IMG/VR virus record: IMGVR_UViG_3300009146_000017
Span: 1-47,401 of that record
Source of the DNA: a virus
Direction: 5' to 3' (one strand)
DNA length: 47,401 bases
The translations under genes and the position numbers were made by a program. The notes under the pieces were generated by a model, which saw only the letters and a list, made by a program, of their open reading frames with translations, was not told the DNA's origin and did no database searches. Positions 1-47,401 of the stretch are shown here, piece after piece (position 1 is the first letter of the stretch; each line of letters begins with the position of its first letter).

Positions 1-9
1 CCCGATCGC
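1..9. repeat. 9-bp end repeat, left copy
   Basis: The first nine bases, CCCGATCGC, are identical to the last nine of the window. The methyltransferase gene reads through the junction in frame whether the nine bases are collapsed or kept, because nine is a multiple of three. This points to a circular or circularly permuted molecule cut at an arbitrary point. Confidence 0.8.
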
Positions 10-1233
10 CACCGCCGGGGGGGCCTCGCCCGGCTGCAGCGCCCCGGTGCCCTCGCCCCACACGTTGGGGCCGTTGGCTTGCGTCTGCTGGGTGCGGATC
101 CCGTAGGCCACGACCGGCGGGCGATCGGCGTCCATGGTGTAGCTGGTGCCGTCCTGGCGCACGCCCAGCCCCGGCTGGCGGTAGGCCCCGTCGCCGCTGC
201 GGTGCGTGGCATCGGGGTGGATGCTGTAGGCCACCAGGGCCTGCCGCCCCTCCCCGTCCTCGCTGGGAGTCGATCCTTCGGCTCTTCTGGCGTCCGCCCC
301 CTCGGACCGCAGCGCCGGGGCTACCTCGGGCGCGTAGGCCACCGCGTCGTGGCGCGTGGTGGACAGCGCGCCCGTGTAGTCCCCGGCCCGGGCCACCCAG
401 CTGCGCCCCCGCCCGGTGCCGGTGTGCGGGCTGTCGTCGCCCTGCTGCCAGGCGAAGGCCACCGCAGGGGGGTGGGCGCCCGCCGCCAGGGGGTGGCAGG
501 GATCCCCTACCTTCGGCTCGGAGTAGTTGAGGTGGCTGGTGACCTGGGTGGTGTCGAAGGGGAGGACCTGGGGGACGAACGTCATCCGCTCGACGTCGGG
601 CGCCCAGCTACGGCTTCCAGCGCCGCCGCCAAGGGTGCCGGCAAGATCCGGCCCCGCTTCTCGGCGCGGCGCAGGATCCCGGCGCAGGCTCTCGGGCTCA
701 AGGAGTACCGCTGCAGATGCTCCCCATGCTCCAAGATGTGCGACAACGAAGACGCGGCGGCGCCGTTGGGGCACTCCGAAATGACGGCCGTCGAGAACCC
801 TGAAGGCGTACCGAAACCCGCTGTGCCCCAACGCCCCGAGGAAGGCACCAAAGTCCCGTCCTCCTCCTGCCGACAGGAGGCCGGGGACATTTTCCATGAC
901 CAGCCAACGGGGCCGTAGGCGGCCAGCCAGCCGAGCGAACTCGAAGAGCAGGCGACCATCGTCGCCATCCATTCCCGCTCGCTCTCCAGCGACCGAGTAG
1001 TCCTGGCACGGGGGCCCGCCGACGAGGAGCTCAATTCCTCCGAGTCGCTCCACAGTCTCAGCTGTGATGGCGGTTGCGTCGCCGAGGTTCGGGACATCAG
1101 GGAAACGCTCCTTCAGGACGGCGGCGCAGAACGGATCGATCTCAGCGAAGGCGACCGGTGTCCACCCCAGCCGGGTGAACGCCAGATCTGCCGCCCCGAT
1201 GCCGGAGAAGACGCTCAGGTAGCGCAGCGTCAT
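1..1233 (-). CDS. DNA (cytosine-5) methyltransferase, N-terminal part (gene continues at 47401)
   Basis: This is the first 411 codons of a C5 cytosine DNA methyltransferase, which transfers methyl from S-adenosylmethionine to cytosine in a specific DNA site. Visible motifs are the SAM-binding FSGIG (residues 9-13), catalytic GGPPCQ with Cys76, ENVPG (114-118) and QRRRRVF (156-162). Residues from about 170 onwards form a long target-recognition region rich in short repeated segments of the type VAYG/VAFA, as often seen in phage enzymes. Motifs IX and X lie at the other end of the window (46925-47401); joined, the protein is about 566-569 residues. The ATG overlaps the stop of the preceding gene (ATGA). 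A likely role is protection from host restriction. The family is certain; the target site cannot be read from sequence. Confidence 0.93.
   Translation of the reverse strand, partial: MTLRYLSVFSGIGAADLAFTRLGWTPVAFAEIDPFCAAVLKERFPDVPNLGDATAITAETVERLGGIELLVGGPPCQDYSVAGERAGMDGDDGRLLFEFARLAGRLRPRWLVMENVPGLLSAGGGRDFGAFLGALGHSGFRYAFRVLDGRHFGVPQRRRRVFVVAHLGAWGASAAVLLEPESLRRDPAPRREAGPDLAGTLGGGAGSRSWAPDVERMTFVPQVLPFDTTQVTSHLNYSEPKVGDPCHPLAAGAHPPAVAFAWQQGDDSPHTGTGRGRSWVARAGDYTGALSTTRHDAVAYAPEVAPALRSEGADARRAEGSTPSEDGEGRQALVAYSIHPDATHRSGDGAYRQPGLGVRQDGTSYTMDADRPPVVAYGIRTQQTQANGPNVWGEGTGALQPGEAPPAVAIG
267..285. repeat. Dispersed palindrome, copy 1
   Basis: GAGTCGATCCTTCGGCTCT forms a 7-bp stem (one G-T pair) with a TCCT loop. 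The same 19 bases occur at 16240-16258, and a longer version with the same 11-base core CGATCCTTCGG is at 8783-8806. This copy lies in frame inside the methyltransferase target-recognition region. Confidence 0.6.
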
Positions 1234-1532
1234 CGCAGGGGCGGCTCGATCTGGCCCGCCTCGACCACCTGATCCCACGCGCTCGGCTGCGCCCCGGCGC
1301 CCGCCTTCCACCAGTCCTCGGGCACCGCCGAGAGGTGCCAGTGGGGCGCCAGCGGCTCCCCGTCCGCCAGCAGCTGCAGCCGGGCGGTCAGCAGGGCCAT
1401 CGCGGCGCTGGGGGCCTCGATCGTCTCGAGCCACCAGCACCGTTGGCTCGTACTGCCCGGATCGGACAGCACCCGCACCTTGTAGCGCCCGGATCCGTCG
1501 TCGGCACTCGCCGTGTTCCTCGCCAGGGTCAT
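1230..1532 (-). CDS. Hypothetical protein, 100 aa
   Basis: I do not recognise this protein. It is acidic to neutral, with a core containing RYKVRVLSD, a double tryptophan (CWWLETIEAP) and a helical MALLTARLQLLADG segment, and no membrane segment. The ATG at 1532 was chosen over an in-frame upstream start because it carries the GAAAGGGAACGTGCGATG start motif shared with seven other sites in this block. Its stop overlaps the methyltransferase start by 4 bp, so the two are probably translationally coupled. Confidence 0.75.
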   Translation of the reverse strand: MTLARNTASADDGSGRYKVRVLSDPGSTSQRCWWLETIEAPSAAMALLTARLQLLADGEPLAPHWHLSAVPEDWWKAGAGAQPSAWDQVVEAGQIEPPLR

Positions 1533-1584
1533 CGCACGTTCCCTTTCGCCCAGGCCGGCCGTCGAGCGGCCTCCGGGCCTCAGG

Positions 1585-1603
1585 AGTATACCCACAAAGT
1601 GGG
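1585..1603 (-). promoter_or_regulatory. Possible promoter element with dyad
   Basis: Reading leftward, a good -10 hexamer TATACT (1590-1585) is preceded directly by the inverted repeat CCCACTTTGTGGG (1603-1591). No convincing -35 is seen at 16-18 bp. It lies between the strong terminator at 1630-1662 and the gene starting at 1532, where a new promoter for that gene and the methyltransferase would be expected. The dyad could be an operator. Confidence 0.35.
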
Positions 1604-1629
1604 TGGCGGATCCGGCCGATGACAGACAC

Positions 1630-1662
1630 AAAAAAGGGGGGGGCGACAGCTGTCGCCCCCCC
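1630..1662 (-). terminator. Rho-independent terminator
   Basis: A perfect 26-bp palindrome at 1637-1662 (arms GGGGGGGCGACAG and CTGTCGCCCCCCC) is followed on the minus strand by six T residues. It sits 20 bp downstream of the stop of the gene at 1682-2095 and fits a canonical intrinsic terminator for leftward transcription. Confidence 0.85.
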
Positions 1663-1681
1663 TCGGTTGTGCTTTTATGCG

Positions 1682-2095
1682 TTATCGAAACCGCTCGGGC
1701 TCATACTCCGGGCCGAGGCGGACGAGGAGGGCCGTCGCCTGATCGAGCGCCCCCCTGGCGTCGGCGCGGTCGCCGGAGTGCATCCCGTCCGCGAGCCGGC
1801 GCAGCGCGGCGTACAGTTCTCGGGCGTCGCTGCGGACGCCCCCCGCGTCCGTCGCCGCCGCCGCGTCCGGCCCCCGCTCGTCCAGCAGGAACAGCGGCCA
1901 GACCTGATTGAGCCCGCCGGAGTGGACGCAGCGCAGCTTGCCGGCGCGCTCCAGCCGGTACAGCTCGTCCTTGACGGACTGCCACGACGCGGCCCCGAGC
2001 AGGTCGGCCACCTCCTCGAAGCGCAGGTAGGGCTTCGGGCCGTTCTCCCACCGGGGCCAGCGGCGCCGCAGCGCGGCGAGTATGTCGTCGTCCAC
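1682..2095 (-). CDS. Putative winged-helix-like protein, 137 aa
   Basis: The function is unknown. Residues about 15-60 (PYLRFEEVADLL, then SVKDELYRLERAGKLRCV) look like a small winged-helix DNA-binding fold: a helix, a partner helix ending in the classic LERAGKL turn, and a wing-like HSGGLNQVWPLFLL. The C-terminal half is helical. The GTG at 2095 is preferred to an upstream ATG because of the well-spaced GAGG and because its leader (2092-2113) matches the leader of the gene at 2225-2410 in 19 of 22 positions. A terminator follows the gene directly, so it ends a transcription unit. Confidence 0.65.
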   Translation of the reverse strand: MDDDILAALRRRWPRWENGPKPYLRFEEVADLLGAASWQSVKDELYRLERAGKLRCVHSGGLNQVWPLFLLDERGPDAAAATDAGGVRSDARELYAALRRLADGMHSGDRADARGALDQATALLVRLGPEYEPERFR

Positions 2096-2224
2096 CTGGA
2101 ACCTCGTTTCTTGAACCCTAGTGCGAGTTACTTTTCGTGAGGGCCAGGGCGTCAGGGCGCACTCCCCCACTCCCATCTCCGCACCCGGCGGGCCAATCCT
2201 CTACACCCCGCAGCGCGAATAGGG

Positions 2225-2410
2225 TCAGTCGGTCGCGTACAGCGCCCGCAGGAACGCCAGGGCGTCGGCCTGGAGCGGGTGCCCGTCCTTGCAGGCGACC
2301 CGGCTCACCCGCTCGATCTCGTCTGCGGTGATGCCCATCAGGAAGGCGGTCGGCGCCTCCGGCCCGTCCTTCCACTCCCGCAACAGCGCCGCCGCCGTCC
2401 TCTCGGCCAC
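2225..2410 (-). CDS. Hypothetical small protein, 61 aa
   Basis: Not recognised. It is a small, mostly helical protein (VAERTAAALLREWKDG at the start, ADALAFLRALYATD at the end) with one cysteine and no membrane segment. The GTG at 2410 is chosen because it shares the leader CAAGAAAYGRGGTTYCAGG with the next gene in the unit; an in-frame ATG four codons upstream is the alternative. A 129-bp gap before the following gene holds no obvious feature apart from that repeated leader. Confidence 0.6.
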   Translation of the reverse strand: MAERTAAALLREWKDGPEAPTAFLMGITADEIERVSRVACKDGHPLQADALAFLRALYATD

Positions 2411-2442
2411 CTGAAACCCCATTTCTTGCGCGCTAAGTGCCG

Positions 2443-2856
2443 CTAACGCTCGTCGTCGACGGCGATGCCCATCGCAGCCAACGCATCTTCCACGTCGAGG
2501 CGGAACAGCAGCGCCGCCCGGTCGGGCATCGGCACCAGCTCCTCGGCGGGCGGCTGGGGGGCGTTGGGGCTGTGGGCCAGGACGTCCAGGGCCAGCCGGT
2601 AGTCGGTCACCCGGCGGTGGGCGGCGCACTCGTCCTCGACGTACTCGCTCAGGGTCATGCCCCGCACGGCCCCGTCGCGCAGGTCGGTCGCCACCCGGTC
2701 GGCGGTGGTCTGCACGTCGTGGGCGTAGGCGGCGGCGAGCAGGCGCCGGGCCACTTCCACCGCGCCCAGCTGCCAGACCTCGGGCCAGGATGCGTAGGCC
2801 CCCGCCAGGTCCGGCGGGGGCAGCTGCATCGGGTAGGGGGGCCGGGGGGCGGTCAC
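2443..2856 (-). CDS. Hypothetical protein, 137 aa
   Basis: Not recognised. After a proline-rich start it is helical (WPEVWQLGAVEVARRLLAAAYAHDV), with the acidic stretch TLSEYVEDECAAHRRVTDYR and a C-terminal LFRLDVEDALAAMGI. The GTG at 2856 overlaps the stop of the preceding small membrane protein gene (GTGA), which fixes the start better than the longer open frame. No membrane segment and no metal-binding cluster are present. Confidence 0.7.
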   Translation of the reverse strand: MTAPRPPYPMQLPPPDLAGAYASWPEVWQLGAVEVARRLLAAAYAHDVQTTADRVATDLRDGAVRGMTLSEYVEDECAAHRRVTDYRLALDVLAHSPNAPQPPAEELVPMPDRAALLFRLDVEDALAAMGIAVDDER

Positions 2857-3032
2857 TTCCAGGTCCCCGTATCGAAGGACTCGGCGTCCTCGCGGCGTTG
2901 CTGGGGGGTGCGGCGCGCGTCGCGCTCCAGGGCCGCACACAGGCTCCCCGACCACCACGCCGCCAGGGCGATCCCGCCCACCAGGAAGAGCAGCCCGAGC
3001 AGCATCTGCAGCAGGGCCTCGACTCCGGTCAT
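2853..3032 (-). CDS. Small single-pass membrane protein, 59 aa
   Basis: One hydrophobic helix at residues 5-26 (LLQMLLGLLFLVGGIALAAWW) is followed by a charged, arginine-rich tail, suggesting an inner-membrane protein with a cytoplasmic C-terminus. The ATG at 3032 carries the GAACGTGCGATG start motif and overlaps the stop of the previous membrane-protein gene (ATGA). Two adjacent small membrane proteins suggest a paired function, for example envelope modulation or superinfection exclusion, but nothing in the sequence decides this. Confidence 0.75.
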   Translation of the reverse strand: MTGVEALLQMLLGLLFLVGGIALAAWWSGSLCAALERDARRTPQQRREDAESFDTGTWK

Positions 3033-3244
3033 CGCACGTTCCTCTTTCGCTTCAGTGGTAGGGGGGCGGTCAGGTAGCGGGGCCAGTCGTGGCGGTAGGC
3101 GAGCCACTCGTAGAGCAGCCACAGCGGCACGGTGAGCCACCAGTACCACGCGGCCAGGGCCAGGGTCACGCCACCGGCGATCCCCAGCCCGGCCCACGCG
3201 ATGGGGCCGATGAAGGCCCCCGCCAGCACCAGGGCGACTCTCAC
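3029..3244 (-). CDS. Small two-helix membrane protein, 71 aa
   Basis: Two predicted membrane helices (about residues 3-32, and WYWWLTVPLWLLYEWLAY at 33-50) precede a basic C-terminus ending KRKRNVR. The GTG at 3244 overlaps the stop of the zinc-cluster protein gene (GTGA). The last codons, AAC GTG CGA TGA, are the start motif of the next gene read in another frame, so the two starts and stops are tightly linked. Confidence 0.72.
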   Translation of the reverse strand: MRVALVLAGAFIGPIAWAGLGIAGGVTLALAAWYWWLTVPLWLLYEWLAYRHDWPRYLTAPLPLKRKRNVR

Positions 3245-3873
3245 GCCTCGGCCTCGTTCCGGCACTCCGGGGTGCAGAACCCCTCGGGGGTCACCCGGGT
3301 GCCGCCCGCCAGGGGGGCGTGGCAGTACACGCAGCTGGTGCGCCCGGGGCCGACGACGCGCCCGGGGTCGAGGGCGTCGCTGATCTCCTGCATGGTGGCG
3401 ACGGCCTCGTCCCACTCGGCCTCGCCCTCGGGCACGATGTGCGACCAGAAGGTGTCCTCTGGCCCCTCCTGGATGTCCACCGCCGCCCAGTGGGCGAGAT
3501 CCCGCAGCAACCGCCACTGCTTCGGGGTGAGGGTGATCTTCACCTCCCCCCACCGCTGGACGGCGGCGGCGTCGGCCAGCCCGTGCTCGGCCACGTAGGC
3601 GCGCACGCTGCCCACCATGTCGTCGCCCGAGATGTCCCCTGACCCGCCGAACTGCTCCACGCCCTGGGCGTCGTCCATGCGGTATTCCCAGTCGCCCGTG
3701 CCGAAGTCGCGGAGCCACTGCGCCCACCCGTCGGCAAACGGCACGGCGACCGCGGCGTTCCCTTCCCAGTCCTGGAGCAGGCAGGGGATGCCCACCCGCT
3801 GCAGGGCCACCGCCATCGCTACGGCCCCCACGATCCGCTCCGGCTGCTCGTTCGTCCCGCTCGTCTCGGTCAT
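3241..3873 (-). CDS. Hypothetical protein with C-terminal zinc cluster, 210 aa
   Basis: Function unknown. The N-terminal half (VAMAVALQRVGIPCLLQDWEG onwards) and a middle helical part (LTPKQWRLLRDLAHWAAVDI) match nothing I know. The C-terminus has a four-cysteine cluster, CVYC followed by CTPEC about 19 residues later, which should bind zinc. The ATG at 3873 has the block's start motif and overlaps the stop of a 24-residue upstream reading frame (ATGA). It is followed by the two membrane protein genes, each overlapping by 4 bp. Confidence 0.75.
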   Translation of the reverse strand: MTETSGTNEQPERIVGAVAMAVALQRVGIPCLLQDWEGNAAVAVPFADGWAQWLRDFGTGDWEYRMDDAQGVEQFGGSGDISGDDMVGSVRAYVAEHGLADAAAVQRWGEVKITLTPKQWRLLRDLAHWAAVDIQEGPEDTFWSHIVPEGEAEWDEAVATMQEISDALDPGRVVGPGRTSCVYCHAPLAGGTRVTPEGFCTPECRNEAEA

Positions 3874-3944
3874 CGCACGTTCCCTCTCCCGGCAAAGCGC
3901 CGGCAATGCACGGCCTGGGCGTGCGGAGCTCGGCTCCGGCCCAT
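3870..3944 (-). CDS. Possible 24-aa leader peptide
   Basis: A short open frame, beginning MGRSRAPHAQ and ending GRGNVR, starts at an ATG preceded by a degenerate copy of the start motif (GAGGTGCGATG). It ends with a TGA that overlaps the next ATG (ATGA). It lies directly downstream of the structured RNA leader at 3965-4006. It may be a translated upstream frame that couples the leader to the gene at 3873, or simply a degraded duplicate of leader DNA. Confidence 0.35.
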   Translation of the reverse strand: MGRSRAPHAQAVHCRRFAGRGNVR

Positions 3945-4006
3945 CGCACCTCGGTTACCGTTTCGGCCCTTTTGGGCCATCATCGGGGGGGCCACACAGC
4001 CCCCGA
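3945..4006 (-). promoter_or_regulatory. Structured RNA leader, copy 3
   Basis: In minus-strand RNA sense, hairpin 1 is GGGGGC-UGUGUG-GCCCCC (4004-3987), followed by an 8-nt linker CCGAUGAU and hairpin 2, GGCCC-AAAA-GGGCC (3978-3965). A GAAA and a diverged start motif come next. The stems differ from the copies at 5365-5419 and 6286-6337, but the pairing, the hexaloop, the spacing and the following GAAA are kept. This is the pattern expected of a conserved cis-acting RNA. Confidence 0.7.
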
Positions 4007-4020
4007 CGGCGGGGCGCGGG

Positions 4021-4467
4021 TTACGCGCCCGGCTCGTCCTCCTCGTCCCCCGGATCGGACGGATCCTCCTTGTAGCGGTCGGACGGCGTCCAGACCCAGC
4101 TGCCCGCGCCAATCGGGTAGAGGCGGCGCGTCTGCCCATCGGCGCACAGCACATCCTCGCCGGGCCACACGTCCTCGTAGTCGGCCGGGTCCTCGCCCTC
4201 GGGGGCCTCTCCGATCTCCTCATTCCACATGACCACGGCGTCACGCGCCGGATCGTAGGCGGCGCGCCCCGTGGGGTAGTACTCCAGGTACTGAGCGCAC
4301 AGGGAGTCGGCGTTCTCCCGGTCGAACCAGGGGCGCAGGAACCCGTTCCAGTGCTCCCCTTCCACGTACCCGGTCAGCCCGGTGAACATATCGAAGATCT
4401 CGACCTCGCACGCCACCAGCCCCCACTCGGCCGCCCGCGCCGTCTCAGCGTTCTCCGCATTGGTCAT
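4021..4467 (-). CDS. Hypothetical acidic protein, 148 aa
   Basis: A strongly acidic protein of unknown function. Its core has aromatic-rich segments (GEHWNGFLRPWFDRENADSL, YLEYYP, AYDPARDAVVMWNEEIGE), and the C-terminus is almost all D, E, P and G. The overall charge recalls DNA-mimic or restriction-inhibitor proteins found in phage accessory regions, but no family match can be claimed. The ATG at 4467 carries the GAAAGGAACGTGCGATG start motif. Confidence 0.72.
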   Translation of the reverse strand: MTNAENAETARAAEWGLVACEVEIFDMFTGLTGYVEGEHWNGFLRPWFDRENADSLCAQYLEYYPTGRAAYDPARDAVVMWNEEIGEAPEGEDPADYEDVWPGEDVLCADGQTRRLYPIGAGSWVWTPSDRYKEDPSDPGDEEDEPGA

Positions 4468-4503
4468 CGCACGTTCCTTTCGCGCAGTGTTGGTTGGGGG
4501 GGA

Positions 4504-5364
4504 TTACTCCCCCCGGTAGAGCCGGTGCGCCGTCGCCAGCATGGCGTCAGCGGTCAGCCCGAACCCGTCTCCGATCAGGTGGGCATTGCGCCCGGTCTGC
4601 TCCAGGGTCCAATCCCAGCTGTCCGTCCCGCCGTCTGCCATGGTCAGCACGCGCCGTCCGGGCAGATCCACCAGGATGACCGTTCCGGCGTTGGTCAGCC
4701 GGATGGTGGCGGGGATCTCCAGCCGGTGGAAGAGGGCGTGCGTGCTATCGCGTGGCTCACCGGCCGCCGCCGGGTTGGCCTCCATCTCGGCCTGATCGAT
4801 CTGGTCCTGCGTCACGCCCCACTGATCGTGCGCGGGATCGGTCACGCACTGAAACTGGTAGTCCACGCCCGGCATGGTGACCTCCACCGCGCGCCCCTCG
4901 TCCCCGCACACGGCGCACTGCCGATGCCACGGCAGGACCTCGTCCTCGTCCTCCTCACGGGTCTCGCCCGGCGCCAGCGGCCGCACCTTCAGGCGCGGCG
5001 ACTGCCCGGGCAGGTTGTAGAAGGTCACCACCATCCCGGCCGCCTCCAGACGGGCCATCGCCTCCCGGAGCAGCTGCCACTGCTCGGCGCCCGGGATGGG
5101 CGGCTCGTTCCAGACGTATTCGACCTCGCCCCCCGGGCGCACCGTCTGCAGATCGAACAGGGGCCAATCCCGCAGCGGCCCGAGCAGATCCCAGATCGGC
5201 ATCCCGGTGTTGACGTTCCGCGTCGCTTCGCTCATCGCACGTTCCTCTCGGGTGATGTCGCGGCGCAGCCGCGTCGCTTCTTCGGCGTGGCCCGGGACGC
5301 GATCCCAGCCGCCCGCTTCCAGCTGCTGCAGGCGCGCCCGCATCCAGGACAGGGAGTCGGTCAT
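4504..5364 (-). CDS. Hypothetical zinc-cluster protein, 286 aa, with internal second start
   Basis: Unknown function. Residues 1-43 are a short helical region. A second copy of the start motif then gives an in-frame ATG at 5235, allowing a 243-residue form. The body contains a helical QWQLLREAMARLEAAGM segment, a Cys cluster CAVCG followed by CVTDPAHD near the middle, and a C-terminal beta-rich part (RLTNAGTVILVDLPGRRVLTM). The first start lies downstream of structured RNA leader copy 2. Either one gene makes two products, or two once-separate genes have fused after loss of a stop codon. Confidence 0.75.
   Translation of the reverse strand: MTDSLSWMRARLQQLEAGGWDRVPGHAEEATRLRRDITREERAMSEATRNVNTGMPIWDLLGPLRDWPLFDLQTVRPGGEVEYVWNEPPIPGAEQWQLLREAMARLEAAGMVVTFYNLPGQSPRLKVRPLAPGETREEDEDEVLPWHRQCAVCGDEGRAVEVTMPGVDYQFQCVTDPAHDQWGVTQDQIDQAEMEANPAAAGEPRDSTHALFHRLEIPATIRLTNAGTVILVDLPGRRVLTMADGGTDSWDWTLEQTGRNAHLIGDGFGLTADAMLATAHRLYRGE
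5233..5250 (-). promoter_or_regulatory. Internal copy of start motif
   Basis: GAGAGGAACGTGCGATG ends at an in-frame ATG (5235) 43 codons inside the gene at 4504-5364. It matches the motif in front of the other genes of this block, including the otherwise unconstrained spacer ACGTGCG, so it is probably an active second initiation site. Confidence 0.6.
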
Positions 5365-5419
5365 CGCACGTTCCCTTTCGGCGCTTTTGCGCCATCGTCA
5401 GAGGGGCCACACAGCCCCT
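5365..5419 (-). promoter_or_regulatory. Structured RNA leader, copy 2
   Basis: In minus-strand sense, hairpin 1 is AGGGGC-UGUGUG-GCCCCU (5419-5402), the linker is CUGACGAU, and hairpin 2 is GGCGC-AAAA-GCGCC (5393-5380). It runs straight into GAAAGGGAACGUGCGAUG, the start of the gene at 5364. Compared with copies 1 and 3, most stem pairs are changed with their partners while both loops and the spacing are retained. Confidence 0.75.
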
Positions 5420-5439
5420 GAGGGCGGGCGTACCGGCGG

Positions 5440-6285
5440 CTAATGCAGCCGGTACGTCACTGGAGTGGACTTGCCCCAGCACTGGCGGCAGTCAAGGCAG
5501 GCGCCCCCCTGGCTACTACTCGGGCAGTTGTACCCCTGCGCCGCCGCGCCCGTGCCAGCACTCAGACCCATGACCACGGGGGGCGCAACGTTGAGGTGCA
5601 GGGCAGACGGGCGAACGGCGACGTTGCCCAGCTGGTTCAGCGTCTGCAGGACCGGGAGCAGGCGACGCACCGCGCCCCCCTGATACGAGCGGGTAGGGAT
5701 CCAGAAGCGAACGTCCGGCAACTGCTCGCAGACGGCCTGCCACATGGCGGCGTACTGCGGACTGAACATATCGCCCGAGTCATGGACGCGAAAGAAGGGG
5801 ATGCGCCGCGAACGCGTTGGCGGCAGGGCGTAGTCCATGGGCGCCCCCGCTGCGACGGCGGCCGCGTGCTTCTGGGCGGCAACGGTGCGGGTAGCCCAGC
5901 GGATGGCGTCCACCATGACGGCTACCCACTCATCCTGCCCCTCTTTGGTCATGAGACAGCGCAGCGTCCAGTCGCGACGGGCGGTCTGCGCCTCCCTGAC
6001 GCTGCGGTACCCGTACGAGCCGCCTCGCTTGACCAGGGTATCGCTCTTATGGTGCTTCTTGACCGACTCCGGATTGGCATAGCACCCATCACAGATCGCC
6101 GCGTTGCCCAGGGCATCGGCACCACTGACCGCAAAGGGACACATCCCTTTGGCGTTGCCCAGCTGGACGTTCCCGGCCGGGAGGCTCCAGCTATAGCCCG
6201 GCATCTTGCGCGGTTTGGTCAACAGGGCTCGATTGGTTCCCGGTACGACCGGGATCCCTCTCTTGAACCACTCGCTACGATCCAT
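5440..6285 (-). CDS. Gp88-family protein, 281 aa
   Basis: This resembles the phage gene-product-88 family known from actinobacteriophages such as L5; its biochemical role is not established. Seen here are a cysteine set in the N-terminal third (Cys49 and CDGC at 65-68, after GNAKGMCPFAVSG), a conserved-looking FFRVHDSGDMFS segment in the middle, the strand PDVRFWIPTRSY, and a second C-terminal cluster (CPSSSQGG, then CLDCRQCWG) that could hold a metal or iron-sulfur centre. The ATG at 6285 follows structured RNA leader copy 1 and the start motif. It is the largest accessory protein of the block after the methyltransferase and the 4504-5364 protein. Confidence 0.7.
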   Translation of the reverse strand: MDRSEWFKRGIPVVPGTNRALLTKPRKMPGYSWSLPAGNVQLGNAKGMCPFAVSGADALGNAAICDGCYANPESVKKHHKSDTLVKRGGSYGYRSVREAQTARRDWTLRCLMTKEGQDEWVAVMVDAIRWATRTVAAQKHAAAVAAGAPMDYALPPTRSRRIPFFRVHDSGDMFSPQYAAMWQAVCEQLPDVRFWIPTRSYQGGAVRRLLPVLQTLNQLGNVAVRPSALHLNVAPPVVMGLSAGTGAAAQGYNCPSSSQGGACLDCRQCWGKSTPVTYRLH

Positions 6286-6337
6286 CGCACGTTCCCTTTC
6301 GCCGTTTCCGGCTCATCAGTGACGGCACACACCGTCA
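6286..6337 (-). promoter_or_regulatory. Structured RNA leader, copy 1
   Basis: In minus-strand sense, hairpin 1 is UGACGG-UGUGUG-CCGUCA (6337-6320), the linker is CUGAUGA, and hairpin 2 is GCCG-GAAA-CGGC (6312-6301), followed directly by GAAAGGGAACGUGCGAUG of the Gp88-family gene. Its stems share little sequence with copies 2 and 3, yet form the same two hairpins with the same hexaloop. Confidence 0.75.
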
Positions 6338-6347
6338 GAGGGGCGCG

Positions 6348-6554
6348 TTACCCGGAGTAGGATCCGGTGTCCAGGTAACGCTGGCGCTTCCACTCGGCAT
6401 CCCACATCCGCGGCCCCTCCCCGGGCTGACGGGGGAACAGCCGGTTCCACTGCGCCGCCGTCCGGTTCGGGTGCAACACCTGGCAGTAGCGGCAGTACCG
6501 GCCTCGCGTGCCTCGCCCGGGATGCGCCGCGCCACAGTTCCAGCATTCACTCAT
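6348..6554 (-). CDS. Small zinc-ribbon protein, 68 aa
   Basis: The N-terminus holds two cysteine pairs, CWNC (residues 4-7) and CRYC (21-24), forming a zinc ribbon; the rest is helical and tryptophan-rich (AAQWNRLFP, MWDAEWKRQRYLD). HNH-like histidines are not present, so a nuclease role is not supported. It is the first gene of the leftward block, 32 nt downstream of the predicted transcription start at about 6586, and carries the start motif GGAAGGAACGTGCGATG. Confidence 0.8.
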   Translation of the reverse strand: MSECWNCGAAHPGRGTRGRYCRYCQVLHPNRTAAQWNRLFPRQPGEGPRMWDAEWKRQRYLDTGSYSG

Positions 6555-6592
6555 CGCACGTTCCTTCCGCGTGTGTTCCGCCCTGCACCCCG

Positions 6593-6621
6593 ACTATAGC
6601 GGGTGCTTAGTGCGACCGCAA
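6593..6621 (-). promoter_or_regulatory. Sigma-70-type promoter for the leftward accessory block
   Basis: On the minus strand, TTGCGG (6621-6616), a 17-bp spacer and TATAGT (6598-6593) form a good promoter reading into the zinc-ribbon gene at 6554. The sequence AGTGCGACCG (6609-6618), found at three other regulatory places in the genome, overlaps the -35 and spacer, so this promoter is probably controlled by the same DNA-binding protein. Confidence 0.7.
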
Positions 6622-7390
6622 GAGTGATACTGAAAAAGCAGGAGACAAAACCGCATCTCAACCGGCGGGAAGGGGCTACCAGGAGGGAGCTGTCAGCCGG
6701 CGCCAAGTGTCACCAGGCGACAGTTCCCGGAGGCGATGAGATCTCGGTAGCCAGCGCCGGATCGCTCCCCCAGCTGGGCAACGGCGACCGGTAGCGGGGT
6801 GAGCTGGTGACCGATGCTGGAGATGGTGCGAGGTGCGACCGGTCACCGGTCACCGTCCTACACCGGTCAGACGGCGATGCCCCTGGGCTGTTTGCGGTCT
6901 TCAGTCCCCTTCTGCAGCCCCTGAGGCGCCCCGAGGCCCCCGGAAGCGATGCAAAGGGTATGCAGGGGGCCTCCGAAGGGGTAATAACGGCCTTCCGGGG
7001 GTACCTTCCCTGGTGATCATGAAAGCTTATGGTGCATAAGTCGCATGAAACGGGTTTCCATGTCCCCCGACGCGCCGGACTCGGCCCCCAGGTACAGCGC
7101 CCAGGCAACGCGTGTAACGGGGAGCTCGAGGGGGGTGGGGGGTGGCCGGCGCAGTCTCCCCCCGCAAGAACGTATGCACCCCACAAGACAGGTCCCTTCC
7201 CGTTTTGCGGTGCTATCCTGTCTCCCGCGTCCGACCGGGGTCGCGAAACCCGGGCCGGGCGAAGTCCTCGCGGCGAGGCCGTGAGGGGGTGACAGGTGGG
7301 CTCATGACCCACCGGCTGTGGGGTTGCTGCCCACGACCCTCCCCCGTCGGCATATGGCGCCCACGGCCCAAGCGAGGGCGTGCGGTTCCT
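6622..7390. other. Gene-free divergent region
   Basis: No open frame here has convincing codon use. It holds another GTGCGACCG site (6833-6841) followed by tandem ACCGGTC/ACCGGTCACCG units (6838-6872) and the long-range inverted arms CCCCCGGAAG and CTTCCGGGGG (about 6935-7004). It also has a G-run tract around 7118-7145 that could form a quadruplex, and AGACAGG (7186-7192) paired with CCTGTCT (7217-7223) around GCGGTGCTATCCTG. The last sequence resembles the promoter at 7513-7525. It may contain control sites, a packaging site or an origin; nothing decides among these. Confidence 0.5.
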
Positions 7391-7516
7391 GAGTTCTGCG
7401 GTGGTTGTGTGGACCTTGTGCGGTCCGCGCCGCACAGTGCGAGGGGCAGTTCGCAGCTCTGGGGCTGGTGGCGGGCTGGCGGGGATCTGCTGGTTGTGCG
7501 GACCGAGTTCTGCGGT
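7391..7516. repeat. Swapped pair of 12-bp repeats before the late promoter
   Basis: GAGTTCTGCGGT occurs at 7391-7402 and 7505-7516. GTTGTGTGGACC at 7404-7415 has an 11/12 match at 7493-7504, in the reverse order relative to the first unit. Between them lies the dyad GTGCGG-TCCGCG-CCGCAC (7418-7435). The second pair overlaps the -35 and spacer of the promoter at 7494-7521, so these look like binding sites for a regulator of the rightward operon. Confidence 0.55.
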
Positions 7517-7521
7517 ACTAT
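7494..7521 (+). promoter_or_regulatory. Promoter of the rightward operon, probably leaderless
   Basis: TTGTGC (7494-7499), a 16-bp spacer and TACTAT (7516-7521) are followed after only six bases by the ATG at 7528. Transcription should begin at or next to the start codon, giving a leaderless mRNA. The same geometry recurs at 23906-23942. Confidence 0.6.
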
Positions 7522-7527
7522 CCTGCT

Positions 7528-7845
7528 ATGAGCTTCGGGGGGCGGCCGCGGCGGTTCAGCGCGGCCCAGGTGGCGCGGGCCTTGCGGGTGAGCAACGGCA
7601 TCATCGAGCACGCCGCCCAGGTGCTGGGCTGCCACCGGGACACGGTCTGGCGGTACTGCGTACGGCACCCCAGCCTGCGGCGCCTGCAGCTGGCGTTGGT
7701 CGCGAAAGAGAAAGGGTTGGAGCGTGCGCCTGGGGGAAGTGGTGACGGTGGGGCTGATGGTGGTGTACGTGCTCCTGAAGTGGTGGCAGATGTCCCCCGG
7801 GGGCCGGTGAAGCGCACCGTGCGGCTGGGCTACGAACGCTGGTGA
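7528..7845 (+). CDS. Terminase-small-subunit-like HTH protein, 105 aa
   Basis: Residues 7-52 (RRFSAAQVARALRVSNGII to YCVRHPSLRRLQ) match the N-terminal helix-turn-helix of the small terminase at 8828-9481. They share the pattern F-x-x-AQV-x-x-AL, S-x-G, a leucine-capped second helix, DTV-x-x-Y and PSLR. The C-terminal half is low-complexity and ends in TVRLGYERW. It therefore looks like a stand-alone DNA-binding paralogue, perhaps a regulator or packaging accessory. The ATG at 7528 is six bases after a -10 box, which argues against the longer open frame upstream. A small membrane-type frame overlaps its 3' half. Confidence 0.65.
   Translation: MSFGGRPRRFSAAQVARALRVSNGIIEHAAQVLGCHRDTVWRYCVRHPSLRRLQLALVAKEKGLERAPGGSGDGGADGGVRAPEVVADVPRGPVKRTVRLGYERW
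7724..7810 (+). CDS. Possible 28-aa membrane peptide, overlapping frame
   Basis: A GTG-started frame encodes a short peptide beginning MRLGEVVTVGLM, with one hydrophobic helix followed by KWWQ and a basic end. It lies inside the 3' part of the HTH gene in another frame, with AAAGGG about nine bases upstream. The hydrophobic pattern is natural and the third positions are G/C-rich, but so short a frame can arise by chance. Confidence 0.3.
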   Translation: MRLGEVVTVGLMVVYVLLKWWQMSPGGR

Positions 7846-7892
7846 GGCCACGTTGTAGCGAGATCCTTAGAAAGTGGAGGGGGTGAACTGCG

Positions 7893-8093
7893 GTGGCCGA
7901 CGAACAGCGAACCGCTGAGCTCGAGGAGCAGCTGCGGCTGGCCGAGGCGCAGTACGCCGCCGCCATGCGGGTCAACGAGCAGCGGCGTCAGGAGAACGAG
8001 GATCTGCGTCGGCTGCTGGTGGCCGTGCTGCCGCCCCACGCCGTCTACCAGGAGGCCCGGGACCTGATCAAGGGCCTGCGCGATGGCCGCTGA
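7893..8093 (+). CDS. Small coiled-coil protein, 66 aa
   Basis: Nearly the whole protein is a charged heptad-like helix (AELEEQLRLAEAQYAAAMRV, then RRQENEDLRRLL), ending in a short basic tail. Function unknown; such small helical proteins are common just before phage terminase genes. The GTG at 7893 follows GGAGGGGGTGA, the leader type used by several genes of the rightward operon. Its stop overlaps the next gene by 11 bp. Confidence 0.72.
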   Translation: MADEQRTAELEEQLRLAEAQYAAAMRVNEQRRQENEDLRRLLVAVLPPHAVYQEARDLIKGLRDGR

Positions 8094-8340
8094 ACTGATC
8101 AAGGAGGGCTGGACGGAGTACCGCCGGCGCACCCTTGCGCCCATCGGGGCCGGCGCCGTCCAGACCGAGGAGACCCGCAAAGCCTTCTACTTCGGCGCCA
8201 TCTGGCTGTTCCAGTCCATCATCGAGCGCATGAGTCCCGAGCACGAACCCACCGCGGCGGACCTCGCCATGATGGACGACCTGCAGGCCGAGAGTGACGC
8301 GTTCGTCGCCCAGCTGAAGCGAACGCCGCGCCGGGGGTGA
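8083..8340 (+). CDS. Conserved-type phage protein of unknown function, 85 aa
   Basis: The sequence AFYFGAIWLFQSIIERM followed by MSPEHEPTAADLAMMDDLQ is of a kind I recall in small phage proteins encoded next to terminases, but I know no function. It is helical with an amphipathic centre and no signal peptide. The ATG lies inside the end of the preceding gene, so translation is probably coupled. Confidence 0.72.
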   Translation: MAAELIKEGWTEYRRRTLAPIGAGAVQTEETRKAFYFGAIWLFQSIIERMSPEHEPTAADLAMMDDLQAESDAFVAQLKRTPRRG

Positions 8341-8343
8341 GCC

Positions 8344-8724
8344 GTGGCCGAGTGGGACATCTACGAGTCCGACGAGCCCACGCCGCTCGAGATCTGGACG
8401 CCCATGTACGGCGCCACCGCGGAGCAGCTGGCCGAGGCGTGCCAGCCCCAGGACGGAGACTCTCCCGGGATGCTGGCCCTCAAGCAGCGCTCCCACGACT
8501 ACGAGCGCCTGCTCGTCGATATCCGGGCGAAGGCGAACGCCCGCATCACCGAGCTCGAGGCCGAGAACGCCCGGCTGCGCCAGCGCCTGGAGTCCGTGGA
8601 GTCCGCAGCGGTCGAGTACGTCTGCCCCCACTGCGGCGCCGTCTCGCACAACCCCAACGACCTCCGCTTCCGGTACTGCGCCGCGTGCGGTCGCTTCGCT
8701 GAGGACGCGCCCGCATCGAGTTGA
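8344..8724 (+). CDS. Coiled-coil and zinc-ribbon protein, 126 aa
   Basis: An acidic N-terminus (WDIYESDEPTPLEIWTP) leads into a coiled coil (ARITELEAENARLRQRLESV). A C-terminal zinc ribbon with CPHCG and CAACG, about 20 residues apart, follows. Function unknown; a small DNA- or RNA-binding accessory of the packaging region is possible. The GTG at 8344 comes three bases after the previous stop, with GGGGGTGA overlapping that stop. Confidence 0.72.
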   Translation: MAEWDIYESDEPTPLEIWTPMYGATAEQLAEACQPQDGDSPGMLALKQRSHDYERLLVDIRAKANARITELEAENARLRQRLESVESAAVEYVCPHCGAVSHNPNDLRFRYCAACGRFAEDAPASS

Positions 8725-8744
8725 CATAACGAGTCTGCTAGACT
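8721..8744 (+). promoter_or_regulatory. Possible promoter before small terminase
   Basis: A consensus TTGACA (8721-8726) is followed by the -10-like TAGACT at 8739-8744, but the 12-bp spacer is too short for a standard sigma-70 promoter; at 17 bp the hexamer is only TGACCC. It lies right after the zinc-ribbon gene in a locally AT-richer stretch, so some control function is likely. Confidence 0.35.
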
Positions 8745-8782
8745 GACCCCGCCACCCCGGCGCCCCACGCGCCAGGGAGGTA

Positions 8783-8806
8783 GGAGCGCCGAAGGATCGG
8801 CGCTCC
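8783..8806. repeat. Dispersed palindrome, copy 3 (long form)
   Basis: GGAGCGCCGA-AGGA-TCGGCGCTCC is a perfect 10-bp stem with a 4-base loop, just before the TerS gene. It contains the core CGATCCTTCGG (on the minus strand) shared with the copies at 267-285 and 16239-16258, while its outer stem differs from theirs. Confidence 0.65.
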
Positions 8807-8827
8807 AGGGGAGCGGACGGCCTGGTC

Positions 8828-9481
8828 ATGACAGGCGCTCGCGGCGGTTCCGGCAACGGCACGCCTACGTCCTCCGCTCCGGAGTCGGCCGCCGGAGACG
8901 GCGCTGCGCCTCCGGCGGACCGGCCACGCCCTCCCCCCACGCCGCGCTCGCGCCGCACCCAGGAGGCCGCCCTCGAGAGCGCCGCCGCCCTGGCCGCGGA
9001 CGGGGTGGTCAGCCTCGCCACCGCCCGGCGCGCCTTCCAGCTGACCCGCGGCCCCCGCAAGTTCACCGTCGCCCAGGTGAAGGCCGCCCTGACGAAGTCC
9101 TGCGGGCTGGTCTACCTCACCGCGAAGGTGCTCAAGACCAACGCGGACACCGTCAACGGCTACCTCAACAAGTACCCCTCCCTGCGCGCCTACCAGGAGC
9201 AGTGCGCCGGGCTGGTCAACGACGAGGCCGAGCTCGCCCTCTTCAAGCAGGCCCGCCGGGGCGCCCCCTGGGCGGTCATGTACCTGCTCAAGCACAAGGC
9301 CCGCGAGCGGGGCTACGCCGACCGCACCGAGCACCTCTCCGAGCAGAAGGTCACCGTCGACGTGACCTACGCCCCAGACGCCCTGCAGGCCCAGGCCCCG
9401 CCGCAGGCCCGCATCGCCGAGCCCCTGCCCCCGCCCCCGGTGGACGTGGTCGAGGCGGACGCCGTGGTGTTCCCCGAATGA
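8828..9481 (+). CDS. terS: Terminase small subunit, 217 aa
   Basis: This is the DNA-recognition subunit of the packaging motor, called from its position directly before TerL (ATGA overlap) and its HTH domain. The first 75 residues are disordered and rich in G, S, P and A. The HTH follows (FTVAQVKAALTKSCGLVYLT, then NADTVNGYLNKYPSLR), then a helical oligomerisation region (DEAELALFKQARRGAPWAVM) and a proline-rich tail. The phrase WAVMYLLKHKARERGYADR is typical of small terminases. A stand-alone paralogue of its HTH is encoded at 7528-7845. Confidence 0.82.
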   Translation: MTGARGGSGNGTPTSSAPESAAGDGAAPPADRPRPPPTPRSRRTQEAALESAAALAADGVVSLATARRAFQLTRGPRKFTVAQVKAALTKSCGLVYLTAKVLKTNADTVNGYLNKYPSLRAYQEQCAGLVNDEAELALFKQARRGAPWAVMYLLKHKARERGYADRTEHLSEQKVTVDVTYAPDALQAQAPPQARIAEPLPPPPVDVVEADAVVFPE

Positions 9482-10791
9482 GTGCGACCACCGCGTCGGG
9501 TGCGGCACGGCCCCGCGTCGTGCTGCCCGCCTACCACCCCGGCCAGGTCACGGCGGCCGCCAGTCCAGCGCGATTCAACGTGCTCGCCTGCGGCCGCCGG
9601 TTCGGCAAGACCACCCTCGCCATCCGCAAGTGCGCCGAGACGGCCATCGCCGGCGGCCCCGCGGCGTGGGGCGGCCCCACCTACAAGAGCGTCGGCGAGA
9701 CGTGGCGCCTCTTCTCCGACCTGCTGCGCCCGGTGACGAAGCGCCGCTCGGAGCAGGAGAAGCGCCTGGAGCTGATCACGGGCGGGATCCTCGACGTCTG
9801 GTCCCTGGAGGAGCCGGACGTCGTGCGCGGGCGCGGGTACAAGCGCTTCGTCGTGGACGAGGCCGCGGCCATCCCCCGCCTGCAGTACGCCTGGGAGCAG
9901 GTCATCCGGCCCACCCTGACCGACCACCTGGGGGACTGTCTGTTCCTCTCGACGCCGAAAGGCCGCAACTTCTTCTGGGAGCTCTACCGTCAGGGCACCG
10001 ACCCGGACGACGCCGAGTGGGCCTCCTGGCGCTTCCCCTCCCTGGCGAACCCCTACCTGCCCGCGGGCGAGATCGAGGCCGCCCGGCGCTCCCTGCCCGC
10101 CCGGGTCTTCGCCCAGGAGTACGAGGCGGATTTCGTGAGCGAGGACGTCGGCGTCTTCCGGCGGGTGGAGGAGGCGGCCCGCGCCCCCGGGGCCACCCCC
10201 CAGGAGCACGCCCTGGCCGGGCACGTCTACGTCGCCGGGCTGGACTTCGGGCGCTACGCCGACTTCACCGTCTGCACGGTCATCGACGTGTCCCTCTCGC
10301 CCCCCGAGCTGGTCGCCATGGACCGCTTCAACCAGACCGACTGGCAGACCCAGTGGACCCGCCTGCAGGCGCTCTGCGGGCGCTTCCGGCCGTCGTACAT
10401 CCTCGCCGAGCGCAACGCCGCCGGGGAGCCGGTGCTGGCCGTGCTGCGGATGCTGGGGCTCCCCGTCGTGGACTTCATCACCAGCAACCCCAGCAAGGCC
10501 ACCGCCGTGCAGGCCCTCGCCCTGGCCTTCGAGCAGGACCAGCTGCGGATCCTGAACGACCCGATCCTGGTCGGCGAGCTGCAGGCGTTCGAGGCCGAGC
10601 GCCTGCCCACCAGCGGGATGATCCGGTACGCCGCCCCGGAGGGGAAGCACGACGACTGCGTCATCTCGCTCTGCCTCGGCTGGCTGGCCGCCACCCAGCA
10701 CCTGACCCGCCAGACGCGCACGGCCCTGTCCTTCGGGCCCACCCGGCGCACCCCCGGCGAGCCCACCCTCGAGGGCGCCCGGGCGAACTGA
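9478..10791 (+). CDS. terL: Terminase large subunit, 437 aa
   Basis: The packaging ATPase and nuclease that drives DNA into the prohead. Walker A is CGRRFGKTT (about residues 38-46), Walker B is FVVDEAA (124-130), and the coupling motif is FLSTPKG (about 156). The RNase H-like nuclease shows acidic positions at GLDFGRY (about 254), ILAERNA (about 307) and KHDDCVIS (about 389). Length and motif order are normal for the family. The start overlaps the TerS stop, confirming the pair. Confidence 0.96.
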   Translation: MSATTASGAARPRVVLPAYHPGQVTAAASPARFNVLACGRRFGKTTLAIRKCAETAIAGGPAAWGGPTYKSVGETWRLFSDLLRPVTKRRSEQEKRLELITGGILDVWSLEEPDVVRGRGYKRFVVDEAAAIPRLQYAWEQVIRPTLTDHLGDCLFLSTPKGRNFFWELYRQGTDPDDAEWASWRFPSLANPYLPAGEIEAARRSLPARVFAQEYEADFVSEDVGVFRRVEEAARAPGATPQEHALAGHVYVAGLDFGRYADFTVCTVIDVSLSPPELVAMDRFNQTDWQTQWTRLQALCGRFRPSYILAERNAAGEPVLAVLRMLGLPVVDFITSNPSKATAVQALALAFEQDQLRILNDPILVGELQAFEAERLPTSGMIRYAAPEGKHDDCVISLCLGWLAATQHLTRQTRTALSFGPTRRTPGEPTLEGARAN

Positions 10792-10821
10792 CGAAAGCGA
10801 AGAGGGGGAGGGCGAGCGATC

Positions 10822-11205
10822 GTGGAGACCCAGGAGCGTTCCACCGGACGGCACCGCATCGTCTACCGGGCCCGCGAGGACCGCCGCCTGCAGCAGCTGG
10901 TCGGGGTCCTCGCCGAGCAGTTGACCCGGGTGGTCGAGCAGGGCGTGGAGGCGGTGTCCCCCAACCAGCGCGATCCCGACGGCCAGCGCCGCCGGGTCGC
11001 CGCCGAGCTCTCCGGCGCCCTCCTGTCGGAAGTGTTCCGGCTGCTGGCGATCGCCCTGGCCGCCCGCGTCCAGCAGCGCGTCCCCTTCGGCGCCAGCGGG
11101 GTGCTGCGCGCCGCCCAGGAGGCCACCCGGGGCGGCGTGCGGCGCCCGCCCCCGGTCATCGACCTGACCGACCGGCGCACCCCGACGGAGAAGCGCGGTG
11201 GCTGA
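10822..11205 (+). CDS. Hypothetical protein between terminase and portal, 127 aa
   Basis: A helical, arginine-rich protein without a recognised family (RLQQLVGVLAEQLTRVVEQG, LSGALLSEVFRLLAIALAAR). The second helix is amphipathic rather than a clear membrane span. The GTG at 10822 follows the purine-rich leader AGAGGGGGAGGGCGAGCG. Its stop overlaps the portal start. A virion or head-assembly accessory role is a guess from position only. Confidence 0.72.
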   Translation: METQERSTGRHRIVYRAREDRRLQQLVGVLAEQLTRVVEQGVEAVSPNQRDPDGQRRRVAAELSGALLSEVFRLLAIALAARVQQRVPFGASGVLRAAQEATRGGVRRPPPVIDLTDRRTPTEKRGG

Positions 11206-13444
11206 GCGCAAACGGGGCGGGGGCCCCCTGCCGGTGAGCGTCCGCGGGCGCAGCAAGCTGACCGGCGACGGCGCCCCATCGAACGCCTCCAGCACGGCGA
11301 GCACCAGCGTGGACGACGCCTACCGCGCCGCCGAGGTCTGCGACGTGGTCAACGGGCTGCGCGACGACTTCCGGGGGCGCGACGACCTCTACAAGAAGAT
11401 CGAGGAGGCGATCCACTCCGAGTACCGCCTCAACGTGCCCCAGGCGTACCAGTCGACCGCCACCCAGATCCGCACCCCCCTGGCGATGAACATCGTCAAC
11501 ACGGTGACGGCGGCCCTGTCGGTCAACCCGCCCTCGGTGAACTGCGAGCCCCTGATGCGGGGCCTCAAGGGCCAGCAGAACGCCGAGCGCCGGGAGCACT
11601 TCTTCGAGGCCAGCTGGGCGCGCCAGGAGAGTGACTCCCGGCGGCCCCTGCTGCGGCTGTTCATGGGCTCCCTGGTCGCCAAGGGCGAGGCCGTCCTGAA
11701 GACCGTGGAGCGCTCCAAGACGGCCTGGTCGGAGTACCGGGCCCGCTCGCGCAAGCTCCTCAACGACCTGGACGCCCTGGACGAGGGCGTCGACCAGGAC
11801 GCCAAGGACAAGCACTACGACGAAACCACCGAAGAATATAAGAAGGCGGCGCCCTACCCGATCCAGACCACCGACGTGCCCCCGGACACTTTCTACTACT
11901 GGCGCAACGAGAACGGCTTCCTCTGCTGCGCCGAGGTGGCGGAGGTGCCCTACCTCGAGGCCCTCGACCGCTACGGCCAGGGGCTGGACCGCAACGGCCG
12001 GGTCGTCCCCCGGGCCTTCGGCCTGCCCCGCACCGAGTGGCAGAACGTCATGGGCAACACCCGGGTGCTGCGCCGCACCGAGTACTGGGACTGGAAGGAG
12101 TGCGTCGTCACCCTCTCCGGTCCCGGCGAGTTCCGCAACGCCCGCAAGACCACCGGGGGCTACGCCGTGCGCCGGATCCAGAACCACGGCTACGGCAACC
12201 CCTGGACGAAGACCCTCAACGGCCCCTATTTCCACGCCCAGGGGATCGTCACCCCCTCCCGCCTCCCGGAGAAGGCCGGGCTCGGCGTGCTCTACGGGTT
12301 CCTCTCCCTCTTCCCGGCCCTGGATACGTACCTCACGATCCAGTCCAACTCGGCGTACATGACCGGATTCGCGGCGTTCCGTCGTAGAACCCCTCCGGGG
12401 CAGCTCGTCCCGGGGATCCCCGCCGGGCAGGGCACGCCCACCCCCGGGCAGGGCGGCGGCCTGGACTTCGACGCGGGCGATCTGCAGTCTCGCGAGCGCA
12501 TCGAGCCGGGCTACGTCTATCCGTACGACATCGAAGCGTTGGAGATGCCCAAGTCCGGGCCGGACCTGGACAAGGTGATCCTGGCCCTGCGGGCGATGAT
12601 CGAGATCGCCCTGCCCTCCGTCGTCTCCGGCGTCATCTCCGGCGACGAGAGCGGGTACGCCCTCAATCAGGCGGCGCACCTGGCCCGGTTGGCCTGGGAT
12701 CCCATCGTGAGAAACGCCGAGCGGGCCCTGGGCGAGCGCACCAGCTGGGAGAGCTACCTGATCGAGAAGAAGATCAAGGAGCCGGTGTACGCCTTCGGCA
12801 ACTCCCCCGGAGCGGGCACCCGGCCGGTCCTCCTGGGGCGCTCGCGGATGGCGGCGAACGACACCGCCCGCAGCCTGCGCGCCGCCCGCCAGTCCTGGCT
12901 CTCCATCGGGCCGGAGGACCTGCAGGGCTACCACCGGTACACCGTGCGCCTGGATCCGGAGACGCCCTCGAACCGGGTGATCGAGGTGCGCACCCACACC
13001 GAGATGGTGACCCAGGGCTTCGAGACCCGGGCGCAGGCGATCGAGGCCCTGGGGGGCGACCCGGCTGAGGTCCAGCGGGGCCGCATGGTGGAGGCCCTGA
13101 TGGAGGACCCCGAGATCGTCTCCCGGCTGCGGCAGCGCACCTTCCAGCGGCTGGGGATCATCACCCAGGACGCCGCCCAGCAGGCCCAGCAGGGCACCGA
13201 GCAGCTGATCCCGCCGGGGGCCCAGATGTCCCCGAACCAGGCGTCCGGCTTCGACGCCGGCGCCCCGAACGTGTTTCAGCCCGGCCAGGCGGGCGCCCCC
13301 CTGATGAACGGCCAGGGCGGTCCGGCCTCCGCTCCGGGCAACGCCGCGTCCAACCGGGGCGGCGGCGGGCTGGGCAACACGGCGCCGCGCGTGCAGGGCC
13401 CGTCGATGCCCACGGCGCACGTCCCGCTGCCGGGAGGGGGCTGA
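11198..13444 (+). CDS. Portal protein, 748 aa
   Basis: Assigned as the dodecameric vertex protein through which DNA enters. Support comes from position after TerL, size, and typical segments: an N-terminal DDLYKKIEEAIHSEYRLN region, TPLAMNIVNTVTAALSVNPP, the mid-protein helix region LDKVILALRAMIEIALPSVV with SGYALNQAAHLARLAWDPI, and a C-terminal WLSIGPEDLQGYHRYTVRLD. The last 100 residues are Gly/Ala/Pro/Gln-rich and probably disordered. At 748 residues it is at the large end of the range, as in short-tailed phages. The GTG at 11198 overlaps the previous gene by 8 bp. Confidence 0.85.
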   Translation: MAERKRGGGPLPVSVRGRSKLTGDGAPSNASSTASTSVDDAYRAAEVCDVVNGLRDDFRGRDDLYKKIEEAIHSEYRLNVPQAYQSTATQIRTPLAMNIVNTVTAALSVNPPSVNCEPLMRGLKGQQNAERREHFFEASWARQESDSRRPLLRLFMGSLVAKGEAVLKTVERSKTAWSEYRARSRKLLNDLDALDEGVDQDAKDKHYDETTEEYKKAAPYPIQTTDVPPDTFYYWRNENGFLCCAEVAEVPYLEALDRYGQGLDRNGRVVPRAFGLPRTEWQNVMGNTRVLRRTEYWDWKECVVTLSGPGEFRNARKTTGGYAVRRIQNHGYGNPWTKTLNGPYFHAQGIVTPSRLPEKAGLGVLYGFLSLFPALDTYLTIQSNSAYMTGFAAFRRRTPPGQLVPGIPAGQGTPTPGQGGGLDFDAGDLQSRERIEPGYVYPYDIEALEMPKSGPDLDKVILALRAMIEIALPSVVSGVISGDESGYALNQAAHLARLAWDPIVRNAERALGERTSWESYLIEKKIKEPVYAFGNSPGAGTRPVLLGRSRMAANDTARSLRAARQSWLSIGPEDLQGYHRYTVRLDPETPSNRVIEVRTHTEMVTQGFETRAQAIEALGGDPAEVQRGRMVEALMEDPEIVSRLRQRTFQRLGIITQDAAQQAQQGTEQLIPPGAQMSPNQASGFDAGAPNVFQPGQAGAPLMNGQGGPASAPGNAASNRGGGGLGNTAPRVQGPSMPTAHVPLPGGG

Positions 13445-13445
13445 G

Positions 13446-14180
13446 ATGACCCCCCAGCCGCCGATGCCCCCGCCGCAGCTGCTGCCGGGGCCCGCTGGTG
13501 GGCAACAGGGCCCCCCGCCGCAGCTGCCGGTGGGCCCCCAGGGCATCCCCACCATGCCCCCGGGGATGCTCCCCCCGGGCAGCCTGCCGCCGGGGATGCC
13601 CCCCGGGGTGGGCTCGCCCGGGATGGGGCCGGTGGGTGTCCCCGGGGTGGCCCCCATGCCGGGGCAGCTCCCCGGCCTGGGCGGTCCCCAGGGGAAGCCC
13701 GGCGACGACCTGGCCGACATCCACGAGCCGGACTTCCACCCCGAGCAGCTGGGGCCCCGCCCGCCCGAGCCCCGGCAGGGGAGCCTGGAGTCGATCGGCG
13801 ACGAGATCGCGGAGTGGATCGAGGGGATGTCCGCCGCCATCGCCGGCTCCATGCTGGACGACCAGGGGCGGCCCCCCTTCGGCGCCCGCGTCACCGGCAA
13901 GGAGCGCTTGCGGTACTACGAGCGCCAGTTCTTCCTGCCCGACGGGCGCCCCAACCTGGAGGGCCGCCAGCGGGAGGCGCAGCGGCTGGGTGAGGCGGCC
14001 TACCAGCAGACCCTGGCCCGGGTCGCGATGGCCCGGCAGCGGGGCACCCTGGCCCCGAATGAGGCGAACGACGCCGCCGCGCAGCAGGCGCGGCGGATGC
14101 GCTCGGGCTGGGCCGACCGGCTCGAGCTCCCGCCCGCGGACGAGCCCGCGGACGCCGTAGCGGAGGCGCTCTATGGCTAA
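13446..14180 (+). CDS. Proline/glycine-rich virion-associated protein, 244 aa
   Basis: Residues 1-85 are almost entirely P, G, M, Q and V (PPGMLPPGSLPPGMPPGVGS), a flexible collagen-like arm. The rest is helical and charged, with an acidic patch (SIGDEIAEWIEGMSAAIAGS) and a helix with YYERQFFLPDGRPN. No known family. Its place between portal and the large ejection-type proteins suggests a head or ejection component. The ATG follows the portal stop directly and the end overlaps the next gene by 8 bp. Confidence 0.7.
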   Translation: MTPQPPMPPPQLLPGPAGGQQGPPPQLPVGPQGIPTMPPGMLPPGSLPPGMPPGVGSPGMGPVGVPGVAPMPGQLPGLGGPQGKPGDDLADIHEPDFHPEQLGPRPPEPRQGSLESIGDEIAEWIEGMSAAIAGSMLDDQGRPPFGARVTGKERLRYYERQFFLPDGRPNLEGRQREAQRLGEAAYQQTLARVAMARQRGTLAPNEANDAAAQQARRMRSGWADRLELPPADEPADAVAEALYG

Positions 14181-15819
14181 CCCGATTCCCGGCTGGGAGG
14201 CCCGCGACCTGGGCAACGGCACCGCCGCCACCTACTACGACGACGGCTCCGTGGTCATCTGGAACATCGCCAGCGGCGACCGCGTCGGGGGGTGGGGGCC
14301 GCAGCAGAACGCGGTGGCCCCCTGGGGGTCCCTCGGCGGCCCCACCCCGTCGCCCGATCCCGCCGCCCCCGGCGGCCCCGGCGCCCCGACCACCATCGTC
14401 GGCGCGGCCGGGGGGAAGTACCCGTCGGCGCCGTCGAACCCCTGGACGGTCGGGGCGGGCACCGCCGGGGCGCCCTACGGGCAGGGCTGGGGCTGGGGGC
14501 CGGACCTGACCATCCGCCCCGAGTACATGGACTACCTGAGGTCTCAGACGACCGGCCAGCAGGGAGGCTACATCCCGGGCAGCTCCACCTTCAACCAGTT
14601 CCGGCTCGACCAGCCGGGCCTGCTCACCAGCATCCTCGGCCAGCCGGTGAACGCCCGCTACGGCCAGGGGGGCACGGGCGATCCCACCACCGGGCGGGAG
14701 CCCCAGACCCCCCAGGAGTGGCTCAACGGGCCCCGCGCCTTCGGCTGGGAGGGCAACATGGGGCAGACGGACGCCACCCGGGGGATGGACTACGTCGCCA
14801 ACCTCTTCGGCCGCCCCGACGCCGGCACCTCCGGCATCTCCACCGCGGCCTGGTCGGCCCCCGACCAGTACTGGAAGGGGCTGGCCGACCTCGTCCAGCG
14901 GGGGGTCGTGAAGGCGTCCGCGTTCGGCCTCAAGGCCCTGGCCGCCAAGGGCTACACCGTGCAGCCCCCCGGCGGTCCCGTCGACCTGGGCTCCAGCGGG
15001 CGCACGGCGGGCACCGCCGGCGGCGCCGCCGGGTCAGGGGGCGGGCAGAGCGGCAGCGACCGGGCCCTGCAGGACTACTACGCCACGATCACCGCGAACG
15101 CCCAGGCGATGCAGGCGGCGCAGCTCGCGTACCAGGACTGGATGATGCGCACCCAGGACGACGAGCAGGCGTTCCAGCACGCCCAGCAAGAGTACGAGAA
15201 CAAGTGGCAGGAACAGATGCAGAAGTACCAGGAGCAGCGCGACCAGTGGACGCTGCAGCAGTCGGCCGGGTACTTCGACGTGAACGGCGTGCGCACCCCC
15301 ACCCTGGCCGGGATCGCGCAGGAGGCGGCCCTCACCGGGCAGTACCAGGGGAAGCCCACCTTCCAGCGGGAGCAGTACGAGACCTCGACGATGCAGAACC
15401 TGCTCGGGCTGCAGGCCAGCCTGCGCGGGCCGGAGAACTACGGCCAGTACCTCAAGGTCCTGGGGAGCACGCCCCAGGGGATGCGCGACGTGGTCAACGC
15501 CGCGGCCGGGCGCTTCACGATGCCCTCCACCGCCGGGGTGAACGGGCAGCCGCAGTCGGCGGACGTGCAGTCCCTGGTCAGCGACGTCGGCTCGGGCAAC
15601 CAGGGCGCCCAGCAGGAGTGGCAGCAGGCCCTCTCGGGCGGCCTGCCGAACCCGAACCAGTTCAACCTCGCCAACTGGACGAAGATGCTGCCCTCGCAGA
15701 AGGCGATGCTGCAGTCCGCGTACGAGACGCAGGGCTGGGACGTGAACGACTACAACGCCATGATCCAGCAGAGCGCCCCCGTCGGCACGGGCGGGCAGAC
15801 CGGCTCCTACCGCTTCTGA
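14173..15819 (+). CDS. Putative internal virion protein, 548 aa
   Basis: Unknown family. The N-terminus has a small beta-rich unit (TAATYYDDGSVVIWN), then long Gly/Pro-rich linkers. Residues about 295-370 form a coiled coil rich in Q and A (AMQAAQLAYQDWMMRTQDDE, QQEYENKWQEQMQKYQEQRD). Low complexity combined with alpha-helix is typical of proteins packed in the head and ejected with DNA. It is followed by the 1537-residue protein in the same transcription unit. Confidence 0.62.
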   Translation: MANPIPGWEARDLGNGTAATYYDDGSVVIWNIASGDRVGGWGPQQNAVAPWGSLGGPTPSPDPAAPGGPGAPTTIVGAAGGKYPSAPSNPWTVGAGTAGAPYGQGWGWGPDLTIRPEYMDYLRSQTTGQQGGYIPGSSTFNQFRLDQPGLLTSILGQPVNARYGQGGTGDPTTGREPQTPQEWLNGPRAFGWEGNMGQTDATRGMDYVANLFGRPDAGTSGISTAAWSAPDQYWKGLADLVQRGVVKASAFGLKALAAKGYTVQPPGGPVDLGSSGRTAGTAGGAAGSGGGQSGSDRALQDYYATITANAQAMQAAQLAYQDWMMRTQDDEQAFQHAQQEYENKWQEQMQKYQEQRDQWTLQQSAGYFDVNGVRTPTLAGIAQEAALTGQYQGKPTFQREQYETSTMQNLLGLQASLRGPENYGQYLKVLGSTPQGMRDVVNAAAGRFTMPSTAGVNGQPQSADVQSLVSDVGSGNQGAQQEWQQALSGGLPNPNQFNLANWTKMLPSQKAMLQSAYETQGWDVNDYNAMIQQSAPVGTGGQTGSYRF

Positions 15820-15836
15820 AAAGGGGGGGGTGAGGG

Positions 15837-18800
15837 ATGACCCGCTGGGAGGATCTGCCGCCGGTAGACATCGACGGGTGGCTCGCCGACCAGGGCCGCG
15901 ACTTCCTGCAGCGCACCGACCAGCAGATCTCCCGGTTGGGGCTGCCCGGACTGCTCGACAGCGTCAACCAGAAGATCCGGGGCCTGCAGAGCAACGTCTC
16001 CTCCCTCCTGGACCAGGGCGAGCAGACGCTGAGCGACCGGCTGGCCGCGACCCGGCAGCAGGTCCAGCCGCCCCTCCAGTCGGCGGCGTCCTCGCTGGTG
16101 TCCTCGCTGCAGCCGTCGCTGCAGGCCGGGGACGACTTCCTGGCCTCGACCACCGACCGGATCAACTCCCTGGGTAGCTCCCTCGGTGGGGGCCTCAGCG
16201 ACCTCGGCTCGGGCATCTCGGGCATCGGCGACGCCCTAAGAGTCGATCCTTCGGCTCTCCTCGAGCGCGGCCGGAACACGAACGTCTTCGACCTCGCCGG
16301 GTCGGGCCTGGATTGGGTCGACGAGCGCTTCCCTGCCCAGCCCGGGGGCTCGGAGGACCAGCGGGTGGGGCGGCAGGCCAGCCGTCTGGGGGGCCGCCCC
16401 TCGCAGCAGGCCCGGGCCGTCCGCAGCGGCACCGCCGCCCTGCGCGAGTCGCTCAAGAGCGTGGAAGAGGGGCGCAGCCGGGTCGCCGGATCGGAGGCCC
16501 AGCGCCAGGAGTCGCTCGCCCGGGGCAACGTCGCCGGCGCGAACCTGGCCGCCCTGGGTGGGCTGGGCAACACCGTCATGACCGCCGGGGACGCGATCGC
16601 CGCGCCCTTCCGGGCGGGGGGTGCGGCCTACGCCGGGGGCACCCTGCCCCCGGGGAGCAACCGCAACCTGGCCGGGCTGCCCGGCGATACCCCCGTCCTG
16701 GGCGGGCTGCTCAACCCGGTGCAGGCGACCACCGAGGCGGGGGGCCTGCTGCAGGGGGCCACCCTGATCGACGACCTCCTGGGGGTGGCGCTGCGGCGGG
16801 GGATCCCGGTCACCCGGAGGGGGATCGAGATCCTGGCCCAGGCGCTGCCCGAGAGCGAGGTGCGCCGGCTGTTCGACCAGGGCGTCGACGCCGTCGCCAC
16901 CGCCCTGCGCCGGTTCGCGACCGAGGAGAGCGGGGCCCTGCGGCTCCCCGGCTTCGGCCGCCAGCCCGCCGCCGCGGGCGCGGCGGCCGCCCCGCTCGAG
17001 GACGAGGCCACCCGCCTCGCCCGGGCGGTGGCGGCCGCGGAGCAACGCTTCGGCCGCCCGCTGGATTCCTTCGAGATCGAGGCCGAGCGGGGGTTCGTGC
17101 GCCGGGCGATGGCCCGGGAGGCGCAAGCCCCGCAGGCCCCGCCTCCCCCGACCCCCTCGGCGGCGCCCACCCCCGCGGCGCCGGGGGAGTCGGCCCGGGC
17201 GCGCCTGCTGGCCCCCCGGGCGGGGACGGCCCTGGACGATATGCAGCGCACCCGGGCGATGCTGCGGGCGCAGAAGGAGGCGGTGCCCGAGGTCGGCAAG
17301 ACGGGCAGCGTGCTGGACACCTTCCGCAGCCGGACGGCGGGCCTGCGCGAGAAGTGGATCGACGAGAACGCCCGGGTCGCCGACGTGCAGGCGGCCATCC
17401 AGCGGGCGCTCGAGCAGGGCGGGGGCACCCTGAGCAAGGCCGCCGACGTCGTCTCCGGGCGGCGCCTGTTCGCCGGGCGGCGTCCGGCCTCCGAGCAGCA
17501 GATCATGGACAACGTCCGCCCGGTGATCGAGGACCTGACCGAGGCGCAGCGGGACGACGTCGACACCCTGCTGATCTCCCTCGACCAGGCCGAGAAGGCC
17601 CGCGCCGTCGGCAACCGGGTGGAGAACGAGGCCCTGGGGCGCCCCCTGCGCCCGGTGGCGGGCGCCACCGCCGCCCGGGGCGCGCAGGCGTCCCTGCGGG
17701 CCCGGCGCCAGGTCTTCTGGGACGCGGCCGCGAAGGCCCAGGACGCCGAAGAGGCCCTGGCCCTGATGAAGCACGAGCTCGCCGCCCTGCAGAAGCAGGC
17801 CCGCGACGCCGCCCGGGGGGTCCGCCGGGGCGAGGTGCAGCGGGTGGGGCCCTACGACGCCGCCGGGCTGGACGACGCCCTGGCGGAGGCCCGCCTCGCC
17901 GTCGAGCGCCAGACCGGGGTGGTCACGGGCGCGAAGCAGCAGGCCCTGGAAGCGGCGCGCAAGGCCGGGGTGAAGGCGACCGCGTACGACCGGGCGGCGT
18001 TGCGCAGCGAGCGCCTGCGCCAGCTGGTCGAGGAGGGCGAGGTCGCCCGGGACGCCGAGCGGGCGATCGGCGCCGCCGAGCAGGGCGCCCAGGCCGAAGC
18101 GGGCCGCATCGGGCCGGGCAACACGCTGGCCCACAGCGAGGCCGAGAACGCGGCGTCCTTCCGGGAGCTGGTGCGCGAGCGCCTCGAGGCCGAGGCGGGC
18201 CAGACGGTCGACGCGGCCACGGTGGACGCCGAGGTGGCCCTGCTCAAGGAGCGGGCGGCGCAGCTGCAGGACTACTCCCGCACCCTGCGGGAGCGCCAGC
18301 ACGAAGCGGGCCTGATGGACGACGACCTCTTCGCCTACTTCAAGACGCACTTCCCGAACTACGTGCGCGGGCAGTACCTGGACAACCTGGCCGAGGGGGC
18401 CGAGACGGTGGTGTCCGGCGGCCCCCAGCAGTTCTCGGTCAACACGCTCAAGACCCAGGGGGTGAACCTGGCCGGGAAGCTGTCCGAGGAGGGCTCGGCG
18501 GGCTTCCGGGAGGGCCCCACCGACACGCTCATCCGGATGACCGGGATCACCGAGGATCTGGTGCGCCGCAATCAGGTGGCGACGGCCCTGCGGGAGCTCG
18601 TCCGGTCGGACCCCACGGGCGAGCTGCAGGCCACCTTCCGGCCCCTGAAGAACGCCGAGGAGGCCCTCAAGCCGGGGGAGGTGCGCTTCGGCTTCTACGA
18701 GAACGGCAAGCCCCAGTACTTCGCCGTGCCGATGGAGTACCAGTCGCTCTTCCAGATGGAGCCGAGCGCCGTGCGCCAGGGCTTCCAGACGGCGGGCAAC

Positions 18801-20450
18801 CTCCTGGGGGCGCCCCTGCTGAAGGCGGGCGCGACCACCTACAACCCCGGCTTCATCGCCCTGAACGCCCTGCGCGACGCCCAGGTGTACCTGCGCCGCA
18901 CGGGGGGCTTCACCTCCCTGCCGAAGCTGGGCGAGTCCCTGCGCGACCTGGGCTTCGCCTACCGCGACCTGTACCACAGCGCCCGGGCGGGCACCGAGCA
19001 GGCCGATTGGGCGGCCCTGGCGAAGGCCGGGGGCAGCCAGAACGAGCGCTTCACCCGGGGCGGCAAGCGGATGACTCCGGCGGAGGTGCAGCGCACGATC
19101 GCCAACGAGGATCCCTCCCTGGCCGCCCGGATGCAGGTCGCCTTCACCCCCGGGGAGGTCGGCTCCATCCTGGCCGACGTCTTCCGGGGCCTGGGCTCGC
19201 CCGTCAAGGCGGCGGGCGAGGTGGTGGAGAGCGCCCCCCGGCTGGCGGCCTACCGGCGCGCCCTGCGGGAGGGCAAGACCGAGGAAGAGGCGGCCCTGGC
19301 GGCCCGGGACATCACCCTGGACTTCTCCCGCGGGGGCACCTGGGCGCGCAACCTGAACGCGCTCGTCCCCTTCCTCAACGCCGCGATCCAGGGCAACGAG
19401 CGCTTCATCGCCAGCGACCTGCTGACCAAGGCGAACCGCAAGAACACCGCCGCGGCCCTGTTCTTCGGCGGGGTCGCCCCGGCGGTGGCCTTCGAGGCGT
19501 ACAACCGGCTGTTCGGGCAGGACTACCAGGACGTGCCCGACTACCTGAAGGACTCGGGGATCGTGATCATGATCCCCGACCAGCTGGGCGGCGCGCCCCG
19601 CCCCGGGCGCCGCGCGGACGGCACCACCGTCCCCGGCCAGCGCCAGTTCATCTATCTGCCCCTGCCCCAGGACGCCGCCTTGCTCAAGGGGGTGACCACC
19701 CGGGCGCTGCGGCAGGCCACGGGCGAGGAGCCGGGCTCCCTGCAGCGCTTCGCCACCCAGACCCTGGGCGACCTCTCGCCGATCCCGCTGGACGCCGGGT
19801 TCCCCCTGCCCCCGGTGGCCCGCACGGCGATGGAGCTCGGCACCAACCGGGACATCTTCCGGGGCCGGGACATCGTCCCCGACTACATCGAGACGCGCCC
19901 CCAGGGGGAGCAGGCCACCGAGCAGACCTCCGCCGCCGGGCGGGTCATCGGCGGGGCCCTGTCCGCCGCCGGGATCCCGGGGACGGCCCCGGCGCAGATC
20001 GACTACGCCGTGGAGAGCCTGCTGGGCGGCCCCGGCCGGGCGGCCCTGCGCGCCTCCGACGTCGCCGCCCGGGCGCTGGGGCAGGGCGACCTCGCCAGCC
20101 GGCAGTACAGCACGCCGGAGGAGCCGGGCCTGATGGACGCCGTGCGGGGGATCCCCGCCCTGGGCGATGTCCCCGGCCGGGTGCTGCGCAACACCGGGGG
20201 GCAGCTGCAGGACTACGCCGCCCGGCGCCTGAAGGACGAGGGCGACCGGCAGAAGGCCGCCGTCAAGGCCCAGCTGGAGCGCAGCCCGGCCTTCCGGCGC
20301 CTGCCCGCGGCCGTCCGGCAGCGCCAACTGGACGCCGAGTACCGCAAGATCGACCGCCAGCTGCAGGAGCAGGCCGCCGACCAGCGGGAGGCCGACCAGG
20401 CCCGGCGCGTCCAGGCCCAGCGCGTCCAGGCCCAGCGCCGGGCGGGCTGA
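15837..20450 (+). CDS. Large ejection/internal virion protein with LPD38-like domain, 1537 aa
   Basis: The longest gene. The N-terminal 200 residues are helical (QQISRLGLPGLLDSVNQKI), followed by Gly/Ala-rich and long coiled-coil stretches (about residues 500-850). Residues about 1130-1200 contain LDFSRGGTWARN and ALVPFLNAAIQGNERF, which I take as the LPD38 polyvalent-protein domain of large ejection proteins from short-tailed phages. Helical, hydrophobic patches around it (AAALFFGGVAPAVAFEAYN) could insert into the host membrane. No transglycosylase motif was found here; that activity is in the next gene. A tape-measure role is the alternative. A dispersed palindrome lies in frame near codon 135. 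Confidence 0.72.
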   Translation: MTRWEDLPPVDIDGWLADQGRDFLQRTDQQISRLGLPGLLDSVNQKIRGLQSNVSSLLDQGEQTLSDRLAATRQQVQPPLQSAASSLVSSLQPSLQAGDDFLASTTDRINSLGSSLGGGLSDLGSGISGIGDALRVDPSALLERGRNTNVFDLAGSGLDWVDERFPAQPGGSEDQRVGRQASRLGGRPSQQARAVRSGTAALRESLKSVEEGRSRVAGSEAQRQESLARGNVAGANLAALGGLGNTVMTAGDAIAAPFRAGGAAYAGGTLPPGSNRNLAGLPGDTPVLGGLLNPVQATTEAGGLLQGATLIDDLLGVALRRGIPVTRRGIEILAQALPESEVRRLFDQGVDAVATALRRFATEESGALRLPGFGRQPAAAGAAAAPLEDEATRLARAVAAAEQRFGRPLDSFEIEAERGFVRRAMAREAQAPQAPPPPTPSAAPTPAAPGESARARLLAPRAGTALDDMQRTRAMLRAQKEAVPEVGKTGSVLDTFRSRTAGLREKWIDENARVADVQAAIQRALEQGGGTLSKAADVVSGRRLFAGRRPASEQQIMDNVRPVIEDLTEAQRDDVDTLLISLDQAEKARAVGNRVENEALGRPLRPVAGATAARGAQASLRARRQVFWDAAAKAQDAEEALALMKHELAALQKQARDAARGVRRGEVQRVGPYDAAGLDDALAEARLAVERQTGVVTGAKQQALEAARKAGVKATAYDRAALRSERLRQLVEEGEVARDAERAIGAAEQGAQAEAGRIGPGNTLAHSEAENAASFRELVRERLEAEAGQTVDAATVDAEVALLKERAAQLQDYSRTLRERQHEAGLMDDDLFAYFKTHFPNYVRGQYLDNLAEGAETVVSGGPQQFSVNTLKTQGVNLAGKLSEEGSAGFREGPTDTLIRMTGITEDLVRRNQVATALRELVRSDPTGELQATFRPLKNAEEALKPGEVRFGFYENGKPQYFAVPMEYQSLFQMEPSAVRQGFQTAGNLLGAPLLKAGATTYNPGFIALNALRDAQVYLRRTGGFTSLPKLGESLRDLGFAYRDLYHSARAGTEQADWAALAKAGGSQNERFTRGGKRMTPAEVQRTIANEDPSLAARMQVAFTPGEVGSILADVFRGLGSPVKAAGEVVESAPRLAAYRRALREGKTEEEAALAARDITLDFSRGGTWARNLNALVPFLNAAIQGNERFIASDLLTKANRKNTAAALFFGGVAPAVAFEAYNRLFGQDYQDVPDYLKDSGIVIMIPDQLGGAPRPGRRADGTTVPGQRQFIYLPLPQDAALLKGVTTRALRQATGEEPGSLQRFATQTLGDLSPIPLDAGFPLPPVARTAMELGTNRDIFRGRDIVPDYIETRPQGEQATEQTSAAGRVIGGALSAAGIPGTAPAQIDYAVESLLGGPGRAALRASDVAARALGQGDLASRQYSTPEEPGLMDAVRGIPALGDVPGRVLRNTGGQLQDYAARRLKDEGDRQKAAVKAQLERSPAFRRLPAAVRQRQLDAEYRKIDRQLQEQAADQREADQARRVQAQRVQAQRRAG
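16239..16258. repeat. Dispersed palindrome, copy 2
   Basis: AGAGTCGATCCTTCGGCTCT forms an 8-bp stem with one G-T pair and loop TCCT. Nineteen bases are identical to 267-285. It sits in frame in the ejection-protein gene and adds codons (CTA, AGA) that are rare in this genome, as if inserted. Confidence 0.6.
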
Positions 20451-20512
20451 GGTTGAGAAGCGGCGAGTTGTGTTGAGTTCTTGACCTATTCCAGAAAGGG
20501 GGAGGGTGAGCG

Positions 20513-21781
20513 ATGGTCGCTGGCGACTGGGTGTCGGCCTTCACGTCCCTCGGGTGGTCGCCCGAAGGGGCCGGGGCGTCGGCGGCGGCGGCGCCCCCCT
20601 TGAGCAGCCGCTACGAGATCCCGGCGACGGCGGGCCGGACGGGCGGCGCGCGTCCGGTCGACCCCTACCTGGCCCTGGTCAAGGACACCGCCGGGCGGCA
20701 CGGGCTGAACCCCTCGCTGCTGGCGGGGATCTGGGACTTCGAGAGCGGGGGCAACGCCGGGGCGATCAACAAGAGCAGCCGGGCGACCGGGCTGGGCCAG
20801 GTGATGCCCCGCGAGGCCGGGTTCCCCGACCGGCCCACCCAGCAGGAGCTGCTCGATCCGAAGACGAACGCCGAGTGGTCGGCCCGGATCCTCAAGAGCG
20901 GGCTGGACCGCTACGGCTCGGAGGACAAGGCGCTCGCCGCCTACCTGGGGGCGATCGACGCCCGGGGCAACATCACCGGGGCGGTGGACGCCAACGGCAC
21001 CGGGGGCAACCAGTACATCCGCACCGTGCGCGAGCGCCAGCAGAAGTACGCCGATCTGACTGGTGGAACGGGCCCGGGCGCCGTCAACCCCGGAACCCGG
21101 ACACAAACCGGACCGTCCGCCGGCGACTGGACGGACGCCTTCCGGAAGCTGGGCTGGTCGCCGGAGGGTGGCGGCGGCCCCGGCGGCGCGGCCAGGGCCG
21201 CCGCCTCGAGCGCCCCGAGCGCCCCGGTGGGGGCGACGACCGAGAAGCAGGCGGTGGCGGCGTCCTGGGCCCTGTCGCAGTTGGGCAGCAAGGCGTTCTA
21301 CAACCTCTGCCAGCGCTTCATCGAGCAGGCGTACGGCACGGGCGGGCAGTTCGGCTCGGCCGCCGCCGCCGGGAAGGCGCTGTTCAAGACGGCGGATCCG
21401 GCCCAGGCGGACGTCGGCGATCTGGTCTTCTTCCGGCCTGACGCGAGCAACGGCTACGCCGGGCACGCCGCGATCTACTTAGGTAACGGGGAGATGGTGG
21501 GGGCGACGAACGCCGGGGTCACCCGGGACAACCTCCTGACCAACCCCTACTGGCGCAACCTGCTGGTCGGCTTCGGCGATCCGCCCAGCCAGTGGTCGGG
21601 GCGCAGCGGCGGCAGCTCGACGGCCGACCTGACGAAGGGGGCGCAGCAGCTGGTGCAGACCGGCCAGCGCGCCGCCGGCGCGGCCGGGCAGGCCGTCGGG
21701 GCGGTCGGACGGGCGGCGGCGGCGGCCGGGAGCGACTGGGTGGCCGCGTTCCAGCAGCTCGGCTGGCAGCCGGGGCGGTAA
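20513..21781 (+). CDS. Virion peptidoglycan hydrolase: lytic transglycosylase plus NlpC/P60-type peptidase, 422 aa
   Basis: Two lytic domains in one protein. Residues 50-180 are a soluble-lytic-transglycosylase domain with catalytic Glu77 in FESGG and the signature ATGLGQVMP (91-99). Residues 245-360 look like an NlpC/P60 or CHAP-like cysteine peptidase, with Cys266 in NLCQRFIEQAYG, GDLVFF (302-307) and His318 in GHAAIYLG. Three copies of a 16-residue repeat, GDWVSAFTSLGWSPEG (4-19), GDWTDAFRKLGWSPEG (204-219) and SDWVAAFQQLGWQPGR (about 407-422), bracket the domains. Placed among ejection proteins, it probably opens the cell wall at infection. The start follows AGAAAGGGGGAGGGTGAGCG. Confidence 0.85.
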   Translation: MVAGDWVSAFTSLGWSPEGAGASAAAAPPLSSRYEIPATAGRTGGARPVDPYLALVKDTAGRHGLNPSLLAGIWDFESGGNAGAINKSSRATGLGQVMPREAGFPDRPTQQELLDPKTNAEWSARILKSGLDRYGSEDKALAAYLGAIDARGNITGAVDANGTGGNQYIRTVRERQQKYADLTGGTGPGAVNPGTRTQTGPSAGDWTDAFRKLGWSPEGGGGPGGAARAAASSAPSAPVGATTEKQAVAASWALSQLGSKAFYNLCQRFIEQAYGTGGQFGSAAAAGKALFKTADPAQADVGDLVFFRPDASNGYAGHAAIYLGNGEMVGATNAGVTRDNLLTNPYWRNLLVGFGDPPSQWSGRSGGSSTADLTKGAQQLVQTGQRAAGAAGQAVGAVGRAAAAAGSDWVAAFQQLGWQPGR

Positions 21782-21793
21782 GGAGGATCCACG

Positions 21794-23767
21794 GTGGGCG
21801 CATTTGAAGCGGGCAGCGGGGGCCGGACGGCCATCCTGTCCCCGGAGGTGGAGGCCGCGTTCGGGGCCAACGCGCAGCTGCAGACCCTGATCGCCGAGCG
21901 CGACCGGAACCAGACCCTGATCGAGGCCGCCGAGAAGGAGATCGCGGAGGCCCGCAAGGCCAAGCTCGAGCCGGAGCCGCCCTTCCGCGACTTCCTGCGC
22001 AGCACCTTCGCGGAGACGGAGGCGCACCAGCAGTGGGCGCAGCGGAACGCGGCCGCCGACGAGGTGCTGAACAAGTACTACCAGTACGGCAACGAGAGCA
22101 CCCCGGCGCAGGCGTACAAGGACCTGCAGGCCCTCAAGGTGCTGATCACGAAGAGCAACGCCCAGATCGCCCAGGTGCAGGGGTCGATCCAGAAAGAGGT
22201 TGAGAAGCAGGGGCGGCAGGCGCCCACCATCGTCAACCTGCCCGCGCCCGGGGGGCTGCCGGGCGAGACGCAGCCCTCCGTCTGGGACCCGGACAAGCAG
22301 ACCTACGTCCCGGCCACCGGCCCCGACGGCAAGCCGGTGCCGACGAACAAGCCGAACCCGGCGAGCCTGCCCGCCCCCCGGATCGACGAGGGCACCCAGT
22401 CCTGGGACCTCAAGCAGATGGAGGACGGGTCCTGGTGGCAGGTCCCGACCATCGCCCGCAAGGACGGCAGCTTCGCGCTCGACACCGCGAGCGGGCGGAT
22501 GCCCCAGCGGGCCGCCGGCTTCCCGGGTCCGGACAAGAAGGTCGAGGTCTACGACGGGATCCCCTACACCCGGGACGGGGAGAAGCTCACGCCCGTCGCC
22601 GGGTACGTCAAGCCCCCCCTGTTCCGGACGGACAGCACCGGGAAGGGCTACACCTCGACCGACGACGGGCGGACCTGGCGGCCGGCGACCGGCCTGCCGG
22701 GGACCCCCCAGACGGTGACCGTCGACGGCACCGTGTACCCCCTGGACGAGCACGGGCTGCCCATCGTCGGTCAGGGCGTGCGCCTGCCGGAGGGCACGAA
22801 GAGCGACACGATCGACGGCTACTTCGTGCAGGTCGATCCGGCCAGCGGGAAGGTCACCCGCACCGACCTGTACACCCCCGAGCAGCGGGCCCGCTTCGAG
22901 GAGACGCAGGGGATCTCCACCGACACGGCCCGGACGAACCTGCTGACGGCCCAGGCGCAGCTGGCGCGGGCGCAGCAACTGCAGGACCCCACCGCCGAGT
23001 ACCAGCGCCAGGTGCAGCTCTCCCAGCAGAAGGCGACGAAGTACCGGGACGACCTGAACGACCGCATCATGCGGGGCGAGCTCTCGGTCGAGGACGCCAA
23101 CACGCAGTTCGACAGCTGGTGGGACAGCAACGTCGAGGGGCCCCTGGCGCCCTACCAGACGATGGCCGAGGCGGCCTACCGCAAGGAGCAGAACGAGTAC
23201 GCCCAGCAGCAGGCGGCCGAGCAGGCCCGGGTGGACGCCCTGAACCGGCAGCGGGAGCAGATCGGCTTCACCGCGGAGCAGTCGGCCCGCAGCGAGCTGA
23301 ACGCCCTGGCCCCCCAGGCCCGCTCGCCGGAGTTCCTCGCCCAGCTGGCCCAGAACGTCTCCCGCATCGGTCAGCCCCTGCCCGGCGGCCCCTCCCAGCA
23401 CCACGGCGGGATGCAGTTCTCCCCGGAGAGCCTCTCGCTCGAGAACGTGCGCCGGGCCATGCCCAACCTGACCGAGGTCGGCCAGAACGCCGCCGCCCGG
23501 GCCCTGGCGAGTATCTCCCCCGCCGCGGCGCAGCAGATCGGCGCCCCGCCCCCGAAGCCCCCCGGGCTGCCCGAGTTCCAGAACTTCATGAACCGGGCGC
23601 CTTTTCGCCTGCCAGACCCCACCCGGCCGCTCGCGGGATCGGAGGCCCTGGATCTCGGAAATCCAGCGATCGCCGGACGCCTCGGCTTACCCGTCGCGCC
23701 TGGTCAGGCACTCACTATTTACGAAGGCGGGAGGCGGGAACCGTGGGCCATCCCCCAGGCCGGCTAA
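21794..23767 (+). CDS. Putative internal virion or tail protein, 657 aa
   Basis: No known family. The N-terminal 150 residues are helical (LIAERDRNQTLIEAAEKEIA). Residues about 150-340 are beta-rich with repeated GT-x-Y and DGxPxxT turns (DKQTYVPATGPDGKPVPTNK, KLTPVAGYVKPPLF). Residues 370-500 form a Q/A-rich coiled coil. Codon use shifts near the 3' end (less G/C-biased third positions from about 23660), perhaps a recent join. It is the last gene before a strong palindrome and the capsid promoter, so it closes the portal-to-ejection transcription unit. Confidence 0.62.
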   Translation: MGAFEAGSGGRTAILSPEVEAAFGANAQLQTLIAERDRNQTLIEAAEKEIAEARKAKLEPEPPFRDFLRSTFAETEAHQQWAQRNAAADEVLNKYYQYGNESTPAQAYKDLQALKVLITKSNAQIAQVQGSIQKEVEKQGRQAPTIVNLPAPGGLPGETQPSVWDPDKQTYVPATGPDGKPVPTNKPNPASLPAPRIDEGTQSWDLKQMEDGSWWQVPTIARKDGSFALDTASGRMPQRAAGFPGPDKKVEVYDGIPYTRDGEKLTPVAGYVKPPLFRTDSTGKGYTSTDDGRTWRPATGLPGTPQTVTVDGTVYPLDEHGLPIVGQGVRLPEGTKSDTIDGYFVQVDPASGKVTRTDLYTPEQRARFEETQGISTDTARTNLLTAQAQLARAQQLQDPTAEYQRQVQLSQQKATKYRDDLNDRIMRGELSVEDANTQFDSWWDSNVEGPLAPYQTMAEAAYRKEQNEYAQQQAAEQARVDALNRQREQIGFTAEQSARSELNALAPQARSPEFLAQLAQNVSRIGQPLPGGPSQHHGGMQFSPESLSLENVRRAMPNLTEVGQNAAARALASISPAAAQQIGAPPPKPPGLPEFQNFMNRAPFRLPDPTRPLAGSEALDLGNPAIAGRLGLPVAPGQALTIYEGGRREPWAIPQAG

Positions 23768-23770
23768 AGT

Positions 23771-23798
23771 CCACCGCCCCGTGCGCACGGGGCGGTGG
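23771..23798. terminator. 28-bp perfect palindrome, likely terminator
   Basis: CCACCGCCCCGTGC and its exact complement give a 14-bp perfect inverted repeat four bases after the stop of the previous gene and about 100 bp before the next promoter. There is no T-run, so it may act as a non-canonical terminator, a processing site or a protein-binding site. Confidence 0.55.
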
Positions 23799-23905
23799 CG
23801 GTCGCCTGCCACCGGGCCGGCCCGCCGCGAGCGCGGGGGTCCGTCCGGCGCATCAACGATATTCGGTTGTCCCCCGGGGCGGAGTCAGTGTAACGGACCG
23901 GGCAC

Positions 23906-23935
23906 TTGAGGAAGTACGTTATGTCAAGCTACACT
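23906..23935 (+). promoter_or_regulatory. Promoter of the scaffold/capsid unit, probably leaderless
   Basis: TTGAGG (23906-23911), an 18-bp spacer and TACACT (23930-23935) are followed after six bases by ATG (23942). This matches the layout of the 7494-7528 promoter. A second possible promoter, TTGTCC with TGTAAC, lies about 40 bp upstream. Confidence 0.5.
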
Positions 23936-23941
23936 GACGCC

Positions 23942-24847
23942 ATGCAAACGGGGGGGGCGAACGGCGACGGCCCGGGTGGGTCCTCCGCTGTCGCCCCACC
24001 GGCTGAAGGCACCTCAGGCCCGCCGCCCTCGGAGGGCGGTCAGGAACGCACGGGCGAGGCCCGTCCGGAGCAGCGCCGCGGGGTCAACGACTTCTTCCGC
24101 CGTCTCCTGCGCCCGCAGTCGGCGCCGCCCGAGCCGGACCCCTCGAGTCCCGAGGGGCCGTCCGGGGGCGCCCCTGATGGCCGTAGCGCGCCCGGTCTTG
24201 CGCCCGGGTCAGCGAACGGGCAGCCGGGTCGCCAAAGGCAGGAGCGTCCAGGGTCAGGCCCCCCGCCAGCGGACCCCGAGCGGCTCACGCTCACCCGCGC
24301 GCAGCTGGCCGAGTTCGTCAACGGCGAGGTCAACCGCCGCGAAGCGAAGCAGAAGGCCGAAGCGGACCGGGCGCGCCGCCGGATGCTGCGCGACTCCGAT
24401 CCGCTGGCCTTCGCCGACGAGGACCGGCAGCGGGAGGAGGTCGAGGAAGCGCAGACCGCGCAGCAAGAGCGGATGCGCCAGTCGCTCGCCTACTACGATC
24501 AGCACACCCTGACGCCCTTCCTGAACCGGCTCCCGCCCGACGTGGTCGAGCAGCTGCGGAAGGAAACCGGCGGCGGGGTGGAGGGCCTGGAGGGCCGCGA
24601 GAAGCTGATCGCTCGCGGCACCGAAATCCTGGAAGAGCGGATCCGGGCCGACGAGCGGCGCAAGACGTCGCAGGCCCTCCGCGCCAACCCGGCGCTGCGC
24701 AAGCAGCAGCTGCTCCGCGAGGCCGAGTCCGATCCCACCCCCGACCCCGAGACGGGCGGCGGCGGGTTCGCACCAGGGTCGTCCGGGGTGGATCCGAATA
24801 CGCAACTGCGGGCCTTCCTGCAAGCGAGCAGGTCGCGCACGCACTAG
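23942..24847 (+). CDS. Putative scaffolding protein, 301 aa
   Basis: Called from its place directly before the major capsid protein and its composition: a disordered Gly/Pro/Ser N-terminal half, then a long charged helix region (LTRAQLAEFVNGEVNRREAK through EEVEEAQTAQQERMRQSLAY) and a C-terminal helix with ALRANPALRKQQLL. Scaffolds guide prohead assembly and leave before packaging. The ATG at 23942 is chosen because of the promoter geometry; in-frame starts at 23921 (ATG) and 23906 (TTG) would add 7 or 12 residues. Confidence 0.72.
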   Translation: MQTGGANGDGPGGSSAVAPPAEGTSGPPPSEGGQERTGEARPEQRRGVNDFFRRLLRPQSAPPEPDPSSPEGPSGGAPDGRSAPGLAPGSANGQPGRQRQERPGSGPPPADPERLTLTRAQLAEFVNGEVNRREAKQKAEADRARRRMLRDSDPLAFADEDRQREEVEEAQTAQQERMRQSLAYYDQHTLTPFLNRLPPDVVEQLRKETGGGVEGLEGREKLIARGTEILEERIRADERRKTSQALRANPALRKQQLLREAESDPTPDPETGGGGFAPGSSGVDPNTQLRAFLQASRSRTH

Positions 24848-24927
24848 CCCGCCCGCGCCGTGCCCCACGCACGTCGTGAGCGGATCAGCCTGCTCCCCAG
24901 TCATGGGGGGCGCAGGAGTGTTGGATC

Positions 24928-25902
24928 ATGCCCCCAAGCTACGGCCTGATGACCGACCGGCTGGATGCCGCCCCCCTTTTTCAGGAAGATTTCCTGGACG
25001 AGATCTGGAAGAACGCGACCGTCGCGTCCCTCTGCCTTTCCCTCTTCCGCTCCCGGCGGATGACCTCCGCGCAGACCCGGGTGCCCGTCCTGGCGACGAA
25101 GGCGTCAGCCTTCTGGATCACGGGGGACACCGGCCTCAAACCGACGACCGAGATCGGCTGGGGTAACACCTACATCAATGCCGAGGAGCTGGCCGCCGTC
25201 GTGGTCATCCCCGACAACGTCGTGGACGACGCGGACTTCCCGCTGTGGGACGAGTACCGCCCCGAGCTGGAAGAGGCGGCCGCCGTCCTGATCGACGACA
25301 CCATCCTCGGCGGGATCGCCGCGCCCGGGAGCTTCCCGGCGGGCATCGTCCCGGCCGCGAACGCCGCGGGCAACACGATCGTCGCCGGCACCTCGACCGT
25401 GGACTGGCTGGACGACGTGAACAACATGATCGGCCTGGTGGAGGCCGACGGCTACATGGTGGACACCCTCATCGGGAAGCTGTCCCTGCAAGCCCGCCTG
25501 CGCGGGCTGCGCGACGCGAACAAGGGCTTCCTGGTGGCGCCCGCCGGACCGGCCGGCTCCTCCGCGGCGAACCAGCGCTACCAGGGCCAGCTCTTCGGGG
25601 TGAACCTGGAGCTCGACCAGCTGGGGCTGCAGACCTTCGCCACGGGCACGAACATGCCCGAGGTGATCGGCCTGGACAAGGACGCCTTCGTCATCGGCCG
25701 TCGGAAGGACTTGACCTTCAAGACCGCCGATACCGGGGTGATCACCGCAGCGGACGGCAGCATCGTGATCAATCTTTTTCAGCAGGATGCCTCTGCCCTG
25801 CGGATGGTCATGCGGATCGGTTGGCAGGTGAAGAACCCCGTATCGCGCATCGCCCCGAACGCCACCGGGCGCTACCCCGCGGGCGTGGTGGTCAGCGCAT
25901 AA
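24928..25902 (+). CDS. Major capsid protein, HK97-type fold, 324 aa
   Basis: The shell protein. The N-terminal arm (FQEDFLDEIWKNATVASLCL) is followed by the typical strand order TRVPVLATKASAFWITGDTG and KPTTEIGWGNTYINAEELAA. Then come PDNVVDDADFPLWDEYRPEL (spine-helix region), KLSLQARLRGLRDANKGFLV and the C-terminal DASALRMVMRIGWQVKNPVS with RYPAGVVVSA. Length is normal for a capsid protein without a fused protease. No separate head protease was found, in keeping with a scaffold-dependent short-tailed phage. A good ribosome site (CAGGAG) precedes the ATG. Confidence 0.9.
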   Translation: MPPSYGLMTDRLDAAPLFQEDFLDEIWKNATVASLCLSLFRSRRMTSAQTRVPVLATKASAFWITGDTGLKPTTEIGWGNTYINAEELAAVVVIPDNVVDDADFPLWDEYRPELEEAAAVLIDDTILGGIAAPGSFPAGIVPAANAAGNTIVAGTSTVDWLDDVNNMIGLVEADGYMVDTLIGKLSLQARLRGLRDANKGFLVAPAGPAGSSAANQRYQGQLFGVNLELDQLGLQTFATGTNMPEVIGLDKDAFVIGRRKDLTFKTADTGVITAADGSIVINLFQQDASALRMVMRIGWQVKNPVSRIAPNATGRYPAGVVVSA

Positions 25903-25912
25903 GGAGGCCGTC

Positions 25913-26050
25913 ATGCCGGCGAAGACGGAGAAGCAGCGGCGGTTTTTTGCCGCCGAGCATGAGCGGGTCGCGGAGGGCAAGTCTCCTCGGGGCACCAAGG
26001 GGATGAGCCAGAAGCAGCGCCACGACTTCATGAAGAAGGGGAAGAAGTAG
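25913..26050 (+). CDS. Small basic protein, DUF3008-like, 45 aa
   Basis: A lysine/arginine-rich peptide beginning MPAKTEKQRRFFAAEHERV and ending HDFMKKGKK. The opening MPAK-x-x-x-Q-R-F and the late S-x-K-x-x-x-DF are the pattern of small phage proteins of the DUF3008 type found next to capsid genes. A strong AAGGAGG lies eight bases before the ATG, and the stop abuts the next ATG. Role unknown; binding to DNA or a capsid surface is plausible from charge. Confidence 0.75.
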   Translation: MPAKTEKQRRFFAAEHERVAEGKSPRGTKGMSQKQRHDFMKKGKK

Positions 26051-26779
26051 ATGGCGACCATCACCCTTCCCGGGGTCTTCGCCAGTGCGGCGAAGCAGAA
26101 CGACGGGACGACGGTCGTACCGTTCGTTGATCCGCTCAACCCGTCCGCGCCCCGCTACGTCCCCCCCAAGGGGCACTTCGGGGTCAACCCGGCCGGGGGC
26201 TGGGCGGGCGTCATCCCGGAGGCCGTCCCCACGGCGGCCCCCGACCGCTCGGTCACCGGGGCCGCCACCACGCCCACCGGGGCCCGGCGGGCGCCCTCCT
26301 ACGATCTGCCCAACGCCGGCTACGTCAAGCCGACGACGGCCACCGCGGGCGCCCCGGCGACGGTCGCCCCCGCGGGCAGCTACGTCGGCGACCTGGCGAG
26401 CCTGCAGACGGTGACGGCCTCCCCGGCCACGGCGTGGACGGGCACGCAGTACCTCCAGACGGCCATCGGGGGCGCCCCGACCGGCTCCGGGGGAACCAAT
26501 TACACCTGGAACGGGACGGCCTGGGTCACCACCGTGGTCGGCACCCTGCCCACCAGCGCACCCGAGGAGCCCGAGACGAACGGGGTGGCCACCGGCGCCA
26601 CCGCAGGCACCCCCGGCAGCTGGACGCCGGAGGGGGCTCTGGCGCCCCAGCTCATGGCCGATGCGCCCCCGCTCGAGGGCGAGCCGGCCTGGGCCAGCGG
26701 GGAGTACGCCCTGCTCCGCAACGGGTCGACGCACATCCACTGGACGGGGGACGCCTGGGCCTCCGGCAACGCCCCGTAA
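26051..26779 (+). CDS. Putative head decoration/structural protein, 242 aa
   Basis: The first 40 residues (MATITLPGVFASAAKQNDGT onwards) are duplicated at the start of the next gene. The remainder is Thr/Ala/Gly/Pro-rich, with tryptophan-containing beta motifs TNYTWNGTAWVTTV and THIHWTGDAWASG that look like small repeated beta-strand units of surface-exposed virion proteins. Position right after the capsid gene suggests decoration or head completion. Confidence 0.6.
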   Translation: MATITLPGVFASAAKQNDGTTVVPFVDPLNPSAPRYVPPKGHFGVNPAGGWAGVIPEAVPTAAPDRSVTGAATTPTGARRAPSYDLPNAGYVKPTTATAGAPATVAPAGSYVGDLASLQTVTASPATAWTGTQYLQTAIGGAPTGSGGTNYTWNGTAWVTTVVGTLPTSAPEEPETNGVATGATAGTPGSWTPEGALAPQLMADAPPLEGEPAWASGEYALLRNGSTHIHWTGDAWASGNAP

Positions 26780-26812
26780 ACCCCCGGAAACTCCCGGTAA
26801 AGGAGAGCAGAC

Positions 26813-27124
26813 ATGGCGACCATCACCCTGCCCGTGGGCGTCTTCAAGAGCGACGCGAAGCAGGCGGACGGCACCACGGCCGTGCCCCTGGTGAACCCCA
26901 CCGACCCGACGCTGCCGCGCTATCAGCCGCCGGTCAGCAACCTGCCGGTCAACCCGGAGAACTTCTACATCCCCGAGCCGGTCGGCACCTCGGTGGGCGA
27001 CCGCTCGGCCTACGGGGGCCCGGTCTTCCCCACCGGCAAGACGCGGGAGGCGAACCCGAGCGCCGGGCAGTCGGCGCAGCGCACGGCCCGCCTCGCCGGG
27101 GCCGCGTTCCCCAAGGACGTCTAA
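26813..27124 (+). CDS. Paralogue of the preceding structural protein, 103 aa
   Basis: The N-terminus MATITLPVGVFKSDAKQADG closely repeats that of the gene at 26051, through PRYQPP and PVNPENFYIP. The Thr-rich and tryptophan-containing C-terminal part of the longer protein is absent. The pair probably arose by tandem duplication and could provide two versions of one capsid-binding module. A GGAGAG ribosome site lies a few bases before the ATG. Confidence 0.65.
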   Translation: MATITLPVGVFKSDAKQADGTTAVPLVNPTDPTLPRYQPPVSNLPVNPENFYIPEPVGTSVGDRSAYGGPVFPTGKTREANPSAGQSAQRTARLAGAAFPKDV

Positions 27125-27148
27125 GAGCAGAGAGGAGAGGGGGGGCGA

Positions 27149-28906
27149 GTGGCGACTCTTACCCCACCGGCCCAGGGCGTGACCCGCGGTCCGGGGTTCA
27201 CCCGGGCGCACGGCCAGGTGACGATCCAGTTCGCGGGCGACGGGGGCCTGCTCCCCGGGGCGACGGCCGCCGTCGTCCCGGTGGTGCCGGGCACCCAGAC
27301 CCTGTGGCCGGATCCCCTCTACCTGGACGAGGCGGACACGTCGCCCGTGTGGCCCGGTCCGGCCGAGCTGCGGGTGGACGCCTCCGGGGAGCTGGCCCTG
27401 TGGGCCGAGGATCCGGCCCGCCTGGAGCTCGTCTGCGCCGCGCCGGGGTACGTCGCCGAGCGGATCCCCTGCGACCTCAAGCTGCCCCCCGACGTGACCT
27501 CCCAGATGCCGGGACCGGCGGGGCCTCCTGGCCCCCGGGGTGATCCCGGTCCGGCGGGTCCGGTGGGGGATCCGGGGCCGCCGGGCCCGGGCGGTTCCAC
27601 CGGACCGGCTGGACCACCGGGCGTCGAGGGGCCGGCGGGCGTCTCCGGACCGCCGGGGCCGCAGGGCTCGCCGGGGGAGACGGGGCCGCAGGGTCCGGCC
27701 GGATCGCCGGGGATCCAGGGACCGGTGGGACCGGCAGGCGCGGACGGCTCCACCGGTCCGGCCGGACCGCAGGGCGATCCCGGTCCGGCCGGGGCGACGG
27801 GGCCGCAGGGCCCCCAGGGCGTGCCCGGCACGACGCCGGACATGAGCGTCTACTACACCAAGACCGAGGCGGACGCCGCCTTCCTGACTGAGCCGGAGGG
27901 CGACGCGGCCTACGCCGCGATCGACCACACGCACCCCAGCAGCACCAGCGGGCTGTGGACGTTCTCCACGAACACGGCCATGACCGACCCGGGCAGCGGG
28001 CACTTCCGGGTGAACACCGGGGTGGTCGGCACGGCGACCATGCTGGACGTGAGCCACACCACCCAGGGCGGCACGGCGATGCCCCCGGTGGCGGCTTCCC
28101 TCGGGCCCGGCGACGCCATCTACGTGCAGGATCGGGACGACAGCACCCGCTGGGCGCGCTACGACGTGACGGCCGACGCCGTCGGCGCGGGCACCTACGG
28201 CACGGTGGCCGTCGCGGTGGTCGCCACCTCGGGCACGCCCATCGCCAACAACCAGATCTGCGAGGTCGTCTTCTCGATCTCGTCCGGGGGCGGGGGCGCC
28301 GCCGGCGGGCCCTTCGTGGACGAGGCCGGCGACACCATGACCGGCACGCTCGTCTTGCAGGGGGCGAACGCGACGGCGAACGTGCTGCAGGCGAAGCTGG
28401 CGACGGACACCCAGCCCCGGTTCCGGGCGGACGCCTCAGGCAAGCTGGAGTGGGGGCCTGGGGGCACGACCGCTCCGGCGACGGCGCTCTTCCGGAACGG
28501 CACCGGGGCGCTGGAGACGAACGCGAACGTCCTCCCTGATGCGACCAACACCCGGAGCCTCGGCAGCGCCGGGAACGCCTGGGCGAACGTCTGGGGTCTG
28601 AACCTCCAGACGCCCAACACCGGGGCGCTGATCCTGGGGGTCAGCCTCCCCGCCAGCGCCGGGGCGATCCGCCTGCGGAACGCGGCGAACGGGCAGATCG
28701 CGTGGCGCAACGCGGGCAATACCGCCGACCTGGCCTTGACCGTGAACACCAGCAACGCCCTGACCTTCAACGGGCTGGTGGTAGTCACCCAGGCGGCCCT
28801 GGACGCCCTGACCACCCGGGTCGCCACCCTGGAGGCCCAGATGGCCGGGCACACGCACACGTCGGGCACGGTGGACGTCATGGGCGGCCCGGCCGTCATG
28901 CCATGA
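27149..28906 (+). CDS. Collagen-like fibre protein, 585 aa
   Basis: Three parts: an N-terminal beta domain (residues 1-115, [15 protein letters not shown] and onward) probably used for attachment; a collagen-type Gly-X-Y region of about 35 triplets (about 118-225, many GPAGPPG/GPQG units) forming a trimeric shaft; and a C-terminal part with [10 protein letters not shown], a beta-rich head ([16 protein letters not shown]) and a terminal coil ([17 protein letters not shown]). This is the design of phage tail or head fibres. The start is GTG after a purine-rich leader. Confidence 0.75.
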
Positions 28907-28935
28907 ACACCATGACAAGGGGGGGGTGAACGCAG

Positions 28936-30102
28936 ATGGGTTCCGTTGTTCTGCTCCCGACTGGCCCCACCCCGGCGCCGCCCGGTCCCGTCCCCGTCCC
29001 CGCCGGCGCGGGGCAGATCACCCTGGCCGACGTCGAGCGGGCCCTCTCGGCCCGGGTGGGCCCCTTCGCCGACCTGATGGCCGAGCAGGGGCTGGCCCCG
29101 GCCCAGTTCCAGGTGGAGGCCCTGCGCTCCAGCGCGGAGACGGCCGGCTGGGAGAACCTGTTCGTGCTGCGCCGGGGCACCTACTCCCCCCTGGTGGCCC
29201 AGGGCCCGGTGGCGGGCGTGCCCCCCGACGCCCTCCCGGGTGACCCGGTCGCTGGCTTCTCCCTGCGCGACCGCACCCGGATGGTGAAGTCGTTCGCCCC
29301 CGAGTCGGGGGGCATTGAGGTCGATCGGGACTACGTCAACCCGCCCCTGCCGGGCGAGCGGATCGAGCTCCACGTCCTGCACCCGGACTGGGAGCTGCGC
29401 CCGGCCGTGCTGCAGGGGCTCGAGCGCACCTTCTTGTTCGACCGCATCGCCCTGACGCCCTACGTCCCGCCGCCTCCCCCGCCGGAGATCCCGCCGGCGC
29501 CCCTGGTGCCGGGCGACCTGACCAGCGCCTACCCCTGGCTGACCGACCGCTCCAGCGTCTGGGGGGTGGAGTGGGGTGCCCCGTCCGACCCCTTCGTCGA
29601 GCCGACCCTGTCCTCGGGGATGACCGGCACCCTGGTGCGGGGCTGGGACGCCCTGCAAACGGCGACGGGCGTCCTGCTCACGCTGCCCGGGGGGCTGACC
29701 GGCCCGCGCTGGTTCGGGCAGGCGTCCTACCTGTGGGTGCTGGTGCGCCGCCCGGGCTGGAGCGTGGTCAACGGGGCCGAGTGGGCGCCGGGGCACGTCT
29801 GGGCCGACGACGACGGGCTGGTGGTGCCCCTGCCCTACGCGGTGGCCGGGGCGCACGTCGCCGCCTGGGACGTGGCCCGCACCCGCCTGATGCCGGGGGC
29901 CGCCACCGGGATGGCCCTGACCGAGAACGACTGCGGGCGGGAGCTCACCCGGCAGACGAACCGCTGGTTCCGGCCGGACGTGCGCCCGCCGGAGGACCGC
30001 TACCCGGTCGCCTCGCGGCTGACCATGCCCGGCGGCGGCTCGGGGCCGCACTGGAACCCCCGCACGCGGGCCGGCGGCGCCGGCTGGATCGTGAACGCCT
30101 GA
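28936..30102 (+). CDS. Putative tail or head-tail connector protein, 388 aa
   Basis: No recognised family. The opening helical domain (ITLADVERALSARVGPFADL) resembles the small alpha-helical adaptor proteins of the connector, and beta-rich domains follow, separated by the proline run PYVPPPPPPEIPPAPLVPGD near residue 180. The C-terminal half has SYLWVLVRRPGWSVVNGAEW and similar strands. Position between fibre and the large tail protein suggests a connector or baseplate role. The ATG follows AAGGGGGGGGTGAACGCAG. Confidence 0.55.
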   Translation: MGSVVLLPTGPTPAPPGPVPVPAGAGQITLADVERALSARVGPFADLMAEQGLAPAQFQVEALRSSAETAGWENLFVLRRGTYSPLVAQGPVAGVPPDALPGDPVAGFSLRDRTRMVKSFAPESGGIEVDRDYVNPPLPGERIELHVLHPDWELRPAVLQGLERTFLFDRIALTPYVPPPPPPEIPPAPLVPGDLTSAYPWLTDRSSVWGVEWGAPSDPFVEPTLSSGMTGTLVRGWDALQTATGVLLTLPGGLTGPRWFGQASYLWVLVRRPGWSVVNGAEWAPGHVWADDDGLVVPLPYAVAGAHVAAWDVARTRLMPGAATGMALTENDCGRELTRQTNRWFRPDVRPPEDRYPVASRLTMPGGGSGPHWNPRTRAGGAGWIVNA

Positions 30103-30103
30103 G

Positions 30104-32218
30104 ATGCCGTCTCCTTTCTCGCGCAGGAGGCCCTGGCCCTGGGATGCGAGGCTGCAGATCGGGGAGCCGCCCGACGAGTCGGACGTCGGGCTGGTGATCC
30201 CCGACGAGCTGGTCGGCAAGAGCGTCCAGTCGATGGCGAACGCCGTGCCCAACTCCCAGGAGTACGGCACCTCCGACCTGTACCGCGAGCGCAGCGCCGC
30301 CTTCCGGGGGCCCCTGCTGGGGTACGGCGAGGGCTCCCAGCGCTCCCAGAGCCTGAGCCGCTACCACTACGGCGAGAACGTCTGGATCTCCGGACTGTGG
30401 CGGGGCAAGGGGCCCCGCACGCACCTCCAGACGCCCGCGGTGGCGGCCACCGGGGGGCCGGTGCTGGGCTTCACCATCGGGCGCCACACGGGGGCACCCC
30501 CCGAGGCGGGCGGGCAGGCGGCGTTCGCCCTGGACGGGCGCTACGTCGTGCGCCGGGTGGACGACAGCACGGCCGGCTGGGTGGAGTCCCGGGACGGGGG
30601 CGCCGGGTTCGTCCACGAGAGCGCGGCCCGCTTCTTCCACGCCGGGGCGGGCGCCGCGGACCACCTGTACGTCGCCGGCCGGACCTCCGATACGGACGCC
30701 CTGGGCGAGCTCTGGCGCTACGACGGGGCCAGCTGGACGGAGGCCCCCGTCCCGGCGCGCTTCCTGGTGCGCCTGGACGACCGGCTGATCCGGGCCTGGG
30801 GGAACCAGACGAGCCAGTGCAGCGGCGACCCGATGGTGGCCGGGAACTGGACGGGCGGGATCCGGGTGGGCGACGACAACGACGTCATCTCGGGGATGTC
30901 CGCCGTGCAGGGCGTCCTGTACCTGTTCACCCGCACCGGCCGCATCTTCACCCTGAACGGGGACGGGACGACCAACGACCTGTTCCCGGGGCTGGCGAAG
31001 ACGGCGCCCCTGGCGCACCTGGACGCGCCCGGGGGGCAGGCCACCCCCTGGCTGGACGCGATCTGGTTCCGCTCGCGAGACGCCTTCTACCGGCTGACCG
31101 GGCAGAACGGGGCCGTGATCGAGGAGGTGGGGCCGGGCCGCCTGGTGGACAACGGCTCCTACGTCTCCGGCCCCGTGCAGTGCTTCGCCGGCCACCAGCA
31201 GTGGTTCGGCTTCCTGGGGATCTACAACCCCACCCTGGGGGACAGCTTCCTCTTGCAGTACGGGGACTGGTATCCGCAGGAGGGGGGGCAGGATCCCGCC
31301 TTCACCTTCGTGGACGCCCTGCACGGGGCGCTCGTCCACTGGGTGGGCAAGCGGATCACCTCCTTGCAGACGACCGAGCTGGCCGGGCCCAACCCCCGGC
31401 TGTACTGCGGCTTCGACAACGGCACCATCGAGTACTTCGACCTCCCCCGGACGGGCCCGAACCCGTTCTCGCCGGACGCGCACTGCGAGTTCACGACGGC
31501 CCCGTCGTACCTCGTCTGGCCCCTGCACACCCTGCTGGCGAGCGCCGACCGCAAGGAGTACACCGAGGTCGCCATCTACGGCCCCCGGATCACCCCGGGG
31601 GACAGTGTGGAGGTGCGCTACGCGCTCGACCCGGTGCTGCTGCCTCAGGGGGCGCTGGGGGCGCCGCCGCCCCCGGGGTCGCCGGCCGTGCTGCCCCTGG
31701 CCCGGGCGCTGACCTCGCCGGGGGACGCGGTGGACTTCCCGAAAGACAGTTTCGCCTACGGGATCGTGCTGGAGGAGCGCTACCTGACCGACACGACCGG
31801 GTCGCTGGACGCCTACGGCACTCCGGTGGTCAGCGTGCTGGTGCTGCGCGAGCGCCTGCACCCCAAATTCAGGCTGGAGTGGACGTTCGTCACCCTGGCC
31901 GGGAACCGCATCGCCCGGCGCGACGGGGCGCCCGAGCGCCGCAGCGCCGACCAGCTGCTGGCCCACCTGACCAAGGCGGCGAGCGAGCCCAAGACGGTGA
32001 CCCTGGAGCTGCCGTACGAGGTGACCAGCGGCTTCAGCTGGATCGGGTGGCAGCAGACCCTGCCCCCCAGCGGCAAGCGGTACGGGACGGAGACGGCCGT
32101 CGCGGTCGATCTGCTGGCGTTCCGGACGGAGGCGATCTTCGGCACGGTCGACCGGCTGGGCGACCTGACGGTGGACGGCCTGGGCAGCCGCACCGTGGAC
32201 GACTTAGGGACTCTCTAG
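30104..32218 (+). CDS. Putative tail hub/nozzle protein, 704 aa
   Basis: A large, beta-rich protein with many tryptophan-, tyrosine- and glycine-rich short strands spaced about 45-60 residues apart (SGLWRGKGPRTHL, GELWRYDGASWTE, GRIFTLNGDGTTN, DAIWFRSRDAFYR, RLYCGFDNGTIEYFD). This is what a beta-propeller looks like and would suit the nozzle of a short tail. No family is certain. The ATG lies one base after the previous stop. The C-terminus ends in a short repeat, RLGDLTVDGLGSRTVDDLG. Confidence 0.55.
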   Translation: MPSPFSRRRPWPWDARLQIGEPPDESDVGLVIPDELVGKSVQSMANAVPNSQEYGTSDLYRERSAAFRGPLLGYGEGSQRSQSLSRYHYGENVWISGLWRGKGPRTHLQTPAVAATGGPVLGFTIGRHTGAPPEAGGQAAFALDGRYVVRRVDDSTAGWVESRDGGAGFVHESAARFFHAGAGAADHLYVAGRTSDTDALGELWRYDGASWTEAPVPARFLVRLDDRLIRAWGNQTSQCSGDPMVAGNWTGGIRVGDDNDVISGMSAVQGVLYLFTRTGRIFTLNGDGTTNDLFPGLAKTAPLAHLDAPGGQATPWLDAIWFRSRDAFYRLTGQNGAVIEEVGPGRLVDNGSYVSGPVQCFAGHQQWFGFLGIYNPTLGDSFLLQYGDWYPQEGGQDPAFTFVDALHGALVHWVGKRITSLQTTELAGPNPRLYCGFDNGTIEYFDLPRTGPNPFSPDAHCEFTTAPSYLVWPLHTLLASADRKEYTEVAIYGPRITPGDSVEVRYALDPVLLPQGALGAPPPPGSPAVLPLARALTSPGDAVDFPKDSFAYGIVLEERYLTDTTGSLDAYGTPVVSVLVLRERLHPKFRLEWTFVTLAGNRIARRDGAPERRSADQLLAHLTKAASEPKTVTLELPYEVTSGFSWIGWQQTLPPSGKRYGTETAVAVDLLAFRTEAIFGTVDRLGDLTVDGLGSRTVDDLGTL

Positions 32219-32227
32219 CGGGAGGGG

Positions 32228-33520
32228 GTGAGCGATTTGACGGTTACCACGCCGAAACTCGGGCTGCCCAAGGTCCAGGGCCCGGACAACAGTCGCGACT
32301 ACCTCAAGGGGGCCATCTCCGGGGGCGGCCTCTGGCGGGCGCTGGAGATCCTCGACAACGCCATCCTGTCCACCGGGTCGATCACCCTGGACAACGCGAC
32401 GTTGAACGACCCGACCATCGTCGGCTGGACGAACGCGCAGCATAACCACAGCTCGGCGGCGACGGCGGGCTCGACGCTGGGGCCGGCGACGACCCTGTCC
32501 ACGCCGACCCTGCAGACGCCCGCCGTCAGCGGGGCGATGACGTTCGGGGGCGACGCCACCCTGCAGCGGACGGGCGCGGGACTCCTGCAGGTCGGGGGCA
32601 CGACCAGCGCCCGGCTCGACCTCATGGCCGGGGCGACCTCCGGGGCCGCCTCGCTGGTCTTCGGGAAGGCCGGGGCGAACCCGCTGCGCTGGGGGTGGCA
32701 GGTGCCGGACGACGCCACGAACAGCCCCCTGACGCTGCTCGACTGGGGCCTGACGGGCACCGGCTTCGCGGAGCGGGCGCGGTGGACGCACGAAGGCACC
32801 CTCACCCTGTCCCCGGCTGCAGGCCAGTCGGCGCTCGCCATGCTGACGGGCGGGGGGGCAACGATCTGGTATCTGGCCCCCCTGGCTGCTGGGTTACAGG
32901 TGATCCAGTCCGCCGTCGGGCCGCGGGCGCAGATTAGCCCGCAAGGCACCCTCACCCTGACCCCGGACGCGGGGCAGCCCTCCGTGACCACTTCGCCGGG
33001 GCTCAACCTCGTCCTCGCGGCGGGCGGGTCCAGTAACGTCGTCGTCGATCCCCCGGGCAACTTCTTCGCCCCCAACCGGGACAACGCCATCGGCAACGGC
33101 GTCGGGAGCCTGCGCTGGACGGCCGTCTACGCCGTGGCCGGGGCGATCAACACCTCCTCCCGCGAAGCCAAGCAGGACATCACCCCCCTCGACCCGGCGG
33201 CGGCCCTGGCGGCCGTCCTGAACACCGATCCGGTCGTCTTCGACTACAAACCCCCGGAGCGGGACGCCACCTACTACGAGCTGCCGGACGATCCGGAGCA
33301 GGCCGAGGCGGTGCTCTACCAGCGGCTCACCAGCAGCCCGCTCGAGGAAGCGGCTCGCCACCAGGCCGGCTTCGTACTGCAGGACGCCACCGGGCAGTAC
33401 CAGACCGACCCCCTGTTCGAGACGGGGGAGGGGCAGAGCAACGCCGCCAACTCGGTGGGGGTCATCCTCGCCGCGATCCACGCCCTGAGTAGCCGCCTCG
33501 ACGCCCTCGAAGGAGCATAG
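32228..33520 (+). CDS. Tail fibre/spike with S74-type chaperone domain, 430 aa
   Basis: The N-terminal region is a short attachment domain, followed by repeated beta segments (GTLTLSPAAGQSALAML, GTLTLTPDAGQPS) as in fibres. From about residue 308 the sequence INTSSREAKQDITPLD, then FDYKPP, AGFVLQD and a C-terminal helix VILAAIHALSSRLDALEG, fits the intramolecular chaperone (peptidase S74) that trimerises and then cleaves itself off fibres. The usual S-D before R is S-S here, so self-cleavage is not assured. The start may be the GTG at 32228 or the TTG at 32237. Confidence 0.72.
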   Translation: MSDLTVTTPKLGLPKVQGPDNSRDYLKGAISGGGLWRALEILDNAILSTGSITLDNATLNDPTIVGWTNAQHNHSSAATAGSTLGPATTLSTPTLQTPAVSGAMTFGGDATLQRTGAGLLQVGGTTSARLDLMAGATSGAASLVFGKAGANPLRWGWQVPDDATNSPLTLLDWGLTGTGFAERARWTHEGTLTLSPAAGQSALAMLTGGGATIWYLAPLAAGLQVIQSAVGPRAQISPQGTLTLTPDAGQPSVTTSPGLNLVLAAGGSSNVVVDPPGNFFAPNRDNAIGNGVGSLRWTAVYAVAGAINTSSREAKQDITPLDPAAALAAVLNTDPVVFDYKPPERDATYYELPDDPEQAEAVLYQRLTSSPLEEAARHQAGFVLQDATGQYQTDPLFETGEGQSNAANSVGVILAAIHALSSRLDALEGA

Positions 33521-33522
33521 CC

Positions 33523-33798
33523 ATGGCCGCGACCGCACCGCCCCAGGTTGGAGTAACGGTAGACAAGGCGTCCCTGAACGCGAAGTTGGGGGCGAACGCG
33601 CAGAGCCTGAAGAAAGCCACCATCGGGCTGGCCGACCTCAACGACTGGGCCGCCGCGTATAGCGCCGAGCAGCTGGCCGAGGCGTACGGCTTCACCATCG
33701 AGGAGGCGAACCTGTTCAAGAGCGCGATGGGGGAGGTGCCCAGCGTCACCGCGGTGGTCGACGCCCTGCAGTGGCTCAGCAAGACCTGGGGTGCGTAG
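33523..33798 (+). CDS. Hypothetical protein, 91 aa
   Basis: A small helical protein without a known family (ANAQSLKKATIGLADLNDWA, AEQLAEAYGFTIEEANLFKS, VVDALQWLSKTWG). No signal peptide or membrane span. It lies two bases after the fibre gene with a GGAG site and may be a fibre-assembly helper or a small virion protein. Confidence 0.68.
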   Translation: MAATAPPQVGVTVDKASLNAKLGANAQSLKKATIGLADLNDWAAAYSAEQLAEAYGFTIEEANLFKSAMGEVPSVTAVVDALQWLSKTWGA

Positions 33799-34106
33799 TG
33801 GTGGCCGCGCAGGCGCCGGCCGTGGGCAACGGCAGACCGTCCACCCCCCCCGCTCCGAAGCGGATCATGCTGACGTTCGGGCCCCTGACGGAGGCCCGGG
33901 CGCGCCAGATCCTCGAGGAGCAGTTGGCCGCGGTCTGGGCGGCGGCCCTGGAGAGCCACGGCTACGACTGGCGGGAGGGCTGGGCCTTGAAGTGGGAGGA
34001 CTTCCGCTTGGAGATGGTGGGGCCGCCCCAGCAGCCTTCTGCTGCCCAGGCTGAGGCCGGGGTGGCCCCACCGTCGCACCCGCCGCACCCGCCGCACCCG
34101 GAGTAG
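33798..34106 (+). CDS. Hypothetical protein, 102 aa
   Basis: Not recognised. After a Pro/Ala-rich start it has a helical core (LTEARARQILEEQLAAVWAA) and a tryptophan-rich YDWREGWALKWEDFRLEM segment, ending in PPSHPPHPPHPE. The GTG overlaps the previous stop by one base; starts at 33771 and 33801 are also possible. It precedes the lysis genes. Confidence 0.58.
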   Translation: MVAAQAPAVGNGRPSTPPAPKRIMLTFGPLTEARARQILEEQLAAVWAAALESHGYDWREGWALKWEDFRLEMVGPPQQPSAAQAEAGVAPPSHPPHPPHPE

Positions 34107-34108
34107 CC

Positions 34109-34978
34109 GTGCCCACCACCTACGCCGTCCCCAGCACCAACGGCGTCTACGCCATCCTGGGCAGCCTGTCGTTTCTGGACCCGACGATGGGGGGCTACCT
34201 CTACCTGCAGTGGTCGAGCGCGGGCGGCTGTTACCACGAAGCCCTCGACCTCAATAGTTGCGGCGGGGGGGATGCGGATCTGGGGCAGCCGGTGGTGACG
34301 CCCCTGGACGGGGTGGTGGTCTACGTGGGCCGGGGCGACGGCTGGGGCCAGGACTTCGGGAACCACGTCGCCGTCTACGTGGACGACGCCCGGGCCATCG
34401 TGCCCTGCTACGTCCACGTCGCGCACCTCGACCAGATCCTCTGCCAGGAGGGGCAGCGCCTCGACGCCGGCGATCTGCTCGGGACGTGCGGGAAGACCGA
34501 CAATCAACCGTACGCGCATACCCACGCCGCCCTCTGGCGGGAACCGCCGCCGGGCAACGACTGGAACTTCTGGCAGTCGGGCTACTCCCAGCAGTGGGTC
34601 GCCGACCACACGTACGACCCGCGGTGGTGGTTCAGCGCCAGCAGCGAGAAGGCGGGGAGCATGGGCCCCCCGGAGGACGAGATCCCCATGAGCACGACGG
34701 CCGCGGAGCGGGCGGGCTACAAGGCGTACTTCGAGAGCCTGGGCTACGGCCTGGACGTGGAGACGGCCATCGGGCAGCTGGTCTGCCTGTCCTACAAGCG
34801 GCTCGAGTCGCCCGGGCCCTGCATCGGTCCGGAGTACCCGGCCATGGCGCCGGACGGTAGCCAGGTGACGCGCCAGAATTTCACCTCGCGGATTGCTGAG
34901 GCGAAGCCCCTGCCGGACGGGACGTGGTGGACCGGCTATGTGGAAGTAGTGCTGCACCCGGAAGCGATCACCGGGTAG
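34109..34978 (+). CDS. M23-type endopeptidase (endolysin), 289 aa
   Basis: A lysostaphin-like metallopeptidase that would cut peptide cross-bridges in peptidoglycan. The zinc site is visible: His43 and Asp47 in YHEALDLN, and His137 and His139 in YAHTHAALW, with a supporting His in VHVAHLD (about 103-106) and the typical TPLDGVVVYVG strand. A C-terminal region (about 195-289, YKAYFESLGYGLDVETAIGQ, RLESPGPCIGPEYPAM) may bind the wall. No signal peptide is present, so release through a holin is expected; a two-helix membrane gene follows 11 bp later. Confidence 0.87.
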   Translation: MPTTYAVPSTNGVYAILGSLSFLDPTMGGYLYLQWSSAGGCYHEALDLNSCGGGDADLGQPVVTPLDGVVVYVGRGDGWGQDFGNHVAVYVDDARAIVPCYVHVAHLDQILCQEGQRLDAGDLLGTCGKTDNQPYAHTHAALWREPPPGNDWNFWQSGYSQQWVADHTYDPRWWFSASSEKAGSMGPPEDEIPMSTTAAERAGYKAYFESLGYGLDVETAIGQLVCLSYKRLESPGPCIGPEYPAMAPDGSQVTRQNFTSRIAEAKPLPDGTWWTGYVEVVLHPEAITG

Positions 34979-34989
34979 GGAGCGAGCCG

Positions 34990-35136
34990 ATGCCCAGCGT
35001 CCACTTCATCCTGCTGCTCATCGCGGCCATCCTGGCCGCCATCGCGGCGATCTACGTGCCCCCGGCGCCGCCCCGCTACAGCCTGCTCGCGGCGGCGGTC
35101 TGCTTCCTGGCCCTGGCGTTCCTGTTCCCGGGCTGA
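34990..35136 (+). CDS. Putative holin, 48 aa
   Basis: Two hydrophobic helices (FILLLIAAILAAIAAIYV and SLLAAAVCFLALAFLF) separated by a short proline-rich turn with one arginine: the small class II holin layout. It directly follows the endopeptidase gene, which supports a lysis role, and is preceded by GGGAGCGAGCC. It is short for a holin, so an antiholin or other lysis helper is possible. Confidence 0.62.
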   Translation: MPSVHFILLLIAAILAAIAAIYVPPAPPRYSLLAAAVCFLALAFLFPG

Positions 35137-35138
35137 GG

Positions 35139-36485
35139 GTGCGCCCGTGGACGCTCGCCGGGATCACCCTGGGCGTCCTGGTGGCGATCCTGGTGCTGCG
35201 CGCCTGCGGCGCGGCGGCCCAGGCGCAGCCCCTGCTCGTCATCTGCCACCTAAACGGGGACGGCACGTACACCCGGCTCACGTTCGCCCCGGGTGATCCG
35301 GACGCCCTGCCCCATCTGCGGAACCCGGACGACCTGATCAACCCGCCGGGGGGCGTCTGCCCCGAGAGTAACCGGACGCCGACGCCCTCGCGAACGGCTA
35401 CGCTGACGGCGACATGGACGGCGACATGGACGGCGACCAGCACCCCGACCCCGACGGCCTCACCTACCGCTTCACCTTCGGCGAGCCCGTCGTCCTCGCC
35501 CACCCCGGCGACACCCTCACCATCACCCTCGGCCCCGACGGCGCCCACCGCTTCGTCCTCCGTGCCCCCAACGGCGCCCCCGTCAGCCACGGCAGCCTCA
35601 CCCACCTCAACTTCCACGCCGTCACCGTCGAGCGGATCGAGCGGGGGAGGCTGCTGCCCGTTCGTCCCCAGCCCGAGCCGGTCACCCACGGCAACCTCAC
35701 CCCCAACTCCGTCACCTACCGCGATCCTCCTGGCGTCACCACCTACGTCGGAGACCTCCCCGTTTTCGATGTCCGCGTCACCCACGACCACCGCCACCCC
35801 CACACCAAGCCCGACGACGTCCTCACCATCGACTACTGGCACCGACACGACCACACCCACCCCGGGGGACGACCCGACGCCCACGGCTACCGACACCTCC
35901 ACGACCTCGACCGAGACGCCGACGCCGCCCTCCACGACCCCGGCCCCGGACACGGGCACGACGAGCGCGGAGACGACACCGGGCCGGGATACTCCGGAGC
36001 CACCGGATGACGTACCAGATCGAGCCGCACCTGAGGCACGACTTCCCGAGCCGCCGATGGTGGTCACGGTGGTGGTCGAGCGCCCCCTTCCGGCCATCAC
36101 CGTCGTCCCGCCGCCGCCTCCAGCCGGTACGCAGGTCGTCGCCACCGCTGCCCTCCCCGCCACCCCGACCGTCCTCGTTCCGGTCGTGGTTCCGGCGCCG
36201 GCGCCGCCAGATGCTGATCTGGGAGGCGAAGGTGGGGAGGTGGTTCTACCTCCACCTCCCGGTCTTGCGCCTGGTCCCCCCCTCACACGTCCCCCCGGAG
36301 GTGGAGGTGCTGGCCCTGCGGGTGCTGCTGGCGGCCCTCTTCCTGGTCCTGATCGTGGAGACGGTGATGTTCATTCTGACGGTGCAGTCCAACTTCCCGT
36401 ACCTGTCGAAGCGCTGATCCTGCTGGCGTCGGCCGCCCTGGGCTTCGGCCTGGGGATCCTGCGGGTGGTGACCGAACGACGATGA
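35139..36485 (+). CDS. Secreted Ser/Thr/Pro-rich protein with C-terminal membrane helix, 448 aa
   Basis: Residues 1-28 are a signal or anchor segment (LAGITLGVLVAILVLRACGA). Residues 34-80 show ICHLNGDGTYTRLTF, then H, D and a final VCPESN, a small extracellular CH/CP domain that I recall preceding TPT-rich linkers, notably in Chloroflexota. About 200 residues of T, S, P and A follow (TATWTATWTATSTPTPTASP), then Pro/Gly-rich sequence and a final helix (ALILLASAALGFGLGI). The stop overlaps the next start (ATGA), favouring this frame at the end. However, two other frames overlap it with natural-looking codons (see the next two entries), so either the region is dual-coding or frames switch. Role unknown; a cell-surface or lysis function is possible. 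Confidence 0.5.
   Translation: MRPWTLAGITLGVLVAILVLRACGAAAQAQPLLVICHLNGDGTYTRLTFAPGDPDALPHLRNPDDLINPPGGVCPESNRTPTPSRTATLTATWTATWTATSTPTPTASPTASPSASPSSSPTPATPSPSPSAPTAPTASSSVPPTAPPSATAASPTSTSTPSPSSGSSGGGCCPFVPSPSRSPTATSPPTPSPTAILLASPPTSETSPFSMSASPTTTATPTPSPTTSSPSTTGTDTTTPTPGDDPTPTATDTSTTSTETPTPPSTTPAPDTGTTSAETTPGRDTPEPPDDVPDRAAPEARLPEPPMVVTVVVERPLPAITVVPPPPPAGTQVVATAALPATPTVLVPVVVPAPAPPDADLGGEGGEVVLPPPPGLAPGPPLTRPPGGGGAGPAGAAGGPLPGPDRGDGDVHSDGAVQLPVPVEALILLASAALGFGLGILRVVTERR
35414..36010 (+). CDS. Alternative-frame ORF, 198 aa (doubtful)
   Basis: An open frame inside the Ser/Thr/Pro region, beginning MDGDMDGDQHPDPDGLTYRF, with strand-like parts (VLAHPGDTLTITLGPDGAHR). Nearly every third base is C, but codons ending in G (CTG, GTG, GAG, AAG) are almost absent, unlike other genes here. 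That is what results when the other frame's middle base is C (Ser, Pro, Thr, Ala), so this frame may be a shadow. Its TGA overlaps an ATG of a third frame (ATGA). No ribosome site is evident. Confidence 0.2.
   Translation: MDGDMDGDQHPDPDGLTYRFTFGEPVVLAHPGDTLTITLGPDGAHRFVLRAPNGAPVSHGSLTHLNFHAVTVERIERGRLLPVRPQPEPVTHGNLTPNSVTYRDPPGVTTYVGDLPVFDVRVTHDHRHPHTKPDDVLTIDYWHRHDHTHPGGRPDAHGYRHLHDLDRDADAALHDPGPGHGHDERGDDTGPGYSGATG
36007..36417 (+). CDS. Alternative-frame membrane protein, 136 aa (or 68 aa from 36211)
   Basis: The 3' part, from ATG 36211 (MLIWEAKVGRWFYLHLPVLR), has genome-typical codons ending in both G and C, and a clear membrane helix (VLALRVLLAALFLVLIVETV). In the same stretch the long Ser/Thr/Pro frame has many T-ending codons, as if forced by this one. 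The 5' part (36007-36210) is arginine- and serine-rich and unconvincing. An overlapping small membrane gene next to lysis genes recalls the nested spanin layout, though the features of Rz/Rz1 are not seen. Confidence 0.42.
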   Translation: MTYQIEPHLRHDFPSRRWWSRWWSSAPFRPSPSSRRRLQPVRRSSPPLPSPPPRPSSFRSWFRRRRRQMLIWEAKVGRWFYLHLPVLRLVPPSHVPPEVEVLALRVLLAALFLVLIVETVMFILTVQSNFPYLSKR

Positions 36486-36841
36486 GCAGCGCGCCGCCGC
36501 CCCCGCGCCCGCTGACGCCGCGCGTGCCGGCGCCACAACCGGGGACGCAACCGGGGTCGGTCACCGCGGTGGCCCCGCCGGGCGGCGTCGCGACAGCGAG
36601 CAGCTCCCCCAACCCGGCCCCGGCGCAGGCGGCCCTCGCGGTCTTCATTTTTCGCGAGGTCATCGCCGTGCTGTTCGTCGGCGGCTGGTTACTCCTCTTC
36701 GCCGGGGAGCTGATTACCGGCAAGTACGAGGTGCCCTTCTGGTTCCACGCCGTGGGCGTGGGGGTGATGGCGTACGCCCTCGGGATAAACGTCGCGGAGC
36801 TGACGGCGTTTCGGCCGGGCACGATCGCCGCCGGTCGCTGA
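36482..36841 (+). CDS. Two-helix membrane protein, 119 aa
   Basis: A 45-residue Pro/Ala-rich start is followed by two predicted membrane helices (VFIFREVIAVLFVGGWLLLF and FHAVGVGVMAYALGINVAEL), in the range of a holin or lysis membrane protein. The ATG overlaps the stop of the Ser/Thr/Pro protein gene. Its last 153 bp overlap, on the opposite strand, the end of the DpdA-like gene. It is the last gene of the rightward operon. Confidence 0.68.
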   Translation: MSSAPPPPRPLTPRVPAPQPGTQPGSVTAVAPPGGVATASSSPNPAPAQAALAVFIFREVIAVLFVGGWLLLFAGELITGKYEVPFWFHAVGVGVMAYALGINVAELTAFRPGTIAAGR

Positions 36842-37630
36842 CACCGGGGGCGGGGCCGGGGTCAGGTGCTCAAACCCGGGCAGGATCGCCTGCCGGAACA
36901 CCGGGGCAGGCTTGGTCGGGGTTGTGGTCACGGTTGGGAGGGCCACCATGGTTGACTCCTCTCTGGCGGGGGCGTCGGGGTAGGCAGACCATAAGGGGAG
37001 CAGGGGCGCGGCCTGCAGGGCCTCGAGCCACCCCAGCAGTTGGGGCAGGTTCTTGTCCGGGCCGTACTTGAGGTAGGTGCCGTCGGCGCTGTGGTAGCCC
37101 CCCAGGACGGCGGCCCGGAGGCGCCGCCGGGTGTTGACCCGGCCGAGGTGGGTGTGCTTGCCCCGGCGCCGGGCCTCCCGGGCCAGGGCGTCGGCGGCCC
37201 CCGAGTTCTTCCAGGCGGTGGTGCCCCCGACGAAGAGGCAGTCGAACGCCTCCCAGGGCACGTCCAGGTCCTCCAGCCCGTCCTGAGCCACCAGGGCGGC
37301 GGGGTAGCCCAGGTCGCGCAGGCGGGGCAGCACGGGCAGCGAGCGGGCCAGCGTGGCGCCGGCGTCGCCCAGCACGTCCGGCGCGGTGGCGAAGAGGCAG
37401 CGCTCGCGGTGGGCCTCCCGGGCGCGCAGCCAGTCGAGGTACGCCTCGAGCGAGAAGGCCCCCGGGTTGGAGAAGCAGCCGGTGTCGCAGCCGAAGGGGA
37501 ACCCCTCCAGGTGCGCGGCGGGGTAGCCCTGCTGGGGCGTGACCATCACGCCCAGTCCGATCCCGGAGGCGGAGGCGGCGGCGGCGCGGGCCCGCAGGCC
37601 GGCGAAGATCGCTCCGCTCAGGTAGATCAC
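36689..37630 (-). CDS. DpdA-like DNA 7-deazaguanine transglycosylase (TGT family), 313 aa
   Basis: It resembles the phage branch of the tRNA-guanine transglycosylase family (DpdA), which swaps guanine in DNA for a 7-deazaguanine such as preQ0 or preQ1. Seen here are FGCDTGCFS (47-54), CLFATAPDVLGDAGATL (78-94) with the likely catalytic Asp, PAALVAQDG (110-118), DCLFVGGTTAWK (130-141), HLGRVNTRR (161-169) and SADGTYLKYGPDKNLP (181-196). The zinc site of tRNA-type enzymes is absent. The C-terminal 90 residues look disordered. The start overlaps the stop of a VUT-type transporter gene (GTGA), so substrate import and use are encoded together. The biochemical product here is inferred. Confidence 0.78.
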   Translation of the reverse strand: MIYLSGAIFAGLRARAAAASASGIGLGVMVTPQQGYPAAHLEGFPFGCDTGCFSNPGAFSLEAYLDWLRAREAHRERCLFATAPDVLGDAGATLARSLPVLPRLRDLGYPAALVAQDGLEDLDVPWEAFDCLFVGGTTAWKNSGAADALAREARRRGKHTHLGRVNTRRRLRAAVLGGYHSADGTYLKYGPDKNLPQLLGWLEALQAAPLLPLWSAYPDAPAREESTMVALPTVTTTPTKPAPVFRQAILPGFEHLTPAPPPVSATGGDRARPKRRQLRDVYPEGVRHHPHAHGVEPEGHLVLAGNQLPGEEE

Positions 37631-38139
37631 GCCACCCCGATCTGCGCCCGCCGCGCCCGCTTCGCCCGGCGGTAGGCCCACAGCACGGCGACGGCGATGA
37701 GGGTCGTCCAGGTCTTGCCGACCAGCTGGCCGGGCAGGAAGGCCAGCGAGCCGAAGGCCAGCCAGAGGAAGAGCGCGCTGTCGATGAGGGTGCCGACCGT
37801 GTTGGAGAGGAAGACGGCGGTCAGCCAGCGGCGCTCGCGCAGGGGGGAGTAGACGGCGAAGTCGGCGAGCTCGCTGGCGAGGAAGGCGACCCCGGAGGCG
37901 AGCGCCAGGGCGGGGCTGAGCAGGGCCGAGAGGCCCGCCCCGATGAGGATCGCGCCGACCGTCCAGCGCCGCCCCAGGGCGTCCTGGGTCAGGTCGCGGA
38001 AGGTGAAGGCGAACCCGGCGGCGTACACCCCGGCGGGGGCCAGCAGGCCGAAGCCGACCGGCACCAGGCCCAGCACGGTGATCATGAGGTTGGCGGCCAC
38101 GATGGAGGCGATGTAGCCGAGCAGGGGCAGGTACTTCAC
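37627..38139 (-). CDS. yhhQ: VUT/YhhQ-family queuosine precursor transporter, 170 aa
   Basis: An integral membrane protein with five or six helices. It has the family's characteristic segments: GVYAAGFAFTFRDLTQDALG after the first helices, SELADFAVYSPLRERRW in the middle, and SNTVGTLIDSALFLWLAFGS with PGQLVGKTWTTLIAV near the end. The family imports preQ0/preQ1 for queuosine synthesis. Beside a DpdA-like gene, it would feed base modification of phage DNA. No other queuosine synthesis genes are present in the window, so the precursor must come from the host or medium. Start and stop overlap the neighbours by 4 bp (GTGA). Confidence 0.87.
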   Translation of the reverse strand: MKYLPLLGYIASIVAANLMITVLGLVPVGFGLLAPAGVYAAGFAFTFRDLTQDALGRRWTVGAILIGAGLSALLSPALALASGVAFLASELADFAVYSPLRERRWLTAVFLSNTVGTLIDSALFLWLAFGSLAFLPGQLVGKTWTTLIAVAVLWAYRRAKRARRAQIGVA

Positions 38140-38627
38140 GGGGTCACGGTTCGCTTTCTCGCTGGTGGTGAGGGTGAGTCAGGGTCTGGTGAGGGTGGGC
38201 TGGTTACGCCTGGTGAGTCAGGGGAGTGCCACGTCCCGGGCAGCTGCTGGAGGTCGGCCAGGGTGACGGTGTTCCGCCGGCGGTGGATCCGCTCCAGCGC
38301 GTCGGCCAGGGCGAGCAGCTGCAGGGCCGACCAGCCGGGCAGCGCCTCCGCGCAGGCGTAGACGGCGGCGGAGAGGTCGCGCTCGGCGGTGTCCGCCCCC
38401 AGCGCCGCCCGGCTGCGCTCGAGCAGGATCTGCAAGGCGGGGGGGGTGACGGGCGGCGCGCCCGCCAGCGCCACCTGGACGAGCCAGTAGTAGCGCTGCA
38501 GGTCGCGTTTGGCGATCGCGCCCACCTCCCCCGGCCGGGCGCGGCGGCGCAGCTCCGGGGCCATCAGCCCGGCCCGGAAGCTGATCATGGTCAGGCTGTC
38601 GATGCCGCCCTGTTTGACGGGAGTCAA
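38136..38627 (-). CDS. Hypothetical protein, 163 aa
   Basis: Unknown. A helical protein (SFRAGLMAPELRRRARPGEV, KRDLQRYYWLVQVALAG, PALQILLERSRAALGADTAE, ALQLLALADALERIHRRR) ending in a Ser/Pro-rich tail. The first residues are set by a TTG at 38627 overlapping the stop of the transglycosylase gene (TTGA); the ATG of MISFRAG is an alternative. The two-domain helical pattern gives no function. It is sandwiched in a 4-bp-overlap chain between the transglycosylase and the transporter. Confidence 0.65.
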   Translation of the reverse strand: MTPVKQGGIDSLTMISFRAGLMAPELRRRARPGEVGAIAKRDLQRYYWLVQVALAGAPPVTPPALQILLERSRAALGADTAERDLSAAVYACAEALPGWSALQLLALADALERIHRRRNTVTLADLQQLPGTWHSPDSPGVTSPPSPDPDSPSPPARKRTVTP

Positions 38628-39049
38628 CAGGTCCGCCCCCAGCCCTCGCCCCAGTGGCCCAGCGCGCCGGTCCAGGGGCGAGCGAGCATCCACGCCGCGA
38701 CGTGCGCGGCGGCCCAGGGATCGAAGCGCGCGGACGGATCGCCCCAGTACCCGGCCCGCGGGGCGTTCGCCCGCCAGGTGCCCGGCATGAACTGGAAGAG
38801 GCCGCCCGCGCCGCTGCCCTGGAAGTTGCTCACGCCGGGCAGAAAGCGCGACTCGCGGCGGGCGATCCGGTGCAGGCACCAGTAGTTGACCCCCTCGGTG
38901 CGCGAGGCGCTCTCCAGGGCGGCCCGCACGTCCGCACTCTGGGCGTGGCCGTTCTCGATCGCCGCGGCGGCGTAGATCCCGGCGAGCATCCCGCCGAGGA
39001 AGGCGCAGGCGATCAGCACGTAGCGGAAGGGCACGCTGCGCAGCCTCAC
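38624..39049 (-). CDS. Membrane-anchored lytic transglycosylase-like protein, 141 aa
   Basis: An N-terminal membrane helix (YVLIACAFLGGMLAGIYAAA, residues 10-29) precedes an SLT-like domain: NYWCLHRIARRESRF with catalytic-type Glu66, GAGGLFQFMPGTW (80-92) and PWAAAHVAAWML. It would cleave glycan strands from the outer face of the membrane. It is the second transglycosylase in the genome, but outside the late operon, among replication and modification genes, so its role (lysis, wall remodelling or entry) is unclear. The GTG overlaps the previous stop (GTGA). Confidence 0.78.
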   Translation of the reverse strand: MRLRSVPFRYVLIACAFLGGMLAGIYAAAAIENGHAQSADVRAALESASRTEGVNYWCLHRIARRESRFLPGVSNFQGSGAGGLFQFMPGTWRANAPRAGYWGDPSARFDPWAAAHVAAWMLARPWTGALGHWGEGWGRTC

Positions 39050-39288
39050 CGGCCCGGCTCCGGGGACCCGTCCTCATCGCGGCCCTGCAGGGCCCGCGCC
39101 ATCCGGTAGGCGACGTACCACCCGTCCGTCGGCAGTCCGGCGCTGTGCGTGCGCACCCCGATCTCGAAGTGCAGCAGGGCGATGGCGTTGCGCTCCTCCG
39201 CCGAGGACTCCGGCGGGGCGTCCTCCGGCCCCGTGACCTCCAGCACGGGCACCACCGCGAGCGCCTCAGTCGAAGTCCTCCGGGGCAT
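39046..39288 (-). CDS. Hypothetical small protein, 80 aa
   Basis: Unknown. Acidic N-terminal half (VTGPEDAPPESSAEERNAIA), then ALLHFEIGVRTHSAG and GWYVAYRMARALQGRDED. No membrane segment or cysteine cluster. The ATG lies within the end of the RusA-like gene and the stop overlaps the transglycosylase start, so it is part of the coupled chain. Confidence 0.68.
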   Translation of the reverse strand: MPRRTSTEALAVVPVLEVTGPEDAPPESSAEERNAIALLHFEIGVRTHSAGLPTDGWYVAYRMARALQGRDEDGSPEPGR

Positions 39289-39736
39289 CGGTCACCTCCC
39301 TCCGGGCCTCCTCGGCCCGGGACAGCACGACGTCGACGTGGGGCAGCTCGGGGGGCTCGGGGCGCCGCCGCACGACGTGCAGCTCCCAGACCCGGCAGTC
39401 GTCGACGAGCGCCCCGCCGTTCTGCAGGGCGTCCAGCACGGCGGTCAGCACCCGGTCGGTGTCCAGCTTCCCCCCGGCGACGATCTCCGCCTCGACCATC
39501 AGGGGCTGCCGGACCGGCGGGCGCTGCCACCCCGTTTGCGCCACCGCCTGGGCGACGTACAGCTGCCACACCCCCCGGCCGGCGACGTAGGCGTCCGGGT
39601 AGGCGGTGCGCTGCCCGCCCTGGCGCAGCGGCTGCGAGCGGGGCCGCTGCCAGGTGACCACGCCGGGGAGCCGGACGCGCAGGGCGTTCAGGGAGAGCGC
39701 CACCAGCGAGTCGTAGCCCTCCGGCGCGGCGGTCAC
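39266..39736 (-). CDS. RusA-like Holliday junction resolvase, 156 aa
   Basis: A RusA-type endonuclease that resolves branched DNA made during replication or recombination. The active-site region is clear: LDTDRVLTAVLDALQNG (91-107), with Asp92, Asp94 and Asp102, followed by VDDCRVWELHVVRRRPEPPE with Asp112 and Asp113. In the family the first motif is usually D-x-D-N; here Arg replaces Asn. The start is a GTG overlapping the clamp gene stop (GTGA). It fits next to the clamp, initiator and annealing protein. Confidence 0.82.
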   Translation of the reverse strand: MTAAPEGYDSLVALSLNALRVRLPGVVTWQRPRSQPLRQGGQRTAYPDAYVAGRGVWQLYVAQAVAQTGWQRPPVRQPLMVEAEIVAGGKLDTDRVLTAVLDALQNGGALVDDCRVWELHVVRRRPEPPELPHVDVVLSRAEEARREVTDAPEDFD

Positions 39737-41301
39737 ACCAGGGCCCCGGTCGGGCTCGCTGCGCCGGGAGCCTCCCCCGCCGTTGGTGGCGGCGGGGGGC
39801 GCCAGTCCGGCGGCGGCGGGCCGGGATCCGGGGCGACGGTGGGCCCGGCCATGGGCATCAGCAGGGCGCGGTAGCCGTCCACGTCGGTGCGGAAGCGCAC
39901 CGGCAGCAGGGGCGCCTCGGCGCGCAGCACGAGCGCTTTGCCCGGGGCGGTCTGCAGCAGGTCCAGCAGGAAGCCGATGGACAGGCCCAGCGTGATCGGC
40001 CGGGGCACCCGCTCCTGGCCCCCGGCCGGGGGCTCGAGCGTGGGCCACTGGCCGGAGAGGTCGATCTCGGCGCGCAGCCACGCCCGGTGCTCGCCGTCGG
40101 TGTTGCGGCAGACCAGGCGCAGGGCCTGCTCGGCGGGGGCGCCGGGATCCAGGGTGATGGACACCGGGGCGTAGTCGGTGGTGGTGGAGGGGCTCAGGGT
40201 GGGGGCGAAGAGGGAGGCCACCCGGACGTGGTAGAGCAGGGCGGCGCTGTCCACCCGGGCCTCCAGGGGGGCGCGCCCGTCGAAGTAGCGCTCCAGGTCG
40301 GGGTACTGCCCGATCTGCAGGCGCATCCGCAGCAGCAGCTCGGGGCACTCCTCGCCCGCCTTGTCCACCGCCGGGAGGCGCAGCTGCAGCAGGTTGGGCA
40401 CGGCCTCCCGGTCGGCGGGCAGCACGTCCACCACCACGGTGTTGCCCTCGGGCTGGCGCTTCAGCAGGGGCAGCAGCAGGCGCACCGCCCGCAGCGGCAC
40501 CAGGACGCCGCCGTGCGGCCCGGCCAGCCGGCGATCGACGGTGAGCACGGGGCGGTCGTCCCCGCGCTGGGCGTCCACCCCGGCCACCTCGGCGGACACG
40601 ACGCGGTTGCCGTCCACGGCCTGGGCGCGGATGTAGCGCCCCCAGTCGCCGCTCTCGGCCCACTCTTCGGCCTGCAGCCGGACGCTGGCGAGGTGGGGCC
40701 GCTCGACGTCCTTCTCGGAGGCGGCAGCGACGGCGGCCTGCTCGAGCAGCAGCGCCAGGGAGAGCGCCGGGAGCGTCAACGGCGGATCCGGCTGGTCCCC
40801 CGCCACCAGCGTCTCTCCGGGGGGCACGTCGAAGGGGCTGCCGATGGGGAACTCGGCGTGGTCGGCGCCGACCACGTTGGCGGCGCCGTCGGCCGTGATG
40901 ACCCGCACCAGCTGGGGGGCCAGGGGCACCAGGCGGCACTCGGGGCCGCTGCCGCCGATGCGGGTGACCAGATCCGAGAGCAGCCGTCCGGGGAGCAGCA
41001 CCTCCCAGAGGGGCGCGCTGCGGTCGGGGGCGTCGCGAGCGGCGTCGAAGAGGGAGCGGGTGCCCCCGGCTGCGACCACCGGGACCGACGCGGCGACGGT
41101 GGTGTCCAGGTCGGAGGCGACGAGCTCGACGCCGTTGGGGTAGGCCCGGAGCCAGAAGTGGGACAGGACCGGGATGGTGGTGCGGCTGGGCAGCACCCCG
41201 GCCAGGGCGGACAGGGCGCCCCGGAGGTGGGGCAGCGACACGGTAACCGGTGGGGGCTTGACCGGCGGCGCGGTGACGGCGGGCGGGGCGAGGGCGGTCA
41301 T
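39733..41301 (-). CDS. dnaN: DNA polymerase III beta subunit (sliding clamp), enlarged, 522 aa
   Basis: The ring that tethers the replicative polymerase. The N-terminal signature is well kept: LRGALSALAGVLPSRTTIPV, LSHFWLRAYPNGVEL and ASDLDTTVAASVPV. A late YRALLMPM is the usual C-terminal strand end. Bacterial clamps are about 370 residues; this one is about 150 longer, with charged inserts in the middle (QAEEWAESGDWGRYIRAQAV and KRQPEGNTVVVDVLPADREA) and a Pro-rich tail of about 35 residues after the core. No polymerase gene is seen, so it probably recruits the host enzyme. The ATG overlaps the initiator gene's stop. Confidence 0.85.
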   Translation of the reverse strand: MTALAPPAVTAPPVKPPPVTVSLPHLRGALSALAGVLPSRTTIPVLSHFWLRAYPNGVELVASDLDTTVAASVPVVAAGGTRSLFDAARDAPDRSAPLWEVLLPGRLLSDLVTRIGGSGPECRLVPLAPQLVRVITADGAANVVGADHAEFPIGSPFDVPPGETLVAGDQPDPPLTLPALSLALLLEQAAVAAASEKDVERPHLASVRLQAEEWAESGDWGRYIRAQAVDGNRVVSAEVAGVDAQRGDDRPVLTVDRRLAGPHGGVLVPLRAVRLLLPLLKRQPEGNTVVVDVLPADREAVPNLLQLRLPAVDKAGEECPELLLRMRLQIGQYPDLERYFDGRAPLEARVDSAALLYHVRVASLFAPTLSPSTTTDYAPVSITLDPGAPAEQALRLVCRNTDGEHRAWLRAEIDLSGQWPTLEPPAGGQERVPRPITLGLSIGFLLDLLQTAPGKALVLRAEAPLLPVRFRTDVDGYRALLMPMAGPTVAPDPGPPPPDWRPPPPPTAGEAPGAASPTGALV

Positions 41302-42476
41302 TGTCCGGCCCTTTCCGCTACGGGCTGCAGTTCAGGCAGCTGACGGACGGTGTCCTTGACCGTGGCGAAGCTCTCGCCGACGGGGCGCAGCGACACCGGG
41401 ATGGGGATCGTGCGCCGGGTAACCGGATCGAAGCGGCCGAGCATATTCGGTGCGCTCCTGGCCAGCAGGGCGCGGGCCTGTTCTCGAGCGGACAGGCTGG
41501 ACTCGGCGGTGGGGGCCGGATACCGGGCGTCGGTCGGATCGTAGCCCTGCCAGAGGGCGGCGTCCCGCTGCCGCTGGCGGGCCTCCACCTTGCTGGTCGC
41601 TTCGGAGAGGCGGTCGTGCCAGATTTGCGGTACTCCGACGTACTTGAACCCTTCCTGCTTGAAGGAGGCGGCGGCGGTCAGCACGATCTCCCGCTGGGCG
41701 GCCAGGGGCCGGTCGCTCAGGGCGTCGGCGATCGTCCGCCGCACTCCGGGATCCAGGGCGATGTGCCCCAGGTACTCCCGCAGCTCCGACACGATCCGGT
41801 CGGTCCGGGCGAAGGCGTCGCCCCCGAGCTTTTTTGAAGCGGGGGGGGTGACCGGCGGCGGCCGGTCAACGGGCGGTGGCTTCGGCGGTGTGGAGTCTTG
41901 GCCGCCTAATACCACTGCGGCGGCTGGTCCACCCCCCCCTTCTGAATCTCTGATTCTCTCTGATTCAATAGGGAACGGACTCTGGTGCCCGTTTGCCTGG
42001 GCAGAGATGTCCGTTGCTACGGACATCTGCGGCGGTTCCGGGGCTGCGGCCGCTGCCGCGGATGTCCGTTCTGGCTCGGGAACGGACATCGCTGTCCGGT
42101 CCTGATCTGGTGGCTCGTCGTCGGGAACGGACATCTGTGTCCACGGCACGCCCGTCGGCTGGGTCGGCGGCGGCACGCGGTGGAGGTGGATGCGCAGGCC
42201 GTTGCGGTAGCGCACGCTCTCCATCCAGCCGGCGCGCTCGATCGTCGCGAACCAGCGCCGGACGGTGCGCTCGTCGACGCGCAGCTTCTCGGCGGCGGCG
42301 AGGTGGGTGTAGCTGGCGCCCCGGGGCAGCTTGCCGGAGGTGTGCTCGGTCAGGCTCCAGAGGTACGTCCACAAGTGCGCCGGGCTGGCCGGGATCATCG
42401 TGAGCATCTCCGGCTCGAGCCACTCCAGGGGCAGGGGCGCCCAGGGCACCGTCTTGGGGCCGTCGGTCAGGATCAT
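41298..42476 (-). CDS. Putative replication initiator with winged-helix domain, 392 aa
   Basis: Residues 10-95 form a winged helix (LTMIPASPAHLWTYLWSLTE, AAAEKLRVDERTVRRWFATI, ERAGWMESVRYRNGLRIHLH). A Pro/Ser/Ala-rich linker of about 110 residues (100-210) contains MSVPDDEP, MSVPEPE and MSVATDIS. The C-terminal part is helical (LREYLGHIALDPGVRRTIAD, KQEGFKYVGVPQIWHDRL). The layout matches lambda O-like initiators, in which origin repeats lie in the gene's central linker; such repeats are present here (41974-42135) beside an AT-richer stretch. Not a recognised family by itself. The ATG overlaps the previous stop. Confidence 0.62.
   Translation of the reverse strand: MILTDGPKTVPWAPLPLEWLEPEMLTMIPASPAHLWTYLWSLTEHTSGKLPRGASYTHLAAAEKLRVDERTVRRWFATIERAGWMESVRYRNGLRIHLHRVPPPTQPTGVPWTQMSVPDDEPPDQDRTAMSVPEPERTSAAAAAAPEPPQMSVATDISAQANGHQSPFPIESERIRDSEGGGGPAAAVVLGGQDSTPPKPPPVDRPPPVTPPASKKLGGDAFARTDRIVSELREYLGHIALDPGVRRTIADALSDRPLAAQREIVLTAAASFKQEGFKYVGVPQIWHDRLSEATSKVEARQRQRDAALWQGYDPTDARYPAPTAESSLSAREQARALLARSAPNMLGRFDPVTRRTIPIPVSLRPVGESFATVKDTVRQLPELQPVAERAGQ
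41941..42135. other. Candidate replication origin inside the initiator gene
   Basis: Copies of AACGGACATC or its complement GATGTCCGTT lie at 42006-42015, 42018-42027 (9/10), 42061-42070, 42081-42090 and 42126-42135, with a partial copy at 41974-41983. Four form two dyads (42006-42027 and 42061-42090). Beside them, 41941-41971 is unusually AT-rich and repetitive (TCTGATTC units). Repeats plus an easily melted tract within the initiator gene is the lambda-type origin plan. Confidence 0.6.
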
Positions 42477-43072
42477 GCGGACTGCTCCTTGAGTGGGGAT
42501 TGCCGGAGGTGCTGGAAGCTCGGGGCCTGCGGGGTGAGGCCGAGGATGCCGGCGAGGCGCCGCCGGGCCTCCGCGGCGGCGGGTCCGGCCGACCAGTCGG
42601 GCTGCTCCAGGGCGTGGACGTAGCTGCGGCTCATCCCCGCCCGCTGGGCCAGCTCCCGCTGGGACAGTCCGGCGCTGCGCCGCGCCCGGCCGAGATCCCC
42701 GGGCAGGGGCCACGCCGGGGGCGGGGCGAGGCCCCAGCGCTGCAGCACCAGGGAGACGGGCGTCCGGGTGGTGAAGCGCTGGCGCTCGGCGCGTTGCCGG
42801 CGGATCTCCTCGAGGCGCTTGCGGGCCCGCTCGACCACCTCGGGAGCGGGCGCGGGCGGCTCGACCGGCAGGGGGGCGTCCGGCAGGGGAACGTCCGGCA
42901 GGATGCGCTGGTGGGTGTCCAGGATGGCCCAGGCGATCTGGAGCCAGCGGCGGTGCTCCTCCGGCGTGAAGTCCGGGCGCCACTCCAGGTCGGCCAGGGT
43001 GACCCCGGCGAGGGCGGTGGGGGCGGAGAGGGCGATCACCGGGTGGACGCCGCGCCGGCGACCGGGGAGCAT
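42473..43072 (-). CDS. HTH (XRE-type) DNA-binding protein, 199 aa
   Basis: The C-terminal 70 residues contain a clear Cro/C1-type helix-turn-helix: DLGRARRSAGLSQRELAQRA, GMSRSYVHALEQPDW, then ARRRLAGILGL. The N-terminal 120 residues are helical with a proline linker (FTPEEHRRWLQIAWAILDTH, VVERARKRLEEIRRQRAERQ). It could regulate the replication operon or help the initiator. The ATG overlaps the previous stop (TGATG), and its end overlaps the initiator's start. Confidence 0.77.
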   Translation of the reverse strand: MLPGRRRGVHPVIALSAPTALAGVTLADLEWRPDFTPEEHRRWLQIAWAILDTHQRILPDVPLPDAPLPVEPPAPAPEVVERARKRLEEIRRQRAERQRFTTRTPVSLVLQRWGLAPPPAWPLPGDLGRARRSAGLSQRELAQRAGMSRSYVHALEQPDWSAGPAAAEARRRLAGILGLTPQAPSFQHLRQSPLKEQSA

Positions 43073-43761
43073 CAGCTCCCGCCCCGCCGCGTGGACTGCA
43101 GCTGGGCGATCTGCTGCGCCGCCTGGTCGAAGGTCAAGCCCTCCGTCTTGACCGTGATCCGGGCGGCCCGGGCCAGGTTCTGCAGGGCGTTCAGCTGCTC
43201 CGGGGTGGCCGGGCTGTTGGGGTCCTGCTTGACCGCCCGGGGGGCTGCCCCTGGCCAGGCGGCGCTGACCCCCTCCTCGGGCTTCTGCTGCCCGTCGTGC
43301 CCCTCCTCGGTTCCCTCGCCCCCCAGCTCCTCAAGGGCGGCGGTGCCGATGTTCACCGCGTCGCGCAGGGCGCGGGCCTTCGCCCGGGTTTCGGCCATCC
43401 GGATCAGGTGGGGGGCCATCATCCGGGTCACGTTGGTCGGGTTGGCGTCCCCCAGCCCCTGGAACACGCGCTCCCCCCGCTCGTCCTGCAGGGTCACCGT
43501 GGCGTGGGCGATGGCGACCATCCCGTTCAGCTCGGAGGGCACCTGGACGAGGTTCGTGGAGATCCCCGTCAGCCCCAGCTGGTGCGCGTAGTCCAGCAGC
43601 CCGGCGTACAGGGAGAAGCTGCGCCCCTCCCGCTGGACGATGAACTCCCGGCGGAAGGCGGGACCCCCCGGTGCCGCACGCTCCGCACTGCCGTCCGCGT
43701 CCGCTGCCGCCGCCGCTGCGGTAACCGCCGCTGCCGGGCCATCCGTCCCCCCGGTAGACAT
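43072..43761 (-). CDS. Putative recombination/ssDNA-annealing protein, 229 aa
   Basis: After a Gly/Ala-rich start, residues about 35-150 form a compact domain: REFIVQREGRSFSLYAGLLD, LGLTGISTNLVQVPSELNGM, HATVTLQDERGERVFQGLGD, then MAETRAKARALRDAVNIG. The last phrase (A-x-T-R-A-x-A-R-A-L-R) resembles the helix ending the fold of phage annealing proteins of the Rad52/Erf kind, but other families share it. The C-terminal 45 residues (EQLNALQNLARAARITVKTE) look like a small helical unit. As the first gene of the replication operon, with RusA downstream, a recombination role is reasonable but not proven. Confidence 0.55.
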   Translation of the reverse strand: MSTGGTDGPAAAVTAAAAAADADGSAERAAPGGPAFRREFIVQREGRSFSLYAGLLDYAHQLGLTGISTNLVQVPSELNGMVAIAHATVTLQDERGERVFQGLGDANPTNVTRMMAPHLIRMAETRAKARALRDAVNIGTAALEELGGEGTEEGHDGQQKPEEGVSAAWPGAAPRAVKQDPNSPATPEQLNALQNLARAARITVKTEGLTFDQAAQQIAQLQSTRRGGS

Positions 43762-43957
43762 GGGCGTGGCCTTCCCGTATGGTCTGGGTGCAAGCACTCG
43801 TTGAGCTCCTCTCCTGGTGTTCCGTGTGCGTGCCGGCGGCCCCGGGTGTTCTTCGCACGTTCCTCCGGGGCAAACCGCCCGCCTTCTTCTCGGGGAAGGC
43901 GGGCGGTTGTCGTTTGTCCCCAGGCGATCGAAACCCCAGGTCTGCCGGTGTCCACCG
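43762..43957 (-). promoter_or_regulatory. Long 5' leader with hairpin and a startless copy of the start motif
   Basis: The predicted transcript from the promoter at 43958-43987 has a leader of nearly 200 nt before ATG 43761. It contains a 14-bp perfect hairpin (arms 43873-43886 and 43895-43908, loop of 8). Directly after it comes GGAGGAACGTGCGAAG (43848-43863 region), the start motif of the accessory block but with AAG in place of ATG. The hairpin and motif together suggest a site for an RNA-binding regulator. No small gene is convincing here. Confidence 0.5.
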
Positions 43958-43987
43958 TTTATACTGAAGAAAGGGTATGCGGCGCAA
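43958..43987 (-). promoter_or_regulatory. Promoter of the leftward replication operon
   Basis: On the minus strand TTGCGC (43987-43982), an 18-bp spacer and TATAAA (43963-43958) form a good sigma-70-type promoter reading towards the gene at 43761. It is back to back with the control region of the rightward HTH gene at 44106. Confidence 0.65.
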
Positions 43988-44013
43988 GGGGATTCCCTCT
44001 GTTTTTTCGGTGT

Positions 44014-44082
44014 GCTACGATCTGCGGCACAAGACCGCACTCGGCCGCACAACGGGGAACCTGGGAAGTGCGACCGAGTGCG
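44014..44082 (+). promoter_or_regulatory. Promoter and operator-like dyads before the HTH gene
   Basis: An extended -10, TGCTACGAT (44014-44021; TGC at 44014-44016), is followed by nested inverted repeats: TGCGG (44023-44027) with CCGCA (44035-44039), and the longer arms CGCACTCGGCCGCAC (44036-44050) and GTGCGACCGAGTGCG (44068-44082), 14 of 15 matched. The second arm contains the GTGCGACCG site seen at other promoters. The overlapping dyads could be operators or alternative RNA hairpins. No good -35 is present. Confidence 0.5.
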
Positions 44083-44105
44083 CTGAAGCAGGAGGAGATG
44101 GGACG

Positions 44106-44708
44106 ATGACCGCAGTCGAAGAGGCGTCACCGCTGCGGGAGAGCCCCGCGGAGGCGGCGGCCCGGCGTCGGCGGGAGATCCGGGCGCGGATGCACTGGAC
44201 GCGGGCGAAGCTGGAGCAGCTGGAGCGGGAGCAGGCCGCGCTGGTGGCGGCGATCGAGGGCGCCAAGGCGGCCGCGAGCGCCGGAACGGCCGCGGCGGTG
44301 CCGGATCTGCGCGCCATCCGCGCTGAGGCGGTGGCCGCGGAGGGCGACACGCCGCACGTCATCCGTACCGTGGGTGGCTACATCAGCCTGCCCTACGCGG
44401 CGGAACTGTTCGGCGTCAACCGCGGCCGCCTGCAGACGGCCGCGTGGAACGGTCTGCTGCCGGCGATCAAGGCGGACACCACCCGCACCGCCCCCTGGAT
44501 GGTCACCATCAAGGACGTGGCCCGCTACCTGATGGACTACCCCGTCCACCGCCGGGGCGGGCGCCCCCTGGGGTCGAAGCCGAAGACCCCCGAGGAGCGG
44601 CAGTACGAGGCCGACGTCCACGCCGCCACGCGGGAGAAGTACTGCCCCTGGCACCCCTCCCAGCAGCAGGCGCCGCCGCAGCCGCCGCAGCCCGCCGCGG
44701 GCGAGTAA
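44106..44708 (+). CDS. HTH DNA-binding protein with coiled coil, candidate regulator, 200 aa
   Basis: Residues 15-60 are a charged coiled coil (RRREIRARMHWTRAKLEQLE) for dimerisation. Residues 85-145 form a MerR/excisionase-type helix-turn-helix: ISLPYAAELFGVNRGRLQTA, AWNGLLPAIKADT, MVTIKDVARYLMDYP. An AT-hook-like RRGGRPLGSKPK follows and the tail contains CPWH. The ATG at 44106 follows AGGAGGAG and is preferred to an upstream in-frame start at 43977. Lying between divergent promoters with dyads in its leader, it is the best candidate for the regulator binding GTGCGACCG, but this is inference. Confidence 0.75.
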   Translation: MTAVEEASPLRESPAEAAARRRREIRARMHWTRAKLEQLEREQAALVAAIEGAKAAASAGTAAAVPDLRAIRAEAVAAEGDTPHVIRTVGGYISLPYAAELFGVNRGRLQTAAWNGLLPAIKADTTRTAPWMVTIKDVARYLMDYPVHRRGGRPLGSKPKTPEERQYEADVHAATREKYCPWHPSQQQAPPQPPQPAAGE

Positions 44709-44783
44709 GCGCGCCGGATCCGCGCAGGACCGGCGTCAGACCTGGGCGCGGGTCATGACCCCGCATCCGTGGAGGCGCCGTAG

Positions 44784-44819
44784 CAGAGGCCACCGACCGT
44801 GGGACGTCGGTGGCCTCTG
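44784..44819. terminator. Bidirectional terminator hairpin
   Basis: CAGAGGCCACCGAC and GTCGGTGGCCTCTG form a 14-bp perfect stem with an 8-base loop between two convergent genes (ending at 44708 and 44873). There is no long T-run on either side, but the position and stem strength suit a shared terminator. Confidence 0.7.
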
Positions 44820-44872
44820 TGTGTCTCGAAGGGGAGCACCCGGCGGCAACTGCCGTCGCTGGCGCACTCGGG

Positions 44873-45445
44873 TCATGCCACCTCGTCGTCCTGGGGCGCG
44901 CTCTCGATCCCCCGCAAGAACTGCCGCAGGTAGAGGTTGCGCACGGCCGGCTCCATCGCCATGAGGCGATCGTCCAGGCGCTGGTGCAGGCGCTCGGAGG
45001 TCGCCGCCGCCGCCCGGTGGGCCTGCAGGAGCTCCTCGGCCGTGGGCACCGCCTCCGCCACCCGGGGGCGCAACAGCTGCGGGGGGTGCGCCGTTCCGGA
45101 GGTGGGATGCGCATCGCGCAGCTGCAGGTAGCGACGCACGGCCCCGACCGTGGTGAAGACGGCACCGCCCTTGTGCTGGGAGGGCAGCTCGCCCTTGCGC
45201 ATGACCTCCCAGGCCCGGCGTTTCGACCGCTGGATCATGATCGCCACCTCGGGGGCGCGCACGATCCGGTCGTCCCCCCCCGGACCGCTTCCCCCGCCGC
45301 CCCCGCTTCCCCCGCCGCCCCCGCCGCCCGCCACCGCGGGAGGGGTATACGCCTGGTGCGTCATCTGCCCGGCCTGCCCGTGCGGTGCGCCCCCGGTTGC
45401 CCCGGCCAGGGTGCCCCCGCTGCTCGCTGCGATCCCCTGTTGCAC
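44873..45445 (-). CDS. HTH DNA-binding protein, candidate regulator, 190 aa
   Basis: A glycine-rich N-terminal arm (about residues 38-58) leads into a MerR/excisionase-type HTH: RIVRAPEVAIMIQRSKRRAW, EVMRKGELPSQHKGG, FTTVGAVRRYLQLRD. A helical C-terminus follows (LLQAHRAAAATSERLHQRL). Its layout resembles the HTH protein at 44106. The promoter at 45595-45622 has a GTGCGACCG dyad just downstream of the -10, implying repression of this gene. The start is probably the GTG at 45445; ATG at 45364 (MTHQAYTPP) is an alternative. Confidence 0.72.
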   Translation of the reverse strand: MQQGIAASSGGTLAGATGGAPHGQAGQMTHQAYTPPAVAGGGGGGGSGGGGGSGPGGDDRIVRAPEVAIMIQRSKRRAWEVMRKGELPSQHKGGAVFTTVGAVRRYLQLRDAHPTSGTAHPPQLLRPRVAEAVPTAEELLQAHRAAAATSERLHQRLDDRLMAMEPAVRNLYLRQFLRGIESAPQDDEVA

Positions 45446-45484
45446 TGATCATTCATCCTCTACGACCGCAGGGGGGGGTGAGGG

Positions 45485-45610
45485 ATGACGCGCCTCCCAC
45501 GCCGACCGCCGTCCCGGGCCGGTCCGCCGCGACCGCCCCGTGTGGCCCGCCTCCACCCTGGTAGTGCGACCGACTGCGGTCGCACGCCGCAAACCCTATA
45601 CGTCAGGTAG
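45485..45610 (+). CDS. Possible 41-aa arginine/proline-rich peptide
   Basis: A short frame beginning MTRLPRRPPSRAGPPRPPRV. It starts right after a copy of the late-operon leader: 20 bases, AGGGGGGGGTGAGGGATGAC (45470-45489), are identical to 15822-15841 in front of the large ejection gene. It runs across the operator and ends in the -10 region of the leftward promoter. Codon use is not strongly G/C-ended, so it may be only a relic of a moved leader. Confidence 0.3.
   Translation: MTRLPRRPPSRAGPPRPPRVARLHPGSATDCGRTPQTLYVR
45564..45585. promoter_or_regulatory. Operator-like dyad GTGCGACCG-N4-CGGTCGCAC
   Basis: A perfect 9-bp inverted repeat with spacer ACTG lies about 10 bp downstream of the -10 box of the leftward promoter at 45595-45622, where a bound repressor would block transcription. 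Single GTGCGACCG sites are at 6610-6618, 6833-6841 and 44068-44076, all in non-coding control regions. Confidence 0.65.
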
Positions 45611-45622
45611 CACCGTCGTCAA
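45595..45622 (-). promoter_or_regulatory. Promoter of the leftward HTH gene
   Basis: TTGACG (45622-45617), a 16-bp spacer and TATAGG (45600-45595) on the minus strand form a strong sigma-70-type promoter. Transcription would start near 45588, inside or just before the operator dyad, and read into the gene starting at 45445. The remainder of the 45446-45664 gap holds no other convincing element apart from the small frame at 45485. Confidence 0.65.
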
Positions 45623-45664
45623 CATGGCGGCCGCCGTGGCCGCGGCCGGTCCCGCACGCCCACC

Positions 45665-46921
45665 CTACCAGGAGCCGGCGGCACCCGCCGCGGCGGTCGG
45701 GCCTGCCGGTAGCGCCGCCGCATCTTCTACTACTACGTGCTTCTCCGCGTCCTCCTGGTCCTCCGGGCGCCGCGCGTACTGCCCGGGGGCGGTGCGCACC
45801 AGGGCGATCTGGCCCGGGCGGGGCCGCTTGGTGCGGTCGGCGAGGAAGCCGGCGACGCGCCGCCCGGCGTCCTCATCGGCCATCCCGTAGGCCGCCAGGT
45901 GGGCGGCCTTCAGCTCGGTGAAGGCGAAGCGCGGGTGCTCCCGGACGAACGCCTCGAAGAAGGCCCGCTGGCCGAGGACGGCCCCCGGGGCGCTCGCCCC
46001 CCGCAGGCGGGGCCCGGTGGCCAGGCGCGCCGCCGCCGCCTCCTTGCTGATGTGGAGCCGCCGGGCGTAGTCGTCGACGGCGGCCTGATCGGGGGCCGGT
46101 GCGTGCGCGGGTCCGAGGCTCGCCGGTTCGATGATGGAGGGGGTGCCGGGGAGTTTTGCGGTACGCTGCGCGACCACCGGCGCCACCACGCCCCCGCGCA
46201 GCACGACCAGGGCGGCCTCGATCCCCCGGCTGGCCCGGTCGCGCTTCCGGTGGGCGTCCGCTAACTTGGCCTCGAGCTCCTCCAGCTCCAGCCGGGCCAG
46301 CTCCCGATCCTCGCCCAGGCGCCGCACCTCGGTGTTGAGGCGATCGAGGGTCGCCAGCCCGGAGGCGACGAAGGCTTCCAGGGGGTCCGGCTCGGGTTCC
46401 GGCGGCGGCGTGGGGGCCGCCGGCGCCTCGGGGGCGGCCAGGGCCGCCGGTTGCTGACCGTTCGGTGACGGCGCGGGCGCGGGCGGCGGGGGCGGGGCCG
46501 CCGCTTCAGGTGGTGCCCCCTCGGGGGCGGGACCGGGTTGGGTGCGGATCTCGTTCGCCACGTTCAACGCACGCCCCTCTCTGATGACTGCGTCCACGGT
46601 GTCCGGCCCCTGTCTGCTGAGCGTCGCGGAGACGGCGAAGGCGAGCGCGTCCACCGTCTTGTGGGTCAGGGGGGCTTGCTTGACCATCCGGTAGGAGGTA
46701 CGGAACGTCGGTTCGTCGAGGGTGTACGTGCGCCCGCCGTGCCGTTTCTCTTTGGTGAAGATCACCCGCCCCGCCGCCGAGAGGCGCTCCACCGTGACGC
46801 GCAGGCCGATCTGGTGGCCCTGCGTGCCCCGGCCCTCCCAGATCTGCCCGGCGAGGACGGGGCCGTCCAGTTGGGCCTGCTCGATGAGCCCGCCCGGGAT
46901 CTCGGTTCGCAGCCGCTGCAT
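45665..46921 (-). CDS. Hypothetical multi-domain protein with coiled coil, 418 aa
   Basis: Function unknown. Residues 1-130 form a mixed domain (LAGQIWEGRGTQGHQIGLRV, RVIFTKEKRHGGRTYTLDEP, THKTVDALAFAVSATL). A Pro/Ala-rich linker (130-185), a coiled coil (190-245, LNTEVRRLGEDRELARLELE) and a C-terminal helix-rich domain follow (DDYARRLHISKEAAAARLAT, FAFTELKAAHLAAYGMADED, FLADRTKRPRPGQIALVRTA) with a possible winged-helix fold. The ATG lies 3 bp after the methyltransferase stop with a GGAGG site, so the two are co-transcribed; a modification- or restriction-related partner is a possibility only. Confidence 0.7.
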   Translation of the reverse strand: MQRLRTEIPGGLIEQAQLDGPVLAGQIWEGRGTQGHQIGLRVTVERLSAAGRVIFTKEKRHGGRTYTLDEPTFRTSYRMVKQAPLTHKTVDALAFAVSATLSRQGPDTVDAVIREGRALNVANEIRTQPGPAPEGAPPEAAAPPPPPAPAPSPNGQQPAALAAPEAPAAPTPPPEPEPDPLEAFVASGLATLDRLNTEVRRLGEDRELARLELEELEAKLADAHRKRDRASRGIEAALVVLRGGVVAPVVAQRTAKLPGTPSIIEPASLGPAHAPAPDQAAVDDYARRLHISKEAAAARLATGPRLRGASAPGAVLGQRAFFEAFVREHPRFAFTELKAAHLAAYGMADEDAGRRVAGFLADRTKRPRPGQIALVRTAPGQYARRPEDQEDAEKHVVVEDAAALPAGPTAAAGAAGSW

Positions 46922-46924
46922 CCG

Positions 46925-47401
46925 TTAGCCCTCCTCCGGTTTCCGGTGCTGCTGGTGCGGTCCTTCCGGCCGCACCAATGCGTCGACCCGCTGCAGGCGC
47001 TCCCCGATCCAGTGGGCGACGTTCACGATTAACGCATTCCCGATCGCCCGGTACCGCTGGGAGTCCGCGGCGGGCTTCCCCTTGTAGGTGATCAGCGTCC
47101 AGTCGTCCGGCAGCGCTTGCAAGCGTTCGCACTCCCGCGGGGTGAGGCGCCGCACGGTGGCGCCCCGCACGGCCAGGGTTTCCACGCTGGGGTCAAGGCG
47201 CTGTTCGTGGCTGGCCAGGCTGCGCACGGCGCCGTCGTCCAGGGTGGCCACGAACGTCTCGGTTTCCAGGTCGTCGTGCTTGTGGTGGCTGGTGATCGGC
47301 CGGGACACCGCATCGGTGAATACCGCCTGCCCATCCTGGTTCAGGGCGGGCATCCCCTCGGGGAGCGACACCGGGTCCTGGGTGTGGTCCAGCCCGATCG
47401 C
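46925..47401 (-). CDS. DNA (cytosine-5) methyltransferase, C-terminal part (continues at 1)
   Basis: The last 158 codons of the methyltransferase whose start is at 1233. It begins within the repeated low-complexity target-recognition region (LDHTQDPVSLPEGMPALNQD), then carries motif IX (RRLTPRECERLQALPDDW) and motif X (RYRAIGNALIVNVAHWIGER), which complete the catalytic fold. The frame matches that at position 1 exactly. The apparent shorter start at 47371 is an artefact of the window edge. Confidence 0.93.
   Translation of the reverse strand, partial: AIGLDHTQDPVSLPEGMPALNQDGQAVFTDAVSRPITSHHKHDDLETETFVATLDDGAVRSLASHEQRLDPSVETLAVRGATVRRLTPRECERLQALPDDWTLITYKGKPAADSQRYRAIGNALIVNVAHWIGERLQRVDALVRPEGPHQQHRKPEEG
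47393..47401. repeat. 9-bp end repeat, right copy
   Basis: CCCGATCGC, identical to 1-9. The overlap marks where a circular assembly was opened, or a true in-frame 9-bp duplication at the joint. Confidence 0.8.

What the first reader, a model, noticed from the sequence alone, without database searches (positions are those of the whole stretch)
3945..6337. Three covarying double-hairpin RNA leaders with an invariant UGUGUG loop
Minus-strand leaders at 6286-6337, 5365-5419 and 3945-4006 fold the same way. Hairpin 1 has a 6-bp stem and loop UGUGUG (stems UGACGG/CCGUCA, AGGGGC/GCCCCU, GGGGGC/GCCCCC). A 7-8 nt linker of type CYGAYGAU and hairpin 2 follow (GCCG-GAAA-CGGC, GGCGC-AAAA-GCGCC, GGCCC-AAAA-GGGCC), then GAAA and the start motif. 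Stem bases change in compensating pairs while loops, linker length and the downstream start are kept. I know of no described element with this form; it could be a phage RNA switch or a protein-binding translational operator.
Basis: partly seen in the sequence, partly recalled or inferred. Interest (0 to 1): 0.85.

Follow-up and report, generated by a model that had tools for sequence, protein, structure and literature searches.

The report
Three hammerhead ribozymes in phage operon
The three "double hairpins" are type III hammerhead ribozymes, small self-cutting RNAs already known from other phages, placed just before three gene starts, where they probably cut one long phage message into separate ones.

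Summary
The three structures are real, but they are not a new element. Covariance models built only from other viral contigs find exactly these three sites in the window (62-70 bits, E 1e-17 to 1e-19). My descriptor finds none as good in 20 Mb of random sequence of the same composition. Copy 1 is canonical. Copies 2 and 3 have an extra U after A9 and a 5-bp stem II, a coupled subtype seen in other viruses (p = 7e-12). Copy 3 also has U4C and may cleave slowly. All lie between genes, with the predicted cut 52-60 nt before the start codon. Among 97 related viral hammerheads the start codon lies a median 22 nt after stem III. Clusters of hammerheads cutting phage operons were described in 2011 (PMC3088659). 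Most likely they split a polycistronic transcript into single-gene mRNAs with a hairpin-capped 5'-OH end. Cleavage itself is inferred. A ribosome-site-release switch was tested by folding and not supported.

The parts
6294..6342 (-). Hammerhead copy 1 (type III, canonical core): stem III CCCU 6342-6339 / AGGG 6297-6294; C17 6338, predicted cut between 6338 and 6337; stem I UGACGG/CCGUCA with loop UGUGUG 6337-6320; CUGAUGA 6319-6313; stem II GCCG-GAAA-CGGC 6312-6301; GAA 6300-6298
   Evidence: independent CM R1 62.2 bits, E 1.6e-18; Rfam RF00008 28.3 bits, below gathering
5373..5424 (-). Hammerhead copy 2 (type III, extra U after A9): stem III CCCU 5424-5421 / AGGG 5376-5373; C17 5420, predicted cut 5420|5419; stem I AGGGGC/GCCCCU loop UGUGUG 5419-5402; CUGACGA 5401-5395; extra U 5394; stem II GGCGC-AAAA-GCGCC 5393-5380; GAA 5379-5377
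   Evidence: CM R2 63.0 bits, E 1.6e-17
3957..4010 (-). Hammerhead copy 3 (type III, U4C core change and extra U after A9): stem III GCCGU 4010-4006 / ACGGU 3961-3957; C17 4005, predicted cut 4005|4004; stem I GGGGGC/GCCCCC loop UGUGUG 4004-3987; CCGAUGA 3986-3980; extra U 3979; stem II GGCCC-AAAA-GGGCC 3978-3965; GAA 3964-3962
   Evidence: CM R2 69.8 bits, E 1.1e-19; Rfam RF00008 30.5 bits, below gathering
6348..6554 (-). ORF, 68 aa with two CxxC pairs, first gene of the run; its stop codon (6350-6348) lies 5 nt before hammerhead 1
   Evidence: no Pfam or PHROG match
5440..6285 (-). ORF, 281 aa, Pfam GP88 (PF17338) / phrog_1392; starts 8 nt after hammerhead 1
   Evidence: E 3e-20; E 1.9e-16
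4504..5364 (-). ORF, 286 aa, unknown; starts 8 nt after hammerhead 2; a second in-frame start with the same motif at 5235
4021..4467 (-). ORF, 148 aa, phrog_9945 (unknown function); no hammerhead before it; hammerhead 3 follows it
3873..3944 (-). 24-codon ORF directly after hammerhead 3, whose stop overlaps (ATGA) the next start at 3873
   Evidence: sequence
3241..3873 (-). ORF, 210 aa, unknown, downstream of the 24-codon ORF

Best explanation
Three type III hammerhead ribozymes sit between genes of one leftward run of phage genes. After transcription each would fold and cut its own RNA 3' of the NUC triplet. This would divide a polycistronic transcript into shorter messages. Each downstream message would begin with a 5'-OH directly at the base of stem I, a blunt hairpin, followed by stem II and, 52-60 nt from the cut, the start codon. 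Shown here: identity with the hammerhead class by core, topology, covariation and independent models, and the intergenic, start-proximal placement, shared by about 97 related viral hammerheads. Inferred from the class: that they cleave. Inferred from anatomy: that cleavage sets mRNA 5' ends and so uncouples and stabilises single-gene messages (a 5'-terminal hairpin and a 5'-OH both hinder RNase E-type 5'-end-dependent decay, from general knowledge). Copy 1 is expected to be fast. Copy 2 has an extra U at position 10, a change reported to speed a viroid hammerhead. Copy 3 (U4C) is expected to be slower and may act as a partial processing site.
For: All core elements and the A15.1-U16.1 pair are present in copies 1 and 2, all but U4 in copy 3. 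3 hits against 2 weaker ones in 20 Mb of random sequence. CMs built without the window: copy 1 62.2 bits with the no-bulge model, copies 2 and 3 63.0 and 69.8 bits with the bulge model, nothing else in the window. A DNA pattern that asks for no stems (loop, CUGAYGA, CGAAA) returned 123 sites in IMG/VR; 112 form all three stems with an NUH site. Covariation 0.88 against 0.22 shuffled and 1.07 against 0.31. Placement: 75% of 97 viral hammerheads have an ATG ORF 10-35 nt downstream against 9% of random positions; 13% lie inside a long stop-free frame against 76%. Published precedent: clustered prophage hammerheads cleave 2-kb polycistronic RNAs in vitro, and a triple set cleaves in E. coli; HHphage of HF1/HF2 lies 13 nt before a start codon with the mapped mRNA 5' end at its cut (PMC3088659). 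The extra nucleotide after A9 is natural in CChMVd, and A10 to U raised its rate 3-4 fold (PMC3705267). U4C lowers in vitro activity but supports viroid infectivity (PMC3088659).
Against: No cleavage data for these RNAs. Copy 3 breaks the U4 consensus; no other hammerhead among 134 viral descriptor hits has that change. Rfam scores are below gathering. Stem III is only 4-5 bp. Four of the 18 consensus hammerheads tested in 2011 were inactive in vitro (PMC3088659). No operon mapping or RNA-seq exists for this virus, and the shared transcript is assumed from gene order.
Confidence: 0.85

Rival explanations
1. The elements are regulatory leaders (riboswitch or protein-binding translational operator) that control each gene without cutting RNA.
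For: Conserved structures directly before start codons; the ribosome-binding region lies in or beside the structure.
Against: The invariant positions across viruses (CUGANGA, GAAA, U16.1, H17) are exactly the catalytic core of a known ribozyme. The UGUGUG loop and NAAA loop are the usual place of the loop I-loop II contact of fast hammerheads (PMC6155905). Downstream genes are not of one kind: most of 84 match no family.
Confidence: 0.05
2. Cleavage is a translation switch: stem III (AGGG, the Shine-Dalgarno core of genes 2 and 3) hides the ribosome-binding site, which is freed when the 5' strand leaves after cutting.
For: The 3' strand of stem III overlaps the purine-rich part of the start motif in copies 1 and 2, and the full-length fold pairs the GUGCG before AUG.
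Against: Predicted unpaired fraction of -16..-1 hardly changes on cutting (0.44 to 0.47, 0.37 to 0.35, 0.43 to 0.46). Pairing of the flank is no better than with random flanks from the same genome. In 93 viral relatives the start region is open before and after (0.66, 0.68). Copy 3 has its GAGG outside stem III.
Confidence: 0.12
3. The copies are decayed or inactive hammerheads, kept as mRNA-stabilising hairpins or as passengers of shuffled gene cassettes.
For: Copy 3 has a U4C core change; copies 2 and 3 have an insertion after A9; short stem III. The repeated start motif (eight exact copies) suggests cassette duplication.
Against: All three stems are intact in every copy. Stem III in copy 3 has different but still pairing bases. 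The insertion is a coherent viral subtype tied to a 5-bp stem II (Fisher p = 7e-12), not random decay.
Confidence: 0.12
4. Paired ribozymes excise the gene between them as a circular or religated RNA.
For: Copies 1 and 2 bracket the GP88 gene; hammerheads flank circular RNAs in retrozymes and viroids.
Against: Spliced or circular products were looked for and not found for prophage clusters (PMC3088659). Most viral contig pieces held here carry a single copy (66 of 79).
Confidence: 0.03

Closest known systems
Clustered hammerhead ribozymes of prophages (Agrobacterium tumefaciens, Azorhizobium caulinodans, Clostridium scindens), Perreault et al. 2011, PMC3088659
   Same: Several hammerheads around single genes of a phage gene block; proposed to cut polycistronic mRNA into single-gene messages
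   Different: Different genes; here all three are type III with the UGUGUG loop, two with an extra U after A9; not a confirmed prophage; untested
HHphage of haloviruses HF1/HF2 (PMC3088659)
   Same: Hammerhead just before a start codon of a phage gene; mRNA 5' end maps to the cut
   Different: HHphage has an insertion near C3 and a saline archaeal host; the copies here have a normal C3 region
Rfam RF00008 Hammerhead_3 (plant satellite RNAs and viroids, type III)
   Same: Same topology, core and cleavage site
   Different: The Rfam model fits plant agents; these score 28-30 bits against the 48.5 cut-off; the function is mRNA processing, not genome unit cutting
CChMVd plus-strand hammerhead (PMC3705267)
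   Same: An unpaired extra nucleotide between A9 and stem II, as in copies 2 and 3
   Different: The viroid has A, here U; the viroid is a replicating circular RNA
Start-associated sequences (SAS/ESAS) of cluster K mycobacteriophages (PMC3203893)
   Same: A short motif repeated at many phage gene starts, some copies preceded by an inverted-repeat element
   Different: ESAS is a 17-bp inverted repeat with no hammerhead core reported; the motif here is different

Membership tests
Type III hammerhead ribozyme | C3 U4 G5 A6 N7 G8 A9 strand | tested here: met
   CUGAUGA (copy 1), CUGACGA (copy 2)
Type III hammerhead ribozyme | U4 in copy 3 | tested here: not met
   CCGAUGA, a U4C change; I therefore call copy 3 a hammerhead variant of uncertain activity. 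U4C is known from a viroid with reduced in vitro activity (PMC3088659)
Type III hammerhead ribozyme | G12 A13 A14 strand followed by the A15.1-U16.1 pair | tested here: met
   GAA + A paired with U in all three copies
Type III hammerhead ribozyme | NUH cleavage triplet (U16.1 H17) directly before stem I | tested here: met
   CUC, CUC and GUC
Type III hammerhead ribozyme | Three helices, I and II closed by loops, III open | tested here: met
   MFE folds of the full elements show all three helices; covariation in relatives
Type III hammerhead ribozyme | G10.1-C11.1 directly after A9 (no insertion) | tested here: inconclusive
   Met in copy 1. Copies 2 and 3 have one extra U before the G-C pair, as 21 of 97 viral relatives have one extra base; a natural extra base there is active in CChMVd
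Type III hammerhead ribozyme | Loop I-loop II tertiary contact | not testable with these tools
   Loop I UGUGUG and loop II NAAA are conserved in the viral relatives, but the search pattern itself fixed loop I
Type III hammerhead ribozyme | Self-cleavage leaving 2',3'-cyclic phosphate and 5'-OH | not testable with these tools
   Needs an in vitro transcription assay
Rfam RF00008 | Score at or above the gathering cut-off of 48.5 bits | tested here: not met
   30.5 and 28.3 bits, copy 2 not reported. A curation threshold, not a property of the ribozyme: other viral hammerheads also fall below it
Riboswitch or translational operator | Ligand or protein site, alternative structure hiding the ribosome-binding site | tested here: inconclusive
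   No change in predicted start-region accessibility; no Rfam family reached its gathering score. A ligand or protein itself was not testable
SAS/ESAS of cluster K mycobacteriophages | 17-bp imperfect inverted repeat before a start-associated sequence | tested here: not met
   The structures here are a 6-bp and a 4-5-bp hairpin plus a third helix with a hammerhead core

The most novel reading that the evidence does not exclude
A large, mostly unannotated class of phage type III hammerheads acts as a general 5'-end maker for single-gene phage mRNAs. It would have two structurally coupled subtypes (no insertion with a 4-bp stem II; an extra base after A9, nearly always U, with mostly a 5-bp stem II) and relatives enriched in Patescibacteria genomes. 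The window's virus would carry both subtypes in one operon to give graded processing.
Probability: 0.35. Interest if true: 0.62.

Novelty: new member of a known kind. Interest (0 to 1): 0.42.

Why it matters
The role of hammerheads in bacteria and phages is described as an open question (PMC6155905). This operon, with a canonical, a U10 and a U4C+U10 copy in one transcript, is a compact natural test of whether cleavage sets mRNA ends and expression levels. The survey shows that start-proximal placement is a regular property of a whole set of viral hammerheads, and that current Rfam thresholds hide them from annotation.

Tried and rejected
(1) Ribosome-site release on cleavage: rejected on folding. 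(2) Extension of stem III up to the start codon (seen in MFE folds): not better than random flanks from the same genome. (3) Type I or II hammerheads elsewhere in the window: none. (4) tRNA or another Rfam RNA: none at gathering. The sub-threshold HDV match at 6116-6194 (24.4 bits, E 1.7) lies inside a coding gene and looks like chance. (5) A loose loop pattern on IMG/VR was too unspecific to use. (6) Hammerheads in relatives of the GP88 gene: none in L123 or L124; L125 and L245 are the same contig, 99.97% identical to window 6220-13295, so they are no independent evidence. (7) DNA relatives of the operon in phage records: none. (8) A common function of downstream genes: most of 84 match no family; four match an ATPase family (phrog_1297), three match DUF2201, and one each an anti-restriction family and ArdC N-terminal domain.
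Full report
OBSERVATION. What was missed is the third helix. Directly 5' of hairpin 1 stands CCCU-C (6342-6338), CCCU-C (5424-5420) or CCGU-C (4009-4005). Directly after the GAA that follows hairpin 2 stands AGGG, AGGG or ACGG. These pair, and they differ by compensating change between copies. With that helix the whole reads, 5' to 3': stem III, U16.1, C17, cut, stem I hairpin, CUGANGA, stem II hairpin, GAA, A15.1, stem III. This is the type III hammerhead ribozyme, base for base in copy 1. Rfam's Hammerhead_3 model finds copies 3 and 1 (30.5 bits, E 0.001; 28.3 bits, E 0.004), below its gathering score of 48.5, so the default scan of the window returns nothing.

CHANCE. A three-helix descriptor with the core, NUH and stems of at least 3 bp gives exactly three hits in the window, on the minus strand (scores 13, 14, 15). 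In 20 Mb of third-order Markov sequence trained on the window it gives two, scores 6 and 12. No type I or II arrangement was found.

RELATIVES. Of 123 sites in 119 contigs, 112 form all three stems and have an NUH site. After removing identical copies, 97 remain (this set also takes in a few further copies in the same contigs). They fall into two forms: no extra base, mostly with a 4-bp stem II (73 of 76), and one extra base (nearly always U) after A9 (21), mostly with a 5-bp stem II (15 of 21). The tie between insertion and stem length is strong (Fisher p = 7e-12). In 33 diverse members of the first form, 14 of 16 pairs show changes on both sides, with covariation score 0.88 against 0.22 shuffled. 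In 9 of the second form, 15 of 17 pairs do, 1.07 against 0.31. Caveat: these alignments were drawn from sequences that passed the descriptor, so the percentage paired is biased upward; the 112 of 123 figure is not.

INDEPENDENT MODELS. Covariance models built from those viral sequences alone, the window excluded, find the three sites and nothing else in the window. Copy 1 prefers the no-insertion model (62.2 bits, E 1.6e-18). Copies 2 and 3 prefer the insertion model (63.0 bits, E 1.6e-17; 69.8 bits, E 1.1e-19). E-values are rough because calibration was short.

CORE DEPARTURES. The extra U after A9 in copies 2 and 3 has a precedent: the plus hammerhead of chrysanthemum chlorotic mottle viroid has an extra A there, and changing it to U raised the trans-cleaving rate 3-4 fold (PMC3705267). 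U4C in copy 3 is rarer: none of 134 viral descriptor hits has it, though the IMG/VR search pattern required U at that position, so this absence holds fully only for the additional sites in the same contigs. It is known from a viroid, where it lowers in vitro activity but allows infection (PMC3088659). Copy 3 is therefore filed as a variant, probably slower.

CONTEXT. The window is an IMG/VR virus record of 47,401 bases with a terminase. The hammerheads stand in a leftward run of genes: a 68-aa ORF, hammerhead 1, a GP88-family gene (PF17338, E 3e-20), hammerhead 2, a 286-aa ORF, a 148-aa ORF, hammerhead 3, then a 24-codon ORF that overlaps the next start. The start codon follows the end of stem III by 8, 8 and 12 nt, and the predicted cut by 52, 55 and 60 nt. 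In the viral relatives the median is 22 nt after stem III (quartiles 19 and 26) and 68 nt after the cut. An ATG ORF begins 10-35 nt downstream in 75% against 9% of random positions, and only 13% lie in a long stop-free frame against 76% (the control counted frames on either strand). So cutting in the 5' leader, just before the start codon, is a regular property of this set and not a peculiarity of the window.

MECHANISM. Shown: identity, placement, covariation. Inferred from the class: self-cleavage. Published: clustered prophage hammerheads cut 2-kb polycistronic RNA in vitro, and one triple set cuts in E. coli; HHphage of HF1/HF2 lies 13 nt before a start codon and the mRNA 5' end maps within three nucleotides of its cut (PMC3088659). 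Inferred here: each message gains a 5'-OH that begins exactly at the base of stem I, a hairpin without overhang, which by general knowledge hinders 5'-end-dependent decay. I expected that stem III hides the Shine-Dalgarno region until cleavage. Folding does not support this: predicted accessibility of -16..-1 is 0.44, 0.37 and 0.43 before and 0.47, 0.35 and 0.46 after, and the flank pairs no better than random flanks. Nearest-neighbour folding ignores the tertiary contact, so this is a weak negative.

COMPARISON. What it works like and what it is agree: type III hammerhead ribozymes in a phage operon, a kind described in 2011. New here are this instance, the mixed subtypes in one operon, the coupling of the inserted base to stem II length, and the finding that Rfam's threshold hides the group: none of 12 viral contigs gave a Hammerhead_3 hit at gathering; those measured score 39-47 bits. 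I could not find the insertion-stem II coupling in the papers read, but the library is open-access only.

SIDE RESULT. The same pattern on one genome per species gave 121 sites, 47 of them hammerheads, many in Patescibacteria. Model R1 at E <= 1e-8 hit 9 of 144 genomes of the phylum of G005 (a Saccharibacteria record; the centre genome excluded) and 0 of 149 of the phylum of G002 (a Henriciella record) (p = 0.0015). A 0.7-Mb Saccharibacteria genome (G006) has nine matches at E <= 0.001. No paper in the library holds both 'hammerhead ribozyme' and 'Patescibacteria'.

Noticed in passing
window 1530-6564, minus strand: GGAACGTGCGATG occurs exactly eight times, always on the minus strand with its ATG opening an ORF of 59-286 codons: a repeated start-associated sequence. 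Two of the three hammerheads are fused to it.
   Followed up: partly
L248, L251-L256, L267, L281-L291, L305, L312, L316, L320 and others (genome contigs): Type III hammerheads with the UGUGUG loop are enriched in Patescibacteria: 9 of 144 genomes against 0 of 149 in the phylum of a Henriciella genome; nine matches in one 0.7-Mb Saccharibacteria genome.
   Followed up: partly
L126-L244 (viral contigs): Rfam 15 Hammerhead_3 gathering score (48.5) misses the phage hammerheads: none of 12 contigs at gathering; measured scores 39-47 bits.
   Followed up: yes
L126-L244: An extra base (nearly always U) after A9 goes with a 5-bp stem II, its absence with a 4-bp stem II, in 97 viral hammerheads (p = 7e-12).
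   Followed up: partly
window 3873-3944, minus: A 24-codon ORF after hammerhead 3 whose stop overlaps the next start (ATGA); possible leader peptide or coupling device.
   Followed up: no
window 5235 and 5364, minus: Two in-frame starts with the same start motif in one ORF; two protein forms are possible.
   Followed up: no
L131:3733-3765: A DUF805b RNA (RF02914) match above gathering in a viral contig, about 500 nt after its hammerhead.
   Followed up: no
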